A DNA stretch of 64,000 nt, taken from the NCBI RefSeq assembly GCF_037040815.1, contig NZ_CP146232.1:2784501-2848500 (forward strand), given 5' to 3'. The notes beneath the pieces were generated by a model. The model ran no database searches, had not been told where the DNA came from, and saw nothing but the letters and a program-made list of their open reading frames with translations. Source of the stretch: Pararoseomonas sp. SCSIO 73927 (lineage in GTDB: Bacteria > Pseudomonadota > Alphaproteobacteria > Acetobacterales > Acetobacteraceae). Shown in pieces: positions 1 through 64,000 of the stretch; the stretch's first letter is position 1; each line of letters starts with the position of its first letter. A program made the position numbers and the translations under genes.

Positions 1-660
1 CTGCGGGCGGCGAACGGCCCGGCCTCGCTGGAGCCGCGCGACGGTGCAACCTATCTGAATGCGGCGGAGCCGAACCTCCTCTACTGGTTCCGCGGCCCGC
101 GGCACTGGGACACGGCGCTGGACGTCTCGGCCTTCAAGGTCATCGCCCACTCCCGCGATCCCCGGGACCTGGCGTGCAACCAGTACTGGTGGGCCCTGCA
201 GCACCCCAACACGCACGACGCGCCGGAGGTGGCGGAAGCCAAGCGCCGCAAGGTGGAGGAGGAGGGGATCGATCGCTACGTGATGGGCCGCAACAACGTG
301 GGCAGCTACAACATGCTGCGCGGGCTGTCGGACGGGCCCAACGGCGATCAGGTCACCTGGACCTCCTACAACCAGCTCTGCTGCGCCTTCGACTACATGA
401 TGGACAATCTCTGCCAAGCCTTCGGGCGCGCGCCGTCGGAGGTGGCGGAGGCCCTGCGGATGGAGCGGCCGGAGAACCTGTTCAACAACCCGGACTGGGT
501 GAAGGTGGGCGGCACCTGGAAGGGATCGGACGTGATGCCCGGCCGCTTCCGCCACGACCTGAAGCCGGAGACGGCGCAGGCGCTGACGGCGAAGCTGGCG
601 CCGGAGCTGACGTTCTGCGCGCGGCGCGACGCGCCCTTCATGGGGCACCACTATCTCTGA
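1..660 (+). CDS. Sulfotransferase-family protein, C-terminal part
   Basis: The reading frame is open from base 1 and ends at TGA 658-660, so the start lies outside the window and about 219 residues are visible. Around bases 136-190 the stretch AHSRDPRDLACNQYWW matches the region of PAPS-dependent sulfotransferases that binds the 3'-phosphate of PAPS (R-D-P-R-D), and the rest of the protein fits the C-terminal half of that fold. Family members move sulfate from PAPS to sugars or other hydroxyl groups. The neighbours downstream are surface-glycan genes, so sulfation of a polysaccharide or glycolipid is a reasonable inference; the acceptor cannot be read. The family call is fairly firm, the substrate open. 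Confidence 0.65.
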   Translation: MRAANGPASLEPRDGATYLNAAEPNLLYWFRGPRHWDTALDVSAFKVIAHSRDPRDLACNQYWWALQHPNTHDAPEVAEAKRRKVEEEGIDRYVMGRNNVGSYNMLRGLSDGPNGDQVTWTSYNQLCCAFDYMMDNLCQAFGRAPSEVAEALRMERPENLFNNPDWVKVGGTWKGSDVMPGRFRHDLKPETAQALTAKLAPELTFCARRDAPFMGHHYL

Positions 661-710
661 CCCGCGCGGGTCGGGATGAGAGAGGAGGCTGGCCCCAGGG
701 GCCGGGACGG

Positions 711-1682
711 ATGATGGCTCAGCGACCCGACGAACTACCCGATGAGCGTCCCGGGCGCGCCGCGGGCGAGCCGCGGCGGATCGCCGTTCTCCTCCGCTCC
801 CACCTGAAGGGATCGGCCAAGGCGATGGAGCTGGCGGCCCAGCTCTCCGCCGTGCCGGAGTGGGACGTGTACTTCGCCGCGGACGAGACGAACGGAGAGC
901 TGGACGTCTCGCCCTACCGCAAGGTGCCGCACTCCGTGGACGCCTGCCGCGCCATCGGCCTCCTCATGGACCGGCCGCGCGCCATGGCCTACCTCGGCGA
1001 CTACCCGTTCTACGCCACCTTCCCCGCGATCCCCGACTACGACTTCTACCTGATGATCGAGTACGACGTGGGGCTTGCGGAGAAGGGGGGCGACTACTTC
1101 CACCGGCTGGCGGCGGCGCTGCGCTCCCCGGAGATGGCCGACCTCGACCTCGTCGGGACGAACCACCGCCGCCTGGCGCCGGGCCGCGACCCGCGGCCGC
1201 ACCGCTTCGCGCAGGCCTGGAAGAGCATCTTCCCGATCATCGGCCTCTCGCGCCGTGCGATCAGGCACCTCTACGCGGAGCGGCTGCGCGAGGTGACGCA
1301 GCCGCCGCTGAGCGACGGGTCGCAGAACGTCTACTGCGAGTACTTCGTCCCCTCCGCCATGGAGGCGGCGGGCCGCTTCCGCTGCCTGCCGCTGAACGAG
1401 GTGGTGCCGGGCAGCGTGGACAAGGTCTCCTTCAACACGCGGGAGAGCCGCGTGCTCCACCACGAGGGGCGGCTGCCCATCGCCTCCGCGCTGCTGCACC
1501 CCGTGCTCGACTTCCCGCAATACGCCCGCAAGACCGCGCACATCGCGATCAAGACCGGGCGCATCCCCGCCTTCCGCGAGGACCTCGACTATTTCCGGCG
1601 CTATGGCTACGACGCCGCCGTGCTGGCGGAGACCGAGGCCAGGCTGGACCAAGCCGAGGCGCGGGCGACGAAGGCCGCCTGA
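711..1682 (+). CDS. Unknown protein, possibly GT-A-type glycosyltransferase
   Basis: This is a soluble protein of about 323 residues with no signal peptide or membrane segment. I do not recognise the family with certainty. The stretch DYDFYLMIEYDV near residue 105 resembles acidic motifs (D-x-D-like) of GT-A glycosyltransferases that hold a metal and a nucleotide sugar, and the alternating alpha/beta pattern would fit. Two adjacent ATG codons (711 and 714) could start it; a purine-rich stretch GAGAGGAGG lies about 20 bases upstream. It sits 50 bases after the sulfotransferase and 40 bases before glf, all on one strand, so they are probably one transcript for a surface glycan. The glycosyltransferase idea is inference only. 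Confidence 0.6.
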   Translation: MMAQRPDELPDERPGRAAGEPRRIAVLLRSHLKGSAKAMELAAQLSAVPEWDVYFAADETNGELDVSPYRKVPHSVDACRAIGLLMDRPRAMAYLGDYPFYATFPAIPDYDFYLMIEYDVGLAEKGGDYFHRLAAALRSPEMADLDLVGTNHRRLAPGRDPRPHRFAQAWKSIFPIIGLSRRAIRHLYAERLREVTQPPLSDGSQNVYCEYFVPSAMEAAGRFRCLPLNEVVPGSVDKVSFNTRESRVLHHEGRLPIASALLHPVLDFPQYARKTAHIAIKTGRIPAFREDLDYFRRYGYDAAVLAETEARLDQAEARATKAA

Positions 1683-1722
1683 GGCGGCCCGCGCCCGATC
1701 CGGCATCAAGGAGACAGAGACA

Positions 1723-2865
1723 ATGGCGGCAGAGACCGCGCTGATCGTGGGCGCCGGCTTCGCCGGTGCCGTCTACGGGCGCACCCTGGCGGAGGCGGGC
1801 TGGACGGTTCGCGTGATCGACCGCCGGACGCACATCGCCGGCAACGCCTATGACGAAGTGGATGGCAACGGCATGCGGGTGCACCGCTACGGCCCCCACC
1901 TGTTCCACACGAACAACGACGCCGTGGTGGAGTGGATCCGGCAGTTTGGGGAGTTCGTGCCCTACGAGCACCGGGTGCGCGCCCTGCTGCCGGACGGGCG
2001 GCTGGTGCCGCTGCCCGTGAACGCGGAGACGGTGGAGGCCGTGCTGCACCGCGACCTGCCGGACGAGGCGGCGATGCAGGCGGCCCTGGCCGAGGCGGCG
2101 CTGCCGATCGAGAACCCGCAGAACGCGGCGGAGCACCTCAACTCCAAGATCGGGCGCGAGCTGACCGACCTCTTCTTCCGCCCCTACACGAAGAAGATGT
2201 GGGGGCTGGACCTGGAGGAGATGGACGCCTCCGTCGTGAAGCGCATCCCCCTGCGGACGGACCGCGAGGACCGCTACTTCCCCGGCGACCGGCACCAGAT
2301 CATGCCGCGCGACGGCTACACCGCGATCTTCCGCTCCATCTTCGACCACCCGAACATCCGCGTGGAGACCGGCGTCTCCTACGAGAAGGGGATGGAGGAC
2401 GCGTACACCCACTGCTTCAACAGCATGGCGATCGACGAGTACTTCGACCGCTCCCTGGGCGAGCTTCCCTACCGGTCCATCCGCTTCCACAACCGCACGG
2501 TGGAGGGCGAGCCGCCCGCCGGCATGAACTGGACCGTCACGAACTACACGGACACCGGCCCCTTCACCCGCGAGACGCACTGGGACCTGCTGCCCCACCA
2601 CCGCGCGGAGAGCACCGGCCGCCGCACCGTGACGGTGGAGGAGCCTTGCGACTACCGCGACAACAACGAGGAGCGGTACTACCCCGTCAAGACCTCGGAC
2701 GGGCGCTACCAGGAGAAGTACAAGGAGTACGCGGCCCTGGCGGCGAAGCTGGAGCGGATGAGCTTCATCGGCCGCTGCGGCACCTACCAGTACCTGGACA
2801 TGGATCAGGTCATCAACCAGTCGCTGATGGGTGTGCGGCGCTTCCTGGCGGAGCGCCAGGGCTGA
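1723..2865 (+). CDS. glf: UDP-galactopyranose mutase
   Basis: A flavoenzyme of 380 residues, the usual length of the family, that interconverts UDP-galactopyranose and UDP-galactofuranose in the cytoplasm and so supplies galactofuranose for surface glycans. The N-terminus carries the FAD-binding Rossmann motif (VGAGFAGAV, residues 8-16), followed by RYGPHLFHT, typical of bacterial Glf, and further family blocks such as the region around residue 160 (FFRPYTKKMW). The start at ATG 1723 is set by AAGGAG at 1708-1713, nine bases upstream; a longer open frame reaches back into the preceding gene but has no such signal. A strong hairpin follows at 2874-2922. The family assignment is secure. Confidence 0.95.
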   Translation: MAAETALIVGAGFAGAVYGRTLAEAGWTVRVIDRRTHIAGNAYDEVDGNGMRVHRYGPHLFHTNNDAVVEWIRQFGEFVPYEHRVRALLPDGRLVPLPVNAETVEAVLHRDLPDEAAMQAALAEAALPIENPQNAAEHLNSKIGRELTDLFFRPYTKKMWGLDLEEMDASVVKRIPLRTDREDRYFPGDRHQIMPRDGYTAIFRSIFDHPNIRVETGVSYEKGMEDAYTHCFNSMAIDEYFDRSLGELPYRSIRFHNRTVEGEPPAGMNWTVTNYTDTGPFTRETHWDLLPHHRAESTGRRTVTVEEPCDYRDNNEERYYPVKTSDGRYQEKYKEYAALAAKLERMSFIGRCGTYQYLDMDQVINQSLMGVRRFLAERQG

Positions 2866-2873
2866 GGGCGCAA

Positions 2874-2922
2874 GGGGCCGGCCGGACCTGCTCTTGCGGT
2901 TCCAGGCCGTCCGGCCGGCCCC
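2874..2922 (+). terminator. Long hairpin terminator after glf
   Basis: A perfect 14-base inverted repeat: GGGGCCGGCCGGAC at 2874-2887 and its complement at 2909-2922, with a 21-base loop. It starts nine bases after the glf stop codon. There is no T-run, so a purely intrinsic mechanism is uncertain, but the stem is very stable and the place is right for a 3' end. Confidence 0.65.
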
Positions 2923-3002
2923 TGGCGAAGATTAAACAACCTAAAGTTGTGCCGTTCGATGGGCGGTTGTTAGGCTCAGGCTCCGGAACAGGGAGGCTGG
3001 GC

Positions 3003-3701
3003 ATGGTGGCCGACAACGCACCGACGGCGGTCGATCCGGCGGCCGAGCTGGAAGCGCTGCTCGCGCCGATCTATCGCAGGCGGGGCGACTTCGACCTGGA
3101 CCGCCTCGCGGCATTCGCTGCCGGCCTGGACTCGGCGAACTACGCAACCTCCCACATGGCCGATGCGAAGCGCTGCCGGAGCAAGCGGGCCCTCCTCAAC
3201 GAGGCCGCGGCAAAGGCGACCCTGCCCGGCCTGGTCCTGGAATTCGGGGTCTTCTCGGGACGGTCCATCAACCACATCGCCGAGCTCTTCCCCGGCCCGG
3301 TCTACGGCTTCGACAGCTTCGAGGGCCTGCCGGAGAACTGGGGGCGGTTCCGCAAGGGACATTTCGCGACCGCCCTGCCAGCCGTGGCGGAGAACGTCGA
3401 GCTCGTCGTGGGATGGTTCAACGAGACGCTGCCGGGCTTCCTGCGGGAGCACCCCGGCGACATCCGGCTGCTCCATGTCGACTGCGACCTCTACTCCTCC
3501 ACGAGGACGATCTTCGATGAGTGCCGTGACCGCATCCGGGCGGGCACCGTGATCGTCTTCGACGAGTACTTCAACTACCCGGGTTGGCGCGATCACGAGT
3601 TTAGGGCGTTCCAGGAGTTCGTCGCCGAGGCCGGCCTGAACTACGAGTATTTCGGCCTGACCCCGCAGGGGCAGCAGGTCGGCGCCGTGATCACCGGCTA
3701 A
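3003..3701 (+). CDS. TylF/MycF-type SAM-dependent O-methyltransferase
   Basis: A protein of 232 residues. The central region reads GLVLEFGVFSGRSIN (SAM motif I of the TylF group, which has E-F-G-V-x-x-G), then PVYGFDSFEGLPE and, near residue 160, LLHVDCDLYSST, which contains the acidic metal-binding residues of this family. Such enzymes methylate a sugar hydroxyl in antibiotics or surface glycans. The start ATG 3003 has GGGAGG at 2991-2996. The gene is separated from glf by a terminator, and a small inverted repeat ACAAC-CTAAA-GTTGT (2936-2950) lies in the less GC-rich stretch before it, so it probably has its own promoter. Next to glf, methylation of a surface sugar is the likely role; the acceptor is unknown. 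Confidence 0.85.
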   Translation: MVADNAPTAVDPAAELEALLAPIYRRRGDFDLDRLAAFAAGLDSANYATSHMADAKRCRSKRALLNEAAAKATLPGLVLEFGVFSGRSINHIAELFPGPVYGFDSFEGLPENWGRFRKGHFATALPAVAENVELVVGWFNETLPGFLREHPGDIRLLHVDCDLYSSTRTIFDECRDRIRAGTVIVFDEYFNYPGWRDHEFRAFQEFVAEAGLNYEYFGLTPQGQQVGAVITG

Positions 3702-3702
3702 G

Positions 3703-3753
3703 CGCCCCGCGGCGGCCGGCGCCCCCCCCCCCCGCACCGCGCTGCGCGGGGCG
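3703..3753 (+). terminator. Hairpin with poly-C loop after the methyltransferase
   Basis: CGCCCCGCG at 3703-3711 pairs with CGCGGGGCG at 3745-3753, directly after the stop codon at 3699-3701 and followed by TTT. The loop contains a run of twelve C (3722-3733). This is a likely 3' end of the TylF-type gene. Confidence 0.55.
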
Positions 3754-3901
3754 TTTGCTCGCCGCGTTACCCCGATGCTCCTGCCGATCCCGCATCCGGT
3801 GCTTGAACCGCCCCATCCTCTCCCCCACGAATAGGGTGGGGGCGATGGGCCGTGCCTGGCCCCGTACCGCAGAACGGGAAGAGCGCTTGTCCGCCCCAGA
3901 C

Positions 3902-5242
3902 ATGCTGTCCGCCGTCAACCGCTTCGGCCTCGGCGCCGCGCCCGGCGAGCTCGCCCGCGCGCGGCCCGATCCCCGCGGCTACGTCGCCGCCCAGATCGCC
4001 ACCGCCCCCGCGCCGCCCGCACTGCCGGAGACGGTCCCCGCCGATACCGCCGCCGGCCTTTTCCTGCTGACCGAGCGACGGCGGATCCTCAACGAGCGCA
4101 ACGCCCTCGTGCGGCGCGGCGAGCCCGATCCCGGCACCCCTTTTACCCGCCCGGGCGCCGTCGCCGCGCAGGAGCTGGCGCTGCTTCTCTCCACCGCCGC
4201 CGAGACGCGGGCGCCGCTGGCGGAGCGACTGGCCCTGCACTGGTCGGACCATTTCACGACCTCGGGCGGGTTCACCGGCTTCCTCGCCGGCAGCATGGAG
4301 CGCGAGGCCATCCGGCCGCACATGCTCGGGAACTTCCGGGACATGCTGGTCGGGGTCACGCTGCACCCGGCGATGCTCTTCTACCTCGACAACCGGAACT
4401 CGGTGGGACCGAACTCGGCCCTCAACCGGGCCTCCCGGCGACCGCGCGGCCTGAACGAGAATCTCGGGCGCGAGGTGCTGGAGCTGCACACGCTCGGCGT
4501 GGACGGCGGCTACACGCAGGAGGACGTGATCGCCCTCGCCAGGATCCTCACGGGCTGGAGTATCGACCTGGGCGAGCCGCCGAGGCGCCCGGAGCGGGTG
4601 GGCTTCTTCCCGGATCGCCACGAGCCCGGCCCGAAGACCCTCCTCGGCAAGACCTACGAGACGGACGGCCCTGGCCAGATCGTCGCCGCCCTCTCGGACC
4701 TGGCCCGCCATCCGGCCACGGCCCGGCACGTCACGCGCCGCTTGGTCCGCCATTTCGTCGGAGAAGGGCTTCCGGCCCTGGAGGCGCGGATGGCCGAGGT
4801 GTACCGGCGCACGGACGGCGATCTCCGCGCCGTCACCCGCGCCCTCGTCTCGGACGACGAGGCCTGGGGCCCGCCGCGCAAGGTGCGGCCGCCGGTTGAG
4901 CTGCTCCTCGCCGCCGCACGCCTCTTCGGCGGCCTGCCGCGCCAGCCCGACCCCGGCCGCGCCCTTCAGGCGATGGGGCAGCCCTTCTGGGGGGCGCCGG
5001 CCCCGAAGGGATGGCCGGCGGAGAACGATGCCTGGGCCGCGCCGGACGCGATCAAGACCCGGCTGGACTGGGCCTCGGAGCTCTCCGCCCGCCTGCCGCC
5101 GGGCACCGATGCCCGCGCCGTCCTCGAGACCGCTCTCGGGTCCGCCGCCAGCGCGGAGACCCGGCGGGCGGTGGAGCGGGCGGCGGATGGCCGGCAGGCC
5201 ATCACGCTCCTGCTGCTCTCACCGGAATTCCAGCGCCGCTGA
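3902..5242 (+). CDS. DUF1800 family protein
   Basis: About 446 residues. The block NENLGREVLELHTLGVDGGY in the middle, followed by T-Q-E-D-V, is the hallmark of the DUF1800 family (PF08811), as is the N-terminal NRFGLGAAPGE. The family is widespread in bacteria and has no settled function; it is often found beside a DUF1501 gene, which is missing here. The start is uncertain: ATG 3902 fits the family N-terminus, TTG 3887 has GGAAG just upstream, and ATG 3845 would add 19 residues that look like non-coding sequence. No signal peptide is evident from the chosen start. The gene ends convergently with kpsD, with a terminator in between. It has no obvious link to the capsule genes. Confidence 0.85.
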   Translation: MLSAVNRFGLGAAPGELARARPDPRGYVAAQIATAPAPPALPETVPADTAAGLFLLTERRRILNERNALVRRGEPDPGTPFTRPGAVAAQELALLLSTAAETRAPLAERLALHWSDHFTTSGGFTGFLAGSMEREAIRPHMLGNFRDMLVGVTLHPAMLFYLDNRNSVGPNSALNRASRRPRGLNENLGREVLELHTLGVDGGYTQEDVIALARILTGWSIDLGEPPRRPERVGFFPDRHEPGPKTLLGKTYETDGPGQIVAALSDLARHPATARHVTRRLVRHFVGEGLPALEARMAEVYRRTDGDLRAVTRALVSDDEAWGPPRKVRPPVELLLAAARLFGGLPRQPDPGRALQAMGQPFWGAPAPKGWPAENDAWAAPDAIKTRLDWASELSARLPPGTDARAVLETALGSAASAETRRAVERAADGRQAITLLLLSPEFQRR

Positions 5243-5296
5243 TCGGCCCGGGCCGGGTTGTCGGCCGCCATACCGCACGGCAACCGCCCTAGACGG

Positions 5297-5321
5297 AAAA
5301 GGGGGGAGAGCCTCTCCCCCC
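5297..5321 (-). terminator. Intrinsic terminator of the kpsE-kpsD transcript
   Basis: GGGGGGAG (5301-5308) and CTCCCCCC (5314-5321) form a hairpin; read on the minus strand it is followed by four T (AAAA at 5297-5300 on the plus strand). It lies 26 bases beyond the kpsD stop and is the clearest rho-independent terminator in the window. Confidence 0.75.
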
Positions 5322-5347
5322 TCCCGACCAGCAGAGCGACGGCGGCC

Positions 5348-7108
5348 CTACCGGAAGACCCGCGCCGAGAGCGCCGTCTGGTAGATCAGCTGCAGCACGT
5401 CTCGCGCGATCTGGAAGGCCTTCGGGTCCAGGCGCGGCAGGGCGATCAGCTCGTCGCCCGGGCGTGGCCCCACCTGCGGGTCCAGCACCAGCTCGCCGCT
5501 CGGGCGGCGGATCATGATGTTGGAGAGATTGCCGCGCTGGGTGAAGCCGCCGGCCTGGCCGACATAGTCTTCCACCGTCAGGTTGGGGCGCCACAGGATC
5601 GCCTGGGGCGCCGTCACCTCGCCGGCCACCAGCACCACCTCGCTGCGCTCGGGGATGACGACGGTGTCGCCGTCCATCAGCCGGGTGTCGGAGCAGCGGC
5701 CGGAGCCGTCGGAGACGACGAGCCGCCCCTCCGGCTGGATGCGCCGCGCGCGGGAGATGTACTGGGTGACCAGCCCGGCCTCCGCCGTGCGGATCTCCGC
5801 CACGCCCGTCGTGACGGAGGTGGCGGTGAAGAGCTGCCGCTCCAGCCGGTCCAGCGTCTCGTCGATGGTGCGCTTCTGCTGGGAAGCGACGCTCGGGCGC
5901 AGGAGGAAGACGGAGGCGGTGTCCGCCATCGTCGGGTTCACCGCCACGTGGTCCAGCAGCTGGCACAGCCCGATGTCGCGGTCCGCGATGAGGACGGAGG
6001 GGCCGATGCGGCTGCCCTCGATGCTGACGCGGATGGTCTGCGGCGGCGCGTCGGTGATGAAGCTCACCACGTCCTGGTCCAGCAGGGGGATGCGGCGCAG
6101 CTCCGTCACGGTGGTGTAGCGGGACCAGGGCGCGCCGTTGCGGGTACCGCGCACCACCACGTTCGTGGCGGCGGGCAGCGGGGCGGAGAGCTGGATCAGC
6201 TCCTCGCCCTGCATGGCGCGGCCGGGTACCTCGAAGAGGTAGTTGTTGCGCACCGCGCCGTCGACGCTGACGAGCGCGCCCTGCTTGTTGACGACGATGG
6301 TGTCGCCTTCCTGGAACAGGAAGCGGGTGAGGCGGCCGGCGAGCAGGAAGGGGTAGAGGTCCACGGTCTGCACCGTGCGGCCGCCGCGCTGGATCTCGAT
6401 GTTGCGGAAGGACCCGCGGGCGGGGTCCACGCCGCCGGCGCGCAGCAGGTAGTCCAGCACGCTCTCCATCCCCGTGCCGACCTGCCGGCCGGGGCTCCGC
6501 ACGTAGCCGGTGACGAAGACGCCGATGCGGTTCACCCCCAGCAGCACGGCGTAGACCTGCACCTGCTGGGTGTAGATCCGCCGCACCTCGGTCTCGACCA
6601 CCCGCTGCAGGTCGCCCGCGCGGGTGCCGGCGATCCGGATCGGGCCGATGGAGGGCAGGAAGAGGTTGCCGTCGGCGTCCACCTGCCCGATCGCCTCGGA
6701 TTCCACCGCACCCCAGACGCGGACGGAAACGCGGTCCCCGATGCCGATGACGTAGTTGGGGTTGGGCGTGTCGGCCGCCGCCGGGGCGCCGCGGGCGAAG
6801 AGGGCCGCGCCGAAGACGGCGGTGGCCGGCCCGGGGGCGCGCTGCGGCTCGCCCAGGGGCCCGGCCACCACCGCGCCGCCCTCGGCCGCCGTCGTCGTGC
6901 CCTGGCGGGCGGTGAAGTTCGTGTCCGGCAGCAGCGTGTTCGCCTGCACGGGCGCGGCCTGGGCCAGCACGGGCCCCAGGCGGCCGGGGACGGGCTGCTG
7001 CAGGGGCCCGCCCGGGGACTGCGCCGGCGCGGCGCCGGAGAACAGGCCGAGCAGGGCCAGGGCGAGGACGCACCCGCGCATGGCGCGGTGTTCAGGCTGC
7101 ATGTTCAC
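5348..7108 (-). CDS. kpsD: Capsule export outer-membrane/periplasmic protein KpsD-like
   Basis: A protein of up to 586 residues with an N-terminal signal peptide (hydrophobic LALALLGLFSGAAPAQ). After a low-complexity linker comes a polysaccharide export domain starting near residue 110 (NYVIGIGDRVSVRVWG), then repeated SLBB-type beta-grasp segments (for example VFVTGYVRSPGR and VVLVAGEVTAPQAI). This is the layout of KpsD, the secreted partner that, with KpsE, carries group 2 capsule across the periplasm and outer membrane. The gene overlaps the end of kpsE by 17 bases if it starts at GTG 7108; ATG 7102 and ATG 7081 are alternatives, the last giving the most compact signal peptide. kpsT, kpsE and kpsD form one run on the minus strand ending at a terminator. 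Confidence 0.88.
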   Translation of the reverse strand: MNMQPEHRAMRGCVLALALLGLFSGAAPAQSPGGPLQQPVPGRLGPVLAQAAPVQANTLLPDTNFTARQGTTTAAEGGAVVAGPLGEPQRAPGPATAVFGAALFARGAPAAADTPNPNYVIGIGDRVSVRVWGAVESEAIGQVDADGNLFLPSIGPIRIAGTRAGDLQRVVETEVRRIYTQQVQVYAVLLGVNRIGVFVTGYVRSPGRQVGTGMESVLDYLLRAGGVDPARGSFRNIEIQRGGRTVQTVDLYPFLLAGRLTRFLFQEGDTIVVNKQGALVSVDGAVRNNYLFEVPGRAMQGEELIQLSAPLPAATNVVVRGTRNGAPWSRYTTVTELRRIPLLDQDVVSFITDAPPQTIRVSIEGSRIGPSVLIADRDIGLCQLLDHVAVNPTMADTASVFLLRPSVASQQKRTIDETLDRLERQLFTATSVTTGVAEIRTAEAGLVTQYISRARRIQPEGRLVVSDGSGRCSDTRLMDGDTVVIPERSEVVLVAGEVTAPQAILWRPNLTVEDYVGQAGGFTQRGNLSNIMIRRPSGELVLDPQVGPRPGDELIALPRLDPKAFQIARDVLQLIYQTALSARVFR

Positions 7109-8276
7109 GGAATCCGGCGAGGATCAGGGAGGCGATGCCATAGACCACGCAGAGCACGGCGAAAACGCTGATCACGGCGTAGGCGGCCTTGGGATAGAGG
7201 GCGGTTTCCGCCACATGCGGCTGCGTGATCCGCGCGAGGTAGAGCTGCTGGCGCGCCACGTCGATGCGGGCGGTCTCCAGGCTGCCGACGGCGGAGGCGA
7301 ACTGCTTGTCGGCGAATTCCCGCTCCAGCATCAGCCGCTCGTAGCCGGCCAGCTGGGTGGGGGCGGCCTGGTTGCCCGTGGTCAGACGCTGCCGCTCGTT
7401 GGCGATCTGCCCCTCGAGCGCGGAGATGCGGTTGCGGACCACCGCCACTTGGGGATTGTCCGCCCGCATGAAGCCGCTCTTCTCCCGCAGCTCGGCGCGG
7501 GCCTGGGCGAGGGCGGCCTCCATCTGGGTCACCGTCGTCATGTTGGCGGTCGCCTCGCTGGCCGGGTCGAGGGCGCGGCCCTGCTGGCGGAAGCTGGTCA
7601 CCGCCTCCATGGCGGCGGCCACGCGGCGCTCCGCGATGTCCACCTCCCGCTGGGCGTCCTGCAGCGTGTTGCCGCGCTGCCGCTCGCTCAGCCGGTTCAC
7701 CAGATCCTCCGAGGCGCGGAGCAGCCCCTCGGCCACGGCCTGGGAATCCTCCGCCCGGAAGGTCCGGACATGAAGTGTCACGCTGCTGGACTCGAGGTCG
7801 TACTCCGCCGTGACCATCCGCTTGTAGTAGCGGGTCAGCGCCTCGATGCTGGGGTTCTCACGGAGCTGCGCGACGGCGTCCGCCTCCGGCCGGCGCCAGA
7901 TAGCGATGAGGTCCACGGTCTTCCGCACCTCGCGCACTGCGTCCTCCGAGTTGACGTAGTCGCGCACCGCCATTGCTTCCTCCTGCGCCGGCTTGAAGCC
8001 GGCCCCCCCGAGGGCCGCGCCGAGCGCGCCGATGGAGCCGGGGCTGCCGCTTGCGGAGCCACGGACGAGGAAGCGGGCCTCGCTGACGTACTGCCCGGCC
8101 GCGAAGCCGTAGAAGTAGATGGCGGTGAGGAGGGTCGGCAGGATCACGGCCAGCAGGAAGCCGCGCCACTTCCGCAGCGTCTTGCCCAGGGCGGAGGGGC
8201 GCCGGGCCGGGACGGACACGCCGGCCGTGGCCTGCGGCCCGGCCTCAAAGGCTTTGATAGACGGCGATACCTTCAT
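7092..8276 (-). CDS. kpsE: Capsule export inner-membrane protein KpsE-like
   Basis: A protein of 394 residues of the polysaccharide co-polymerase type. One membrane segment lies near residues 40-62 (LAVILPTLLTAIYFYGFAAG), followed by a large periplasmic part rich in heptad-like, Glu/Arg/Ala-rich helices (coiled coil roughly 170-320), and a second membrane segment near residues 362-388. This is the KpsE topology; it links the KpsMT ABC transporter to KpsD. ATG 8276 is preferred over ATG 8288 because GAGGA lies six bases upstream of it. The start overlaps the end of kpsT by 32 bases, so translation of the two is probably coupled. Confidence 0.88.
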   Translation of the reverse strand: MKVSPSIKAFEAGPQATAGVSVPARRPSALGKTLRKWRGFLLAVILPTLLTAIYFYGFAAGQYVSEARFLVRGSASGSPGSIGALGAALGGAGFKPAQEEAMAVRDYVNSEDAVREVRKTVDLIAIWRRPEADAVAQLRENPSIEALTRYYKRMVTAEYDLESSSVTLHVRTFRAEDSQAVAEGLLRASEDLVNRLSERQRGNTLQDAQREVDIAERRVAAAMEAVTSFRQQGRALDPASEATANMTTVTQMEAALAQARAELREKSGFMRADNPQVAVVRNRISALEGQIANERQRLTTGNQAAPTQLAGYERLMLEREFADKQFASAVGSLETARIDVARQQLYLARITQPHVAETALYPKAAYAVISVFAVLCVVYGIASLILAGFREHAA

Positions 8277-8895
8277 CGATGTCCTCATACAGCTCGAGTA
8301 GGCCGTTCCGGAGCACGACGGCGGTGCGGCAATATTGCCTGATGTGGTCGGCGAAATGCGAGACCATCAGGAGCGAGGCGTTGCCCAGGCGGTCCTCCAG
8401 CATCGTCTGGCACCGCTGGACGAAGCGCTGGTCGCCGGCGGAGATGATCTCGTCCACCAGGTAGCAGTCGAACTTCACGGCGAAGGACAGGCCCATCAGC
8501 AGGCGGCCCATCATGCCGGCGGAGTAGGTCTTCACCGGCTCGTGGAAGTACTGCCCGATCTCGGAGAAGGCCTGCACGAAGTCGAGCGTCTCCTTCACGT
8601 CCTGGCCGTAGATGCGGGCGATGAAGCGGGCATTGTCCGCCCCCGAGAGGCTGGCCTGGAGGCCGAAGCCGGAGCCGAGCGGCCAGGAGACGGACATCTC
8701 CCGCCGCACGCGGCCGATGGTGGGCGATTCCACGCCGGAGATCACCCGCATGAGGGTGGACTTGCCCGCGCCGTTGCGGCCGAGGATGCCCACGGCATCC
8801 CCGCGCTCCACGACGGCGTTGATGCCCTTCAGGATGTCCCGGCGCCCGCCGCGGACAGGGTAGGACTTCCAGACGTTCTCAAGGATCAGGGCCAT
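8245..8895 (-). CDS. kpsT: Capsule ABC transporter ATPase KpsT
   Basis: A 216-residue ATP-binding protein. It has Walker A GRNGAGKST at residues 39-47, an unusual signature loop YSAGMMGRLLMGLSF in place of LSGGQ, typical of KpsT/Wzt-type proteins, and Walker B FDCYLVDEIIS. It powers export of the capsular polymer through KpsM. The length and the signature fit KpsT rather than the longer Wzt proteins with a C-terminal carbohydrate-binding domain. It lies 17 bases after kpsM and overlaps kpsE. Confidence 0.92.
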   Translation of the reverse strand: MALILENVWKSYPVRGGRRDILKGINAVVERGDAVGILGRNGAGKSTLMRVISGVESPTIGRVRREMSVSWPLGSGFGLQASLSGADNARFIARIYGQDVKETLDFVQAFSEIGQYFHEPVKTYSAGMMGRLLMGLSFAVKFDCYLVDEIISAGDQRFVQRCQTMLEDRLGNASLLMVSHFADHIRQYCRTAVVLRNGLLELYEDIDEGIAVYQSL

Positions 8896-8912
8896 GGGTG
8901 GCGCATCCCCGA

Positions 8913-9740
8913 TCAGAAGATCTCAAGCTTGCGCCGGGCGGTCCGGAGCGAGAGCAGGCCGAGCAGGTTGACGACGAGGATGCACCGGCCGACGTAGTTG
9001 AGATCGTAGTAGGAGGGGAAGGCATCCCCGAACACGCCCTCGCGGATGCCCTCGTGCAGGCTGACCATCGGGTTCCACAGCAGGATTTCCCGGAAATGCG
9101 CGGGCAGCCAGTGAAGGGCGTAGAAGGCGCCCGAGAGCGGCATCGCGAGATAGGTGAGGGGGTGGACCAGCCGGTCCGTCGTCTCCCAGCGCGCCACCAT
9201 CGCGGCCACGCACATCGCGATACCGTTGCAGAGCATGAACATGAGGAGAAGGCAGAAGAAGACGAGGGCGGGGTTCGCCGGCCAGACGCTCGCCAGCCAG
9301 GCGCCGCCCGTCAGGACGATGAGGATCACGCCGGTGACGGAGACGGCCTCCAGCAGGTTGCGGGCCAGCAGCACGTCCGCCGGCGTCACCTGGCGGTGGA
9401 AAAGGAGAGTGAGGTTGGCGTGCAGCGCGCTGCCCGCCCGGTTGATGATGGCGCGGAACATGAAGAAGGGCACGTAGCCGACGAGGCTGAAGAGGAAGGG
9501 ATTGACCCCGCCCGGGATCGATCGCCCGTGTGCCGCGTGCAGCAGCCCGACCATGAGGCCGAGGAAGAGCGGCTCGAAGAACAGCCAGAGGAAACCGACG
9601 TTGTTGCGGCCGAAGCGCGTCTGCATCTCGCGCATGACGAGGGCGCCGATCACGCGGAGCTGGGTGGCGAAGCCCTCGATGATCCAGTGGCCCCGCTCCC
9701 GCCGGGCCGGCGGCGTGGGAACGAAGCCGATGTCGCTCAC
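8913..9740 (-). CDS. kpsM: Capsule ABC transporter permease KpsM
   Basis: A 275-residue membrane protein with about six hydrophobic segments and the sequence character of ABC-2 type polysaccharide permeases (MREMQTRFGRNNVGFLW near residue 36; WNPMVSLHEGIREGVFG near residue 215). It forms the channel for the polysaccharide with KpsT. The start is GTG 9740, which overlaps the TGA of the preceding lipoprotein gene as GTGA (9737-9740). A longer open frame upstream is only the shadow of that lipoprotein gene. Family and partner are clear. Confidence 0.9.
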   Translation of the reverse strand: MSDIGFVPTPPARRERGHWIIEGFATQLRVIGALVMREMQTRFGRNNVGFLWLFFEPLFLGLMVGLLHAAHGRSIPGGVNPFLFSLVGYVPFFMFRAIINRAGSALHANLTLLFHRQVTPADVLLARNLLEAVSVTGVILIVLTGGAWLASVWPANPALVFFCLLLMFMLCNGIAMCVAAMVARWETTDRLVHPLTYLAMPLSGAFYALHWLPAHFREILLWNPMVSLHEGIREGVFGDAFPSYYDLNYVGRCILVVNLLGLLSLRTARRKLEIF

Positions 9741-10243
9741 GGCCGGTAGACCGCTCCGCCGCGCAGGAGGGGGCGCGCCGCGACCCAGCCCTGGGCCGGG
9801 TCGTTGCAGTAGGTGGCGCCGGGCGCGCCGCCGGGAACGCCGGCGGAGCCGAACTGCACCTCGCGGCACTCGCGGCCGGAGGCGGCGTTGTACACGCGGG
9901 TGAGGCGGGCGGTGGTGACGCCCCCGCTGCCGGAGACGGTCTCGGCCTGGCCTTCCTGGGCGCGGGCGGCGAAGGCGGCGATGGGATCGGCCGCCCGCAC
10001 CGGCAGCACCACCCCCGTGGCCGGCGGGGGCGAGGTGGGCGCGGGCGCGAGGCCGATGGGGTTCCACCAGTTGCCCTGGCCCGGATCCGCCGTGCAGGCG
10101 GCCAGGGGGGCGGCCAGCGGCGACAGGACGGCGAGAAGCAGGGTGGCGCGGCGCGTGGCCGGCGGCTGGGATCGGGCCGGAACGGGCCTTGCGGTCGCCC
10201 CGGACGGCTCCGTGGCTGCCCCGCTGGGCATGGCGTGCGTCAT
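9737..10243 (-). CDS. Putative lipoprotein first in the kpsMTED operon
   Basis: A protein of 168 residues. After a 30-residue polar N-terminus comes a hydrophobic stretch ending in a lipobox (PLAAPLAAC, Cys near 50), so it is probably a lipoprotein. The mature part is Pro/Ala-rich, and its C-terminal third contains ASGRECREVQFG followed by a second Cys (YCNDPAQGW), a pattern seen at the C-terminus of small surface-antigen-like lipoproteins of Rhodospirillales. I cannot name the family. Its stop overlaps the kpsM start as GTGA, which ties it to capsule export; an accessory envelope role is inference. The start could also be ATG 10231. Confidence 0.65.
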   Translation of the reverse strand: MTHAMPSGAATEPSGATARPVPARSQPPATRRATLLLAVLSPLAAPLAACTADPGQGNWWNPIGLAPAPTSPPPATGVVLPVRAADPIAAFAARAQEGQAETVSGSGGVTTARLTRVYNAASGRECREVQFGSAGVPGGAPGATYCNDPAQGWVAARPLLRGGAVYRP

Positions 10244-10289
10244 GAGCTCAGTCTAGCCTATCGCGGCGCAGCAGGCAAAACATCCCACG

Positions 10290-12128
10290 ATGGTCCAGGC
10301 CCGATTCGCCGAGCCGCCGCTCGCCTTTCCGCCCGCGCTCCTCGCCCGCTGGCCGCACCTGCCCGCGTTCTGGCCGGAGCGCGAAGCGGTGCCGCACGGC
10401 ACGCCCGGCGCCCTCGCCGTGGCGGAGGAGGGCGGCGCCGCCACGGCCGGTGCCGCGCTGCCCTTCTCCCTCGCCCCCTTCGCGCCGCCGCGCTTCGCCG
10501 GCCGCAGCGCGCCGCCCCTGCTGCTGGCCGAGGGCGCCCCGCCCCTGGCGGAGGGCGAGGCTGAGGCCCTGGCCGCGCTGATCGCGCGCGGGCGGATCGG
10601 CGGCCCGCCCGGCCTGCCGGACCCGGGGGCGGCCGCCTTCGCCCTGGAGGCGCGGGCGGCGGCGCTGGTGCTGGACCCCTGCGACCCCGCCCGCGCGGGG
10701 GCGGCGCGGGCGGCCCTGGCCGCCGCGCGCGCCTCCGGCCTCCCCCTGCTCGTCGCGCGCCACCCCTTCGCGGACCGCGCCGCCGCGCCCGTGCTGGGGG
10801 GCATCGCGGGGGCCTGGACCCTGCCGCAGCCCCTCTCGCCCTGGACGCTGCTGGACGCGGCGGCGCGGCTGCACGGCGCCGACCCCCACACCGCGGCGCT
10901 GGCCGAGGCCGCCGGGGTGCCGCACGACCTGGCCGGGGCGCGGCTGCCGCCCTTGCTAGCCCGGCTGCGCGCCGCCGACCCCTTCCGCCGCCGCCCCTGG
11001 AGCCGGGCGGAGGGCTTGGCGCTGCTGGCGGACTGGGCGGCGGCCGAACGGTCCAACCGGGGCGTCTCCGCCTGCACCGGGATCGCGCGCTGGAAGCGGC
11101 GGCAGGTGGCCGCGCTGCTGGCGCATGAGGGCGGCGCGCCGGCCTTCGAGCCCAGCGCCGCCCGCGCCGCCGAACGCGCCCTCGCGGAGGGCGGCGCGGT
11201 GGTTGCCTGGGCGGCTTCTCTACCGGACGCGGAGGCGGCCGCGATCCGGCGCGGCGGGGTGCAACTGCGACTGCTGGAGGACGGCTTCATCCGCTCCCGC
11301 GGGCTCGGGGCGCGCTTCCTGCCCGGTGCCTCCTACAGCCTCGACGCGCGCGGCGCCTATTACGACCCGCGCCAGCCCTCCTCCCTGGAGGCGATCCTGG
11401 CGGAGGGGGACTTCCCGCCGGCGCTGCTGGCCCGCGCCGCCGCACTGCGGGCGGCGGTCGTGGCGCGCGGCATCTCCAAGTACAACCTGCGGACCGAGGC
11501 GGCCCTCCCGGCGGTCCCGGAGGGCCGGCGCGCGGTGCTGGTGCCCGGGCAGGTGGAGGACGACGCCTCCGTCCGCCTCGGCGGCGGCGCTATCCGCTCC
11601 AACCTCGACCTGCTGCGGGCCGTGCGGGCGGCGGAGCCGGAGGCGTTCATCCTCTACAAGCCCCACCCCGACCTGGAGGCGGGGTTCCGCCGGGGGCGCC
11701 TGCGGGCGGCGGACCTGGCCGGGCTGGCGGACGCCGTGGTGGGCGGCGTGCCCCTGCCCGCGCTGCTGCCGACGGTGGACGCGCTCCACACTCTCACCTC
11801 CCTCTCCGGCTTCGAGGCGCTGCTGCGCGGGGTGTCCGTGACATGCTGGGGCCAGCCCTTCTACGCCGGCTGGGGGCTGACGGAGGACCGTGCCCCCCTG
11901 CCACCCGGGCGGCGCGGCGCGGCGCGCACCCTGGACGAGCTGGTGGCCGCCGCCCTTATCCTCTACCCGCGCTACCTGGACCCGGTGACGCTGCTGCCCT
12001 GCCCCCCGGAGGTGATGCTGGACCGGCTGGACGAGCCGGAGGCCTGGCGCGTCTCCCCCCTGACCATTCACCGCGGCATCGAGGGCTTCGTCCGCGGGTT
12101 GCTGTCCCGGATCGGCGGCAGGCGCTAG
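10290..12128 (+). CDS. kpsC: Capsule beta-Kdo transferase KpsC-like
   Basis: A soluble protein of 612 residues. The C-terminal part shows the KpsC module clearly: LLEDGFIRSRGLG near residue 328, PGQVEDDASVRLGGG near 416, KPHPDLEAG near 457, and SGFEALLRGVSVTCWGQPFYAGWGLTED near 510 (given in parts: GFEALLRG, then FYAGWGLTED). KpsC adds Kdo residues to the lipid terminus of group 2 capsules. Escherichia coli KpsC (about 675 residues) has two full transferase modules. Here the N-terminal 230 residues look like an eroded second half of a first module (VLDPCDPARAG, ARHPFAD, LSPWTLLDAAARLHGADPH) without the EDGF part. The gene is divergent from the lipoprotein-kpsMTED operon with 46 bases between the starts. 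Confidence 0.88.
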   Translation: MVQARFAEPPLAFPPALLARWPHLPAFWPEREAVPHGTPGALAVAEEGGAATAGAALPFSLAPFAPPRFAGRSAPPLLLAEGAPPLAEGEAEALAALIARGRIGGPPGLPDPGAAAFALEARAAALVLDPCDPARAGAARAALAAARASGLPLLVARHPFADRAAAPVLGGIAGAWTLPQPLSPWTLLDAAARLHGADPHTAALAEAAGVPHDLAGARLPPLLARLRAADPFRRRPWSRAEGLALLADWAAAERSNRGVSACTGIARWKRRQVAALLAHEGGAPAFEPSAARAAERALAEGGAVVAWAASLPDAEAAAIRRGGVQLRLLEDGFIRSRGLGARFLPGASYSLDARGAYYDPRQPSSLEAILAEGDFPPALLARAAALRAAVVARGISKYNLRTEAALPAVPEGRRAVLVPGQVEDDASVRLGGGAIRSNLDLLRAVRAAEPEAFILYKPHPDLEAGFRRGRLRAADLAGLADAVVGGVPLPALLPTVDALHTLTSLSGFEALLRGVSVTCWGQPFYAGWGLTEDRAPLPPGRRGAARTLDELVAAALILYPRYLDPVTLLPCPPEVMLDRLDEPEAWRVSPLTIHRGIEGFVRGLLSRIGGRR

Positions 12129-12224
12129 CAGGCCTCGCGCGGCCCGCGACGCCCGGGTGCCCGGCCCGGCGGTCCCGCGCCGTCACCGCCGCCGGCCGCT
12201 GTTCGGTAGGGGTGCCAGGGGCGA

Positions 12225-12251
12225 AGCGGCGGTGGTTGCATCACCGCCGCT
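12225..12251 (+). terminator. Hairpin after kpsC
   Basis: AGCGGCGGTG (12225-12234) and CACCGCCGCT (12242-12251) are a perfect 10-base inverted repeat with a 7-base loop, about 100 bases after the kpsC stop. There is no T-run. Confidence 0.5.
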
Positions 12252-12390
12252 GCCGACCCGGGTCCCTGCCGCAAGTCGTTCCGGCAGGGGCTGAGCACCC
12301 GCCCTGGACATTCCTGCGGGCGCTACCCGGCCGTCAATCGTGCGCTCGTGTAACGATGCAAATAAGAAACGAATTGGCTCGCGGCAAAAG

Positions 12391-12444
12391 TCGTGACTTT
12401 TTACATCCGCCGGCGGTCACGCCATCGTGTGACTGTAAAGAACT
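12391..12444 (+). promoter_or_regulatory. Candidate activator sites upstream of the sigma-54 promoter
   Basis: GTGACT occurs twice, at 12393-12398 and 12429-12434, 36 bases apart. It is followed by TTTTTACA in the first copy and directly by GTAAAG in the second, so that TTTACA (12400-12405) and TGTAAA (12434-12439) also form an inverted pair. The block sits roughly 25-75 bases upstream of the -24 element. Sigma-54 promoters need an enhancer-bound activator; for PEP-CTERM genes that activator is PrsR in organisms studied. Binding here is inference. Confidence 0.35.
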
Positions 12445-12465
12445 GACTCCATTGGGAATTTTTCA

Positions 12466-12481
12466 TGGCACGGGCGTTGCT
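12466..12481 (+). promoter_or_regulatory. Sigma-54 (-24/-12) promoter of the PEP-CTERM gene
   Basis: TGGCACGGGCGTTGCT matches the RpoN consensus TGGCACG-N4-TTGCW at every fixed position. Transcription would begin near 12492, giving a leader of about 36 bases before ATG 12528 with AGGA at 12515-12518. An in-frame ATG at 12465 lies inside the promoter and can be excluded as the start. RpoN control with the PrsK/PrsR two-component system is established for PEP-CTERM genes in floc-forming and related bacteria, as far as I recall. Confidence 0.8.
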
Positions 12482-12527
12482 GTTGATCCTGTCGCTACCC
12501 CGTAACCCATCGACAGGAATGTTCAGC

Positions 12528-13151
12528 ATGATCAAGCGCCTGCTCCTCGCGGCCGTCCTCGCGGCCGCCACCACCGGGATCGCCGCCGCGGCGCCGATCA
12601 CCGGCTCCTTCTCCCTCGCGTCCTTCAGCGGCAGCTACGTCGGCGGCTCGCAGACCGCCGCGACGGCCACGGGGCTCGACTTCGGCGCCGCCTTCGGCGC
12701 GTCCGGGAATGGCTACGGCACCAACGGCACCGCCCTCGTCGGGAACGCCACCGGCAGCTTCGTGTCGCTGGACGGCACGCTCGCGAGCATCGCCGACCTC
12801 TCGCTCGGCGCGAACAACGTCGCGAACCCCTACACCTCCAACCCCTTCATCAGCTTCGGCTCCAACAGCTCCATCGTCCTCAGCTTCGTGGACGCGCTCT
12901 TCACCCGTTCCCCGCTCGGCACGAGCGTGACGGTCTCCGGCTCCGCCGCCTTCACCAACGGTGTTCCCGCCGACGCCAGCACCGGGCGCTTCTCGCTGGC
13001 GACGAGCTCGCAGGGCGGCATGGCGAACAGCGTTCAGTTCACCTTCACGAGCAACGCCAGCACCGTCGCGGTGCCGGAGCCGATGTCGCTCACCCTGCTC
13101 GGCACGGGCCTGCTCGGCCTGGGCCTGATCCGGCGGTGGAAGCGGGCCTGA
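12528..13151 (+). CDS. PEP-CTERM sorting domain protein
   Basis: A 207-residue secreted protein. It has an N-terminal signal peptide (MIKRLLLAAVLAAATTGIAAA), a body rich in Gly, Ser, Thr, Asn and Ala and lacking Cys, and a C-terminal sorting signal: VPEP at 182-185, a hydrophobic stretch to residue 201, then R-R-W-K-R-A. That tripartite tail is cut and processed by exosortase (EpsH/Xrt), placing the protein at the cell surface or in the exopolysaccharide. No exosortase gene lies in the window. ATG 12528 is chosen over ATG 12519 because AGGA (12515-12518) is nine bases from it. Its position between kpsC and kpsS fits the known pairing of PEP-CTERM proteins with exopolysaccharide loci. Family certain, role open. 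Confidence 0.9.
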   Translation: MIKRLLLAAVLAAATTGIAAAAPITGSFSLASFSGSYVGGSQTAATATGLDFGAAFGASGNGYGTNGTALVGNATGSFVSLDGTLASIADLSLGANNVANPYTSNPFISFGSNSSIVLSFVDALFTRSPLGTSVTVSGSAAFTNGVPADASTGRFSLATSSQGGMANSVQFTFTSNASTVAVPEPMSLTLLGTGLLGLGLIRRWKRA

Positions 13152-13217
13152 GCCCGCCCTCCACGCGCCGCCACCCGCGGGCCCTCTTCCCCCGCGGCTG
13201 ACGGCGCCGTGCGGCAG

Positions 13218-13243
13218 GGGCGGGGGAGCATGCTCCCCCGCCC
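13218..13243. terminator. 26-base perfect palindrome, bidirectional terminator
   Basis: GGGCGGGGGAGCA (13218-13230) is followed immediately by its exact reverse complement (13231-13243). It lies between the convergent ends of the PEP-CTERM gene (13151) and kpsS (13272) and can form the same hairpin in both transcripts. There is no T-run on either side. Confidence 0.6.
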
Positions 13244-13271
13244 ACCCGGGGTGAACGGGCCCTTGTCCAAG

Positions 13272-14522
13272 TCAGAACAGGACGGCGGGCGAATCCACTA
13301 CGGGCTGGTTGATCAGGCCGTGGTGCAGCCGCTGCGCCGCGGCCTCCACGGCCGCGTCCAGGCCGGGGCGCGCGTAGTACACGCCCCGCAGGTGAAGGCA
13401 GTGGGCGATGCCCCGCAGGAAGGCCTCCCGCAACTCCGGCTCCGGCGGGCGCCCCTCGGCCCAGAAGCTGTCCAGCGGGCCGCCATGGACCAGGCCCGGG
13501 ATCTTGTAGATCGCGTCGCCCAGCGCGTGGGTGGGTAGGTGGTCCAGGATGGCGCGCAGGCCGACGGTGCTGTTGATCGTCACCACGCCCTGCACGCTCT
13601 CGGTGATGGCGCCGAGGCTGCCGCCGCCGAGGTAGTGGACCCGGTCCGGCACCTTCGCCCGCTCCGCGATGCGCCGCACCCGCCGGCGCCAGTTCTTCAT
13701 CGCGGGGTCCAGCGGGTGGACCTTGACGAGGAGCTGCGCCTCCGGCGGCGCGTGGGCGGCGAAGGACCGCGTCACCTCCTCGATCGCCGTGTCGAGGTCG
13801 GGGTAGGCGGAGTAGGCGCGGACGGAGAAGTCCGTCTCCATCTGCATGGCCATGAGGAAGAGCGGCCCGCGCCCCTGCAGCCGCGACAGGATGCCGTTCG
13901 CCTCCCGGTTCGCGCGGCGTCGCGTAAGAATCCTGGACAGGGTGCCGAGATAGACCTGGATGGGGTGGTAGATCTGGTGGCTGCGGTAGCGCGGGAAGAA
14001 GCCCGGCAGCAGGGAGATGAGGTTGTAGGCCACGTCCAGCGCGGCCTGGTTGCGGAAGCTGTCGCGGTAGCGCTCGCCGATGTCGGGCGGGGGCAGGGTC
14101 TCCGCCAGGGCGATGATGGCGGCGGGGTCGCGGGGGAAGCGACTCTCCCGGTTCATCCCCTCCGCCTCGAAGGTGATCCAGTCCGGGCGGAGGTAGCCGA
14201 AATCGGTCGCCACCACGGCGATGCCGCGCGCCCGGGCCGCCGCGATGGCCTCCCGGTGGTAGAAGCGCTGCTCCCCGAGGAGGAGGATGTCGGTGATGCC
14301 GCGCTCCTCCAGGAAGCGCGCGATGAAGGCCGGCCAGTCCTCCGGCCGCCCCCGGTAGTCCAGCGCCCCGCCGCCGCGCCAGAAGAGCTTGTCGCCGAGG
14401 CAGAGGTTGATCCGGTGCACGCCGTGGCCGAGCGCGCGGAGCCGCGCGCCGAGCATGGGGAAGAAAGGACTGATCGGGCCCTGCAGGAACAGGAACTGCC
14501 GCCGATTCCCGGTGTTCGTCAT
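13272..14522 (-). CDS. kpsS: Capsule polysaccharide Kdo transferase KpsS-like
   Basis: A 416-residue soluble protein. Recognisable blocks of the KpsS/LipB capsule family are FLQGPISPFFPMLGARLRALGH at the N-terminus (in parts: FLQGP, FFPMLGARLRALGH), ITDILLLGEQRFYH, FGYLRPDWITFEAEGMN, LVKVHPLDP near 265 and a final VVTINSTVGLRAI. KpsS starts the poly-Kdo linker on the lipid terminus of group 2 capsules and works together with KpsC. The start at ATG 14522 gives the usual family N-terminus; the open frame further upstream runs into non-coding sequence. The gene is downstream of, and on the same strand as, the GT4-polyketide synthase-oxoamine synthase-formyltransferase run (106 bases from the formyltransferase), so it may be co-transcribed with the presumed lipid-anchor genes. 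Confidence 0.88.
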   Translation of the reverse strand: MTNTGNRRQFLFLQGPISPFFPMLGARLRALGHGVHRINLCLGDKLFWRGGGALDYRGRPEDWPAFIARFLEERGITDILLLGEQRFYHREAIAAARARGIAVVATDFGYLRPDWITFEAEGMNRESRFPRDPAAIIALAETLPPPDIGERYRDSFRNQAALDVAYNLISLLPGFFPRYRSHQIYHPIQVYLGTLSRILTRRRANREANGILSRLQGRGPLFLMAMQMETDFSVRAYSAYPDLDTAIEEVTRSFAAHAPPEAQLLVKVHPLDPAMKNWRRRVRRIAERAKVPDRVHYLGGGSLGAITESVQGVVTINSTVGLRAILDHLPTHALGDAIYKIPGLVHGGPLDSFWAEGRPPEPELREAFLRGIAHCLHLRGVYYARPGLDAAVEAAAQRLHHGLINQPVVDSPAVLF

Positions 14523-14628
14523 GGCCTCGGGCACGCCCGATCCATATGCAGCCCCGCCCGGCGGCGCAATGGCATGGGTTTGGAAGGCGGGGTTGCGCGG
14601 CGGGGGCGGGGGACCTCCGCGGGCAGGC

Positions 14629-15444
14629 TCAGGCCCTGATCCGCAGGGCCGCGCGGATGTCGGACAGGTCCAGCAGGCGCACCCCGCGCTGCCGCGCGGT
14701 GCGCAGGGCCGCGCGATCCGGGAAGGGCCGGTAGGGCAGGGGCGCCCCGGCGGGCGTTTCCGCTGCCGTGCCGGCCGCGAGGGCGGCGAGCACCTCACCG
14801 GCCAGGGGCACCGCCGCCCGGTGCAGCCGCCGCGCGGCCTCGGAGGCGGTGATGCCGGCCGGCAGGGCGACCTCGCGCTGCGCCAGGACCGCCCCGGCAT
14901 CGATCCGCGGCACGAGGCGGTGGATCGTGACGCCGTGGGCCGGCTCAGCCTCCATTTCCGCCCAGAAGGTCGGGATCGGGCCGCGGTGCCGGGGCAGCAG
15001 GGAGGGATGGACGTTGATCCCGCCCCCCGGGGCCAGGGCGATGGTGTCGGCGGAGAGGATGCCGTCGAAGTGGAAGGTCAGGATCAGGTCCGGCCGGGCG
15101 GCGCGCAGCGCGGCGTGGAAGGCGGGGCCGTTCACGTCCTCCACGGCGGCCACGGGGATGCCCCGCGCCCGCGCCCGCGCCGCAAGGGACCCTGCGCCCC
15201 GCGCCAGCGCGGTGGCGAAGCGCGGCAGGGCCATGTTCACCACGAGATAGGCGAGCAGCCGCGGCCCGGAGCGCCGGAGATGCCGCCAGCCCTGGCCCAG
15301 CACGCCGCCGACCGCGCGCCGATAAGGGTTGGAAAGGCCGAGCAGGACCACGGCGTCGCCATGGGCATCCAGGAACCTGGCGACGGCCTCGCTGCTCGCC
15401 GCGCTGCCGAGGGTGAGAAGGGCAACGCGGAGAGGGGCCGTCAG
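14629..15444 (-). CDS. Formyltransferase-family protein, probable CTG start
   Basis: About 271 residues of the formyl_trans_N fold. The catalytic block reads GGGINVHPSLLPRHRGPIP (Asn, His as in 10-formyl-THF-dependent transferases), and the conserved Asp follows in RIDAGAVLAQ. GTG 15351 would cut off the first beta strand and loop. The frame continues upstream as RVALLTLGSAASSEAVARF, a normal N-terminus for this fold, and no ATG, GTG or TTG precedes it. The only fitting start is CTG 15444, which overlaps the stop of the oxoamine synthase gene as CTGA. Such enzymes formylate amino groups of Met-tRNA, sugars or purine precursors. Here, behind an enzyme that makes amino-ketones, N-formylation of that amine is an attractive but unproven role. 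Confidence 0.75.
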   Translation of the reverse strand: MTAPLRVALLTLGSAASSEAVARFLDAHGDAVVLLGLSNPYRRAVGGVLGQGWRHLRRSGPRLLAYLVVNMALPRFATALARGAGSLAARARARGIPVAAVEDVNGPAFHAALRAARPDLILTFHFDGILSADTIALAPGGGINVHPSLLPRHRGPIPTFWAEMEAEPAHGVTIHRLVPRIDAGAVLAQREVALPAGITASEAARRLHRAAVPLAGEVLAALAAGTAAETPAGAPLPYRPFPDRAALRTARQRGVRLLDLSDIRAALRIRA

Positions 15445-16757
15445 CCCGCCACCTCGGCCGGTGCGACGCCCGCTGCCGTCTCCGCCACGATGTCGAGGGT
15501 GCGGTCGATCTGCGCCTCGGTGTGCGCGGCGGTGAGGAAGAAGCGCAGCCGCGCGGCGCGCTCCGGCACGGCGGGGAAGGTGATGGGCTGCACGTTCACC
15601 CCGCGCTCGAACAGCTCGGCGGAGAGGCGGCCGGCGCGGACGGAGGAGCCGGTCATCAGCGGCACGATGGCGTGCCCGGCGGAGGCCCCGGCATCCAGCC
15701 CGCGCGCCCGCAACCCGTCCCGGAAGCGGGCGGCGTTGGCGTTGAGCTTCGCGACCCGCCAGGGCTCCTCGTGCAGGATGCTGAGGGATTGCAGGGCGGA
15801 GGCCGCGAGGACCGGCGCGAGGCCGACGGAGTAGACGAAGCCCGGCGCCGTGTGCCGCAGCCAGTTGATCAGCTGCCGCCGCGCCGCGACGTAGCCGCCG
15901 CAGGAGCAGAGCGTCTTGGAGAGCGTGCCCATCCAGATGTCCACGCCCGCCGGGTCCACGCCCTGCAGCTCCGCGATGCCGTGGCCGGTGGCGCCGAGCA
16001 CGCCCATGGAGTGCGCCTCGTCCACCATCAGCCAGGCGTCGTGACGGCGGGCGATCTCGATGAAGCGGGCGAGGTCGGGCACGTCCCCGTCCATGGAGTA
16101 GTGGCCCTCGACGAGGATCAGGGCCCGGCCGGCGCCGCGGCGCGCGGCGGCCAGCTCCCGCTCCGCCGCCGCCGCGTCGTTATGCGCGAAGGCGATGCGG
16201 CGGGCGCCGGAGAGGCGGGCGCCCTCCACGCAGGAATTGTGGATCATCGCGTCGTGCAGGATCACGTCGCGCGGGCCCATCAGGTGGCCGATCACCGTCA
16301 CGTTCGTGGCGTGGCCGGAGACGAGGGTGATTGCGTCCTCCGCCCCGTAATGCGCGGCCAGCGCGCCCTCCAGCTCTGCGTGCAGCGGCCGCTCCCCCGA
16401 GACGACGCGGGAAGCGGAGGCGGAGACGCCGTGGCGCTCGATCGCGGCGTGGGCCGCGGCCTTCACGCGCGGATCGTCGTTCAGCCCGAGATAGTTGTAG
16501 GAGGAGAAGTTCAGGTACTCCTCGTTCCCGATCGTCGTGGTGGCGCCGGCCACGCCCTGGTGCGGGCGGAAGAAGGGGTTGGGAAGGTCGAGCGCCTCCA
16601 TCGCCGTCTTCAGCAGCTCGAAGTCGCGCAGCCCCGGCACGTCGCTGAAGGAGCGGCCGTCGCCGGCGCCGCTCTCCTCCTGCCGCGCACGGCGCTTGGA
16701 CAGGCGGTTCAGCAGCGCCAGGCGCGCGGTGGCGGAGAGGCCGAGACCCTGGTTCAA
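15441..16757 (-). CDS. Alpha-oxoamine synthase, RkpG-like
   Basis: A PLP enzyme of 438 residues in the group of KBL, BioF, HemA and serine palmitoyltransferase. The PLP lysine is Lys281 (GTLSKTLCSCGG); VDEAHSMGVLG and the N-terminal NYLGLNDDPRV are further marks. Enzymes of this group join an acyl thioester to an amino acid with loss of CO2, giving an alpha-amino ketone. It begins 24 bases after the polyketide synthase, which has no thioesterase, so it could release the chain. The combination recalls RkpG beside RkpA in Sinorhizobium capsule loci. A roughly 60-residue N-terminal extension before the catalytic fold is unlike BioF. Substrates cannot be read; the second enzyme of this type in the window (53803-55008) has different neighbours. 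Confidence 0.87.
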   Translation of the reverse strand: MNQGLGLSATARLALLNRLSKRRARQEESGAGDGRSFSDVPGLRDFELLKTAMEALDLPNPFFRPHQGVAGATTTIGNEEYLNFSSYNYLGLNDDPRVKAAAHAAIERHGVSASASRVVSGERPLHAELEGALAAHYGAEDAITLVSGHATNVTVIGHLMGPRDVILHDAMIHNSCVEGARLSGARRIAFAHNDAAAAERELAAARRGAGRALILVEGHYSMDGDVPDLARFIEIARRHDAWLMVDEAHSMGVLGATGHGIAELQGVDPAGVDIWMGTLSKTLCSCGGYVAARRQLINWLRHTAPGFVYSVGLAPVLAASALQSLSILHEEPWRVAKLNANAARFRDGLRARGLDAGASAGHAIVPLMTGSSVRAGRLSAELFERGVNVQPITFPAVPERAARLRFFLTAAHTEAQIDRTLDIVAETAAGVAPAEVAG

Positions 16758-16781
16758 GCGCGTGTCCTCATGCCCGCCAAT

Positions 16782-19700
16782 TTAGGCGGCGCCAGTTCCT
16801 TCCGGTAGGGTCCCTTCCGGTAGGGTCGCCGCGTCGGCCGGCGTCGGCTCCGGCGTCAGCGTGTCCGGGCCGGGCGTGGACGAGCCAGGCTCGAACTGCC
16901 CGAGCAGCGAGTTCAGCTGCGCCTCCCGCGCGCCGCCGGAGAGCCCTTCCACCATGCGCGCGGCAAGGCCCGCCACGGTCAGGTCCTCCGTTACGGCGGC
17001 GAGGGGCACGGCCATGCCGAGCCGCGCCTCCAGCGCCCCGCGCAGCTCCAGCCCGCCGAGGCTGTCCAGCCCCAGCCGCGCCACCGGCACGTCGGCCCCG
17101 ATGCTCTCCGGCGGCAGGCGCAGGATTCGGCCCAGCTCCTCCGCTCCGATCCGCGCCAGCAGGGCATGGGCCTCGGCGGGGGGCAGGGCGGTCAGGTGAG
17201 CGCGCATGTCCGCGATGTCGGCGTCCGTCTCCTCCGCCCGGCCGCGCAGCGCGGCGAAGGCCGGTTCCCGCAGCACGGGCAGGGCCGCGCCCGCGCGCTT
17301 CCAGGCCACGCGGGCGAGGGAAATCACGGGGTGGCCGGCGGCGATGAGGCCGGGCAGCGCCTCCAGCGCGTCCCGCGCCGCCATGGGCTCCACGCCCAGG
17401 CGGCGGGCGAGGGTGCGGGCCGTCTCCGCGTCGCGCGCCAGGATGCCGGCATCGGCGATGGGGCCCCACCCAACGGCGAGCGCCGGGCGGCCGCGCGCGC
17501 GGCGGCGGCGGGCCAGGGCCTCCAGCCCGGCATTGGCGGCCACGTAGTTCGCCTGGCCTGGGTTCCCGAAGGCCGTGGTGGCCGAGGAGAAGAGGAGGAA
17601 CAGGTCCAGCGGGTCCTCGGCCGTCAGCCGGTCCAGGTTCTCCGCCGCGACGAGCTTCGGGCCGAGAAGGGCGGCGAAGCGGGCGGCGTCCATGCTGCCC
17701 GCCGCGCCGTCGTCGAGCACGGTGGCGGCGTGGACCACGCCGGTGATCGGCCCCTCCGCCCGCAGTTCCGCCAGCAGTGCGTGGAGGGACATGCGGTGCG
17801 AGACGTCCGCCGCGTGCAGGCTGGCGCGCGCCCCGAGGGCCGCCAGCGCCGTCACGGCCTCCGCCGCGCCCGGCGTGGACGGGCCGCGGCGGGAGACGAG
17901 GGCGAGGCGTTCCGCGCCGTGGGCGGCGAGCCACTTGGCGCATTCCAGCCCGAAGCCGGAGGTGCCGCCGGTGACGAGGACCGTCCCGCCGCGGCGGGGC
18001 GCCCAGGCGGCGGGGCGCGCCGCCTCCTCGCGCGGGGGCAGGACGACGATCTTGCCGATGTGGCCGCTGGCCTGCAGCAGCCGGAAGGCGCCCTCCGCCT
18101 CCTCCGCCGTGCGGCGGGCATAGGGCAGGGGGCGGAAGTCGCCGGAGGCGAGGCGGCCGCGGATGGATTCCAGCAGCCGCGCCGCCTCGGCCGGGCGGGC
18201 CTTCGGCAGCTGGTCCACGTCCACGCCGAAATAGGTGACGTTGCGGCGGAAGGGGCGCACGGCGATGCGCCGGTCCTCCGCGTAGTCGCGCTTTCCGAGC
18301 TCGATGAAGCGGCCGAAGGGCTTCACCAGGGCGATGGAGCGCTCCATTGCCTCCCCGGCGAGCGAGTTCAGCACCACGTCCACCCCGTCCGCCCAGTGCC
18401 GGCGGAGCGCGTCGTCGAAGCCGGCCGCGCGGCTGTCCAGCACGAGGTCGGCGCCGGCGGCGCGCAGGAAGGCGCGCTTGGCCTCCGTGCCCGCCGTCAT
18501 CGCCACCTGCGCGCCCGCGGCCTGGGCCACCTGCAGGGCGGCCAGCCCCACCGCGCCGGCGCCGCCATGGATCAGCACGCGCTCCCCGGGCGCGATTCCC
18601 GCGCAGGTCTCCAGCGCGTAGACGGCCGTGAGGAAGGCGACGGGGATGGTGGCGGCTGCGGTGGAGGTCAGCCCCTCCGGGATCGGCGCCAGGGCATCTG
18701 CCCGGGTGAGCACTTGGCCCGCAAGCGCGCGCGGGGCGAAGCCGAAGACGCGCGTGCCGGTGTGGAAGGGCGCGCCGGGCCCGGCCTCCACCACCACGCC
18801 GGCGCACTCCATGCCCAGGCCCGCGCCCGCGAAGCCGTCCTTCAGCGTCTCCTCAGGCAGCAGCCCTTGCGCCCACATCAGGTCGCGGAAGTTCAGCCCC
18901 GCGGCCTCCACGCGCAGCCGCACCTCGCCGGGCCCCGGAGTGGGCAGCGGCTCCATCGGCTCCCAGGCGAGGGAGGCGAGGGCGCTGGGCTGGCGTACCG
19001 CCAGCCGCGCGGCCGGGCCGGGCTGCTGGCCCCGCTGCTGTCCGTGCGCCGCCCCGTGGAACAGGGTCTCCTGCGCGACGCGGGGCACGCGGCGGCTGGA
19101 AAGGCCCAGCAGAACCTCCGGCTCCGCCCCGGGCTGCAGCAGCTCCGGCACCAGCCGGCGGGCGGCCGCAGCGGGGGCGAGGGCGCCGTCCACCAGGACC
19201 CGCCGCGGCGACAGCTCCGGCATCTCGTTCGCCAGCACCCGGCCGAGGGCGCGCACGGCCTCGGCCGCCGCCGTCATCGCGCCGCCCTGGGCGACAAGGG
19301 TGAAGCCCGCGCAGGTCCCCGACGCGGCGGCGGCAATCTTGGTGATGCCGGCGAGGCTGGTGGCGAGCGGCGCCACCTCCGCCGGGCCGGCCGGGTTGGC
19401 AACCGCCACCACCGTCGCGCCCCGCAGCGCGCGGGGCGGCAGGGCGGAGGCGTCCTCCAGCCGGTGGGACTCCACCAGGACGCCGGACTTCGAGAGGGCG
19501 ACGGCCAGCGCCTCGCCCAGAGGAGCCGCGCCCGCATCGGCGAGGAGGACGAAGCGCCGCCCCGGCGCAGCGGCGGGAACCGCGGGGGACGGGGCCGGGC
19601 GCTGGGCGGCGACGAGAAGAGCGGCCCAGGGCGTGCAGCGGAGCGGCTCGGCCCGCGGCGCCGTCCAGCCCTCCGCCTCCAGGGCGTCGCGCCAGGCCGC

Positions 19701-22700
19701 GGCGCCGGGAGGAGTGGGCAGGGACCAGCTCTGCGGGTCCTGCCCGCGCACGAAATCCACCAGGCGGCCCGGCACCGGCTCCACCGCCAGCAGGGTCCCG
19801 CCCTCCGCCAGGGCGGCGGCAAGGCCGGGCAGGATGCCGGTGGCGACCCCCCCGCGCGCGCCGGGGTGCAGCCCGACGACGAGGTCCGCGACCACGGGCG
19901 GCGGGGCGCTGCCGGTGGGGTTCCAATCCACCGTCACCACCTCCGCCATGGGCTGGGCGGGGGGCGCGGGGCGCGTCTCGCCGGCCAGGACGTGGAGGAC
20001 CCGGCGGCCGGAGCGGGCGAGGCCGGCCGAGAGGTGCCGGGTGAGGGCGGCGGGGCCGAGGTCGAGCACGCGGAGCGGCCGGTCGGCCGGCCAGGCGGCC
20101 GCCACCGCCGCGGCGGCATCGGCCAGCACCTGACCCAGACGGTCGAAGGCGCCCGATTCCTCGGGAATCCGGAGGCGGGCGGAATCGGGCGGCAGGTGGC
20201 CCGCCAGGGCCTCCGGCAGCCGCTCCGTCGCCTGGGCGATCAGGGCGAGGTCCTGCGCCAGGGCGGGCCGCTCGATGAGGACGGAGCGCCAGATGTCCTC
20301 CGGCGAGGGCAGGTCCTCGGCGGGCAGCAGGCGCCAGCCCGCGCCCTCGGGGGCGGCAAGGCCGTCCTCCTCCAGCGCGCGCAGCATGGAGACGGCGTAG
20401 GGGGTGGCGGGCTGGATGGGGCCGTCCCCGCCGGCCGCGAAGCCGCGGGCCATCGCGGCGGCGACGTAGCCCTCCAGCAGCAGCGCGTACTCGGAAAGGT
20501 CCAGCGATTCGTCCCGCGCCCCGGCGGCGGCCAGGGCGAGGTCCAGCGCGCGCCCGGAATCCGGGGCGGGCAGGAAAGGGTCCAGGGCGGGCTGGTCCTC
20601 CAGCCGGAAGGCGGAGGCCTCCGCCGCCTCCGTGCGCCCGAGCCGGGCGCGCTGGAACCAGACGCCCTCGGCCAGCGCCACGGCGCGGCCCGCGGCGTCG
20701 CCAAGGACGAGCCGGGCCTCCGCCGCGCGGCTGCCGGCATGGGTCAGCGCTAGGGCAGCGCGGGTGGCGGGTGCCGCGCCGCGCCGCAGCACCAGCCGTT
20801 CGAACCGCACGGGCACCAGCGCGTCGCCCGGGATCTCGCCCAGGCGCTCCATGGCGGGGCGCTCCATGGCGGGGCGCTCCGCGCCGCCACGGTCGGTCAG
20901 CAGGCCGATCAGGCCCTGCATGGCGCCGTCCAGCCGCACGGGGTGGAGGAGGAAGCCCTCGTCGCCCGGTGCCGTCGCCGGCAGGTCCAGCGCCACCTCC
21001 GCCGACCGACCGGCCGGGTCGATCGCGACGTGCTGGACCGGGCGGAAGGCCGGGCCGTAATCCAGGCCGCAGCGGGCGGCCACGGCGTGCAGGGCGGGCT
21101 CGGACACGCCCCGGCCGCCCTCGGGCGCCGGGGGAAGCTCCGGCAGGGCCTCGGCGGTCGCCGGGCGCAGCAGGCCGCGCGCGTGCAGGGACCAGGCCTC
21201 GCCGCTCATGCGGCGGCGGGATTCCAGGCGGAAGGTGCCGTCATCGGCCAGGCGGAAGCGGACCTCCTGGCTGCCGCCCTCCCTGTCCCCGGCCGGGACG
21301 GGCAGGGGGCGTAGGATCTGGAAGGCGGAGAGCTCCAGCGCCTCCGCCTCCGGGAAGCGCAGCGCGGCGGCGGCCAGCGCCATCTCCGCCATGCCGGCGG
21401 CGGGCATCACCGCCTCCTCGCCCAGGCGGTGGTCGGCCAGCCAGGGCAGCAGGGCGGAATCCACGTTCCGCGTCCAGTGGGCGAAGCCCTCGGCCGGGTC
21501 GCTCTCGCGCCGGAAGCCCAGCAGCGGGTGGTCCAGCACGGGGTCGTGCAGGCGGTAGGCCTCGGGCGTATCCGGGTACCAGTGCCGCCGGCGGAGGTAA
21601 GGGGTGCGGGGCAGGCCGCGCCGCAGGGCGGGGCCGGCGAAGGCGGGCGCCCCGCGCGGATCGGCGCCCACGGCGATCGCGCGGTCGGCGATGCCGGGGA
21701 TCGGGTCGCCCGGCGCGTCGCGCTTGGAGAGGGTGGCAAGGACCGGCGCCTCGGCCTTCGCGGCGCGCAGGGCCTCCCGCAGGTAGGACTGCAGGATGGG
21801 GTGGGGGCCGATCTCGATCACCGGCCGCGCGCCGCGCCGCCCGGCCTCGGCCGCGGCGTCGGCGAAGCGCACGGGGGCGCGCAGGTTGCGCCACCAATAG
21901 GCGGCCTCCGCCGGCTCCTCCAGGAGCCCGCCGGTGACGGTGGAGAGGAAGGGCAGGCGCGGGGCGGCGGGGCGCAGCCCGGCGAGGGACTCGCGCAGCA
22001 CCCCCTCCACCTCGTCCATGGCGGCGGAGTGGAAGGCGTAATCGAGGTCCAGCGGGATGACCGTGTGCCGGTCCCGCTTCGCGGCGGCAACGAGGCGGGC
22101 CACCGCCTCCGCCGGGCCGGCGATCGTGAGGGCGCGCGGCGCGTTGCGGGCGGCGATCTCCAGCCCCGGGCCGCACTCGGCCAGCAGGGGCAGCGCCTCC
22201 TCCTCGCAGGTGTTGAGGGCGGCCATCCGTCCCTTGCCCCGCGTGCGCGCCTGGGCGGCCGAGCGGGCGACGATGAGGCGGGCGGCCCCGGGCAGGTCGA
22301 GGATGCCGGCGGCCAGCGCCGCGGCCACCTCGCCGACCGAGTGGCCGAGCACGAGGGCGGGGGTGATCCCCTCCCCGGCGAGTGCGGTGACGAGGCCGTG
22401 CTGCACGGCGAAGAGGGCGGGCTGGGCGACCTCCGTCGCGGCCAGGGCCTCGGCGGTGATGCCGTCGGCGAGGGCGCCGGCCACGGACCAGCCGAGGCGC
22501 GGCGCCAGCTCGGCATCCGCGGCCTCCACCGCCTCGCGGAAGGGGCGGGACCTCGCCATCGCCTCCCGCGCCATGCCTGGGAACTGCGATCCGTTGCCGG
22601 AGAAGGCGAAGGCCGGGCCGCCGGCCGATCCCGCGACGGTGGGGCCGACGCCCTGGACCCCGGCGGGCTCGCCCTCCGCGTAGGAGTCCAGCTGGGCCGC

Positions 22701-24290
22701 CAGGGAGGCGGCATCCCCGCGCATGACGAGGCGGTGCGGGTGCAGGTCGCGGTGGCGGGCCAGGCCGCGCAGCATCGCGGGCGCGTCCTCCGGCCGGGCG
22801 CGCAGGGCGGCGGACCAGGAGCGCGCCGCCAGGGGCAGCGCCTCGGAGGAGCGGGCGGAGATGACGAGAGGCGGCAGCGCCGCCTCCGGAGAGGTCTCGG
22901 GCGCATCCCGAGGCACGGCGGGCCTTGCGGCCACGGCCGGCGGCGCGGCGAGGAAGAGGGAGGCGTTGGTGCCGCCGAAGCCGAAGGAGTTCACCCCGAT
23001 CACGGGCGCGCGGCCGGGCAGCGCCTCCCGCGCCAGGGGCACGCGAATGTTCAGCGCCTCGAAGTCGATCCGCGGGTTCGGGGCGCCGAGATGCAGGTTG
23101 GGCGGGATCTCCCGCCGCTCCAGCATCAGCAGGGCCTTGATGAGGCCGGCCATGCCGGAGGCGGTTTCCAGATGGCCGATGTTGGACTTCACCGAGCCGA
23201 CGGGCAGCGGCGCCGCGCGGCCGCTCTCCGGCCCCGCCGAGAGCACGCTGCCGATCGCGGTGGCCTCCACCGGGTCGCCGGCCTGGGTGCCGGTGCCGTG
23301 CGCCTCGAAATAGGCCACGCGGGAGGGCGCCAGCCCGGCCTCGTCCAGGACCCGGCGGATCAGGGCGGCCTGGGCCTGGGGGTCGGGCAGGGAGAGGCCG
23401 ATGGAGCGGCCGACCGAGTTCACCCCGGCGGCCAGGATCACGCCGCGAATGGAATCGCCGTCCGCCAGCGCGGCGGCGAGGGGCTTGAGCACGACGGCGC
23501 CCGCGCCCTCGCCGCGCACGTAGCCGTCGGCGTCCGCCGAGAAGACGTGGCAGCGCCCCGTGGGGGAGAGCATGGAGGCGCGGGAGAAGCCGGTGAAGGG
23601 ATAGGGCGAGAGGAGGAGCTGCACGCCGCCCACCAGCGCCGCCTCCACCCGTCCGGCGCGGATCGCGTCCACGGCGTGGGAGAGGGCGACGAGGGAGGAG
23701 GAGCAGGCGGTGTCGACCGTCTGCGCCCCGCCGCGCAGGTCGAAGACGTTGGTGATCCGGTTCCCCAGGATGGAGAGGGTGTTGCCGGTCATGAAGTAGC
23801 GGTCGAGGCTCGCCGGGTCCGAGAGGCGGAGCTCTGCGTAATCCGTGGAGGAGCCGCCGACGAAGACGCCGATCTCCCGCCCCGCGACGGAGGCGGCGGG
23901 CCAGCCCGCATCCTCCAGCGCCTCGGAGACGACTTCCAGCAGGACGCGCTGCTGCGGGTCCGCCTCCGACACCTCGCGCGGGGAAAGGCCGAAATGGGCG
24001 GCGTCGAAGCCCGCGATGTCGCCGAGATGGCCGGCGGCGAAGGTGTAGGAGCGGCCGGGCTCGCTGCGGTTGGGGTGGTGGAACCAGTCCTGGCTGAAGC
24101 GGTCCCCCGGCAGGGTGGAGACGGCGTCCCGCCCTTCCGCGAGCAGGGTCCAGAACGAATCCAGGTCCGGCCCGCCGGGGAAGCGGCAGGCCGCGCCAAC
24201 CACCGCGATCGGCTCCGCGCGGGCCGGCCGCGCGCGCACGCCGGTCCCAGGCCCGGTCCCGGTCCGGGCGCGTGGCGGGCGGGCAGTCAC
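16782..24290 (-). CDS. Type I polyketide/fatty acid synthase, RkpA-like
   Basis: One highly reducing module in 2502 residues. KS: Cys196 (DTACSSSL), His331 (EAHGTGT), His373 (NIGHLE). AT: Ser651 (GHSVGE) and His754 in YAFHS, which suggests malonyl-CoA. DH: His954 (HRLGEEAVMP, where the usual second Gly is Glu) and Asp1121. About 1230-1530: a methyltransferase-like region whose SAM motif is degenerate (VLDLGPAALT). ER: HGGAGAVG at 1908. KR: TGGTSGFG near 2105, Tyr2249 (NYVAAN). ACP: Ser2410 (GLDSLGG). There is no thioesterase. A complete reducing set in one module means it can act repeatedly and make a saturated chain. Start GTG 24290 overlaps the stop of the GT4 gene as GTGA; the longer open frame before it is a shadow of that gene. 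Size, domains and kps context resemble RkpA. Confidence 0.92.
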   Translation of the reverse strand: MTARPPRARTGTGPGTGVRARPARAEPIAVVGAACRFPGGPDLDSFWTLLAEGRDAVSTLPGDRFSQDWFHHPNRSEPGRSYTFAAGHLGDIAGFDAAHFGLSPREVSEADPQQRVLLEVVSEALEDAGWPAASVAGREIGVFVGGSSTDYAELRLSDPASLDRYFMTGNTLSILGNRITNVFDLRGGAQTVDTACSSSLVALSHAVDAIRAGRVEAALVGGVQLLLSPYPFTGFSRASMLSPTGRCHVFSADADGYVRGEGAGAVVLKPLAAALADGDSIRGVILAAGVNSVGRSIGLSLPDPQAQAALIRRVLDEAGLAPSRVAYFEAHGTGTQAGDPVEATAIGSVLSAGPESGRAAPLPVGSVKSNIGHLETASGMAGLIKALLMLERREIPPNLHLGAPNPRIDFEALNIRVPLAREALPGRAPVIGVNSFGFGGTNASLFLAAPPAVAARPAVPRDAPETSPEAALPPLVISARSSEALPLAARSWSAALRARPEDAPAMLRGLARHRDLHPHRLVMRGDAASLAAQLDSYAEGEPAGVQGVGPTVAGSAGGPAFAFSGNGSQFPGMAREAMARSRPFREAVEAADAELAPRLGWSVAGALADGITAEALAATEVAQPALFAVQHGLVTALAGEGITPALVLGHSVGEVAAALAAGILDLPGAARLIVARSAAQARTRGKGRMAALNTCEEEALPLLAECGPGLEIAARNAPRALTIAGPAEAVARLVAAAKRDRHTVIPLDLDYAFHSAAMDEVEGVLRESLAGLRPAAPRLPFLSTVTGGLLEEPAEAAYWWRNLRAPVRFADAAAEAGRRGARPVIEIGPHPILQSYLREALRAAKAEAPVLATLSKRDAPGDPIPGIADRAIAVGADPRGAPAFAGPALRRGLPRTPYLRRRHWYPDTPEAYRLHDPVLDHPLLGFRRESDPAEGFAHWTRNVDSALLPWLADHRLGEEAVMPAAGMAEMALAAAALRFPEAEALELSAFQILRPLPVPAGDREGGSQEVRFRLADDGTFRLESRRRMSGEAWSLHARGLLRPATAEALPELPPAPEGGRGVSEPALHAVAARCGLDYGPAFRPVQHVAIDPAGRSAEVALDLPATAPGDEGFLLHPVRLDGAMQGLIGLLTDRGGAERPAMERPAMERLGEIPGDALVPVRFERLVLRRGAAPATRAALALTHAGSRAAEARLVLGDAAGRAVALAEGVWFQRARLGRTEAAEASAFRLEDQPALDPFLPAPDSGRALDLALAAAGARDESLDLSEYALLLEGYVAAAMARGFAAGGDGPIQPATPYAVSMLRALEEDGLAAPEGAGWRLLPAEDLPSPEDIWRSVLIERPALAQDLALIAQATERLPEALAGHLPPDSARLRIPEESGAFDRLGQVLADAAAAVAAAWPADRPLRVLDLGPAALTRHLSAGLARSGRRVLHVLAGETRPAPPAQPMAEVVTVDWNPTGSAPPPVVADLVVGLHPGARGGVATGILPGLAAALAEGGTLLAVEPVPGRLVDFVRGQDPQSWSLPTPPGAAAWRDALEAEGWTAPRAEPLRCTPWAALLVAAQRPAPSPAVPAAAPGRRFVLLADAGAAPLGEALAVALSKSGVLVESHRLEDASALPPRALRGATVVAVANPAGPAEVAPLATSLAGITKIAAAASGTCAGFTLVAQGGAMTAAAEAVRALGRVLANEMPELSPRRVLVDGALAPAAAARRLVPELLQPGAEPEVLLGLSSRRVPRVAQETLFHGAAHGQQRGQQPGPAARLAVRQPSALASLAWEPMEPLPTPGPGEVRLRVEAAGLNFRDLMWAQGLLPEETLKDGFAGAGLGMECAGVVVEAGPGAPFHTGTRVFGFAPRALAGQVLTRADALAPIPEGLTSTAAATIPVAFLTAVYALETCAGIAPGERVLIHGGAGAVGLAALQVAQAAGAQVAMTAGTEAKRAFLRAAGADLVLDSRAAGFDDALRRHWADGVDVVLNSLAGEAMERSIALVKPFGRFIELGKRDYAEDRRIAVRPFRRNVTYFGVDVDQLPKARPAEAARLLESIRGRLASGDFRPLPYARRTAEEAEGAFRLLQASGHIGKIVVLPPREEAARPAAWAPRRGGTVLVTGGTSGFGLECAKWLAAHGAERLALVSRRGPSTPGAAEAVTALAALGARASLHAADVSHRMSLHALLAELRAEGPITGVVHAATVLDDGAAGSMDAARFAALLGPKLVAAENLDRLTAEDPLDLFLLFSSATTAFGNPGQANYVAANAGLEALARRRRARGRPALAVGWGPIADAGILARDAETARTLARRLGVEPMAARDALEALPGLIAAGHPVISLARVAWKRAGAALPVLREPAFAALRGRAEETDADIADMRAHLTALPPAEAHALLARIGAEELGRILRLPPESIGADVPVARLGLDSLGGLELRGALEARLGMAVPLAAVTEDLTVAGLAARMVEGLSGGAREAQLNSLLGQFEPGSSTPGPDTLTPEPTPADAATLPEGTLPEGTGAA

Positions 24291-25696
24291 GAGCGGCCCG
24301 TGGTGCTGGTGCGGTTCAGGGCGGCCCCGCCCTCCCCGATGCGGCCGCGCAGGGCACGGGGGCGCAGCCAGGATGGCAGGGTGGCGCGCAGGAACCGCGT
24401 GCGCTCGGAGCGGCGGGCCAACCGGACCAGCACCTCGTCCACCCGGGCGAAGTGCTCGTCCCAGCGCGGCGCCTGCCAGCCGGCGAGGCGGGCGAGCTGC
24501 GCCTCCCGGGCCGGGCTGTCGGTCCTCATGTAGTCGAGGATGGCGGCGCGCCAGGCGATGCCGTCCAGCGGGTCCAGGTAGTCCGGCACCGCGCCGCCGA
24601 CCTCCCGCAGGGCCGGCAGGTCGGAGCAGATGGCGGGCACGCCGAGGGCCAGCGCCTCGGCGAGCGGCAGGCCGTAGCCCTCCGCAAAGGAGGGGAAGAG
24701 GAGGGCGCGGGCGCCGCGCAAGATCTCCCACACCTCGCGGTCCGGCACCTGCCCGACCTCCCGCACCGTGCCGCGGAGCGCGTCGCAGCGCTCCAGGATG
24801 TCCACCACGTTCTCGTTCTCCCAGCCGCGGCGGCCGACGACGAGGAGGTGGGGCGTGCGCTGGCCCATGCGCCGGGCCAGGTCGCGCCAGAGGTGGAGCA
24901 GGAGGAGGTGGTTCTTCCGCGGCTCGATGGTGCCTAGCACGACGAAGTAGGGCTCCGCCGGCAGGGCGGGGACGGGCGCTGCCGGCGGCTCGATCCCCAG
25001 CGGGGCGACCATGACGGGCGGCGGGATGTCCCGCACGCCGAGGTGCGGGCGCAGCGCCGCCTCGGTGTCGGCCGAGTTGACGATGATCGCGTCCGCGAGC
25101 GCCGCGGTGGTGGCGATCCGCCGCAGGTGGCGTTCTGCCTGGCCGGGCCGGGCGTATTCCGGGTGGGTGGCCGGGATCAGGTCATGGATCAGGGGCACGA
25201 AGGCGCAGCCGGCCTGGCGCATCTGCCGGATCGGGCGGTCCCGCTCCAGGGCGCGGTGGGAGACGAGGAGAAAGACCTTCGGGTCCGGCTCCTTCAGGCG
25301 CCGGTTCAGCTGGCGCTGGCCGAGCCCGCCCATGACCCGCCAGCGGAGGCTGGCGGCGAGGCGGCGGGCGCGGGCAGCGTCACGCCCGCCCGGATCGCTG
25401 TTCCCCCAGGCCCGGGCGAGCATGCCGACATAGCCCACCACGGCGCGCCAGGGCAGGGCCACGTAGTCCCCTGCCAGGGCCTGGGCGACGAAGGTGCAAC
25501 TGCCCTCCGGCATGGCCGCCCAGCGGCGGGCATAGGCCATCTCCACCCGGTCGATCCCGGAGGGCGCGACCTTTCCGCTGCAGGCGAGCAGGCGGGAGAT
25601 GTCGAGCACGGTGTGCGGCACCCCATGGGAGATTCCCTGGGGCGGTTGGCCCGCCGGCCGGACCTCGGGTCCTGAGATTTCCTCGCCGTAGGGCAC
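24287..25696 (-). CDS. GT4-family glycosyltransferase
   Basis: Up to 469 residues with two Rossmann-like halves. The C-terminal half carries FVVLGTIEPRKNH near residue 270, VGRRGWEN, and the donor-binding FPSFAEGYGLPLAEALALG (E-x7-E motif) near residue 355, which place it in GT4. Retaining enzymes of this family transfer sugars such as mannose, glucose or rhamnose to lipids or growing glycans. It is the first gene of the run to the polyketide synthase and is coupled to it by GTGA, so it may glycosylate the lipid made there or act on the capsule. GTG 25696 has AGGA seven bases upstream; a start nearer to the conserved TVLDISRLL (GTG about 25624) is possible. Confidence 0.85.
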   Translation of the reverse strand: MPYGEEISGPEVRPAGQPPQGISHGVPHTVLDISRLLACSGKVAPSGIDRVEMAYARRWAAMPEGSCTFVAQALAGDYVALPWRAVVGYVGMLARAWGNSDPGGRDAARARRLAASLRWRVMGGLGQRQLNRRLKEPDPKVFLLVSHRALERDRPIRQMRQAGCAFVPLIHDLIPATHPEYARPGQAERHLRRIATTAALADAIIVNSADTEAALRPHLGVRDIPPPVMVAPLGIEPPAAPVPALPAEPYFVVLGTIEPRKNHLLLLHLWRDLARRMGQRTPHLLVVGRRGWENENVVDILERCDALRGTVREVGQVPDREVWEILRGARALLFPSFAEGYGLPLAEALALGVPAICSDLPALREVGGAVPDYLDPLDGIAWRAAILDYMRTDSPAREAQLARLAGWQAPRWDEHFARVDEVLVRLARRSERTRFLRATLPSWLRPRALRGRIGEGGAALNRTSTTGRS

Positions 25697-26017
25697 CGCA
25701 TGTCCTGTGAGAGTGCGTTGATGTTCTTACTGCAACTTTTGCGCGAAAATCCACAGCCATTCTCGTTAAGCGCATGCCGAAGCAGTGCGCGGGAAAGGCC
25801 ATGCCGGGGTCTTACGCTGGACGAAGGCAGAATTCAGGCCGCGGTCCGTGATCCTTTCTGTGGCCTAAGTCACTTCTCAGTGATCATTTTGCCGGCTGAA
25901 CGGAATGCTTGCGGCCCCGGTGGCGGGGCAGCCCTGGCCGCGGCGGGCTTCCCGGATCATCCTGCAACTGGGCCCTACCACTGGGCACCGAAAAGCGGGC
26001 CCAGGAAGGGGATGGGA
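25697..26017. other. Divergent intergenic region with likely promoters
   Basis: This 321-base stretch between the GT4 operon (minus) and a short-chain dehydrogenase (plus) has no supported gene. It is richer in A and T than its surroundings, especially 25720-25900, as expected for promoters. TCACT-TCTC-AGTGA at 25870-25883 is a small dyad that could be an operator. I could not find convincing -35/-10 pairs. Confidence 0.5.
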
Positions 26018-26779
26018 ATGACGATGCGGCGGATCCTCATCACCGGGGCGTCCAGTGGGATCGGGGCGGCGACCGCGCGGGCCCTGGCGGGGCCCGGCAC
26101 CGCCATCGCCGTGCACTGCCGGGGAAACCGGAACGGCGCGGAGGCCGTGGCGGCCGATCTGCGCGCTGCCGGGGCAGAGGCCCTGGTGCTGGTGGGCGAC
26201 CTGACCGAGCCGGAGACACCCGCGCGGCTGGTGCAGGAGGCGGTGGCTGGCCTCGGCGGGCTGGAGGTGCTGGTGGCCAATGCCGGCTTCGCCGACCGGA
26301 CGCAGGTGGGGGCGATGACGGATGAGGGCTTCGCCCGCAGCGCCGACACGATCCTGTGGGGCTTCCTGCGGCTGGCGCGGGCGGCGGGGCCGCACCTGCT
26401 GCGCGCCGGGGAGGCAGGGGGCGCGGCGCGGCTGGTCGCCGTCTCCTCCTTCGTGGCGCACCTGTTCCGCACCGATGCCGCGACCTTCCCCGCCAGCGCG
26501 GCGGCGAAGGCGGGGGTTGAGGTGCTGGTCCGCTCCCTCGCGATCGAGTGGGCACCTCATGTCACGGTGAACGCGGTGGTGCCGGGCTTCACCCAGAAGG
26601 ACCCGGGCGCGCACGTGGCGCTGGAGGCCCCGGCCTGGGAGGCGATCCTGGCCCGGATCCCGCTGCGGCGGCTGGGCCAGCCGGCCGACGTGGCCGCGGC
26701 GATCGCCTTCCTGGCCGGGCCGGGGGGCGCCTACATGACCGGCCAGGCGCTGCACGTCAGCGGCGGGGTGGTGATCTGA
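26018..26779 (+). CDS. Short-chain dehydrogenase/reductase with altered active site
   Basis: A 253-residue protein of the SDR superfamily. The nucleotide-binding TGASSGIG is at residues 9-16, the NAG motif follows (VANAGFA), and the C-terminus ends in the usual GGAYMTGQALHVSGG. In the active-site region the expected Y-x-x-x-K reads S-A-A-A-K (FPASAAAKAG), so the catalytic Tyr is replaced, with Phe three residues further back. The enzyme may be inactive in classical dehydrogenation or use another residue. ATG 26018 is chosen because AGGAAGG (26003-26009) is well placed; ATG 26012 is too close to it. It is divergent from the GT4-polyketide synthase operon, but a role there (such as RkpH, an SDR of rkp loci) is only a possibility. 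Confidence 0.8.
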   Translation: MTMRRILITGASSGIGAATARALAGPGTAIAVHCRGNRNGAEAVAADLRAAGAEALVLVGDLTEPETPARLVQEAVAGLGGLEVLVANAGFADRTQVGAMTDEGFARSADTILWGFLRLARAAGPHLLRAGEAGGAARLVAVSSFVAHLFRTDAATFPASAAAKAGVEVLVRSLAIEWAPHVTVNAVVPGFTQKDPGAHVALEAPAWEAILARIPLRRLGQPADVAAAIAFLAGPGGAYMTGQALHVSGGVVI

Positions 26780-26780
26780 T

Positions 26781-26798
26781 CCGGCCTCCCGGGGCCGG
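26781..26798. terminator. Short hairpin between convergent genes
   Basis: CCGGCC (26781-26786) and GGCCGG (26793-26798) flank a 6-base loop, immediately after the dehydrogenase stop and just before the end of pobA on the other strand. Confidence 0.4.
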
Positions 26799-26800
26799 CC

Positions 26801-28937
<2,137 letters not shown>

Positions 28938-28950
<13 letters not shown>

Positions 28951-29645
28951 ATCATCTTCCGTGTCATCCCGCCGTCGCTGACGAACTCGGCGCCGGTGAC
29001 GAAACCGCTCTCCGGGCTCAGCAACCAGGCGACGAGCGACGCAATATCGGCCGGGGTGCCAACCCGGCCGGCGGGGTGCTGGGCGTGGTCGCGCTCGCTC
29101 AGCTTCTCGTCCCGCACGTTGATCCAGCCGGGGGAGACGACGTTCGCGCGCACGTCCGGGCCTAGGCTCACCGCCAGGGCGTGGGTGAGGGCGAGGAGGC
29201 CACCCTTGGTGGCGGAATAGCTCTCCGTATCCGGTTCCGACTGGTGGGCGCGGGTGGAGGCGACGGTCACGATCGCCCCCTTCGCCTGCCGCAGCAGGGA
29301 TTCCGCCGCGCGGGCCAGCAGGAAGGTGCTGGTGAGGTTGGTGGCGAGGACACGGGACCACTCCTCCAGCGTCAGTTCGCGGATCGGCTTGCGGATCATG
29401 ATGCCGGCGTTGCAGACGAGGCCGTCCAGCCGCCCCTCCGCCTCCGCGATCCCTTGCACCAGCGCGTTCACCGCCGCCTCGTCGGAGATGTCGGCCTGAA
29501 CGTGGCGGGCGGCCGTGTCCGGCCCCCCGGCCTCCGTGTCGGCGGTGACGACGTGCCAGCCATCGGCAGCGAGGCGCCGCGCAATGCCCTCGCCGATGCC
29601 CCTGGAACCGCCCGTGACCAGCGCGACGCGCTTCCCTTCCGCCAT
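28938..29645 (-). CDS. Short-chain dehydrogenase/reductase
   Basis: A 235-residue classical SDR. TGGSRGIG at residues 11-18 binds the cofactor, CNAGI follows near 85, and the catalytic residues are present in VASTRA (Ser) and YSATKGG (Tyr, Lys). The C-terminal FVTGAEFVSDGGMTRKM is typical. ADTEAGG after the second beta strand, with an acidic residue, favours NAD(H) over NADP(H). ATG 29645 has GGAGGGCGGG just upstream, which excludes the longer frame to 29699. The substrate cannot be told. It ends convergently with the enoyl-CoA hydratase gene with a 13-base overlap. Confidence 0.88.
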
Positions 29646-29695
29646 CACCCGCCCTCCGCCATTTCCGTGGGGCAACGCGGAGGGCGGGGGCGGGT

Positions 29696-31384
29696 TCATG
29701 CCGAGCGGACCTCGGCCACGAACTCGGCGACGGTGCCGTTCAGGCGCTCGGCCTGCCCGGCGAGGTCGGAGGCGGCCGAGAGCACCTGGCCGGCTGCCGC
29801 CCCCGTCTCGGTCGAGCCGCGGCTGACATCGGCGATGTTCAGCGTCACCGCCTCGGTCGCGCGCGCCGTCTCCTGCACCGTGCGCGCGATCTCGCCCGTG
29901 GCCGCTGTCTGCTCCTCCACCGCCGCGGCGATCGCCACGGCGATGCCGCTCACCTCCTCGATCGTCCGGCCGATGCCGCCGATCGCCACCACCGCCTGGT
30001 CCGTCGCGGCCTGGATCCCGGCGATCTGCGCCCCGATCTCCTCCGTGGCCTTCGCGGTCTGGGCGGCTAGGGTCTTCACCTCGCTCGCCACCACCGCGAA
30101 GCCGCGCCCGGCCTCGCCGGCGCGCGCCGCCTCGATCGTCGCGTTCAGCGCCAGCAGGTTCGTCTGGCCGGCGATGTCGGTGATCAGCCGCACCACGTCG
30201 CCGATGCGCGCCGCGCCCTCGGCCAGGGCCTGCACCGTGCCGTCGGTGCGCCGCGCATCCTCCACGGCGCGCCCGGCGGCAGCGGTGGCCTGGGCCACCT
30301 GCCGGCTGATCTCGCCGATCGAGGCCGTCAGCTGCTCGGCGGCGGCGGCCACGGTCTGCACGCCCCCGCTCGCCTCGCCGGCCGCGGCCACCACGCGGTC
30401 CGCCCGCTCGCTCGTGCCCTCGGCCGTGCCGGTCATGCCGCGCGCCGTCGCCTCCAGCTCCGTGCTCGCGGCCGAGAGGGTGCGGACCATCTCCCCCGCG
30501 CGCCCCTCGAAGCCGCGCACCAGCGCCTCCAGCCCCGCTGCCCGCGCCTCCCGCAAGGCGCGGGCAGCCTCGGCCTCGGCGGCGAGGCGGTCGGCCTCCC
30601 TCATGTTGTCGCGGAAGACCGTGACGGCGGAGGCCATCTCGCCGATCTCGTCCCGGCGGCCGGCGCCGGGGATGTCCACGCCGAGATCGTGGTCCGCCAG
30701 CCGGCGCATCGCGGCCGTCATGCCCGTGATGGGGCCGGAGATGCCGCGCACGAGCCCCAGACCGACGACAAGGCTGACGAGGATGCCGGCGGCGAGGACG
30801 CCGATGATCCAGGCGAAGGCGGAACCCCCCATGGCCTTCGAGGCGGTGGCCACGCCGTTGCCGCCATCGGTCTGGAAACGCCGCGCGGCGCCGATGGATT
30901 GCCGCACCGCGGCCAGGGGTTCCGTGGTGGCGCGGAAGAGGATCTCGGAGGCGCGCGCGTTGTCGTTCGCCCGGGCGGCGGCAACCATGCCCTCGCTGTG
31001 CGGCCGGTAGCCGGCCCAGGCGGCCTCCATGGCGCGCAGCAGGGCCCCTTCCTCCGCGCCGCTCACGAGGGCGCGGTAGCGGGCCAACGAATCGTCCATC
31101 AGCCTGTGGCTCTCGACCGAGAGGCCGATGGAGTGGCCGCGCCGGTCATCGGCCCGCAGGATCATCTGCGTCTCCCGCGCGCGCAGCTTCTCGAATTCCA
31201 GCGCCACGTCGCCGAGGGCCTGGGCGCTGGGCAGCCAGTTGTCCGCGAGATCGGCGGAGAGGCGGTTCATCCCGTCGATCCGGTGCAGGGCGAAGCCGCC
31301 CAGGCCGGTCAGCACGGCGAGGAGGAGGCCGATCGAGAGCAGGATGCGGCCGCGGATGCGCAACCGGTTGAGCGGGAGGGGCAT
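29696..31384 (-). CDS. Methyl-accepting chemotaxis protein
   Basis: A 562-residue membrane chemoreceptor. A first membrane segment (about 12-34) and a second (about 188-212) enclose a 150-residue periplasmic sensor, mostly helical and of the four-helix-bundle type ([32 protein letters not shown]). A HAMP domain follows, then a long coiled-coil signalling domain with the conserved tip [20 protein letters not shown] near residue 425 (E-A-A-R-A-G-E-x-G-R-G-F). It controls CheA/CheW and so swimming. The ligand cannot be predicted. It begins 81 bases downstream of urtE on the same strand, so it may be read with the urea transporter genes. No che genes are nearby. Confidence 0.92.
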
Positions 31385-31465
31385 GAGGGGTGTCCAGGCC
31401 GCGCCGGTGGCGGGATTGCCGCGGGCGCCCCCATGCTGCGCCAGGAACCCTCAAGCCTTCCTGAA

Positions 31466-32161
31466 TCACACCGTCAGCAGGCGGCGGACGGAGTCCTCCT
31501 CCAGCGCGCCCGCCTCGCCCTCCAGCGCCACCTCGCCGCGGACCATGACGGTAATGCGGTCGGCCAGGTCGCGGGCGAACTCGAAGTACTGCTCCACCAG
31601 CACCACGGCCATGCCGCGGTCCTTCGCCAGGTGGCGGATGACGCGGGCGATGTCCTTGATGACGCTGGGCTGGATGCCCTCGGTCGGCTCGTCGAGGATC
31701 AGCAGGCGCGGGCGGGCGGTGAGGGCGCGGGCGATGGCGAGCTGCTGTTGCTGGCCGCCCGAGAGGTCGCCGCCGCGGCGGCGCAGGAACTGGCGGAGGA
31801 TGGGAAAGAGGTCGAAAACCTCGGTCGAGACATTGCTGCCGCGCGGGGCGGCGGCGAGCGCCGTCTCCAGGTTCTCCTGCACGGTGAGGAAGGGGAAGAT
31901 CTCCCGTCCCTGGGGCACGTAGCCGATGCCGGCGCGGGCGCGGTCGGCGGGGGACAGGCCGGCGATGTCGCGGCCCTCCCACTCGATGCGGCCGCCGCCG
32001 ATGCGCTCCACTCCCATGATGGAGCGCATGAGGGAGGACTTGCCGACGCCGTTGCGGCCGAGGACGCAGGTGATCCTGCCGGGATCAGCGGAGAGGTCCA
32101 CGCCGCGCAGGCAGAGGCTGGCACCGTAGGAGAGGCGGATGTCGGTCGCGCGCAGGGTCAT
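31466..32161 (-). CDS. urtE: Urea ABC transporter ATPase UrtE
   Basis: A 231-residue LivF-type ATPase. Walker A is GRNGVGKSS at residues 35-43, the signature is LSGGQQQQLAIARAL and Walker B LLILDEPTEGIQPSVI, the last being typical of UrtE. It is one of two ATPases that drive high-affinity urea uptake. The start ATG 32161 overlaps the urtD stop as ATGA. It is the last gene of urtABCDE; urease genes, which often follow, are not found here. Confidence 0.93.
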   Translation of the reverse strand: MTLRATDIRLSYGASLCLRGVDLSADPGRITCVLGRNGVGKSSLMRSIMGVERIGGGRIEWEGRDIAGLSPADRARAGIGYVPQGREIFPFLTVQENLETALAAAPRGSNVSTEVFDLFPILRQFLRRRGGDLSGGQQQQLAIARALTARPRLLILDEPTEGIQPSVIKDIARVIRHLAKDRGMAVVLVEQYFEFARDLADRITVMVRGEVALEGEAGALEEDSVRRLLTV

Positions 32162-32895
32162 CGTCCCAGGTACACCTCGATCACGCGCGGGTCGTTCTGC
32201 ACGGTGTCGATGCTGCCTTCGGAAAGCAGCGTCCCCTCGTGCAGCACCGTCACCCTGCTGTTCAGGGCGCGGACGAATTCCAGGTCGTGCTCCACCACCA
32301 CGACGCTGCGCTGGCCCGCGATGCGGCGGAGCAGGGCGGCGGTGTGCTCCGTCTCCTGATCGGTCATGCCCGCCACAGGCTCGTCCACCAGCAGCAGGTC
32401 GGGGTCCTGGATCAGCAGCATGCCGATCTCCAGCCACTGGCGCTGCCCGTGGGAGAGGATGGCGGCGGGATCCCCAGCGCGGGCGGACAGGCCGATCTCC
32501 TCCGCGATGGTCTCGATCCGCTTGCGCGCCTCGCCGCCCAGCGCCCAGCGGAGACAGGACCAGGGATCGCGCGGGGCCTTGAGCGCCAGTTCCAGGTTCT
32601 CGAACACGGTCAGCGCGTCGAAGACGGTGGGCTTCTGGAACTTGCGGCCGATGCCGAGATTGGCGATGCGGGCCTCGTCCATCCGCGTTAGGTCGGCGTC
32701 GCCGAAGCGCACCGTGCCGGCGGTGGGGCGGGTCTTGCCGGTGATGACGTCCATCATCGTCGTCTTGCCCGCGCCGTTGGGGCCGATGATCGCGCGCAGC
32801 TCGCCAGGATCGACGATGAGGGAAAGGTTGTTGAGGGCTCGGAAGCCGTCGAAGACGACGGAGACGCCGTCCATGTAGAGGCCGGGCCTGCTCAC
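32158..32895 (-). CDS. urtD: Urea ABC transporter ATPase UrtD
   Basis: A 245-residue LivG-type ATPase with Walker A GPNGAGKTT at residues 38-46, a signature region ILSHGQRQWLEIGMLL in place of LSGGQ, and Walker B LLLVDEPVAGMTDQE. The LSHGQ form is typical of UrtD. The start GTG 32895 overlaps the urtC stop as GTGA, and the end overlaps urtE as ATGA, so the ATPases and permease are translated in a coupled way. Confidence 0.93.
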   Translation of the reverse strand: MSRPGLYMDGVSVVFDGFRALNNLSLIVDPGELRAIIGPNGAGKTTMMDVITGKTRPTAGTVRFGDADLTRMDEARIANLGIGRKFQKPTVFDALTVFENLELALKAPRDPWSCLRWALGGEARKRIETIAEEIGLSARAGDPAAILSHGQRQWLEIGMLLIQDPDLLLVDEPVAGMTDQETEHTAALLRRIAGQRSVVVVEHDLEFVRALNSRVTVLHEGTLLSEGSIDTVQNDPRVIEVYLGR

Positions 32896-33992
32896 TTCGC
32901 CTGCCTCCGGAACAGGCCGATGAGGCCGCGGGGGAGGAAGACCGTGACGGCGACGAAGAGCCCGCCGAGGACGAAGAGCCAGAGGTCCGGCGCGACGGAG
33001 GTGAGCCAGGTCTTCAGCGCGTTGACGGAGAAGGCTCCGAGGAGGGCGCCGATGAGGGTGCCGCGGCCGCCGACGGCGACCCAGATCACCGCCTCGATCG
33101 AGTTGCCGGGGGCGAACTCGCCGGGGTTGATGATGCCGACGAGCGGGACGTAGAGGGCGCCGGCGAGGCCCGCCAGCACGGCGGAGAGGACGAAGACGGT
33201 GAGCTTGAAGGCGGTGACGGAGTAGCCGAGGAAGCGCACCCGGCTCTCGGCATCCCGCACCGCGACGAGGACGCGGCCGAGCTTCGTGCCGACGAGGTGG
33301 CGGCAGAGGAGGAGGGAGCCGGCCAGCAGCGCGAGGGCGGCATAGAAGAGGCCGGCGCGCGCGCCCTGCGTGTTGAGCGGGACGCCCAGCAACTCCTTGA
33401 AGTCGGTGAAGCCGTTGTTGCCGCCGAAGCCCATGTCGTTGCGGAAGAAGGCGAGCATCAAGGCATAGGTCATCGCCTGGGTGATGATGGAGAAGTACAC
33501 GCCGGTGATGCGGCTGCGGAAGGAGAGATAGCCGACGACGAAGGCCAGCAGGCCGGGGATCATCATCGCCATGAGGATGGCGTAGGGGAAGTGGTCGAAG
33601 CCCAGCCAGTACCAGGGCAGCTCCCGGTAGCCGAGGAAGACCATGAAGTCCGGCAGCACGGGGTGGCCGTAGACGCCGCGCGGGCCGATCAGGCGCATCA
33701 GGTGCATGCCCATGGCGTAGCCGCCGAGGGCGAAGAAGGCGCCGTGGCCGAGGGAGAGGATGCCGGCGTAGCCCCAGGCCAGGTCGATCGCCAGCGCCAG
33801 CACGGCGTAGCAGATCCACTTGCCCGTGACGGCGACCGTGAAGTCGGAGACGCGGAAGGCGCTGTCGGCGGGCAGGTGGTTGAGGAGCGGCAGGAGCGCG
33901 AGGAGCAGGATCGCGATCAGGATCGCGCCGCGCAGGATCTGTCGGGCGGGGATGCCGCGCGTGGTCCCGGCGGGGGCGGTGGTGGCGCTCAT
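32892..33992 (-). CDS. urtC: Urea ABC transporter permease UrtC
   Basis: A 366-residue LivM-type permease with about ten membrane segments. The conserved LAWGYAGILSLGHGAFFALGGY near residue 70 (in parts: GYAGILSLGHG, FFALGGYAMG) and the loop WVAVGGRGTLIGALLGA near 310 are family marks. With UrtB it forms the membrane channel for urea. The start ATG 33992 overlaps the urtB stop as ATGA. Confidence 0.93.
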   Translation of the reverse strand: MSATTAPAGTTRGIPARQILRGAILIAILLLALLPLLNHLPADSAFRVSDFTVAVTGKWICYAVLALAIDLAWGYAGILSLGHGAFFALGGYAMGMHLMRLIGPRGVYGHPVLPDFMVFLGYRELPWYWLGFDHFPYAILMAMMIPGLLAFVVGYLSFRSRITGVYFSIITQAMTYALMLAFFRNDMGFGGNNGFTDFKELLGVPLNTQGARAGLFYAALALLAGSLLLCRHLVGTKLGRVLVAVRDAESRVRFLGYSVTAFKLTVFVLSAVLAGLAGALYVPLVGIINPGEFAPGNSIEAVIWVAVGGRGTLIGALLGAFSVNALKTWLTSVAPDLWLFVLGGLFVAVTVFLPRGLIGLFRRQAK

Positions 33993-35542
33993 GCCTCGGC
34001 CGCCCGGCCCTTGAGGGCGAAAAGGCCGCGCGGGCGGCGCTGGATGAAGAGCATGATGATCACCAGCACGGCCACCTTGGCCAGCACGGCGCCGGCCCAT
34101 GGCTCGATGACCTTGTTCAGCACGCCCAGCCCCATGGCGCCGACGAGAGTGCCGATGAGGCTGCCGACGCCGCCGAAGACCACGACCATGAAGCTGTCGA
34201 TGATGTAGCCCGTGCCGAGGTTGGGGGAGACGTTGTCGATCTGGGAGAGCGCGACGCCCGCCATGCCGGCGAGGCCGGAGCCGAAGGCGAAGGTGAGGGC
34301 GTCCACCCGGCCGGTGCGGATGCCCATGGTGGCGGCGGTGCGGCGGTTCTGCACCACCGCGCGCATCTCCAGCCCGAAGCGGGTGAGGCGGATGGCGGCG
34401 AGGGTGACGCCGAGCACGAGGAGGGAGAAGACGATCACCCAGAGGCGGTTCTGCGTGATGTTGATGCCGCCGGGCAGGGAGAGGATGCCCTGCATCCAGG
34501 CGGGGGAGAGCACTTCCCGGTTCTGGGCGCCGAAGGCCAGGCGCACGGCCTGCTGCAGGATCATGCCGACGCCGAAGGTCATCAGCAGGGTCTCCAGCGG
34601 GCGGCCGTAGAGATGGCGGATCAGCCCGCGCTCCAGCGCCGCGCCCGCGAGGCCGGCGACGAGGAAGGCGGCGGGGACGGAGAGGGGGAGGGACCAGGGC
34701 AGCAGCCAGGGAATGCCGCGGCAGGCCTCCTGCACCACGAAGGTGGTGTAGGCGCCGAGCATGACGAACTCGCCATGCGCCATGTTGATCACGCCCATCA
34801 CGCCGAAGGTAATGGCGAGGCCGAGCGCGGCGAGGAGCAGGACGGAGCCGAGGGAGAGGCCCTGGAACAGGGTCTCGGCGGCGCGCTTGAAGGTCAAGCG
34901 GCTGTCAATGGCGGCGACGGCCCTGTCGATCTCGGCGGTCATGTCGGGGTTGGTGGCGCGGGCCTCCAGCAGCAGGGCACGGGCGTCCTCCGAGGAGGCC
35001 TCGCCGAGGGTGGCGATGCCCTGGCGCTTCACGGCGGCATCGGCGGCGACGAGGCGGGAGGCGGCGAGGGCGAGTTCCTGCCGCTCCTTCACGCGCGGCA
35101 CGGATTCCCGCGCGATCGCGGCCTCCAGCGGCGCGATGTTGTCGGCGCTGCGGCTGCGGAAGACGGAATCCGCGGCGGCGAAGCGCTCATCCGCGCTGGC
35201 GGAGACGAGCTGCAGGCGCCCCAGGGCGCCGCGCAGGGCGGAGCGGACGCGGTTGTTGATGCGGACCGTCTCGGCGCCCGCCGTGTCGGCCGGTTGCCCG
35301 GTGGCGGCGTCCCGGCCGTCCGGCAGGATGATCGTGCTGCCGCTCTTGCGGAGGGTGCTCTCCGAGAGGGCGCGCAGCACGGGCAGGGCGCGGGGGTCGC
35401 CCCCGGCGCCCAGGCGCTCCACCGCCTCCGCCTGGGTCCCGAAGCCGCCGGCGAGGCCGGGGAGCGCGTCGAGGAAGGCGTCCTGCGCGGCCGCCGGAAG
35501 AGCGAACAGCAGGACCAGGAGAAGGGGGAGGATGCGCCTCAT
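33989..35542 (-). CDS. urtB: Urea ABC transporter permease UrtB
   Basis: A protein of about 517 residues: a signal peptide (LPLLLVLLFALPAAAQ), a periplasmic helical region of about 200 residues rich in Ala, Arg and Glu, which UrtB proteins have and LivH does not, and a C-terminal LivH-type permease beginning near residue 215 (LGLAITFGVMGVINMAHGEF) with about eight membrane segments. ATG 35542 gives the signal peptide directly; GTG 35572 is possible but AAGGAGG abuts it too closely. It lies 42 bases after urtA. Confidence 0.92.
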   Translation of the reverse strand: MRRILPLLLVLLFALPAAAQDAFLDALPGLAGGFGTQAEAVERLGAGGDPRALPVLRALSESTLRKSGSTIILPDGRDAATGQPADTAGAETVRINNRVRSALRGALGRLQLVSASADERFAAADSVFRSRSADNIAPLEAAIARESVPRVKERQELALAASRLVAADAAVKRQGIATLGEASSEDARALLLEARATNPDMTAEIDRAVAAIDSRLTFKRAAETLFQGLSLGSVLLLAALGLAITFGVMGVINMAHGEFVMLGAYTTFVVQEACRGIPWLLPWSLPLSVPAAFLVAGLAGAALERGLIRHLYGRPLETLLMTFGVGMILQQAVRLAFGAQNREVLSPAWMQGILSLPGGINITQNRLWVIVFSLLVLGVTLAAIRLTRFGLEMRAVVQNRRTAATMGIRTGRVDALTFAFGSGLAGMAGVALSQIDNVSPNLGTGYIIDSFMVVVFGGVGSLIGTLVGAMGLGVLNKVIEPWAGAVLAKVAVLVIIMLFIQRRPRGLFALKGRAAEA

Positions 35543-35584
35543 GATCGTGCGGGCGGCAGGTTGCCCCGCCACCCTCCTTTCCTG

Positions 35585-36820
35585 TCAGCCCCGGCGGTTC
35601 CGGTTCTCGGGGATGAAGGGGGACCAGTTCTCGGCGGGGATGGCGTTCGCCGTCTTGTGGACGATGTTGAACTGGCCGTTCTCCATCACCTCACCGATCA
35701 TCACGGGCTTGGAGAGGTGGTGGTTGGTGCCCATCACCTCCTCGTAGCCGCAGGGCGCCATCACCTTCTGGCCGTACATCGCCTCGCGCACCGCATCCAC
35801 GCCCGTGGACTTGGCCTTCTCCACGGCCTGGGTCCACATGCGGAAGCCGGTGTAGGTGGCCTCCATCGGGTCGTTGGTCACGCGCTTGTCGTTCTTGATG
35901 TAGTCCGCCCACATCCTCTTGAAGGCGGTGTTCGGCGCGCCCTCCACCGACATGAAGTAGTTCCAGGCGGCCAGGTGGCCGACCAGCGGCTTGGTGTCGA
36001 TGCCCGCCAGCTCCTCCTCACCCACGGAGAAGGCGACGCAGGGGATGTCCTCGGCCTTGATGCCCTGGTTGCCGAGCTCGCGGTAGAAGGGGACGTTGGC
36101 GTCGCCGTTGATGGTGGAGACGATGGCGGTCTTCTTGCCCTCGCCTGCGAAGCGCTTCACGCGGGAGACAATGCCCTGCCAGTCGGAGTGACCGAAGGGC
36201 GTGTACTCCTCCATGATGTCGGCATCCGCAATGCCCTTGCTGTTGAGGTAGGCCCGGAGGATGCGGTTCGTAGTGCGGGGATAGACGTAGTCCGTGCCCA
36301 GCAGCGCGATGCGCTTGGCCTCGCCACCATCCCTGCCCATCAGGTACTCAACGGCCGGGATCGCCTGCTGGTTCGGGGCGGCGCCGGTGTAGAAGACGTT
36401 CTTGGACTGCTCCTCGCCCTCGTACTGCACGGGGTAGAAGAGAAGGCCGTTCAGCTCCTCGAACACGGGCAGCACGGACTTGCGGGAGACCGAGGTCCAG
36501 CAGCCGAAGACAACGTCGCACTTGGAGACGGCCAGGAGTTCGCGCGCCTTCTCGGCGAAGAGAGGCCAGTTGGAGGCGGGGTCCACCACCACGGCCTCCA
36601 GCCGGCGGCCCATCACGCCGCCTTTCCGGTTCTGGTCCTCCACCATCATCAGCACGGTGTCGCGCAGCGCCGTTTCGCTGATGGCCATGGTGCCGGAGAG
36701 GGAGTGGAGGACGCCCACCTTGATCGGCGCGCCTTGCGCGAAGGCGGGGCGGATGGCGGGCAGGGCCAGGGCGCCGCCCAGACCGGCCAGGGCGGCGCGG
36801 CGGGTGAGATTCGTGTTCAT
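35585..36820 (-). CDS. urtA: Urea ABC transporter substrate-binding protein UrtA
   Basis: A 411-residue periplasmic binding protein. The N-terminus has a twin-arginine-like signal (TRRAALAGLGGALALPAI) cut after AFA. The mature protein carries IKVGVLHSLSGTMAISE, VFGCWTSVSRKSVLPVFEE and LLFYPVQYEGEEQSKNVFY (in part), which are specific to UrtA within the branched-chain amino acid binding family. It captures urea for UrtBCDE. ATG 36820 is preferred to 36838, which adds residues before the basic part of the signal. It is the first gene of the operon, with a sigma-54-like promoter at 36890-36905. Confidence 0.94.
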   Translation of the reverse strand: MNTNLTRRAALAGLGGALALPAIRPAFAQGAPIKVGVLHSLSGTMAISETALRDTVLMMVEDQNRKGGVMGRRLEAVVVDPASNWPLFAEKARELLAVSKCDVVFGCWTSVSRKSVLPVFEELNGLLFYPVQYEGEEQSKNVFYTGAAPNQQAIPAVEYLMGRDGGEAKRIALLGTDYVYPRTTNRILRAYLNSKGIADADIMEEYTPFGHSDWQGIVSRVKRFAGEGKKTAIVSTINGDANVPFYRELGNQGIKAEDIPCVAFSVGEEELAGIDTKPLVGHLAAWNYFMSVEGAPNTAFKRMWADYIKNDKRVTNDPMEATYTGFRMWTQAVEKAKSTGVDAVREAMYGQKVMAPCGYEEVMGTNHHLSKPVMIGEVMENGQFNIVHKTANAIPAENWSPFIPENRNRRG

Positions 36821-36889
36821 TCTTCTCGCGTCCCACAAGGGCCGGTGCGCCCGCGGGTCCTCCGCGGCGGGCCGGGCTCACGGGGTTGT

Positions 36890-36905
36890 TGCGAGAAGCG
36901 TGCCA
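36890..36905 (-). promoter_or_regulatory. Sigma-54-like promoter of urtABCDE
   Basis: On the minus strand the sequence is TGGCACGCTTCTCGCA, matching TGGCACG-N4-TTGCW except for C at the second T of the -12 box; the GG and GC pairs are kept at the right distance. Transcription would start near 36879, about 60 bases before urtA. A perfect palindrome CCGATC-CT-GATCGG lies just upstream (36925-36938) and could bind an activator. Nitrogen control through NtrC and RpoN is known for urea uptake in many bacteria. Confidence 0.6.
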
Positions 36906-37100
36906 GGGTGGAGGGGGAAGGCCGCCGATCCTGATCGGAACGGCATGGCGCGCCGCCGGGCAGTTGAGCGGGCCCTGCGTGATTCTTTGGCAGATCAGAA
37001 CGGATTTGCCCGGGGTCGAGCGGGGATGGGCGCAGACCCTGCCGATCGAGCATCGAAACAAGCCGGGAGCAGCCCTCGAATTCGGTTGAGGCCGCTCTGG

Positions 37101-38027
37101 ATGAATGAGACGGCACGTCCCATGCGAATGACATCAGAACGCCCCTGGCCTTCCCCGTCCTTTTCCCTCTCCCATCAAGACATCCAGCCCCGTGATGGCC
37201 TGTTCCGCCCTCCGGCTTCGACGCCGGTCCGCGAGGCCGCCGCGGCCAGCCCTTCACTTCCCAGCCCTTCACTTCCCAGCCCTTCGCTTTACGACGTCCC
37301 CGAGCTGTACGACGCCATCATGCGCCCGGGCCCCTGCGAGGCCTTCTACCGTCATGAGGCGCGGCGTGGCGGGGCGGTTCTGGAACTGGCCTGCGGAACG
37401 GGCCGGTTGAGCCTTCCGATCGCGGAGGACGGGCACGATGTCGTCGGGCTGGACGCCTCGCGCGAGATGCTGGCGGCGGCGGCGCGCAAGGCGGCCGGAA
37501 CAGGGCTCGCCCTCTCCTTCGTCCAGGGCGACATGCGGGATTTCGAGCTCCGGCGGCGCTTCGGGGTGATCATCATCTCCTGCAACTCGCTCGCCCACCT
37601 CACGGCGCTGGAGGATCTGCGCGCCTGCCTCACCGCGGTGCGCCGGCATCTCGCCCCCGGCGGCGTCCTTGCGTTCGATGTCGTGCGGCCGGATCTCCGC
37701 CTCTTGTCCCGGCCCGCGGATGCGGCATTGCGGCTGGATCTCGGGCCCAACCCCGCTTCGGCGATCGAGGCCGAGGAGAGGGCGACCTACGACCCGGTCG
37801 GGCAGGTGCGCGTCTCGCAGTGGCGCGTCCAGCAGGCCGGGCTGGGGGAGAGGTTCATGGCCCCGCTCGTCCTCCGCCAGTTCTTCCCGCAGGAACTGCC
37901 CCTGCTCCTCGAGGCGGGAGGGCTGGAGCTCGTGGCTCGCTACGGGGATTTCGCGCGCAACCCGCTCACGGCCGACAGCCTGAACCAGATCTGCATCGCC
38001 CGGGCGCGTGACGGCGGCGCCGCGTGA
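37101..38027 (+). CDS. Class I SAM-dependent methyltransferase
   Basis: About 308 residues from ATG 37101. The SAM-binding motif I is AVLELACGTGRLSLPIAEDG near residue 95 (in parts: LELACGTGR), followed by VVGLDASREML and, near residue 155, IIISCNSLAHL. Such enzymes methylate small molecules, lipids or proteins; nothing tells which. The first 65 residues are poor in conserved features and contain three SPSLP units coded by a tandem DNA repeat, so the true start may be further in, close to SLYDVPELYDAI; ATG 37122 and 37128 are other options. The gene stands alone between the urt promoter region (divergent) and the TRAP genes (convergent). Confidence 0.75.
   Translation: MNETARPMRMTSERPWPSPSFSLSHQDIQPRDGLFRPPASTPVREAAAASPSLPSPSLPSPSLYDVPELYDAIMRPGPCEAFYRHEARRGGAVLELACGTGRLSLPIAEDGHDVVGLDASREMLAAAARKAAGTGLALSFVQGDMRDFELRRRFGVIIISCNSLAHLTALEDLRACLTAVRRHLAPGGVLAFDVVRPDLRLLSRPADAALRLDLGPNPASAIEAEERATYDPVGQVRVSQWRVQQAGLGERFMAPLVLRQFFPQELPLLLEAGGLELVARYGDFARNPLTADSLNQICIARARDGGAA
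37247..37291 (+). repeat. 15-base tandem repeat, three copies
   Basis: CAGCCCTTCACTTCC occurs at 37247-37261 and 37262-37276, with a third copy changed at three positions at 37277-37291. It is in frame with the methyltransferase and codes for P-S-L-P-S type repeats near its N-terminus. Confidence 0.8.
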
Positions 38028-38048
38028 CCTGCGGGCGCGCGGCCCCCT

Positions 38049-39356
38049 CTACAGGTCCCCCATCCAGCGCGGCAGGGCGAGCGCGATCTCCGGCACGAAG
38101 GTCACGGCCAGCAGCACGGCCGTCATCGCCAGCAGGAACCACCAGACCCAGACCATGGTGCTCTCCATGGTGCAGCCGGCGATGCGGCAGGTGACCATGA
38201 GGTTCACGGCCGTCGGCGGGGTGAAGGCGCCGATGGCGACGTTCATGGTCATGATCACGCCGAACCAGGTCAGGTCCCATTGAAACATGGCGGCGATGGG
38301 CAGGAGGATGGGGAGGAAGATGAGGTAGGTGGAGATGGCGTCCAGCGCGGTGCCGGCGATCATCAGCAGCACGGTGATGGCGAGCAGCATCACCGTCTCG
38401 TTCGTGGTCAGCCCGATCAGCAGCGTCGCCAGCGCGTCGAAGATGCCTGCGGCGCTGCCGGCATGGGCGTAGATCGCGGCCAGCGCGATGATGAGGAGCA
38501 CGACGGCGGAGATCTCCGCGCTGTCGCGCAGCACCTCGTAGATGTCCCGCCAGGACAGGCTGTGATAGACCACCACACCGACGAAGAGGCCATAGAAGAC
38601 GGCGACCACCGCCGCCTCGGTGGGCGTGAACGCGCCGGAGCGGAGGCCGCCGAGAATCACCACCGGCGCGGCGAGGCCCCAGAGGGCTTCGAGGAAGGAT
38701 CGCCAGAGGCGGGCGGCGGTGAGGGGAGGGCGGGCGGAGCGGGGTTCGGGCAGGCCGAAGCCGCCGCGCCGGGCGAGCCAGATGGCGGGGATGATAAGGG
38801 CGAGGCCGGAGAGGATCCCCGGCACCACGCCCGCGAGGAACAGCGCGGGGACGGAGACGCCCGGCACCAGCACGGAATAGACGATGAAGGGAATGGAGGG
38901 CGGGATCAGCACGTCCGTCGATCCGCCCGCGGCCGTGAGCGAGGCGACGTAGGAGGGCGGGTAGCCCTGCCGCAGCATGGGCGGCACCATCACCGCGGCC
39001 ACGGCGGCCGCATCCGCCGCGCCGGAGCCGCTGACGCCGCCGAGGATCATGCAGAGCAGCACGGCGACGATCGCCAGCGCCCCGGTGCGGTTGCCGACGA
39101 GAAGCTGGGCGAAGCCGACCATGCGCGCGGCCACGCCCGCCCGCTCGAACACCATGCCCGCCAGGACGAACATGGGCAGCGCGAGGAGGGGGTACTTGGC
39201 GATGCCCGTCCAGATGTTGGTGGGCAGGGCCATGACGCCCATGCCCTCCATCGCGATCACCAGAAAGCCGGTGAGGCCCATGGCGACGCCGATGGGCACG
39301 CCGACGAGCATGAGGAGGATGAACAGGCCGACGAGGAGAAGGATGGCGAGCGTCAC
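38049..39356 (-). CDS. dctM: TRAP transporter large permease DctM
   Basis: A 435-residue membrane protein with about twelve hydrophobic segments and the DctM block GGVSGSGAADAAAVAAVMVPPM near residue 95 (in parts: GGVSGSGAADAA), then GGSTDVLIPPSIPFIVY and TPPTAVNLMVT. It is the main channel of a sodium-driven TRAP uptake system for organic acids or similar solutes. The start GTG 39356 overlaps the dctQ stop as GTGA. The cargo cannot be read from the permease. Confidence 0.93.
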   Translation of the reverse strand: MTLAILLLVGLFILLMLVGVPIGVAMGLTGFLVIAMEGMGVMALPTNIWTGIAKYPLLALPMFVLAGMVFERAGVAARMVGFAQLLVGNRTGALAIVAVLLCMILGGVSGSGAADAAAVAAVMVPPMLRQGYPPSYVASLTAAGGSTDVLIPPSIPFIVYSVLVPGVSVPALFLAGVVPGILSGLALIIPAIWLARRGGFGLPEPRSARPPLTAARLWRSFLEALWGLAAPVVILGGLRSGAFTPTEAAVVAVFYGLFVGVVVYHSLSWRDIYEVLRDSAEISAVVLLIIALAAIYAHAGSAAGIFDALATLLIGLTTNETVMLLAITVLLMIAGTALDAISTYLIFLPILLPIAAMFQWDLTWFGVIMTMNVAIGAFTPPTAVNLMVTCRIAGCTMESTMVWVWWFLLAMTAVLLAVTFVPEIALALPRWMGDL

Positions 39357-39862
39357 GCGCGGGCCACCCGGACCATGCGGCCGAGAAGGCGCGCGCAGAT
39401 GACGAGGGACATGAGCGGCATCCAGCCCGTGTAGAGCCATTGCGGCACGCCGAGGCCGGGGGAGAGAACCTCGAAGCGGTACTCGTCCCAGGTGTAGTAG
39501 GCGCCGAACCAGGCGAGGGAGCCGAAGACCAGCAGGCAGCAGAGGAGGACGAAGATCTCCACCATGCGCGCGGTGCGGAGGGGCAGCTTCTCGGTGAAGT
39601 AGGTGACGCGGATGTGCCGGTCCGCCCCGAAGGCGGCGGCGCTGCCGAGGAAGGTCATGATGACCATCAGCGCCACCGAGTACTCCTCGGTGAAGGCGAT
39701 GGAGACATCCGTCAGGTAGCGCATGGCGACGTTGGCCATGGTGATCACGGCCAGCACCGCCATGGTGGCCGCGCCCAGCGCGCCCTCCACGGTGATGGGG
39801 ATGCGCGGCGGGGCCTCCCCGAGCTGGAGGCCCGGGGCCTGGATATCGGCGTGCTCGGTCAT
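39353..39862 (-). CDS. dctQ: TRAP transporter small permease DctQ
   Basis: A 169-residue protein with four membrane segments and the DctQ pattern: VAMRYLTDVSIAFTEEYSV (N-x-x-x-R-Y followed by E-E-x-S) near residue 45, then GADRHIRVTYF. It supports DctM and the binding protein. It lies 16 bases after dctP and overlaps dctM as GTGA. Confidence 0.9.
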   Translation of the reverse strand: MTEHADIQAPGLQLGEAPPRIPITVEGALGAATMAVLAVITMANVAMRYLTDVSIAFTEEYSVALMVIMTFLGSAAAFGADRHIRVTYFTEKLPLRTARMVEIFVLLCCLLVFGSLAWFGAYYTWDEYRFEVLSPGLGVPQWLYTGWMPLMSLVICARLLGRMVRVARA

Positions 39863-39878
39863 GATGGCCTTGGTTGCG

Positions 39879-40928
39879 TCAGCTCACGCGGGCGATGGCG
39901 GCCTCGGCCTTGCGGACGAGGTCGGTGCCGACGGTGGCCGCCCACTTGTCGTAGACGGGCTTCGTCGCCGCGGCGAAGGCGCGCTTCTCGGCGGCGGAAA
40001 GGTCGATCACCTCCACGCCGCGCCGCGCGCACTCCTCCAGCGAGGAACGGTCAGTGCTGGGGGGAACGCCGAGGCCCTTGCGCGCGGCGTTGTTGCCGGC
40101 CCCCCCGGCCTCTCGCGCCGCCTCCACCACGATCTCGCGGTCCCGTGGCTCCAGGCTCGCCAGCACGGGCTTGCTGATGGAGACGATGCCGGCATCGGCG
40201 CAGTAGTTCCACATCGTCAGGTGCTTCTGCGCCAGCGTGTCCATGCGGAAGCCGAGGAAGAGGTTCACGGGGTTCTCCTGCCCGTCCACCGCGCCGGTGG
40301 AGAGCGCGGGCTGCAGGTCCGCGAAGGACATCTGCACGGGGTTGGCGCCCAGCGCCGTGTAGATCTCGGAGAAGATGGCGCCGGCGGCGAAGCGGATCTT
40401 CAGCCCGCGCAGGTCGGCGGGGGCGCGGATCGCGCGCTTGGAGTTGCTGATCTCGCGGAAGCCGTTCTCGCCCCAGGCCAGCGGCTCGATGTCGCGCTGG
40501 GCGAGGGTGCGGAACAGGGCGGCGCCCACTTCGCTCGCCACCAGCGCGTCGAAGGCGGCATGGCCGGGCATGAGGAAGGGCAGGGAGAAGAGGTTCATCT
40601 CCCGCACCTGCGGCGAGATGTTGATGGTGGAGAAGACGGCGCCATCGATCACGCCCTGGCGGATCGCCACCAGCTCCCGCGTCTGGTCGCCGCCGACGAG
40701 GGATGAGCCGGGATAGACCTTGAAGTTCAGCCGCCCCTCGCTGCGCTGGTTCACCAGGTCGGCCCAGACGAAGGCGGATTCCGAGAGGGCGATGGGGCGG
40801 TTGCCCACCACGGTGATCTTGTACTCCGGCTTGTAGCGGGGCTGCGCGGCGGCCAGGCGTGGCGCGGCCAGCGCGGGCAGGGCGGCGGCGGCCGAGAGCA
40901 GGGCGCGGCGGTGCATGGGCTGGGTCAC
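39879..40928 (-). CDS. dctP: TRAP transporter substrate-binding protein DctP
   Basis: A 349-residue periplasmic binding protein with a signal peptide (RRALLSAAAALPALAAPRLAAAQ). The mature part has GRLNFKVYPGSSLVGGDQT near residue 65, GLKIRF near 180 with the conserved Arg that pairs with a carboxylate in most DctP proteins, and GANPVQMSFADLQPALSTGAVDGQE (in parts) near 195. The conserved Arg suggests an organic acid as cargo. GTG 40928 is preferred because GGGAGG is five to ten bases upstream; ATG 40916 is the alternative. First gene of dctPQM. Confidence 0.92.
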   Translation of the reverse strand: MTQPMHRRALLSAAAALPALAAPRLAAAQPRYKPEYKITVVGNRPIALSESAFVWADLVNQRSEGRLNFKVYPGSSLVGGDQTRELVAIRQGVIDGAVFSTINISPQVREMNLFSLPFLMPGHAAFDALVASEVGAALFRTLAQRDIEPLAWGENGFREISNSKRAIRAPADLRGLKIRFAAGAIFSEIYTALGANPVQMSFADLQPALSTGAVDGQENPVNLFLGFRMDTLAQKHLTMWNYCADAGIVSISKPVLASLEPRDREIVVEAAREAGGAGNNAARKGLGVPPSTDRSSLEECARRGVEVIDLSAAEKRAFAAATKPVYDKWAATVGTDLVRKAEAAIARVS

Positions 40929-41176
40929 TGTTTCCTCCCCCGTATCGTTGCGCGCACTCTGAGAGGCGGGGGCGGCGGCGGCAAGGGGCGAACCCGGATG
41001 TCCTGGCGGCGCGTCGCCGGGCGTGCAACGACTCCCGGCATGGGGCACGCTCCGCCGTTCTTCGCCGGGCGCCTGATCGTTACGGCAGGGCCGCCGTCCC
41101 GCCGCCGACACCGGTCGGCCGGAATGCTGCCATCGTCGGGACGTTCTCTAGCCCCACGCTCCAAGGGGAAGCATCG

Positions 41177-41803
41177 ATGATGCCGGTCAGGACCATTCTC
41201 GCCGTCGGGGCGGCCGGGCTGCTGCTCTCGGCCTGCGTGCCGCCCCCGGACTACTACGCGCCCGTCTACTCGCAGCCCTACCCGCCCCAGGTGCCGGCGG
41301 GTGGCTACGCGCTCCCGCCGCCTGTTCCGCCCGGCGCGGCAGTGCCTTCTCCCTATGACGGCCAGCCGCCCTACCGCGGCTACGGCGCCGCGCCGGCCTA
41401 CCGCCCCGGCGAGGTCCCATTCGGTGCCAGGCCTGATGGGCCTCCGGGCTATGCCGGACCTTCTTCGGGCGGGCCGGGCCAGTGGGATGACGGGTACGGC
41501 CGGGGGCAGGCACCTCAGTACCAGCAGCAGTACCAGCCGCGGGATCAACCCCAGTATCAGCAGCAGTATCAGCAACAGTACCAGCAGCAGCAGTACCAGC
41601 AGCCGTATCAATCCCAGTACCAGCAGCAGTACCAGCCCCAGGACCCGGCCCGGTACCAGCCGCAGGACGAGACGTCCTACGGTCGGCCGCTGCGGAACCG
41701 CCTGGACGATCCGGAGCCCAGCCCGTCCTTCGATGGGCGGCGTGACGCCTCGCCTCCGTCCTATGATGGTCCCGCGGGGCTCGGCCAGCCGACCTGGCGC
41801 TAG
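41177..41803 (+). CDS. Lipoprotein with Gln/Tyr/Pro-rich repeats
   Basis: A 208-residue protein with a lipoprotein signal (ILAVGAAGLLLSAC, Cys20). The mature part is of low complexity: Pro/Tyr/Gly-rich at first, then about residues 112-160 a run of Q-Y-Q-Q-Q units, and finally a charged tail. It has no recognisable domain and probably no stable fold. The repeat is made from CAG/TAC codons and could expand or shrink by slippage. ATG 41177 is preceded by AAGGGG. Sticky, tyrosine- and glutamine-rich envelope proteins often have structural or adhesive roles, but that is only analogy. Confidence 0.75.
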   Translation: MMPVRTILAVGAAGLLLSACVPPPDYYAPVYSQPYPPQVPAGGYALPPPVPPGAAVPSPYDGQPPYRGYGAAPAYRPGEVPFGARPDGPPGYAGPSSGGPGQWDDGYGRGQAPQYQQQYQPRDQPQYQQQYQQQYQQQQYQQPYQSQYQQQYQPQDPARYQPQDETSYGRPLRNRLDDPEPSPSFDGRRDASPPSYDGPAGLGQPTWR

Positions 41804-41831
41804 GCGTGCCCCGGGGCAGGGGAGGGGGCAG

Positions 41832-42371
41832 CTGACGCACCTCGCCTACATCGACAGCAGCAACCTCTTCATCGAGGCCCAGAAGGTGAGCGCGGTGGCG
41901 CAGGGCCTCGCCGCCAGCCCGCAGGATGCCGGGCAAAGGGGCGCGCTCGATTTCGGCTACCGGCTGGACCTCTACCGCCTCATGGCCCTGCTCGCCCGGG
42001 CCGCCGATCCGGTGCGGGCGGTCGTCTTCGGCAGCACCACCGACACCAATGCGGGCGTTTGGCGCCATGCGGCCGGGGCGGGCTTCGAGGTGGTGACGGT
42101 GGAGCGCAGCTTCTCCGGACGGGAGAAGCGGGTGGACACGAGCCTCGTGACCCGGCTCTGCCGCGACGCCTACCGGTTCGGCGACCCGCGCCGCGACCGG
42201 ATCACCCTCGTCGCTGGCGACGGCGACTATGAGCCCGCGGTGACGCAACTGGTCGCGGACGGCTTCGCGGTCACCGTGCTCTACTGGTCCCATGCCAGCC
42301 GGGAGCTGCGCGAGGCCGCGACGGCCTTCCACGCGCTCGATCCCTACATCGCGGAGCTGGCGCTGGGCTGA
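41832..42371 (+). CDS. NYN-domain protein, probable CTG start
   Basis: About 179 residues of the NYN/LabA (PIN-like) family. The first strand reads LAYIDSSNLFIEAQKV, with the metal-binding Asp; further conserved acidic residues lie in KRVDTSLVTRL and ITLVAGDGDYEPAV. NYN proteins are predicted ribonucleases. No ATG, GTG or TTG lies in frame before this strand, and the next ATG is deep inside the fold. CTG 41832 follows a strong purine run (AGGGGAGGGGG) and is the likely start. It is 28 bases after the repeat lipoprotein and may share its transcript; a common function is not evident. Confidence 0.8.
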   Translation: MTHLAYIDSSNLFIEAQKVSAVAQGLAASPQDAGQRGALDFGYRLDLYRLMALLARAADPVRAVVFGSTTDTNAGVWRHAAGAGFEVVTVERSFSGREKRVDTSLVTRLCRDAYRFGDPRRDRITLVAGDGDYEPAVTQLVADGFAVTVLYWSHASRELREAATAFHALDPYIAELALG

Positions 42372-42534
42372 GGCGGTGTCCGGGCGGGTCGGGGGTAGGA
42401 GCCGGCCGGGATGATATCCGTGCCGTGGATAAAAGGTATCCATCCCCTGCGCTGGCTTTCGCGGACTGCCGGGCGCATCTGCCTGTCAACGCAGGGCGGC
42501 ACGTCGCCGCCCCATCCATTTAGGACATGCCGCC

Positions 42535-42744
42535 ATGACGAACCTTCGCACCCTCGCCCTCGCCGCCGCCCTGATCGGTTCCGTCGCAGCCCCCGCCTTC
42601 GCCGACCAGGACCGCGTCCCCGAGGGCACCACTGCCTCCGGCCGCTGGGTCGCCGCGGAGAGCCGCACGCCTCTGGCCGGCAATGCCGCAGGGAACCTTC
42701 TCGAGCAGAGCGGCGCCACGGGCGGCGCCGGCCAGCAGAACTGA
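42535..42744 (+). CDS. Small secreted protein of unknown function
   Basis: A 69-residue protein: a signal peptide (TLALAAALIGSVAAPAFA, cut about residue 23) and a mature peptide of about 46 residues with no Cys, rich in Gly, Ala and Ser. AGGA at 42522-42525 supports ATG 42535. I do not recognise it. A short tandem repeat follows the stop codon (CAGAACTGAGCCG, two and a half copies, from 42735), and a strong terminator is at 42810-42835. Confidence 0.65.
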   Translation: MTNLRTLALAAALIGSVAAPAFADQDRVPEGTTASGRWVAAESRTPLAGNAAGNLLEQSGATGGAGQQN

Positions 42745-42809
42745 GCCGCAGAACTGAGCCGCAGAACTGGGTCGGGGGCTCAGGAAGTCCTGGGCCTCTG
42801 GCCCAAGGG

Positions 42810-42835
42810 GGGCTGTCGGAGCGATCCGGCAGCCC
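42810..42835 (+). terminator. Terminator after the small secreted protein gene
   Basis: GGGCTGTCGGA (42810-42820) pairs with TCCGGCAGCCC (42825-42835) over eleven positions, one of them G-U, around the loop GCGA; TTCCTCGTTT follows. A second small hairpin (TGGGCC-TCT-GGCCCA, 42791-42805) precedes it. It separates this gene from the convergent nucleotidyltransferase gene. Confidence 0.65.
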
Positions 42836-42868
42836 TTCCTCGTTTCCGGGCCCGGGTTGTCCCCCGGC

Positions 42869-43636
42869 TCAGCCCGCCCCGGCGCGCAGCGTCGCCTCCA
42901 CCAGGGCCAGGTCGTCCGGCTTGTCCACGTCCACCGCCGCCGCTCCGAAGGGCATCTCCACCACGGCGACGGGCGTGCGGCAGCGCGCGCCGACCGCGTC
43001 CAGCCCCTCCCGCAGGGTCATCCGGCCCAGCGCGTAGCGGATCAGCGGCAGCGGGCCGAGCATCCGGGCCATGGTCAGGGGCCGCTTCCGCTGCTCCTCC
43101 AGCCGCTGCCAGAACTCCAGCGCCCGCGATGCTTCCGGCCGGGACAGCAGGAACAGGTTGCAGCCGCTGAAGCTGCCGTCGCGGAAGCGCAGCCAGGTGC
43201 GCCGCGTGTCCGGGAACTCCGCTAGGATCGTCTCGCGCCGCGCCAGCGCCGCGACCGCGGAGGCACCGGGCGGGGCGGCGCGCAGAAGATGCCCCACCAT
43301 GTCCGGCGTCAGCAGCGCGTGGTCGGCCGTGGTCACCAGCAGCGGCGCGCCGAACCTCTCGAAGATCGCGGCGGCGCTGCGGGCAGGGCTGGTGCCGGAT
43401 GGGCGCAGGATCACGCCGTCCAGCCCTTCCAGCCCCGCCAGCACCCGCCCGGGCTCCTCGATGGAGACGACCACGCGCCCGATGCCCGGCGACGCCCGCA
43501 GCGCGGCCAGCACCCGCAGCAGCATCGGCACGCCCGCCACCGGCAGCAGCGCCTTGTGCGAGACGCCGGCCGCCGCGGCCATCGGATCCGTCCCGCGCCG
43601 CTGCCCCGCCAGCACCAGCGCCGTCACGCCGCTCAC
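42869..43636 (-). CDS. MobA-like nucleotidyltransferase, candidate CpgD
   Basis: A 255-residue GT-A-type NTP transferase. The N-terminus VTALVLAGQRRGTDPMA is the nucleotide-binding loop, with a Lys in SHKALLPVAGVP, and LLVTTADHALLTPDM holds the metal-binding Asp. Such enzymes join CTP or another NTP to a phosphorylated small molecule. Start GTG 43636 overlaps the stop of the ceramide synthase gene as GTGA, which ties it to sphingolipids. From memory, Caulobacter CpgD is a cytidylyltransferase making CDP-glycerate for ceramide diphosphoglycerate and also belongs to this superfamily; equivalence is inference. It closes the run HIT-lptF-lptG-bcerS. Confidence 0.75.
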   Translation of the reverse strand: MSGVTALVLAGQRRGTDPMAAAAGVSHKALLPVAGVPMLLRVLAALRASPGIGRVVVSIEEPGRVLAGLEGLDGVILRPSGTSPARSAAAIFERFGAPLLVTTADHALLTPDMVGHLLRAAPPGASAVAALARRETILAEFPDTRRTWLRFRDGSFSGCNLFLLSRPEASRALEFWQRLEEQRKRPLTMARMLGPLPLIRYALGRMTLREGLDAVGARCRTPVAVVEMPFGAAAVDVDKPDDLALVEATLRAGAG

Positions 43637-44805
43637 AGCGCCTTCCCGTAGACGCGGTAGGTCTTGTAGGCCTTGGCCCCGAAAGATTCCGCCATGTGCC
43701 GCATGGGCAGGTTGTCCTCCAGCACCCAGGACATCTCGATCCGCCTGATCCCGAGCGCCAGCGCCTCCTTCCGCAGGGCCTCCACGAGGAAGAGCGGCAG
43801 CACGCGCCCGAACATCCCCATCCCGATCTCCCGCCGCACCCCCATCAGCGGCACGCGGGCGGAGGTGACGCCGGCCACCTTCAACCGCCACAGCAGCTTC
43901 GCCCAGCCGAAGGGGAGCAAGCGCCCGTCCAGGTCCCGGATGGCCTCGTTCAGGTTGGGCAGGCACACGGCGAAGCCCACCGGCCGCTCACTGATCTCCG
44001 CGAACCAGACCAGCCGCTCGTCCAGCAGCGGGCGCAACTCGGAGGCGAGGTGCGCCACCTCCTCCGCGGTGAAGGGCACGAAGCCCCAGTTCCCTGACCA
44101 GGCCTCGTTGAAGATGTCGATCAGCGCCTCGACCTCCTCCCGCAGCCTCGCCTTGCGCAGCGGCCGCAGAGAGACGCCGGAGGGCAGGCCGCGGGCGATC
44201 GCCCGCGATGCGGCCGGGGGCAGCGGGTCCAGCCCGTCGCTGACATAGGCCAGCACGTCGCGCGCCTTGGCGTAGCCCAGCGCCTCCAGCCGCGCCCCGG
44301 CATAGGGCGGATCGTGCGGCATCATCAGCATGGGCGGCGTGTCGAAGCCGGAGACGAGAAGCCCGGTCTGGTCGTTGATGGAGAGGCTGAAGGGGCCGAG
44401 GATCCGCCGCCGCCCGCGCGCGCGGGCCCAGCTCTCGGCCGTGCCCAGCAGGGCCGCGAAGACCTCCGGGTCGTCCTCCGCCGCCAGCAGGCCGAAATGC
44501 CCGGGGCGCCCGCCCTCCTCCTCCGGCACCAGCCGGTCGTCCTGCGCGCTGATGCGGCCGACGTCCCGGCCGTCGCGCCGCGCGATCCAGAACGCCGCCT
44601 CCGCGTGGCGGAACCAGGGGTTCTTCTTCGGGGAGAGCGCGTCCCGCCGCTCCATCAGCAGGGGCGGCACCCAGGCCGGGTCGTCGCGCATCAGCGCGTG
44701 CGGCAGGCGGATGAACCGCTCCATCCCCGCGCGGTCCGCGACGGGAACGACCTCGACGCGAGAGCCGGGGTCGGGGCTCCGACCGCCGCGCCAGGGACCA
44801 TCCAT
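43633..44805 (-). CDS. bcerS: Bacterial ceramide synthase, GNAT-type N-acyltransferase
   Basis: A 390-residue protein of the GNAT-like family to which bacterial ceramide synthase belongs. The N-terminal block FIRLPHALMRDDPAWVPPL followed by RRDALSPKKNPWF is characteristic, as are VGRISAQDDRL and GPFSLSINDQTGLLVSGFD (in part). In Caulobacter this enzyme N-acylates the amine of the sphingoid base or 3-ketosphinganine and is unrelated to eukaryotic ceramide synthases. ATG 44805 has GAGGAG nine bases upstream. It lies 33 bases after lptG and is coupled by GTGA to a nucleotidyltransferase gene. With spt, acpR, cerR and the acyl-ACP synthetase in the same window, the identification is well supported. 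Confidence 0.85.
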   Translation of the reverse strand: MDGPWRGGRSPDPGSRVEVVPVADRAGMERFIRLPHALMRDDPAWVPPLLMERRDALSPKKNPWFRHAEAAFWIARRDGRDVGRISAQDDRLVPEEEGGRPGHFGLLAAEDDPEVFAALLGTAESWARARGRRRILGPFSLSINDQTGLLVSGFDTPPMLMMPHDPPYAGARLEALGYAKARDVLAYVSDGLDPLPPAASRAIARGLPSGVSLRPLRKARLREEVEALIDIFNEAWSGNWGFVPFTAEEVAHLASELRPLLDERLVWFAEISERPVGFAVCLPNLNEAIRDLDGRLLPFGWAKLLWRLKVAGVTSARVPLMGVRREIGMGMFGRVLPLFLVEALRKEALALGIRRIEMSWVLEDNLPMRHMAESFGAKAYKTYRVYGKAL

Positions 44806-44838
44806 GTGATCGACTCCTCGCCCGGACCTTGCGGCCTC

Positions 44839-45903
44839 TCAGGCTTCCTCGCGCCAGAGGCGCAGCAGGCCGGCGACGGCGAAGCAGGGCAGCATGGACC
44901 AGGCCGCCGGCAGGGGGCCGAGCCCCCCTGCCTCGCCGATCGCGATGAAAAGACCCTGCGCCACGAGATAGCCGAGCCCCAGCGCCAGGCCAACCGCCAT
45001 GCGCCGCCCGCCCCCCAGCTGGCGCGGCAGCCCGAAACCCGAGGGCGCCGCCAGGAGCAGCATGAGAAAGGGCGCCAGCGCCGCCGCCGCCATCGCCTGG
45101 ACCCGCGTGGCGAAGTAGGCGGGGCCGCGGGTGACCGGCCCGAACCCTCTCTCGCCCCGCAGCAGCGCCGTCACGCCCTGCGCCTCGGTCGGCCTCGCCA
45201 GCTCCCGCATCTCCCGGGGCAGGGGCCCCTCCGGCCAGGTGACGTCCGGGGTCGCCATCTCCCGCGCCGCGCCCAAGCGCAGCACCCGCGCGCCCGTCAG
45301 CCGCCAGCCCTCCGCCCCGTGCCGCGCCTCCTCCGCCGCGATCCGCAGCGCCACCCGCCCCACCGCGTCCCGCCGCACCAGCAGCACGCCGCCCAGCGCC
45401 GTGCCGTCCGGCGAGACCGCGTCCGCCGCCAGGATGTCCGGCCCGCTCCGCAGCCAGATCCGGCGCTGCAGCGCGAGCGGGCGGTCCTGCGCCTCCCGGT
45501 GGTTCCACCAGTCCAGCAGCGCGCGCTCCGTCCGCGGCGCCAGCCCCGCCTGCAGCCCGATCTGCAGCCCCGCCGCGAGAAGGCAGGCGGGCGCCAGCGC
45601 CGCCATGATCCGCACCATGCCGACGCCGGAGGCCCGCATGGCCGTGATCTCCAGCGTGGCGGCCAGCCGCCGGAAGGTCAGGATCGCCGCCACCAGCACC
45701 GCCAGCGGCACGAGCTGCCCGAGGGTGGAGGGAAGGCGCAGCAGCGCGTAGCGCCCGATATCCAGCACCCCGCCGCGGGAGAGCACGTCCCCCGCCTTGT
45801 CCAGAAGGTCCAGCAGCTGGAGCAGCGCGGCGAGGCCGAGCAGCACCGCCGCCCCCCGGGCGAGGAAAATCCCCGTCAGGTAGCGCGCGAGCACGAGCGG
45901 CAT
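44839..45903 (-). CDS. lptG: LptG-type permease
   Basis: A 354-residue membrane protein of the LptF/LptG family: three membrane segments at the N-terminus (about 7-30, 55-80, 95-120), a periplasmic beta-jellyroll of about 140 residues, and three membrane segments at the C-terminus. ITAMRASGVGMVRI is the coupling-helix region that meets the LptB ATPase. With LptF and LptB it lifts lipopolysaccharide from the inner membrane. It follows lptF by 41 bases. Here it is embedded in an operon with ceramide synthase rather than beside lptD-surA, so a sphingolipid cargo must be considered. Which of the pair is LptG is judged from gene order. Confidence 0.87.
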   Translation of the reverse strand: MPLVLARYLTGIFLARGAAVLLGLAALLQLLDLLDKAGDVLSRGGVLDIGRYALLRLPSTLGQLVPLAVLVAAILTFRRLAATLEITAMRASGVGMVRIMAALAPACLLAAGLQIGLQAGLAPRTERALLDWWNHREAQDRPLALQRRIWLRSGPDILAADAVSPDGTALGGVLLVRRDAVGRVALRIAAEEARHGAEGWRLTGARVLRLGAAREMATPDVTWPEGPLPREMRELARPTEAQGVTALLRGERGFGPVTRGPAYFATRVQAMAAAALAPFLMLLLAAPSGFGLPRQLGGGRRMAVGLALGLGYLVAQGLFIAIGEAGGLGPLPAAWSMLPCFAVAGLLRLWREEA

Positions 45904-45944
45904 CAGTAGGGAACCCTCACGACGAAGGCCTCACGACCAATGCC

Positions 45945-47189
45945 TCATCGGGCCACCCCCGCCCGGCGGGGCAGCAGCCGGGCCAGCCGGGCGCCGGCCC
46001 AGCCCGCCGCCCGGTCCAGCCGCTCCAGCACGCCGTCGAAGGCCCCCTCGGCCGGGTGGCGGTTGCTGTGCCGGAAGACGAGGAGGGAGAAGGCGGCGAA
46101 GAGCGCGAAGAGCAGCCACATCCCCGGCCGCGGGTCGATCCGCCCGAGGTCGCCCAGCGATTCCACGAGCTGGACGGCCTGCTGGTAGACCACCAGGATC
46201 ACCGCGCCGAGCAGGATGGCAACGGAGCGGCGCGAGCGCTTGGCCGCCAGCCCCATCGGCACCGCCAGCAGCGGCAGCAGCAGCAGCGAGGCCGAGCGCA
46301 CCAGCCGCCCGTGCAGCTCCCCGCGCATCCGCCGCGCCGGCACGGGGAGGTCCGACCGCCCCAGCCCCGTCCAGAGCTCGTCCAGCGTCATCTCCCGCTC
46401 ATCCGCGCCGCGGAGGCGAAAGATCGGCAGGCGCCGCACGAAGGGCCGCGACTGGCCGGAGGAGGCGAAGTTCAGGGTGGAGGCCCCGCCCCCCGCGTCC
46501 AGCGTCACCTGCCGCCCGTCCTCCAGCTGCAGCAGCAGCTCGCTCCGCCCGGCATCCAGCACCATCTCGCCCGTCGCGGCCGTGGTCAGCACCTCCGTGC
46601 CGTCATCCTGGCGCTGGTGGAGGAGGATGCCGTGCAGCAGCCCCGTCCCGGGGTCCCGCCGCTCCACGAAGACGGTCAGGCGCCGACCCACCTGCGCGAA
46701 CTCGCCCGGCACCAGCGTGGCGTTCCACCCCGCCTCCGTCAGCGCGTGCAGCGCGGCGCGGTAGGCGTAGCGGCTCATCGGCTGCACGTAGCCGTAGAGC
46801 GCCCCGCCCAGCAGCGCGCAGAGGAGGCCCACCCCCAGGAAGGGGCGCGCCATCCGCGCGAGGGAGAGGCCGGAGGCCTGCAGCGCGTCCAGCTCATGGT
46901 CCTGGCTGAGGCGGGAGATGACGGAATAGACCGCGAGGAACAGCGCCGCCGGCACCGCGAGGCCAAGGTAGTGGGGGATCAGGTAGAGCAGGAGCTGCGC
47001 GATGGAACTGGCCGGGCTGCCCGAGCCCGCCAGCAGGTCGAAGAGCCGCAGCAGCCGCTCCAGCAGCAGGGCGGGCAGGACGAGCAGCAGCGTGCCGGCC
47101 AGCGGCCGGACGAGCAGCCGAAGCATGTAGCGGCTGACCAGCCCGCTCCCCGCCGGCGGCCTGCCACCGGCCCCTGCGCGCGCGCTCAC
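45945..47189 (-). CDS. lptF: LptF-type permease
   Basis: About 414 residues with the LptF/G layout: RYMLRLLVRPLAGTLLLVLP as the first membrane helix, the coupling region ELDALQASGLSLARM near residue 95, a periplasmic domain, and C-terminal helices with VPMGLAAKRSRRSVAIL. GTG 47189 is ten bases after the HIT gene; the first 20 residues are Gly/Ala/Arg-rich and the true start may be nearer to the first helix. It forms the transport channel with LptG and LptB. No lptA, lptB or lptC is visible in the window. Confidence 0.87.
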   Translation of the reverse strand: MSARAGAGGRPPAGSGLVSRYMLRLLVRPLAGTLLLVLPALLLERLLRLFDLLAGSGSPASSIAQLLLYLIPHYLGLAVPAALFLAVYSVISRLSQDHELDALQASGLSLARMARPFLGVGLLCALLGGALYGYVQPMSRYAYRAALHALTEAGWNATLVPGEFAQVGRRLTVFVERRDPGTGLLHGILLHQRQDDGTEVLTTAATGEMVLDAGRSELLLQLEDGRQVTLDAGGGASTLNFASSGQSRPFVRRLPIFRLRGADEREMTLDELWTGLGRSDLPVPARRMRGELHGRLVRSASLLLLPLLAVPMGLAAKRSRRSVAILLGAVILVVYQQAVQLVESLGDLGRIDPRPGMWLLFALFAAFSLLVFRHSNRHPAEGAFDGVLERLDRAAGWAGARLARLLPRRAGVAR

Positions 47190-47199
47190 GCCCGGCCGC

Positions 47200-47667
47200 T
47201 CAGGCCGCCGTGGCGGCCCAGGCCTCGCGCAACCGGCGCAGCAGATCCTCCCGCACCGCCTCCTCCGGCTCCACCGCCTGTCCCAGCGCGGGCGGCCCGG
47301 GCCAGCCGGCATCGGGGAAGTCCTGGCCGAGATGCGCCCGCGCGCCCTCGTAGCGGGGGATGACGTGGAAGTGGACGTCCGGGTCCACCATCATCAGCAT
47401 CAGGTAGTTGATCTTCTCATAACCCACGAGGTCGCGCAGGATCGGCTCGATGCGGGACACGGCGGCGTGCAGGTCGGCGAAGGCGGCGGGGCTGACGGCC
47501 CCGAAGGCGGTCGCCTCCTCCCGGCAGGCCAGGACGAGGGCGCCGAGCGTGACCTGCTGCGGGCGCAGCAGCACGCTCCAGTGGCCGGTCTCACCGATCA
47601 GCGTGGCGGGGTAGCCGAACTTGGTCATCGTGGCGTTCGGGGTGACATTCGGTAACGCATCGGGCAT
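47200..47667 (-). CDS. HIT-family nucleotide hydrolase/transferase
   Basis: A 155-residue histidine-triad protein. The triad region reads D-V-H-F-H-V-I-P-R-Y near residue 108, so the first His of the usual H-x-H-x-H is Asp while the middle, nucleophilic His is kept. HIT proteins cleave or transfer nucleoside monophosphates from phosphoanhydrides and phosphoramidates, including dinucleotide and nucleotide-sugar-like compounds. As first gene of the run HIT-lptF-lptG-bcerS-nucleotidyltransferase it might act on a CDP-linked intermediate; this is a guess. ATG 47667 begins the unit; only 34 bases separate it from the divergent DUF2141 gene. Confidence 0.82.
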   Translation of the reverse strand: MPDALPNVTPNATMTKFGYPATLIGETGHWSVLLRPQQVTLGALVLACREEATAFGAVSPAAFADLHAAVSRIEPILRDLVGYEKINYLMLMMVDPDVHFHVIPRYEGARAHLGQDFPDAGWPGPPALGQAVEPEEAVREDLLRRLREAWAATAA

Positions 47668-47701
47668 CGAAGGACTCGCGCGGCCGGGAAGGGGGCGTCT
47701 C

Positions 47702-48235
47702 GTGGCGGCACGGACTATAGGTTCGCGGCCCCGGCGGTTCCAGTTGGCCGCCCTGGCGCTGCTCGCCCCGTTGCTCCCCCTGTTGCTCACGCCGGCACGC
47801 CCCGCCGCCGCGGCGCCGGAGGACGGCCCGCGCGTGACCGCCTGCGCGGCCGCGGACGCGCCGGAGGGGCCGCGGCTCCGCGTCACCGTCACCGGCGCCC
47901 GCCGCGCCGCGGGCAACGCCACGATCACGATCTACGGCCCGCGGCCGGAGCGCTTCCTGGCCAGCCGGGCCTACCTAGCCCGCCAGCGGATCCCCCTGCG
48001 GACCACCTCCGCCGAGGCGTGCTTCGCCCTGGCCGCGCCCGGCACCTACGCCATCGCCGTCTATCACGACGAGAACGGCGACCACGACTTCAACCGCACC
48101 CTCATCGGCATGCCCGCCGAGGGCTACGGCTTCTCCAACGACGCCCCGACCGCCACCGGCCTTCCCTCCTTCTCCGCCGTCCGCTTCAGCGTGCCGGCCG
48201 GGGAGTCGGTGATGACGATCCGCCTGCGCTACTGA
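47702..48235 (+). CDS. DUF2141 family secreted protein
   Basis: A 177-residue protein with a signal peptide (QLAALALLAPLLPLLLTPARPAAA) and a DUF2141 domain, recognised by TYAIAVYHDENGDHDFNRTL near residue 120, then GMPAEGYGFSND. The D-x-N-x-D pattern resembles a calcium-binding loop. The function of the family is unknown; it is predicted to lie in the periplasm. GTG 47702 has GGAAGGGGG upstream. Divergent from the HIT-lptFG-bcerS operon and convergent, with a 50-base overlap, with the metallophosphoesterase gene. Confidence 0.85.
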   Translation: MAARTIGSRPRRFQLAALALLAPLLPLLLTPARPAAAAPEDGPRVTACAAADAPEGPRLRVTVTGARRAAGNATITIYGPRPERFLASRAYLARQRIPLRTTSAEACFALAAPGTYAIAVYHDENGDHDFNRTLIGMPAEGYGFSNDAPTATGLPSFSAVRFSVPAGESVMTIRLRY

Positions 48236-49112
48236 TCCGAAGCAGGTCCGGCGGCGCCGCCCGGAAGGGGCCGCCCGCCGCCGCCTGCACGCGCAACTCC
48301 ACCTCCACCCGCCAGCCATCCCCCTCCCGCCTGATCCGCAGGACCTGCCAGCCCGGCGGCCCGGCGCGCCCGGCCGCGAGCGCCTGGGGCACCCCGAGCA
48401 CGGGGATGGGGCCGGCCGGGCCGGGGATCGCGCCCCGCATGGGCCGGTGGTGGTGGCCGTGCAGCACCAGCTCCGCCCCGTGCCGCGCCAGCACCCCGCG
48501 CAGCGCCGGCCCGTCCGACAAGGCCTTCCGCCGCCCGCCGGGGCCGATCCCCGGCGGGTGGTGGATCAGCACGATCCGGAACAGCCCCTCCTCCCGCGCC
48601 GTGTCCAGCAGGGCGGGCAGGGCCGCGAGCTGCGCCGGGCCCAGCCGGCCCGCCGCGGATCCGGGAAGGGTGGGCACCGCCGAGGAGAGGCCGATCAGCG
48701 CCACAGGCCCGCGCCGCCGCAGGAAGGGGAAAGGCACGTCCCCGGCCTCCCCCGCCATCCAGGGCGCCCACTGCCCGATGCCGGAGGCCCAGGGCACGGG
48801 GGCGGTGGCGTCGTGGTTGCCCGGCACCACCGTCACCCCCTCCGGCGGGCCGAGCGCGGCCAGCAGGTCCCGCGCCGCCGCGAACTCGCCGGGCAGGGCG
48901 AGGTTCGTCAGGTCGCCCGTGACGGCCACGTGGTCCGCCGCCGCCGCCGCCACGTCGGCCAGCAGGGTGGCGGCCGGCACCGCGCGCCGCCGCTTGCGCC
49001 GCCAGGCGAGATAGGCGAGCAAGCGCTTCCCCGCGAGTTGCCCGAGCGGGCGGATCGCCCCGGAGGGTACAGGCAGGTGCAGGTCGGACAGGTGCGCGAG
49101 GGTGAAGAGCAT
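48186..49112 (-). CDS. Calcineurin-like metallophosphoesterase
   Basis: A 308-residue protein with the full motif set of metallophosphoesterases: SDLHL (Asp10, His12), GDLTN, GNHDA, HHPPG and HGHHHRP. They bind two metal ions and hydrolyse phosphomonoesters or diesters. There is no signal peptide, so it is cytoplasmic. The substrate is unknown; in this neighbourhood a lipid phosphate or nucleotide-alcohol intermediate is conceivable. It is divergent from the CDP-alcohol phosphatidyltransferase operon (78 bases between starts) and overlaps the DUF2141 gene at the 3' end. Confidence 0.88.
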   Translation of the reverse strand: MLFTLAHLSDLHLPVPSGAIRPLGQLAGKRLLAYLAWRRKRRRAVPAATLLADVAAAAADHVAVTGDLTNLALPGEFAAARDLLAALGPPEGVTVVPGNHDATAPVPWASGIGQWAPWMAGEAGDVPFPFLRRRGPVALIGLSSAVPTLPGSAAGRLGPAQLAALPALLDTAREEGLFRIVLIHHPPGIGPGGRRKALSDGPALRGVLARHGAELVLHGHHHRPMRGAIPGPAGPIPVLGVPQALAAGRAGPPGWQVLRIRREGDGWRVEVELRVQAAAGGPFRAAPPDLLRISSAGGSSSPTPRPAR

Positions 49113-49190
49113 GGGGCCGCGCAATCTCGCCCGTCCCCGGCGGCAGCACCAGCCGCCCCCCCTTCGGCGCGGTGGATCGGGGAGTCCCCC

Positions 49191-50285
49191 GTGCCTGTCT
49201 GGAGCATGCCGGGATCGGAGCTGCTGCGCCGGGCCCTGATCCGGGCCGGGGTGGCGGATGCCGCGCCCTGGGCGGGCGATGCCCCCGCGGGCGCGCTGCT
49301 CCTCCTTCGCGCCGACCAGGTCTACGACGCCTCCCTTGTGAAGGGCCTCGCCGGCCGCCCCGGCGCGCTCCTCCTCCGGCCGGAGGACGGGCTGCCCGTC
49401 GCCGCTCACCTGCCCGCCGGCGCGGAGGCCGCCCCGGTCGCCGCCGCGCTGCTCGCCGGCCGCCCCGCGGGCGACCCCGCCTTCGCCGGCCTCGTCCCCG
49501 CCCGCCCGACTGACCTCGCGGACCTCTACAACAAGGCGCTGCGCAAGCGCGGGAACCCCTACCTCCTCCGCCTCAATGCCGGCACGCGGGGCGCGGTGGA
49601 GTGGGAGATGTTCGGCGGCTCCTACAAGGGCGTGACGGACGCCATCACGAAGCACGTCTGGCCCCGCCCGGCGTTCCAGGTGGTGCGCGCCTGCGCCGCG
49701 CTCGGCATCACGCCGAACATGGTGACCTTCGCCAGCCTGATCCTCGTCTTCGTCGCGCTCTGGCTCTTCGCGATCGGGTCCTGGTGGCCCGGGCTGCTCG
49801 CCGCCTGGGTCATGACCTTCCTGGACACGGTGGACGGCAAGCTGGCGCGGGTGACGCTGACCTCGACCCCGCTGGGCAATGTCTTCGACCACGCGATCGA
49901 CCTGATCCATCCGCCCTTCTGGTGGCTGGCCTGGATCCTCGGCCTCTCCGCCGCCGGGATGCCGCTGGCCTATCCCGTGACGGTCGGCGTCATCGTCTTC
50001 GGCGGCTACGTGGCGCAGCGCCTGCAGGAGGGGCTGTTCCTCGGCCTCTACAGGATGGAGATCCATGTCTGGCGGCGCTTCGACAGCTTCTTCCGCCTGT
50101 GGATCGCCCGCCGGAACCCGAACCTGCTGATCCTGAGCGTGTTCACCCTGTTCGGCCGCCCGGACTGGGGCATGCTCGCCCTGGCCGCCTGGACGGTGTT
50201 CGGATGCCTGGAGCAGGTGGTGGTGACGGTGCAGGCCGGGCTGGCCCGGCGCCGGGCGCCGCTGCGCTCCTGGTTGGAGGGATGA
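49191..50285 (+). CDS. CDP-alcohol phosphatidyltransferase with extra N-terminal domain
   Basis: A 364-residue protein. The catalytic motif of the family is complete: Asp212, Asp215, Gly216, Ala219, Arg220, Gly229, Asp233 and Asp237 at the canonical spacing, followed by several membrane segments. The first 130 residues are extra and look like a shortened, degenerate nucleotidyltransferase fold (LLLLRADQVYDASLVKGLAG), recalling archaeal fusions of inositol-phosphate cytidylyltransferase to this family. Enzymes of this type move an alcohol phosphate onto a CDP-lipid, or a lipid phosphate from a CDP-alcohol. First in a trio coupled by ATGA and GTGA to a lipid kinase and a Tam41-like protein, probably for a phospho-ceramide headgroup (compare cpgABC of Caulobacter). 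Start GTG 49191, or ATG 49206. Confidence 0.87.
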   Translation: MPVWSMPGSELLRRALIRAGVADAAPWAGDAPAGALLLLRADQVYDASLVKGLAGRPGALLLRPEDGLPVAAHLPAGAEAAPVAAALLAGRPAGDPAFAGLVPARPTDLADLYNKALRKRGNPYLLRLNAGTRGAVEWEMFGGSYKGVTDAITKHVWPRPAFQVVRACAALGITPNMVTFASLILVFVALWLFAIGSWWPGLLAAWVMTFLDTVDGKLARVTLTSTPLGNVFDHAIDLIHPPFWWLAWILGLSAAGMPLAYPVTVGVIVFGGYVAQRLQEGLFLGLYRMEIHVWRRFDSFFRLWIARRNPNLLILSVFTLFGRPDWGMLALAAWTVFGCLEQVVVTVQAGLARRRAPLRSWLEG

Positions 50286-51238
50286 GCGCGCCGCGCATCG
50301 GCCTCATCACCAACCCGCTCAGCCGCGCCCTACAGGAGGGGCGGCACAGGCTCGACGGGGCCGCCACCGCCGGGATGCTCCGCGCCGCGCCGGACACGCC
50401 GGAGGCGCTCCGCTTCGTGCTGGGCGACTTCGCGGCGAGGGGCGTGGAGCTGCTGGCCGTGCAGGGCGGCGACGGCACGCTGCGGGAGGTGCTGACCGCC
50501 CTGCCATCCTGCTTCGAAGCCCCCCCTGCGATCGCCCTCCTCGCCACCGGCAAGACGAACCTCGCCGCCCGCGTCCTCGGCACCGCCGGGCCGGGGGAGA
50601 AGGGCCTTGCCGCCCTGCGCCGCGCCGCGGAGGGCGGCACCCTGCGCCGCCGCGCCGTGCCCGTGCTGGAGGTGGCCCGCCCCGGCCTGGACGAAGCGCC
50701 GATGCGGGGCTTCCTCCTCGGCGCCGGCGCCCTCACGGTCGCGAAGGAGATGGCGGATCGCCGGCTCCACGGGCGCGGCATCCATGACCGGCTCGCGGTC
50801 GGGCTGGCGCTCGCCGGCACCGCCTTCCGCGCCATCGCCGGGCGCGGCCACCCCCTGCGCGCCGGATACCCCATGGACCTCTCGGTGGATGGCCGCCCCA
50901 CCCCGCCGGGGCGCCGGTCCCTCTTTCTCGCGACGCCGCTGGACCGGCTGATGCTCGGCCTCTGGCCCTTCTGGGGCGGGGGAGACGGCCCGCTGCGCTG
51001 GCTCGACGTGCAGGCCCCGCCGAGGCGGCTGGCCGCGGCGATCCTGGCCGCCCGCCGGAACACTGATGGGGCGGCGATGCCCCCCTGGATGGCCGAGCGG
51101 GGCTACGGCAGCGGCCGGGCCGCCCGGATCTCCCTCCGCCTCAAGGTTCCCTTCGTCCTCGACGGCGAGGTGTACGAACCCGGCCCCGAGGGCCTGCTCC
51201 TCTCCGCCCCCACCACCGCCACCTTCGCCGCGCCGTGA
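50282..51238 (+). CDS. Diacylglycerol-kinase-family lipid kinase, candidate ceramide kinase
   Basis: A 318-residue protein with the DAGK catalytic fold: IGLITNPLSRA at the N-terminus, the ATP-binding GGDGTLREV near residue 60, and ALLATGKTNLAARV where most family members have GTGND. The C-terminal beta domain ends in LKVPFVLDGEVYEP. The start ATG overlaps the stop of the upstream gene as ATGA. In Caulobacter the DAGK-family protein CpgB phosphorylates ceramide, and, as I recall, its gene is flanked by cpgA and cpgC close to spt; the arrangement here is the same kind. Substrate is therefore inferred from synteny. Sphingoid base or diacylglycerol are alternatives. Confidence 0.85.
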   Translation: MSAPRIGLITNPLSRALQEGRHRLDGAATAGMLRAAPDTPEALRFVLGDFAARGVELLAVQGGDGTLREVLTALPSCFEAPPAIALLATGKTNLAARVLGTAGPGEKGLAALRRAAEGGTLRRRAVPVLEVARPGLDEAPMRGFLLGAGALTVAKEMADRRLHGRGIHDRLAVGLALAGTAFRAIAGRGHPLRAGYPMDLSVDGRPTPPGRRSLFLATPLDRLMLGLWPFWGGGDGPLRWLDVQAPPRRLAAAILAARRNTDGAAMPPWMAERGYGSGRAARISLRLKVPFVLDGEVYEPGPEGLLLSAPTTATFAAP

Positions 51239-52134
51239 GCGACCCGCTCCTCGCCCTCGCCGCGGCGGAGCTGGCCTTCCCCGAGGAGCCCAGCCCCGCC
51301 ATGCGCGCCGCGCGGCGGCTGGCCGAGAGCATCGTCGCCCGGCACGGGGCGGCGGTGGAGGCGGTGCTCCTCTACGGCTCCAACCGGCGCAGCGGGGAGG
51401 CCGCGGGGCTGCTGGACCTCTACGTCCTCACCACCTCGGACCGCGCCTTCAACGGCCCGGGCGCCCTGGCCCTCCTCAACGCCGCGCTGCCGCCGAACGT
51501 CCTGCACTGGCGCCTCGACGGCCAGGAACCCCTCCGCGCCAAGGTCGCCGTCATGACCCTGCACGCCTTCGAGCGGCGGATGCGGCCCGATTCAGTGGAT
51601 ACCACCCTCTGGGCGCGGTTCTGCCAGCCCACCACCCTCGTTTACGCGCGGGATGCCGGGGTGCGCCGCCGCGTCGAGGCCGCCGTGGCGCAGGCGGTAC
51701 GGACCGCCGTGACCTGGGCCCTGCGCCTGGGCGCCCCGGTGGAGCCGGCGGCCGCCCTGTGGCGCCACCTCTTCGCCAGCACCTACGGGGCGGAGCTGCG
51801 CGTGGAGCGCGGCAACCGGCCCGAGAGCATCGTCGCCACCGCCCCCGCCTGGTTCGACGCCGCCCTGCCCGCGGCGCTGTCCGGGCCCGGCGCGCGCCCG
51901 GCGGTGGATGGGCAAAGAGCCTGGAGGCGGCGCCGCGTCGCCGGGAAGGCGTTGAACGTCGCCCGGCTGGTCAAGGCCGCCTTCACCTTCGACGGCGGGC
52001 CCGACTACCTCGCCGACAAGGTCGCCCGGCACTCCGGCGTGGCTGTGGAGCTGACGCCCTGGCAGCGCCGGCACCCGATCCTGGCCGCGCCCCTCCTCCT
52101 GTGGCGGCTGCGGCGGCGGGGCGCGGTGCGCTGA
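51235..52134 (+). CDS. Tam41-like nucleotidyltransferase, candidate lipid cytidylyltransferase
   Basis: A 299-residue soluble protein. Residues 46-63 (LYGSNRRSGEAAGLLDLY) have the G-S loop and Asp of the nucleotidyltransferase fold in the arrangement of Tam41, the mitochondrial CDP-diacylglycerol synthase. A second block, VDTTLWARFCQPTTLVYARD near 120, parallels the Tam41 region that continues the lipid site. No membrane segment, as in Tam41 and unlike CdsA. GTG 51235 overlaps the kinase stop as GTGA, so kinase and cytidylyltransferase are made together. The obvious reading is ceramide phosphate plus CTP giving CDP-ceramide; this is inference, and the family call itself rests on motifs only. 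Confidence 0.65.
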   Translation: MSDPLLALAAAELAFPEEPSPAMRAARRLAESIVARHGAAVEAVLLYGSNRRSGEAAGLLDLYVLTTSDRAFNGPGALALLNAALPPNVLHWRLDGQEPLRAKVAVMTLHAFERRMRPDSVDTTLWARFCQPTTLVYARDAGVRRRVEAAVAQAVRTAVTWALRLGAPVEPAAALWRHLFASTYGAELRVERGNRPESIVATAPAWFDAALPAALSGPGARPAVDGQRAWRRRRVAGKALNVARLVKAAFTFDGGPDYLADKVARHSGVAVELTPWQRRHPILAAPLLLWRLRRRGAVR

Positions 52135-52262
52135 ACGGCGGCGTGTCCCGGCCCGGTCGGCATCCCCGCCTGTTCCAGCCGGTCAGCCGCTGAACCCCGT
52201 CCCCTTCCGGCCTCCTTCCCAGCCATGCGTGCCAGTGCCGGAGGATGCCCGCCTTCCATCGA

Positions 52263-52283
52263 GGGCGGCGGGAAGCACCGCCC
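52263..52283 (+). terminator. Possible terminator after the kinase operon
   Basis: GGGCGG (52263-52268) and CCGCCC (52278-52283) flank a 9-base loop and are followed by TTT. It lies between the convergent ends of the Tam41-like gene and the GT39-like gene, nearer to the latter. Confidence 0.35.
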
Positions 52284-52301
52284 TTTCGTCCATCGCGCCG
52301 C

Positions 52302-53765
52302 TCAGGGCAGCCGCGCGTAGAGCAGCCGCTGCCGGCTGCCGATCCGCACCTGCTGCACGACGCGGTAGCCGCCGGCCAGGGCCTCTGCCAGCACCGCCTC
52401 CGCGGCCGGGTTGATGCGCTCGCGCGTTCTGTCGGTCGTCACGACGTAGTCGGGGCGGGAGGCCAGGACGCGCCGCAGCTCCGCCACCGGGTCCACGCCG
52501 ATCCCGCTCGCCTCGCGCCGGTCGTTCAGGTGGGTGGGGAAGACGTAGCGCGTCGGCAGGGGGCTGCGGGTGAGGAAGTAGAGGATCGATTCCCCGTCGA
52601 ACACGTAAAGGGTGGCGCCGGGCCGTACGGCGGCGGCGAGGGCCCGCACCTCGCTGCCGTCGCCGCGGGAGCGGAGGTGGAGGATCGCCGGGACGATCGT
52701 GGCGACCGCGCCGAGGGCGAGGAGGGCGGGCGCGGCCGGGACCTTCCAGGCCCGGGCGCCCGGATCCTGGAGGGGCCGGCCCAGCAGCGGGGCCGCGGCG
52801 ACCGAGAGGGGCAGGAGCAGCGGCAGGGCGTAGTGGTTGTAGTAGGTGCCGAAAAGGAGGACGCCGAGCACCGCCGCCGCCGACCAGCCGGCGACGAAGC
52901 CCAGGGCGCGCCGCCGCGGGGCCCCGGTGGCCTCCCTCCAGCCCTGCCGCAGGCCGAGCACCGCGGCGAGCCCGAGCGGCAGCAGCAGCCCGGCCATGGC
53001 CGCGAGCCGGGGCAGGGAGGAGCCGAGCGCCGCGGTGTTGCGCCGGAAGATCGAGAGGAAGTTCGCGAAGAGGAAGGCCTCCGCCTCGCCCAGGGCGGCG
53101 TAGGCGGCAAGGGCGGCGGCGGTGGGGAGGAGCGCGCAGGCGGCCCAGGCGAGGGAGGCTAGGAGCAGGAAGGGCCATCCCGCCCGCGCCCGCCAGGCGG
53201 CCCAGAGGAGGGCGAGGCCGAGGAAGGCGCCCTCGAACACGGCGGTGTACTTCACCTGCATGGCCAGGCCGGTGGCGAGCATCGCGGCCGCGCCCAGGCC
53301 CAGAAGCCGGGCGGGGGTGCCGGGATGCGCAACCGCGCGCAGCGCGGCCCAGGCGGCCGCGGCCATGGGAAGGTTGTAGAGGACCGGCGCCTGCCCGCCC
53401 TCTCCCCCGAAGGCGCCGAGCCAGAGGAGATAGGCCGCGCCGGCGAGAAGGCCGCCCCGCCGGGGCGCCACCTCCGCGCCGATGCGGAAGACCAGGAAGG
53501 CCGTGGCCGCTGCGAAGAGGGTGGCGACGACCTGGTACTGCACGATCCCTTCCCCGCCGAGGGCGCGGATTGCGGCGTAGACCAAGAAGAGCCCGACCGG
53601 CTTGCGGTCCCAGATGTCGCGGTAGGGCAGGGCGCCGCCGAGCAGCCGGTCGCCGACGAGCAGGTAGAACTGCTCGTCGCTCTCGACCACCGGGTTCCCG
53701 AAGAAGAGGCCGCGCGCCAGGAAGGCCAGGGCCAGCAGCGCCAGCGCGGCCGGCAGGTCGCGCAT
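52302..53765 (-). CDS. GT39/ArnT-like membrane glycosyltransferase
   Basis: A 487-residue protein with about eleven membrane segments. The first periplasmic loop has ESDEQFYLLVGDRLLGGALPY (Asp/Glu of the active site, in part) and then DIWDRKPVGLFLVYA, the pattern of the PMT/ArnT/GT83-GT39 clan, whose members use polyprenyl-phosphate sugars on the periplasmic side. The C-terminal 100 residues form a soluble domain. Possible acceptors are lipid A, a sphingolipid or an oligosaccharide. It is 37 bases downstream of spt on the same strand, so it probably shares its transcript. Confidence 0.8.
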   Translation of the reverse strand: MRDLPAALALLALAFLARGLFFGNPVVESDEQFYLLVGDRLLGGALPYRDIWDRKPVGLFLVYAAIRALGGEGIVQYQVVATLFAAATAFLVFRIGAEVAPRRGGLLAGAAYLLWLGAFGGEGGQAPVLYNLPMAAAAWAALRAVAHPGTPARLLGLGAAAMLATGLAMQVKYTAVFEGAFLGLALLWAAWRARAGWPFLLLASLAWAACALLPTAAALAAYAALGEAEAFLFANFLSIFRRNTAALGSSLPRLAAMAGLLLPLGLAAVLGLRQGWREATGAPRRRALGFVAGWSAAAVLGVLLFGTYYNHYALPLLLPLSVAAAPLLGRPLQDPGARAWKVPAAPALLALGAVATIVPAILHLRSRGDGSEVRALAAAVRPGATLYVFDGESILYFLTRSPLPTRYVFPTHLNDRREASGIGVDPVAELRRVLASRPDYVVTTDRTRERINPAAEAVLAEALAGGYRVVQQVRIGSRQRLLYARLP

Positions 53766-53802
53766 GGCGCCCCCCGCCCGTGCCTGCGCTGGCGTCAGCC
53801 GC

Positions 53803-55008
53803 CTACTCCGCCGCCAGCGGGACGCTGAGCAGCCCCAGCGCGTGGCCGGTGCGGGTGATCGCGTCCACCGCCGTGCCGATCTGCGCCGGGGTAAGGGCGG
53901 CGCTCACGCTCATCCGCAGCAGCGGCCGCCCGCCCGGCGTGGCCGGGCCGAGGGCGAGGTTGGTGTAGACCCCCTCCGCCAACAGCCGGTTCCAGAATAT
54001 CACCGCCGTCTCCCGGTTGGGCATGGAAAGGGAGACGATGGGGCTCGGCATGGCGTTGAGCAGGAAGCCCGACGCCACCAGCCCCTCATGCAGCTGCTGC
54101 CCGTTCCGGCGCAGCGCGCCGCGCAGCTCCGGCCGCGCCTCCATCACGTCGATCGCCCGCAGGACGGAGGCGGCGATGGCGGGAGGCAGGGAGGCGGTGA
54201 ACATGTAGGGGCGCGCGGAGAGGCGCAGCGCGTCGAACCCGTCCAGGTCCGAGGCGAGGAAGCCGCCGATCGCGCCGAGGCTCTTGCTGAAGGTGCCGAC
54301 GACGAAGTCCACGTCGTCCTCCACCCCCTCGGCCTCGGCCAGGCCGCGCCCGTTGTCGCCCAGCACGCCGAGGGAATGGGCCTCGTCCACCATCAGCCAG
54401 GCGCCGGCCTCGCGCTTCACCTCCGCCATTTCCCGCAGCGGGGCGGTGTCGCCGAGCATGCTGTAGATGCCTTCCGCCACGATGAGCTTCTCGCCGGGCT
54501 GGGAGGAGAGGATGCGCAGGCGGCGCCGGAGGTCGTCCGGGTCGTTGTGGCGGAAGCGCGTGACCTGGGCATGGCCGAGGCGCGCGCCGTCGTAGATGCT
54601 GGCGTGGCTGTCGCCGTCCAGCAGCAGGTGGTCGCCCTTGCCCGCGATGGTGGAGAGGGCGCCGAGATTCGCCTGGTAGCCGGTGGTGAAGACCATGGCC
54701 GAGCGGCGCTTCAGGAAGGCGGCCAGCCGCCGCTCCAGCGCCGCGTGCCCGTCATAGGTGCCGTTGGCGATGCGGGATCCGGTGGTGCCCGTGCCCCGCT
54801 CCTGCGTCGCGACCACGGCGGCGTCGATGCAGTCCGCGTCGAAAGTCAGGCCGAGGTAGTTGTTGGTGCCGAGCAGCAGGATTCGCCGCCCGCCCAGCAG
54901 GGCCTCAGTGGCGGAGAGAATGGCATCGAAGGTGACGCCGAAGGGGTCGCGACCGGCCGCGCTGACGGCCGCGTGCTCATCGCGCAGAGCGCGGAACTTG
55001 GACAGCAT
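53803..55008 (-). CDS. spt: Serine palmitoyltransferase
   Basis: A 401-residue PLP enzyme of the alpha-oxoamine synthase family. The PLP lysine is Lys242 in GTFSKSLGAIGG, the GTFSKS form typical of serine palmitoyltransferase; VDEAHSLGVLG and NNYLGL are also present. It joins an acyl thioester to L-serine with loss of CO2 to give 3-ketosphinganine in the cytoplasm. Its start lies two bases after the stop of a dedicated ACP gene, as for Spt and AcpR in Caulobacter, so acyl-ACP is the probable donor. The identification rests on this pairing together with cerR, the acyl-ACP synthetase and ceramide synthase in the same window. Confidence 0.9.
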   Translation of the reverse strand: MLSKFRALRDEHAAVSAAGRDPFGVTFDAILSATEALLGGRRILLLGTNNYLGLTFDADCIDAAVVATQERGTGTTGSRIANGTYDGHAALERRLAAFLKRRSAMVFTTGYQANLGALSTIAGKGDHLLLDGDSHASIYDGARLGHAQVTRFRHNDPDDLRRRLRILSSQPGEKLIVAEGIYSMLGDTAPLREMAEVKREAGAWLMVDEAHSLGVLGDNGRGLAEAEGVEDDVDFVVGTFSKSLGAIGGFLASDLDGFDALRLSARPYMFTASLPPAIAASVLRAIDVMEARPELRGALRRNGQQLHEGLVASGFLLNAMPSPIVSLSMPNRETAVIFWNRLLAEGVYTNLALGPATPGGRPLLRMSVSAALTPAQIGTAVDAITRTGHALGLLSVPLAAE

Positions 55009-55010
55009 GC

Positions 55011-55262
55011 TCAGGCCGCCAGGCTCGGGTCGCTGACGAGGACGCGGACGAGGTCGCCGACGGTCTCGATCTCGGCCATCCGGTCCATCGAGATGATGGT
55101 GTCCAGCCGGGTCTCCAGCAGCATGATGAAGTCGATCGCGCCCACGGAGTCGAAGTTCAGGTCGCGCAGGATATGCGTCTCCATGGTCACGGGGCCGGTC
55201 AGCTTCCCGGACTCCTCCAGGGCCGCGGCGATTTCCCGCAGGGCCGCCTGCTCATCCAGCAT
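55011..55262 (-). CDS. acpR: Acyl carrier protein for sphingolipid synthesis
   Basis: An 83-residue ACP with the phosphopantetheine site Ser39 in LNFDSVGAID. The helix after it (FIMLLETRLDTIISMD) is the usual recognition helix. It is shorter and less acidic than the housekeeping AcpP. ATG 55262 follows GGGGAAAAAAG; a longer frame back to 55346 would begin inside the intergenic region. Placed directly before spt (two bases between), it should carry the acyl chain loaded by the acyl-ACP synthetase at 61354-63129. In the 80 bases upstream TTGCAT (minus strand, about 55340) could be a -35 box, but no good -10 box is seen. Confidence 0.88.
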   Translation of the reverse strand: MLDEQAALREIAAALEESGKLTGPVTMETHILRDLNFDSVGAIDFIMLLETRLDTIISMDRMAEIETVGDLVRVLVSDPSLAA

Positions 55263-55342
55263 CTTTTTTCCCCTACAAAGGAAACCCCAACGCCCCCCCG
55301 GGCAATTCCGGACTAAGGCTTCCTGTAAGCCAGATGCAAGGA

Positions 55343-56680
55343 TCATCCTGTTTCTGAATTGTCATCTTGTAACAGCCATTGCGCGGAGGGCACAGCCTGC
55401 CCGGCTAGCAAGAGAAGTGCCGAGAGGATGGAGGCCATCCCCGCCCCGGGGAGCCCGACCAGGGCCAGCCCGGTGAGGGCGAGGGGGACGTAAACCCCTG
55501 TCGCCACGGCCCGAAGTCGCAGCGCGAGGGCGTGTCGGCCCATGGAGACCAGCAGGGGTTCCAGCGCGAAACCGGCGAAGCCGATGGAGGAGGCAACCCC
55601 CAGCAGCAGCATGACGGGATAGGCCCCGGGACCGTCCGCTCCGCCCACCAGGCGAAGCAGCCATTCCCCCAGCGCGGCCAGCACGGCAAGGAAGACGAGG
55701 GCGATCCCTGCCGAGAGGCCGAGACCGCGCCGCATGAGCCGGCGTAGGGCCGCCCGGTCCCGCTCCGCCGCCAGCCGGGCCAGCTCCGGGTAGAGGGCGG
55801 GGGTGAGGAAGCGGCTGGGCTTCAGCGCCGCCTCCCCGAGCTGCCGGGCCAGGGCGAAGAGGGCGGCCTCCGCCGGGCCGAGCATCGCGCCGACGCAGAG
55901 GGTGGCGAGGTGGGTGGAGCCGAGGGAGAGGGTGGTCATCAGGTTGGTGGACCAGGCGAAGCCCCAGATGCCGGGATGCGCCTCCGTCGCCCGTGGCCGC
56001 GGCGCCCCCGCCTCCCGCCGCAGCAGCCCGCGGCGGGAGAGCTCCCTCCAGGCGGCCGCGATGAGGACCAGTCCGCCGAGCACCGTGCCCGCGTACCAGG
56101 CGGCCAGGAAGCCCGGTAGCCCTGCCCCTGTGGCCGCGGCCAGCCCGGCGCCTGCCAGCCGGAAGGCCGCCCCCATGGCGTCCCGCCGCGCCAGCAGGTC
56201 GAAGCGGTCGAAGAGGCGGAGCAGCCCGATCGGGGTGGCCAGGACCAGGAAGGCCGTGCAGGTGGCGTAGAGGGCGCCCAGCGGCACCACCTCCGGCGGC
56301 CAGCCGAAGAGGGAGCCGAGGTACCAGGCGGCCCCCGCGCAGCCGAGGCTGCCCACCACCCCGGAGCCGATGTCGAGCGCCAGGGTGAAGCGGAGCAGGG
56401 CCCGGAAGGCGGGGCGCCGCTCCGGCTCCAGGCTGCCCGCCCCGTAGCGCAGCACGGCCTGCCAGGACTGGAACTTCACGAAGGAGGCGGCGGTCTGGGC
56501 GAAGCCGTGGATCAGCACCAGCACGCCCATGCCCGCGGCGCCGAGCGTGTGCATTCCCAGGCCGAAGGCCGCCAGGTTCAGCAGCGCCGTCGCGATCTTG
56601 CCGCCCAGCAGCAGCCCGGCGTTCCGCAGGATGCGCCGGAACAGCGCGTCGGCCCCGGCCGCGCCGGCCGCGGCGCTCAT
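55343..56680 (-). CDS. Wzx-type polysaccharide/lipid-linked flippase
   Basis: A 445-residue membrane protein with about twelve hydrophobic segments and the sequence character of the MOP/polysaccharide exporter family (NAGLLLGGKIATALLNLAAF at the first helix, FGLGMHTLGAAGMGVLVLI at the second). Such proteins flip lipid-linked oligosaccharides across the inner membrane. Start ATG 56680 overlaps the stop of a GT4 gene as ATGA. The longer open frame before it is only the shadow of that gene. The cargo may be an O-antigen-like unit or a glycosylated sphingolipid; the neighbours do not decide. Confidence 0.85.
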   Translation of the reverse strand: MSAAAGAAGADALFRRILRNAGLLLGGKIATALLNLAAFGLGMHTLGAAGMGVLVLIHGFAQTAASFVKFQSWQAVLRYGAGSLEPERRPAFRALLRFTLALDIGSGVVGSLGCAGAAWYLGSLFGWPPEVVPLGALYATCTAFLVLATPIGLLRLFDRFDLLARRDAMGAAFRLAGAGLAAATGAGLPGFLAAWYAGTVLGGLVLIAAAWRELSRRGLLRREAGAPRPRATEAHPGIWGFAWSTNLMTTLSLGSTHLATLCVGAMLGPAEAALFALARQLGEAALKPSRFLTPALYPELARLAAERDRAALRRLMRRGLGLSAGIALVFLAVLAALGEWLLRLVGGADGPGAYPVMLLLGVASSIGFAGFALEPLLVSMGRHALALRLRAVATGVYVPLALTGLALVGLPGAGMASILSALLLLAGQAVPSAQWLLQDDNSETG

Positions 56681-57807
56681 GCCCGGGGCCCTTCCAGCCG
56701 CGCCAGGATGCGGGCGGCCCGGGCATCCCAGGTGTAGGTCTCCAGCAGCGCCGCCCGCGCCCGCGCGCCGAGGGCGGCGGCCCGCGCGGGATCGGCCAGC
56801 AGCGCCCGGGCGGCGGCGGCCCAGGCCGGGGCGTCCCCCGGCGGCAGGAGAAGCGCGGCCCCGGTCCCCGCCAGGATCTCCCGTAGCGCCGGGATGTCCG
56901 AGGCGAGGATCGGGCGGCCGGCGGCCATGTACTCGAACAGCTTCAGCGGCGACATCCAGCGCCCGATCTCCCGCCCCGCGGAGGAGGCCACGCTCGGCGC
57001 GGGCGGCGCCAGCAGCAGGTCGAAGCGGGCGAGGTAGGCGGGCACGCGCGCGTGCGGCACATGGCCGTGCAGGTGCAGGTTGGCCCGCCCGGCAAGGCGT
57101 GCGCGCCAGAGGGCGATGTCCGCCTCCATCCCGCCCACCGCGTGCAGGTCGCATTCGGGCAGGGCCTCCGCCAGGGCGGCCACAGTCTCCATTCCCTTGC
57201 CGGGGTAGAGGTGGCCGACATAGCCCAGCTGCGGCGCGCCCGGGCGGCCCGGCCAGGGCTCGGGCGGCGGTCCGGGATCCGCCACCGGGTCCGCGCCGTC
57301 ATGCGCCACGGTCATCGGGCGCCCGGCCAGGGCCGGCACGGCGGCGGCGTAGTCATCGGCCAGGCTGCGGGAGATGGCGACGGCCAGGGCCAGGCGGGGA
57401 TGGCGGAGCAGCCAGGCTTCCGCCAGGCGCCGCGCCCGCCGCCGCGGCAGCGCGTGGACCTCGTAAGCGAAGGGGGTGCGGGTGCGGGCCACGGCGGCGG
57501 CCAGCGCGTAGGCGTGGCGCCCGTAGAGCAGGTCCGGCGCCGGCCGGGCCGCCAGTTCCCGCGCCGCCAGCAGGGGGTAGAGCAGGTTCTTGCCCAGCGG
57601 CAGGTCCGGCGGCGCCCGCAGCACCAGCTCGAACCCCGGAGGCCTGCCGAAGGCCTCGAAGACCGCTGGCGCGTCCGATTGCCGGCCGCGCGCGTAGAGC
57701 GTGACCTCGTGCCCCGCGGCGGTGAAGGCGCGGCACATGCCCATGACGTTCACCGCGCTCGCCACGCGGGAGGGGAGGGCGGTGCCGGCGATGTAGGCTA
57801 TGCGCAT
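56677..57807 (-). CDS. GT4-family glycosyltransferase
   Basis: A 376-residue protein with the two-domain GT-B fold of GT4. The N-terminal MRIAYIAGTALPSRVASAVN forms the first strand and Gly-rich loop; near residue 195 comes LGYVGHLYPGKGMET and near 265 SPLKLFEYMAAGRPILASD, the E-containing donor-binding motif. ATG 57807 gives the typical N-terminus; upstream sequence in frame is non-coding in character. It is coupled to the flippase gene by ATGA and divergent from the ELM1-like gene with 59 bases between them. Sugar and acceptor unknown. Confidence 0.88.
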   Translation of the reverse strand: MRIAYIAGTALPSRVASAVNVMGMCRAFTAAGHEVTLYARGRQSDAPAVFEAFGRPPGFELVLRAPPDLPLGKNLLYPLLAARELAARPAPDLLYGRHAYALAAAVARTRTPFAYEVHALPRRRARRLAEAWLLRHPRLALAVAISRSLADDYAAAVPALAGRPMTVAHDGADPVADPGPPPEPWPGRPGAPQLGYVGHLYPGKGMETVAALAEALPECDLHAVGGMEADIALWRARLAGRANLHLHGHVPHARVPAYLARFDLLLAPPAPSVASSAGREIGRWMSPLKLFEYMAAGRPILASDIPALREILAGTGAALLLPPGDAPAWAAAARALLADPARAAALGARARAALLETYTWDARAARILARLEGPRA

Positions 57808-57866
57808 GGCCTGTCCCTGCTGCATCTCCGGCCGGGATCTACCCCTTGGGACCGCTGGAAGGCCGC

Positions 57867-59066
57867 ATGGACGGTATGGAGAGCAGCGAGCGGCCGCGCA
57901 TCTGGGCGCTGCTCGGCCCGCGCACCGGCGACAACAACGGGGTGCTGGCCCTGGCGGAGGCCGTGGCGGCGGAGACGGGCGGCGCGGTGAGGGAGGTGCG
58001 CCTCCGCCACAACGCCTTGCGGCTTCTGCCGCCATGGCTCCTCGGGGCCGGGCTGGCGAGCCTGGGCCGGGCCTCCCGCGCGCGGCTGGTGCCGCCCTGG
58101 CCGGACCTCGTCATCGGCGTCGGGCGGCGCAGCGTGCCGGCCGCGCGCTGGGTGCGCGCGCGCTCCGGCGGGCGCGCCCGGCTCGTCGGGATCGGGCGGC
58201 CGCGATGCGATCCCGCCCTCTTCGACCTGGTGGTGACCACGCCGCAGTACGGCGTGCCCCCCGGCCCCACCGTGCTGGAGCTGCCGGTCGCCCCGACGCG
58301 ACAGACCCCCGCGCGGCTGGCGGCGGCGGCGGCGGCCTGGGGCGAGGCCTTCGCGGCCTTCCCCGCGCCGCGCCGGTCCCTCCTCCTCGGCGGCCCGTCC
58401 CCGCCCTGGCGGCTGGACGGGGAGGCGGTGGAGCGCGCCTGCCGCGCCCTGGTCGCGCGGGCGGAGGCGGAGGGCGGCAGCGTCCTCGCGGTCGCCAGCC
58501 GGCGCACCCCGACGGCCCTGGCCGGGCGGGTGCGCGATCTCCTGGCCGCAGCCCCGGTGCCGGCCGCGCTGCTGGAGGGCGAGGGGGAGCGGAACCCCTA
58601 TCCCGGCCTGCTCGCCCTGTCGGAAAGCATCGCCGTCACCGCCGACAGCGTCTCGATGGTCTCGGACGCGCTGGCGGCCGGGCGGCCCGTCACCCTCATC
58701 CCCGTCCGGGCGGGCGCGCTCGGCGGCGCCCTGCTGCGCGGGATGCGCGCGCTGCGGCTGGCGGCGGCCGGCGGCCCGGCCCCACCCGCCCTGCGCGCGC
58801 TGGGCCGGGCCTGGGGCGCGCTGTTGGGCTGGCCGCGCGACCTCTGGTTCTTCTGGCGGGGGCTGGAGCATCACCGGCTGGCGAACGGGCATGCTGCCCC
58901 GCCGGACGCCTCAATGGACGCAACCGCGGCGGCGCTGGCGCGCATCAGGCCGCTGCTGCCGGGCGGTGCGGCCGGGGAAGCTGGCCCCGGCAGCGATCCG
59001 CCAGCGCCAGCGCGTCCGGGCGGATATGCCGCTCGCGGATCCCGTGCTCCACCTCCGCCCGGGTGA
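57867..59066 (+). CDS. ELM1/GtrOC1-like (PF06258) protein
   Basis: A 399-residue protein of the ELM1 family: IWALLGPRTGDNNGVLALAEA at the N-terminus (in part), the block PDLVIGVGRRSVPAARWVR near residue 90, and the SVSMVSDALAAGRPV region near 265. These proteins have a GT-B-like fold; a plant member acts in mitochondrial division, while bacterial ones are found in surface-glycan loci and are thought to be transferases. ATG 57867 has GGAAGG at 57857-57862. Its last 40 codons, which are Pro/Gly/Ala-rich, overlap the 3' end of the next minus-strand gene by 122 bases. Confidence 0.8.
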   Translation: MDGMESSERPRIWALLGPRTGDNNGVLALAEAVAAETGGAVREVRLRHNALRLLPPWLLGAGLASLGRASRARLVPPWPDLVIGVGRRSVPAARWVRARSGGRARLVGIGRPRCDPALFDLVVTTPQYGVPPGPTVLELPVAPTRQTPARLAAAAAAWGEAFAAFPAPRRSLLLGGPSPPWRLDGEAVERACRALVARAEAEGGSVLAVASRRTPTALAGRVRDLLAAAPVPAALLEGEGERNPYPGLLALSESIAVTADSVSMVSDALAAGRPVTLIPVRAGALGGALLRGMRALRLAAAGGPAPPALRALGRAWGALLGWPRDLWFFWRGLEHHRLANGHAAPPDASMDATAAALARIRPLLPGGAAGEAGPGSDPPAPARPGGYAARGSRAPPPPG

Positions 59067-59898
59067 CGGATCCCTCGTCCAGGCACTCGGCCAGCAGGGC
59101 GAAGAAGAAGGTCTCCTGCCGCGGGTCGGGATGGGGCTTGTACCGGGCCCGGGCGGTCCAGAGCCGCAGGAAGGGGCGCACCACCGCCGCCGGGATCGGG
59201 CCGAAGCCGCGGTCCCGCAGGGTGAAGTCCACGGGCAGGCCGGTCTTCCAGGGCTGGGTGCGGCGCTTGGTGGTGTGCAGCAGGCGCGTGTCGGGGGCCA
59301 GCCGGTCGAAGTCGTTCCAGACCGTCTCCAGCAGCCCGACCGTCTCGCGCGGCTCCCGCCGCAGCTCGATCAGGTCCACGTAGTCCAGCCGGTGCGCGAA
59401 AAGATCCTCTAGCAGCGCCTCGAAGCGCCAGTGCGGCAGGCGGGCGCAGTCCAGCAGCATGACGCTGGACGCGAGGTAATCCGCCGCGCCGTTGTGCCCG
59501 GGGCGGGCGCGGCACCATATGGCCTTGCCCTGGCGGTCGCGGGCGAAGAGCTCGCCCACGTCCCCGGCCGCGAAGACGTCGGGGTCCACCACCAGGGCCA
59601 CGCCGGTGTGGCCCATGGCGTCGGGCACGGCGAAGCGGAGAGGGGTGAAGGATTGCAGGTCGTCCATTGTCCAGGGGCGGGCGTGCCCCGCGCGCAGGAA
59701 GCTCCGCCCCTCGGCCGCGCGCAGGGGCGCGGAATCCTCGGCCTCCAGCAGGCGCACCTCGAAGGAGTCCGGGTCCCTCGCGTTGCGGCGGAAGGAGTGG
59801 GCGGAAACCAGGGCGCCGAGCCGCTGCTTCGCGTTGGTGTGGATGAAGACCACCGGGCGGTCGGCAGACATGCCGGTGGGCGTGGCGGGCTGGCTCAT
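58945..59898 (-). CDS. Unknown protein, possibly GT-A glycosyltransferase
   Basis: A 317-residue soluble protein. The N-terminus VVFIHTNAKQRLGALVSAHSF and the acidic motif VALVVDPDVFA (D-x-D) near residue 105 resemble GT8-like or other GT-A transferases, and W-K-T-G-L-P-V-D-F near 230 would fit a substrate loop. I cannot name the family. It lies between a lipoprotein gene and the ELM1-like gene, in a run of glycan genes, and overlaps the latter by 122 bases at the 3' end. A glycosyltransferase role is likely but unproven. Confidence 0.72.
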   Translation of the reverse strand: MSQPATPTGMSADRPVVFIHTNAKQRLGALVSAHSFRRNARDPDSFEVRLLEAEDSAPLRAAEGRSFLRAGHARPWTMDDLQSFTPLRFAVPDAMGHTGVALVVDPDVFAAGDVGELFARDRQGKAIWCRARPGHNGAADYLASSVMLLDCARLPHWRFEALLEDLFAHRLDYVDLIELRREPRETVGLLETVWNDFDRLAPDTRLLHTTKRRTQPWKTGLPVDFTLRDRGFGPIPAAVVRPFLRLWTARARYKPHPDPRQETFFFALLAECLDEGSVTRAEVEHGIRERHIRPDALALADRCRGQLPRPHRPAAAA

Positions 59899-60363
59899 CC
59901 GGTTCTCCGCGGCCGCCCGCTGGCGGCGCTGGTGCTGGTCTCGTCCCTGCTGGCGGGCTGCGCTGACGGGGGGACGGCGCCGCCTGATCCCGCGGCACGG
60001 CAGGCGTTGGCACGGTTCGACGGGCTATACCAGGGCCAGCAGCTCCCGTCCGGGGCCGTGGGGAACTGCCGGGCCCAGCCGCGCACCGTTTGGTTCCGGG
60101 TGCGGGACGGCGTCGTGGAGCTGCGGAGCTCCCGCCGGCGCCATTCCAGCACGCAGCGCCCCATCATGGCCGGCCGGGTCCGGGCGGACGGCGAGCTGGC
60201 GATGAACCGGGACGGATCGGACCGCTTCGCCGCCGGCCGGATCGAGGGCAACCGCCTGGCCGTGACGGAGCTTCCGCCCTCCATCGGCCCCCTGGCCGGG
60301 GGCAGCACCTGTCTCTACCGCTATGAGGCCGAGCGGCAGCAGGGGGATGAGGAGGCCGAGTAG
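59839..60363 (+). CDS. Small lipoprotein, start uncertain
   Basis: The frame codes for a lipoprotein signal (LAALVLVSSLLAGC) and a mature domain of about 130 residues with four Cys or fewer, ending in TCLYRYEAERQQGD. The mature part reads like a small periplasmic beta-rich domain (FDGLYQGQQLPSG, TVWFRVRDGVVELRSS). No ATG, GTG or TTG precedes the signal closely: the nearest is GTG 59839, which gives a 38-residue stretch before the lipid Cys and overlaps the divergent gene by 60 bases. CTG near 59929 would give a short normal signal. It ends convergently with the cerR-like gene. Function unknown. Confidence 0.6.
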   Translation: MDEDHRAVGRHAGGRGGLAHPVLRGRPLAALVLVSSLLAGCADGGTAPPDPAARQALARFDGLYQGQQLPSGAVGNCRAQPRTVWFRVRDGVVELRSSRRRHSSTQRPIMAGRVRADGELAMNRDGSDRFAAGRIEGNRLAVTELPPSIGPLAGGSTCLYRYEAERQQGDEEAE

Positions 60364-60386
60364 GCCCGGCCGAGGCCGGCGGCAAC

Positions 60387-61343
60387 TCAGCCACGGGGCA
60401 ATTTGCGGTCCAGGCTGGCCCACCAGTCCAGCGTGTCCCGGAGCCCTTCCTCGAACCCGATGCGCGGGGTCCAGACGAGGCCGGGCAGCTGCCGCGCGGG
60501 GCTGGAGGACCAGTCCCGGTGCAGGATCTCCCGCGCCTTGCCGAGCCCGAAGATGCCGCCCCGCCCGGTGACCCGCGCCAGGGCATCCGCCGCCGCGCCG
60601 GCCGCCAGCATCGCGCCGTCCGGCACCCCCACGAAGCGCGGCCGCTTGCCGAGGGCGGCGGCGATGCGCCCCAGCAGCTCGCGCCAGCCATGGCCCGCGT
60701 ACCGGGCGTCCGTGACCTCGAAGACCCCGCCCAGGGGGCCGGAGACGCAGAGGGTGGCGATGGCGGAGGCCACGTCCCGCGCGTGGACCATGGTGATCCG
60801 CGGCTCCGGCGCGCGCGGGGCCGGGACGATGACGGAGGTGGCCAGGCGCCGCAGCGCCAGTCCCTCCCGGTCCCCCGGCCCGTAGATCACGGTGGGCCGC
60901 AGCACCACCCAGCGCCCGGCCGGGCCGAGGGCGGCGATCGCCGCCTCCTCGCCCGCGCGCTTGCTTGCGGCGTAGGGGGAGAGGCCCGGTTCCCGTGCGG
61001 CAAGGGAGGAGAGGATGACGAGGCGCGCCTCCGGGGCCGCGTTGGCGACCGCCTCGGCCAGCCGCGCGCTGCCGTCCCGGTTCACCGCCATGAACTCGGC
61101 CGGCCCCCGCGCCTTGGTCAGGCCGGCGAGGTGGACCACGGCCCCCGCGCCCTCCACCAGCCGGCGCAGCGCGGCCGGGTCGGAGAGGTCGCCGGGCACG
61201 GCCTCGGCGGCCGTGTCGCCGGCCCGCCCGACATCCCGGACCAGCATCCGCACCTGCCAGCCCGCGGCCGCGAGCGCCGCGGCCGTATGCCTGCCCAGGA
61301 AGCCAGTCCCGCCGGTGAGCGCGACCAGCGGTTGCCCGCTCAT
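60387..61343 (-). CDS. cerR: NAD(P)-dependent epimerase/dehydratase family reductase, CerR-like
   Basis: A 318-residue extended SDR. The cofactor site is TGGTGFLG at residues 10-17; the catalytic residues are Ser112/113 (ILSSLA), Tyr124 and Lys128 (YAASK). In Caulobacter a protein of this class, CerR, encoded next to spt, acpR and the acyl-ACP synthetase, reduces the 3-keto group during ceramide formation. Here it lies ten bases after the acyl-ACP synthetase gene on the same strand, the same pairing. Without that context it could only be called a sugar-nucleotide-type epimerase/dehydratase; the context makes CerR the best reading. Confidence 0.8.
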   Translation of the reverse strand: MSGQPLVALTGGTGFLGRHTAAALAAAGWQVRMLVRDVGRAGDTAAEAVPGDLSDPAALRRLVEGAGAVVHLAGLTKARGPAEFMAVNRDGSARLAEAVANAAPEARLVILSSLAAREPGLSPYAASKRAGEEAAIAALGPAGRWVVLRPTVIYGPGDREGLALRRLATSVIVPAPRAPEPRITMVHARDVASAIATLCVSGPLGGVFEVTDARYAGHGWRELLGRIAAALGKRPRFVGVPDGAMLAAGAAADALARVTGRGGIFGLGKAREILHRDWSSSPARQLPGLVWTPRIGFEEGLRDTLDWWASLDRKLPRG

Positions 61344-61353
61344 CCCGCCCCGC

Positions 61354-63129
61354 TCATCCGGGCGGCGTCGCCTCGACGCTGGGGGCGAGCGGGTCCGCGC
61401 CGTCGGCTGGCTGGCTGGCGAGGTAGCGGCTGCGCGCGAGCGACCGGCTGAGCTTGCCCGAGGAGGTGCGGGGCAGCGTGCCCGGGGAGACGAGCACCAC
61501 CCGCGCCTCCACCCCGTGGCGGGAGCGTAGCAGGCCGGAGACCTCCGTCGTCACCCTCTCCCGCGCCGCGCTGTCCGGCGCGCCCCGGGCCTCGACGAGC
61601 ATCACCACCTGCTCCACCCCGTCCTCTTCCACTGAGAAGGCGGCGGCGTCGCCGCTGCGGGCGGTGGGAAGGGACTGCTCCACCGCCCATTCCAGGTCCT
61701 GCGGCCAGACGTTGCGGCCGTTGACGATGATCAGGTCTTTGGCCCGGCCGGTGATGACCACCTGCCCGCCCAGCCGGTAGCCGAGGTCGCCCGTCCTCAG
61801 CCATCCATCGGGCGAGAGCGCGGCCGCGCTCTCCTCGGGCCTGTTGTCGTAGCCCTGCATCAGCCCGGGGCCGCGCACCACGACGTGGCCGACGCGCCGC
61901 TCCGGCAGGGCCGCGCCGCCGGCGTCCCGGATCTCCAGCTCCGTGCCCGGCACGGGCGGGCCGCAGAGGGCGAATTCGCGCAGGCGCGCCGTGCCGTCCG
62001 CGGCGGGGGCGGCCAGACCCTCGCGCTCCAGCCGGTCCAGGTCCACCGTGTCCGTCACGAAGCCGCCGTCCAGCGGGGCGAAGCTGATGGCCAGCGTCGC
62101 CTCCGCCATGCCGTAGCTCGGCACGAAGGCACCGGCCCGGAACCCGTCCGGCGCGAAGGTCTCGGCGAAGCGGGCCAGCACCGCCGGGCGGATCATGTCG
62201 CCCCCGATCCCCGCCGCGCGCCAGGAGGAGAGGTCGAGCGGCGCCTCCCGCGCCGGGTCGGGCCGGCCGCGGCGAGTGCAGAGCTCGTAGCCGAAGCTCG
62301 GGCTGTAGGAGAGGGTGGCGCGGTGCGCGGAGATCAGCCGCAGCCAGAGCTGCGGCCGGCGCGCGAATTCCTGCGGTGAGAGGTAGTCCACCGTCACCTG
62401 CCCCGCCAGCGGCGCCAGCATGAAGCCGACCAGCCCCATGTCGTGGTACAGCGGCAGCCAGGAGACGGCCCGGTCCTCCGGCCCCAGCCGGAGGCCGTGC
62501 TGGAGAATGGAGCGGATGTTCTCCATCAGCGCGCGCCCGGTGACGGCGACGCCGACCGGGAAGCGCGTGCTGCCGGAGGAGAACTGCAGGTAGGCGACCT
62601 CGTCCTCGCCCAGCGGGTGCGGCTCGGGCAGCGCCGCCTCCCGCGCCTCGTCCACGGGCATCCCCGCCACGGTGCCGAAGATCGCGAGCCCCGCCCCGGC
62701 GGCGTAGGGCTCCAGCCAGGATTGCAGCGCGGCCGGCACGAAGAGGGCGGAGGCGCGGGACGCCTCCGTCAGTCGGGCGATGTGCTCGATGTAGGTCTCG
62801 CGCCCGCCGAAGGCGGTGGGTAGGGGCAGCAGCGCGGGGACGAGCCCGGCGTACTGGCAGGCCAGGAACACGGCCACCACGTCCGGGTGCGTCTCGGCGA
62901 CGATCGCCACGCGGTCCCCGCGCGCGAGGCCGGCGCCGAGCAGCCGGCGGGCCAGGGCCCGCGCCTCCGCGCGAAGGGCGGCGTAGGGCAGGGCGCGGGT
63001 GGGCGCGCCCCGGCCGTCGTAGAAGGTGAAGCCGGTCTCACCCCCCGCGGCGTAGTCCAGCGCCTCCGCCAGGGCGGCGAAGGTGCCGAGTCGCTGGGGA
63101 AGGGTGTTGCGTGTCGGGAGCGCCTCCAC
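61354..63129 (-). CDS. aasR: Fatty acyl-AMP ligase / acyl-ACP synthetase
   Basis: A 591-residue AMP-forming enzyme of the FAAL type. It has the P-loop-like YLQFSSGSTRFPVGV near residue 180, SYGMAEATLAIS near 325, GWLRTGDLGYR near 430 and the C-terminal Lys in LPRTSSGKLSR near 560. FAALs activate fatty acids as adenylates and pass them to an ACP rather than to CoA. Next to the cerR-like gene and in a window with spt and its ACP, it should load AcpR for serine palmitoyltransferase, as the acyl-ACP synthetase of the Caulobacter locus does. The start lies one base after the nucleotidyltransferase stop, so the genes 63943 to 60387 form one operon. Confidence 0.88.
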   Translation of the reverse strand: MEALPTRNTLPQRLGTFAALAEALDYAAGGETGFTFYDGRGAPTRALPYAALRAEARALARRLLGAGLARGDRVAIVAETHPDVVAVFLACQYAGLVPALLPLPTAFGGRETYIEHIARLTEASRASALFVPAALQSWLEPYAAGAGLAIFGTVAGMPVDEAREAALPEPHPLGEDEVAYLQFSSGSTRFPVGVAVTGRALMENIRSILQHGLRLGPEDRAVSWLPLYHDMGLVGFMLAPLAGQVTVDYLSPQEFARRPQLWLRLISAHRATLSYSPSFGYELCTRRGRPDPAREAPLDLSSWRAAGIGGDMIRPAVLARFAETFAPDGFRAGAFVPSYGMAEATLAISFAPLDGGFVTDTVDLDRLEREGLAAPAADGTARLREFALCGPPVPGTELEIRDAGGAALPERRVGHVVVRGPGLMQGYDNRPEESAAALSPDGWLRTGDLGYRLGGQVVITGRAKDLIIVNGRNVWPQDLEWAVEQSLPTARSGDAAAFSVEEDGVEQVVMLVEARGAPDSAARERVTTEVSGLLRSRHGVEARVVLVSPGTLPRTSSGKLSRSLARSRYLASQPADGADPLAPSVEATPPG

Positions 63130-63130
63130 C

Positions 63131-63943
63131 TCAGCCCACCCCTGCCGCCAGCGCGGGCGCCGCCCAGGAGTGGACGAGCGCCTCCGCCTGCTCCAGGTCG
63201 CCCGGGTAATCCACCTCGCCCCAGCTCAGGCCCTCGATGGAGGTGACGCGCACCTCGCCGGTTTCGGCAAGGGCGTGGATGACCGAGAGGTACCAGCGCC
63301 GCAGCCCTTCCGGCTGGCGCAGCGCCGCCTCCAGCCCCGCGGCGAAGAGGGCGCCGCCGCCGGCCTGGAAGCGCAGCATGCCGATGGACTCGCCGTTCGT
63401 CTCCGCGGCCGACAGGGTCTTGCCGATGGCGCGCAGGCGCGTGCCCTCGACCGAGACCTTCATGTCGTCCGCGTCGTAGGCGGGCTTGCGGTCGATCGTC
63501 ACGGTGATCGGGGCGGCGGGCGCGGCCAGCAGGTGGCGCAGCACGGCGGGCTCGAAGAGGGTGTCGCCGTTCAGCAGCACCGTGTCGCCATCCTGCAGCA
63601 GGTCGCGCACCAGGAAGCAGCTGCCGATGTTCTCGGCCACCGCGAAGAAGGGGTTGAACCGCGTGCGGACACGCAGGCCCGGCGGGGTGATGCCGGGGAG
63701 CGCCGCCTCGATCGCCGCCGCCTCGAAGCCGGTGACGAGGGTGGCCTCCGCGATGCCGGCCGCGGCCAGGCCGCGGAGCTGCCACTCCAGGATGGACCGG
63801 CCGCCCACGCGCAGGAGGCACTTGGGCGCCCGCTCGGTCAGGGGAAGCAGTCGCTTGCCCTGACCGGCACAGAGGACGATGGCTTTCAAGGATGCTGATC
63901 CAGGTTCAGACAAGGGATTCTTCCTCGTGCCCGGTGCTGGCAC
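63131..63943 (-). CDS. Sugar/alcohol-phosphate nucleotidyltransferase
   Basis: A 270-residue NTP transferase with AIVLCAGQGKRLLPLTERAP at residues 21-40, the Lys in PKCLLRVGG, and LLNGDTLFE with the metal-binding Asp near 125. The sequence character is that of LicC-like and glucose-1-phosphate-type enzymes that make CDP-alcohols or NDP-sugars. As the first gene of the run with the acyl-ACP synthetase and cerR-like genes it may supply a headgroup or sugar for the sphingolipid. The 18 residues before the core are polar; ATG 63943 is the first start, and one nearer the core is possible. The 57 bases beyond hold no gene. Confidence 0.82.
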   Translation of the reverse strand: MPAPGTRKNPLSEPGSASLKAIVLCAGQGKRLLPLTERAPKCLLRVGGRSILEWQLRGLAAAGIAEATLVTGFEAAAIEAALPGITPPGLRVRTRFNPFFAVAENIGSCFLVRDLLQDGDTVLLNGDTLFEPAVLRHLLAAPAAPITVTIDRKPAYDADDMKVSVEGTRLRAIGKTLSAAETNGESIGMLRFQAGGGALFAAGLEAALRQPEGLRRWYLSVIHALAETGEVRVTSIEGLSWGEVDYPGDLEQAEALVHSWAAPALAAGVG

Positions 63944-64000
63944 GTTGTTTCATGCGGGCACGGTGGTCGGTGCCGGCCCTGTGGTCGGTGCCGGGGCAGG

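Follow-up and report, generated by a model that had tools for sequence, protein, structure and literature searches.

A polyketide synthase and oxoamine synthase locus next to kpsS in Pararoseomonas sp. SCSIO 73927, and a candidate sphingolipid-type capsule anchor

Since the 1990s (Kiss 1997) there has been no settled explanation for the presence of a polyketide synthase (PKS) and an alpha-oxoamine synthase (AOS) in rhizobial and Burkholderia capsule loci, and to our knowledge there is still none. In rkp-1 of S. meliloti (compared through the record of strain Ak57, with rkpA, G, H, I and J named by position), the PKS and AOS genes are followed on one strand by an SDR gene, an LTA-synthase-type frame (PF00884) and a KpsS-type gene; the LTA-synthase-type open frame is missing from the gene table of that record. 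According to Muller 2009, rkp-1 is said to be needed for secretion of the Kdo capsule, and according to Fraysse 2005, the Kdo capsule of S. meliloti 1021 reportedly bears a phospholipid anchor. This anchor is reported to be phosphoglycerol with a hydroxy-C28 chain. The Burkholderia capsule I type (wcbO-T), compared through plasmid pII of Paraburkholderia dioscoreae and genome G270, whose gene order we take to match wcbO-P-Q-R-S-T, combines genes for a KpsS-like protein, an SDR, an LTA synthase, a PKS, an AOS and a GNAT in one cluster. A passage in one study describes wcbR as homologous to rkpA (PMC3908369).

According to a study from 2025, formation of C24-C28 sphinganines in P. fluorescens MYb115 depends on PfSgaA and PfSgaB, L-serine is the strongly preferred substrate of SgaB, and compounds heavier by 154 Da are considered "most likely" to be phosphoglycerol sphingolipids (PMC12134224). 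Within the literature covered, PfSgaAB is the one pair of this type whose sphingoid-base product is backed by experiment. These lipids occur free, and the main text of that study, which reports a secondary-metabolite cluster, makes no mention of a capsule (PMC12134224). Judged by locus-tag numbers, AOS and SDR of MYb115 are 25 apart. A Pseudomonas plasmid locus (L089) shows an identical spacing, and there the four intervening genes encode PhyH, a KpsC-like protein, a GNAT and an LTA synthase. Group 2 capsules of the E. coli K5 type have a (lyso-)PG terminus, and E. coli KpsS transfers Kdo to the glycerol of (lyso-)PG, as stated in a passage of PMC7694667.

The window (i.e., the whole stretch of 64,000 nucleotides that was analysed) shares KpsS, KpsC and KpsMTED with the group 2 capsules, a two-gene PKS and AOS with PfSgaAB, and with rkp-1 the succession of PKS, AOS and a KpsS-type gene on one strand (Table 1). 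There are also differences: A formyltransferase is situated between AOS and KpsS, where S. meliloti possesses the SDR and the LTA-synthase-type frame, and a GT4 glycosyltransferase gene precedes the PKS; the wcbO-T type, unlike the window, has an LpxC-like deacetylase between PKS and AOS, and a GNAT in the place of the formyltransferase.

Table 1. Positions of the capsule, PKS-AOS and canonical sphingolipid features in the window
Feature	Position	Strand	Evidence
KpsD/Wza-like outer-membrane export protein	5348..7108	-	PF02563, SLBB
KpsE-like protein	7092..8288	-	assigned by position; no Pfam match
KpsT-like ABC ATPase	8245..8895	-	PF00005
KpsM-like ABC-2 permease	8913..10067	-	PF01061
KpsC, single recognisable Kdo-transferase domain at residues about 300-567	10290..12128	+	
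KpsS (RkpJ-clade beta-Kdo transferase)	13272..14534	-	PF05159 E 2.1e-69; tree
Promoter-like element 5' of kpsS	14543..14570	-	pattern match in gap
Formyltransferase, candidate amine-capping enzyme of lipid	14629..15444	-	PF00551 E 4.8e-20
Alpha-oxoamine synthase (RkpG/WcbT/SgaB type), chain release with amino acid	15441..16757	-	Pfam/NCBIfam
PKS, iterative-type single-module KS-AT-DH-ER-KR-ACP (RkpA/WcbR/SgaA type)	16782..24290	-	Pfam domains
GT4 glycosyltransferase, first gene of unit, candidate head-group sugar transferase	24287..25696	-	PF00534 E 2.7e-17
GNAT of canonical sphingolipid locus, homologue of GNAT replacing formyltransferase in relatives	43633..44805	-	
Serine-palmitoyltransferase-like AOS of separate canonical sphingolipid locus, outside unit	53803..55008	-	
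Stand-alone ACP of canonical sphingolipid locus	55011-55346		

Pfam and NCBIfam confirm the gene content given in the preliminary description, i.e., a reducing single-module PKS without a thioesterase match, an AOS, a formyltransferase and KpsS. The PKS shows the motifs of KS, AT, ER, KR and ACP; the strict DH pattern is unmatched, with the DH His and Asp regions recognised by eye, and no thioesterase domain was matched in it by Pfam. A single-module reducing PKS that lacks a release domain and has an AOS directly next to it is the arrangement of RkpA/RkpG (SgaAB, WcbR/WcbT), and judged by sequence the pair is of this type. The AOS, a member of the BioF/Kbl/SPT superfamily, is 52% identical to that of S. 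meliloti over 89% of its length, and the best PKS segments are 35-41% identical in more distant loci (up to 41% in S. meliloti). The likeness to rkpA/rkpG loci claimed in the preliminary description is therefore real, given these identities and the S. meliloti order of PKS, AOS, SDR, PF00884 protein and KpsS on one strand. The link to KpsS is not special to the window locus, since the S. meliloti unit also ends in a KpsS-type gene.

Several gene boundaries had to be revised. The first gene of the unit, absent from the title of the preliminary description, encodes the GT4 glycosyltransferase, whose stop overlaps the GTG start of the PKS by 4 nt; the PKS begins at 24290 instead of 24731, and KpsS at about 14534 instead of 14900. 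Where more than 1.5 kb of sequence precedes the PKS (49 loci), a GT4 relative is present there in 48 cases, 12 distant loci having been removed by hand beforehand. The frame of the formyltransferase extends back to a CTG, presumably its start codon, that overlaps the AOS stop. Rfam yielded no matches.

Concerning the single transcription unit postulated before, the close packing from GT4 through PKS and AOS to the formyltransferase agrees with it, whereas the inclusion of kpsS is doubtful because a promoter-like element (ATTGCGC-N15-CATATG) precedes this gene in the 94-nt gap, 8 nt upstream of its GTG. It recurs in the same form in nine near relatives (10/10 with the window; shuffle mean 0.006), these ten gaps having been picked and the pattern written only after inspection of 38 formyltransferase-kpsS gaps; it is present in none of 20 other gaps, and 8 further gaps, with TTGACA, were outside this test. 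A generic consensus scan revealed neither a sigma-70 promoter nor a terminator consensus. In 7 of the 38 gaps, the kpsS core starts only 0-26 nt past the formyltransferase stop, and transcription may read through from the formyltransferase into kpsS.

The KpsS protein belongs to the Capsule_synth/KpsS family and matches no solved structure. Its NCBIfam KpsS score (181.7 bits) is under the cut-off of 600, as are those of E. coli (396), Citrobacter (380), family f25 (281.5), the control G252 (345.5), S. meliloti (192.6), a Pseudomonas plasmid (270.8) and Paraburkholderia (271.0). The KpsS tree was sampled from the window, 20 other stretches, 18 of 50 kpsS-bearing loci (among 80) and 24 of 60 AOS-negative genomes. 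One side of a branch with support 98/90 unites 43 AOS-linked rows (39 loci) with four others, and the AOS label changes twice, vs 19.9 times in shuffles. KpsS of S. meliloti and of the window fall into the same clade. The KpsS sequences of E. coli and Citrobacter, when added, were both placed outside this branch (97/86); that of E. coli (strain KE47, of unspecified capsule type and lipid) groups with AOS-negative genomes. As to the four rows without AOS inside the branch, their genomes all possess an LTA-synthase-type match (vs 0/20 outside) and all possess SPT (vs 1/20 outside). The window thus combines a KpsS of the RkpJ clade with a KpsMTED-type exporter nearby; by tree placement its KpsS is not of the E. 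coli kind, and its KpsC has one Kdo-transferase domain instead of the two of the E. coli kind.

Among 397 Pseudomonadota genomes, AOS (E<=1e-90) was found in 26, PF05159 (E<=1e-15) in 80, and both in 20. With AOS matches of at least 400 bits, a cut-off chosen after inspection of the data, PF05159 is present in 18 of 18 genomes (own genome excluded) from 10 families, vs 61 of the 378 others (p 4.5e-14, ignoring shared ancestry), and this holds even though some of these strong-AOS genomes carry AOS and kps on different contigs; the six AOS-positive genomes without PF05159 all have weaker AOS matches. LTA-synthase-type genes occur in 12 of the 18 strong-AOS genomes vs 6 of 54 capsule-positive AOS-negative controls (54 of 60 used, 6 left out; p 1.2e-5, likewise ignoring shared ancestry), and for 11 of these 12 a PF05159 gene is no more than about 4 kb away. 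One of the 12 matches, in G095, contains a stop. Including the own genome, the LTA-synthase-type match is missing in 7 of 19 strong-AOS genomes, whereas 16 of the 19 have an RkpH-like SDR within their AOS or kps locus. The contingency, SDR and capping counts were tallied by hand. Loci with PKS and AOS exist without kpsS or kpsC in the available DNA in 14 of 66 cases (loci with 4.5 kb past the AOS).

The own genome contains no LTA-synthase-type gene, as would be expected at the RkpI position, at E<=1e-20, and its sole PF00884 protein was rejected as an LTA synthase, being arylsulfatase-like. Because this match is lacking, the locus is a variant and not the full five-gene rkp-1 form. An RkpH/SgaC-type SDR exists in the sister loci L005, L006, L007 and L062; in the window unit there is none, and the best match of the own genome (42%) lies elsewhere. 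The gene sdr1 (25700-26779, plus strand) was rejected as an RkpH-type reductase; it encodes a generic SDR that ranks 28th of the 52 SDR matches in the own genome. A relative of sdr1 precedes GT4 in the near relatives L004, L008 and L011, all without an SDR on the KpsC side.

The canonical bacterial sphingolipid genes (for SPT with its stand-alone ACP, ceramide synthase and epimerase-type reductase) constitute a separate locus at 43.6-63.1 kb. The AOS of the unit, which is 34-36% identical to two other AOS-like genes of the own genome (34% to the SPT of the canonical locus), was therefore rejected as the ordinary serine palmitoyltransferase of the strain, for which the SPT-ACP locus at 53.8-55.3 kb accounts. 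Situated 18-37 kb away, the canonical genes could be an alternative source of the anchor base.

The formyltransferase has a Formyl_trans_N domain of the PurN/Fmt/ArnA fold with the residues N, H and D, its NVHPSLLP and DAG regions aligning with the N-x-H and D regions of ArnA; a lipid is its candidate substrate. Within 800 bp after the AOS, 81 loci contain a formyltransferase in 37 cases, the tandem GNAT termed GNAT2 in 17 and neither in 27, and never both after any one AOS. GNAT2 is homologous to the GNAT of the sphingolipid locus in the window (hhalign probability 100, 34% identity), for which no solved structure was found. In G028, G137, G143 and G221 (one genus), the formyltransferase adjoins SDR and kpsS, apart from the AOS, and in G155 it is near AOS, SDR and kpsC. 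Pfam analysis of eight further ORFs near AOS genes gave one formyltransferase (G362), two NusG-like proteins and no further capping enzyme. In the examined stretches of 8 of the 19 strong-AOS genomes (own included) capping enzymes are absent. Nor is capping universal, to judge by the +154 lipids of MYb115, whose mass implies that the amine is free.

On balance it seems probable, if not strongly so, that the acceptor of KpsS in this locus is not lyso-PG but a sphingoid-type lipid with an N-formyl group and a polar head. From the observed gene content, catalytic motifs, co-occurrence, neighbourhoods and tree we infer a product, its formylation, its head group and its use by KpsS as follows. On its ACP, the PKS would assemble a long, saturated chain, which the AOS would release as a 3-keto sphingoid base by condensation with an amino acid (the Pseudomonas counterpart uses serine). 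The amine of this base may then be N-formylated by the neighbouring formyltransferase in this lineage, whereas sister lineages would N-acylate it with a GNAT. The polar head is probably phosphoglycerol in many relatives, added by the LTA-synthase-type enzyme of the RkpI position, and perhaps a sugar here, added by the GT4 whose gene overlaps the PKS; both head and oxidation state are tentative here because there is neither an LTA-synthase-type match nor a clear reductase orthologue. To the resulting single-chain lipid, similar to lyso-PG, KpsS of the RkpJ clade would add the first Kdo; extension by KpsC and the capsule enzymes and export by KpsMTED would follow.

The preliminary description had the lipid of PKS and AOS feed KpsS instead of lyso-PG, in agreement with the co-occurrence, the KpsS tree and the neighbourhoods of LTA synthase, SDR and KpsS, but considered the amino ketone itself the acceptor. 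That the bare ketone serves KpsS unreduced, with the formyltransferase acting elsewhere, would fit a genome without a local SDR orthologue or an LTA-synthase-type match; it is nevertheless quite improbable, as the locus-borne SDR in 16 of the 19 strong-AOS genomes, the 52 SDR matches of the genome, which might supply the activity in trans, and a formyltransferase in the GNAT position of other loci, between AOS and KpsS, all argue against it. Many relatives carry enzymes of ketone-reductase, amine-capping and phosphoglycerol-transferase type, and the products of the Pseudomonas counterpart SgaAB are sphinganines and, probably, phosphoglycerol sphingolipids (PMC12134224). The formyltransferase might instead N-formylate a capsular amino sugar or the nucleotide precursor of that sugar, which would leave only PKS and AOS with a role in the lipid; the closest solved relatives of the enzyme, ArnA and next the sugar N-formyltransferases, keep this conceivable although unlikely, given its position after the AOS in 37 of 81 loci, its pairing with SDR and KpsS in another genus, and no amino-sugar synthesis gene being recognised in the subset of ORFs scanned at 1-32 kb.

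The lipid could also be a free membrane or secreted sphingolipid that is near the capsule genes merely through clustering of envelope genes, with KpsS using lyso-PG. Such lipids are free in MYb115 (PMC12134224), AOS occurs without PF05159 in 6 of 26 genomes, and the 14 of 66 loci without a kps gene point in the same direction, yet we regard this as unlikely in view of the co-occurrence in 18 of 18 strong-AOS genomes, even across contigs, and the separate KpsS clade. The requirement for rkp-1 in Kdo capsule secretion, as the title of Muller 2009 reportedly has it, speaks against it as well. A lipid acting as cofactor or inner-membrane carrier of the export machine, not covalently on the capsule, would equally produce co-occurrence, but is very unlikely: it leaves unexplained why KpsS, which handles the acceptor directly, is the protein that shows the split, and the S. 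meliloti capsule is reported, by the title of Fraysse 2005, to carry a phospholipid anchor.

Listings and abstracts, with subscription journals mostly outside this scope, yielded no literature joining SgaAB-type chemistry to capsules. Taken together, SgaAB chemistry and the KpsS clade offer a concrete, testable answer to the question of the PKS and AOS genes, namely that the capsule anchor is a sphingolipid-type lysolipid. The chances appear evenly balanced that, in Pseudomonadota, phosphoglycerol or glycosyl sphingolipids from PKS-AOS or SPT anchor a whole class of Kdo-linked capsules that has its own KpsS clade, with the phosphoglycerol sphingolipids described in Pseudomonas as secondary metabolites being anchor precursors and the Roseomonas-type locus an N-formylated version. 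If true, this class would span rhizobia, Burkholderia, Pseudomonas, Acetobacteraceae and others, would explain why kpsS is accompanied by genes for LTA-synthase-type enzymes, SDRs and GNATs or formyltransferases, and would imply that Kdo capsules differ in their lipid terminus.

The preliminary description, in which the lipid made by the polyketide synthase (PKS) and the alpha-oxoamine synthase (AOS) serves as the acceptor of KpsS, took the right direction, but the bare amino ketone it placed there is recast: the anchor would be an N-formylated lysolipid of sphingoid type, and the step from this lipid to the capsule terminus is one that we infer. The gene observation on which that description was built stands, with corrections. 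On the minus strand, genes for a GT4 glycosyltransferase, the PKS, the AOS, a formyltransferase, and KpsS follow each other from position 25696 downward; the genome, from a relative of Pararoseomonas/Roseomonas (Acetobacteraceae), has 5.59 Mb, and the AOS shares 98% identity with the one in P. indoligenes SG15. The PKS (2,502 aa counted from 24290) is organized as KS-AT-DH-ER-KR-ACP; the motif search found those of KS, AT, ER, KR, and ACP, and for DH the strict pattern is unmatched, its histidine and aspartate regions being nevertheless legible. Since the domain search matched no release domain in the PKS, the AOS is its natural off-loading enzyme, in agreement with the chain-releasing role ascribed to it. 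KpsS is followed by a PEP-CTERM protein gene, a plus-strand KpsC-type gene, and export genes of KpsM, T, E, and D type. In KpsC, one Kdo-transferase domain is recognisable (the N-terminal 300 residues gave no match in the searches made), so that, judged from sequence, this strain is unlikely to possess a linker with the alternating Kdo linkages that a two-domain KpsC makes.

Coordinates of features in the window and in compared loci (L)
Stretch	Feature	Position	Remark
Window	GT4 glycosyltransferase	24287-25696	minus strand
Window	PKS	16782-24290	minus strand
Window	AOS	15441-16757	minus strand
Window	Formyltransferase	14629-15444	minus strand
Window	Promoter-like element	14543-14570	8 nt upstream of kpsS GTG; common to nine near relatives
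Window	kpsS	13272-14534	minus strand
Window	PEP-CTERM protein gene	12465-13151	between kpsC and kpsS, the SDR position in several relatives
Window	KpsC	10290-12128	plus strand
Window	Canonical sphingolipid locus	43633-63129	18-37 kb from PKS unit
Window	GNAT of sphingolipid locus	43633-44805	
L088	LpxC-like deacetylase	12938-13852	between PKS and AOS; GNAT after AOS
L141	LpxC-like deacetylase	8469-9380	between PKS and AOS; GNAT after AOS
L089	PhyH-type dioxygenase	15378-16421	adjoins AOS
L083	PhyH-type dioxygenase	11458-12366	adjoins AOS
L089 (Pseudomonas plasmid)	Second KpsC-like protein	16411-18540	three Capsule_synth stretches
L162 (AOS-negative genome, same family)	GT4 relative	3325-4551	between kpsS and LTA-synthase gene
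L132 (f54 genome)	NusG-like gene	9508-10029	directly after AOS
L134 (f54 genome)	NusG-like gene	13876-14391	directly after AOS

Concerning the gene behind the AOS, the best 80 of 324 loci from one scan were compared together with the window. Within the first 800 bp, 37 of these 81 loci possess the formyltransferase, 17 a protein of about 375 aa (GNAT2), and 27 neither (some being contig ends), whereas both after the same AOS are found in none. GNAT2, with an absent or only weak Pfam match, is a tandem GNAT in the structure model (pLDDT 83), is homologous almost end to end to the GNAT of the window's separate sphingolipid locus, and is a probable sphingoid N-acyltransferase; it is mainly because the formyltransferase replaces it at the same position that we assign the formyltransferase to the lipid amine. 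Sequence of 4.5 kb or more follows the AOS in 66 loci, and in 47 of these kpsS lies within 4.5 kb of it; the sequence covered contains kpsS or kpsC in 52 of the 66 and neither in 14. In four genomes of one f2 genus (G028, G137, G143, G221), the formyltransferase adjoins kpsS and a short-chain dehydrogenase/reductase gene (SDR), apart from the PKS-AOS pair; in a fifth (G155), it is situated between AOS and SDR-kpsC.

The homologous pair SgaAB of P. fluorescens MYb115 is reported to produce C24-C28 sphinganines, SgaB strongly preferring serine; ketone reduction is proposed for the SDR SgaC, and compounds of higher mass are described as 'most likely' phosphoglycerol sphingolipids (PMC12134224). 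The terms capsul, Kdo, rkp, and LTA synthase are all absent from the main text of that paper. E. coli KpsS is described as placing Kdo on the glycerol of lyso-PG (PMC7694667), and according to work on Salmonella Typhi Vi, an ABC-exported capsule can carry another lipid (PMC12220298). A single-chain base with phosphoglycerol is close in shape to lyso-PG. The expected source of the phosphoglycerol is an enzyme of LTA-synthase type. For the Kdo capsule of S. meliloti, a phospholipid anchor has been reported; its partial structure is said to be phosphoglycerol with a hydroxy-C28 chain, which, if so, would fit the proposed lipid well.

Corresponding genes are found together in other bacteria. S. 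meliloti possesses PKS-AOS-SDR, a PF00884 open frame at the RkpI position, and KpsS; a Paraburkholderia plasmid a KpsS-like gene, SDR, an LTA-synthase-type gene, PKS, an LpxC-like gene, AOS, and GNAT; and a Pseudomonas plasmid PKS-AOS opposite PhyH, KpsC-like, GNAT, LTA synthase, SDR, KpsS, and KpsC, plus KpsF, KdsB, and KdsA. In Neoroseomonas and Marinobacterium loci, LTA synthase, SDR, and KpsS are found next to the formyltransferase. Where LpxC-like deacetylase and GNAT occur (L088, L141), the base is possibly deacetylated and then re-acylated, and the PhyH-type dioxygenase of L089 and L083 could hydroxylate the chain. The position of the GT4 relative in L162 would tie the GT4 to the anchor pathway.

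Among 397 Pseudomonadota genomes, 26 possess an AOS (E<=1e-90), 80 Capsule_synth (PF05159; E<=1e-15), and 20 both. Capsule_synth is missing from six of the AOS-positive genomes, all of them with weaker AOS matches (325-386 bits); a seventh weak-AOS genome, G067, does possess it. Among strong-AOS genomes (at least 400 bits, a cut-off chosen after the list was seen), Capsule_synth is found in 18 of 18 from ten families, the window's own genome excluded, vs 61 of 378 others, shared ancestry being ignored; in one of the 18 (G270) the match reaches only 1.3e-17. Likewise ignoring shared ancestry, the LTA-synthase profile matches in 12 of these 18 and in 6 of 54 capsule-positive AOS-negative controls. 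With the own genome counted, AOS and a Capsule_synth gene lie on one contig at most 15 kb apart in 12 of 19 strong-AOS genomes, and an RkpH-like SDR is situated within the AOS or kps locus in 16 of 19, the exceptions being the window's genome, G353, and G215. In the window's genome, the neighbourhood of the PKS unit contains no SDR, and a search for an LTA-synthase-type gene gave no match at E<=1e-20. In the stretches read, formyltransferase or GNAT is found in 11 of the 19 (seven formyltransferases, that of G362 confirmed with Pfam, and four GNATs) and neither was seen in eight.

The genes from GT4 to formyltransferase are tightly spaced: the GT4 gene shares 4 nt with the PKS gene, 24 nt separate PKS and AOS, and AOS and formyltransferase overlap, provided that CTG is the start codon of the latter. 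kpsS is set off by 94 nt. The stretch that separates kpsS from the formyltransferase (or GNAT2) was read in 38 loci. The window and nine near relatives share (10/10 vs 0.006 expected from shuffles, the pattern having been composed after the gaps were read) ATTG plus three bases, 13-17 nt, CATATG or a near form, and GTG 8-9 nt further. Falsiroseomonas-type gaps contain TTGACA in 8 of 8 (shuffle mean 0.13), followed by GGCTATG in seven. The remaining 20 gaps exhibit TTGACA in four, a length of 0-26 nt up to the KpsS core motif in seven (L025, L039, L047, L048, L053, L057, L065), and neither in nine. These conserved elements suggest that kpsS of the window's lineage is probably under its own promoter, its transcript perhaps being leaderless. 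The claim of a single transcription unit, proposed earlier, is weakened by this; a separate kpsS promoter had been named among the findings that would refute the proposal, yet the probable one seen here leaves the functional link unaffected. The NusG-like gene of L132 and L134 might serve the unit as an antiterminator.

The sphingolipid locus of the window comprises, besides a GNAT and a CDP-alcohol transferase, SPT (serine palmitoyltransferase), ACP, two LptF/G-type permeases, an AMP-binding enzyme, and a reductase of epimerase type; these last five kinds of gene correspond to the set for Caulobacter sphingolipids, and by this likeness the GNAT would be the ceramide synthase. The genome is thus predicted to possess two separate sphingoid-base routes. 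In the KpsS tree, with 67 rows (24 AOS-negative and 43, representing 39 loci, for which the locus or the genome is AOS-positive), one branch (98/90) holds on one side all 43 AOS-linked rows and four others; the AOS label changes twice, vs a shuffle mean of 19.9, with 0 of 500 shuffles as low. After E. coli and Citrobacter KpsS were added, the branch was kept (97/86), both being situated outside, among AOS-negative rows. The four extra rows (G263 and three f25 genomes) have an LTA-synthase gene near kpsS and an SPT 49-54% identical to that of the window, whereas the 20 genomes outside the branch show no LTA match, and SPT in one. Loci L159, L160, L161 (f25), and L162 combine an LTA-synthase-type gene near kpsS with SPT, the PKS-AOS-type AOS being absent; perhaps they build the same anchor from ordinary sphingoid bases. 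With one exception (G103), the KpsS split tracks the capacity for sphingoid bases by either route, and this strongest single argument, drawn from few independent lineages with f25 counted three times, suggests that the acceptor of KpsS differs.
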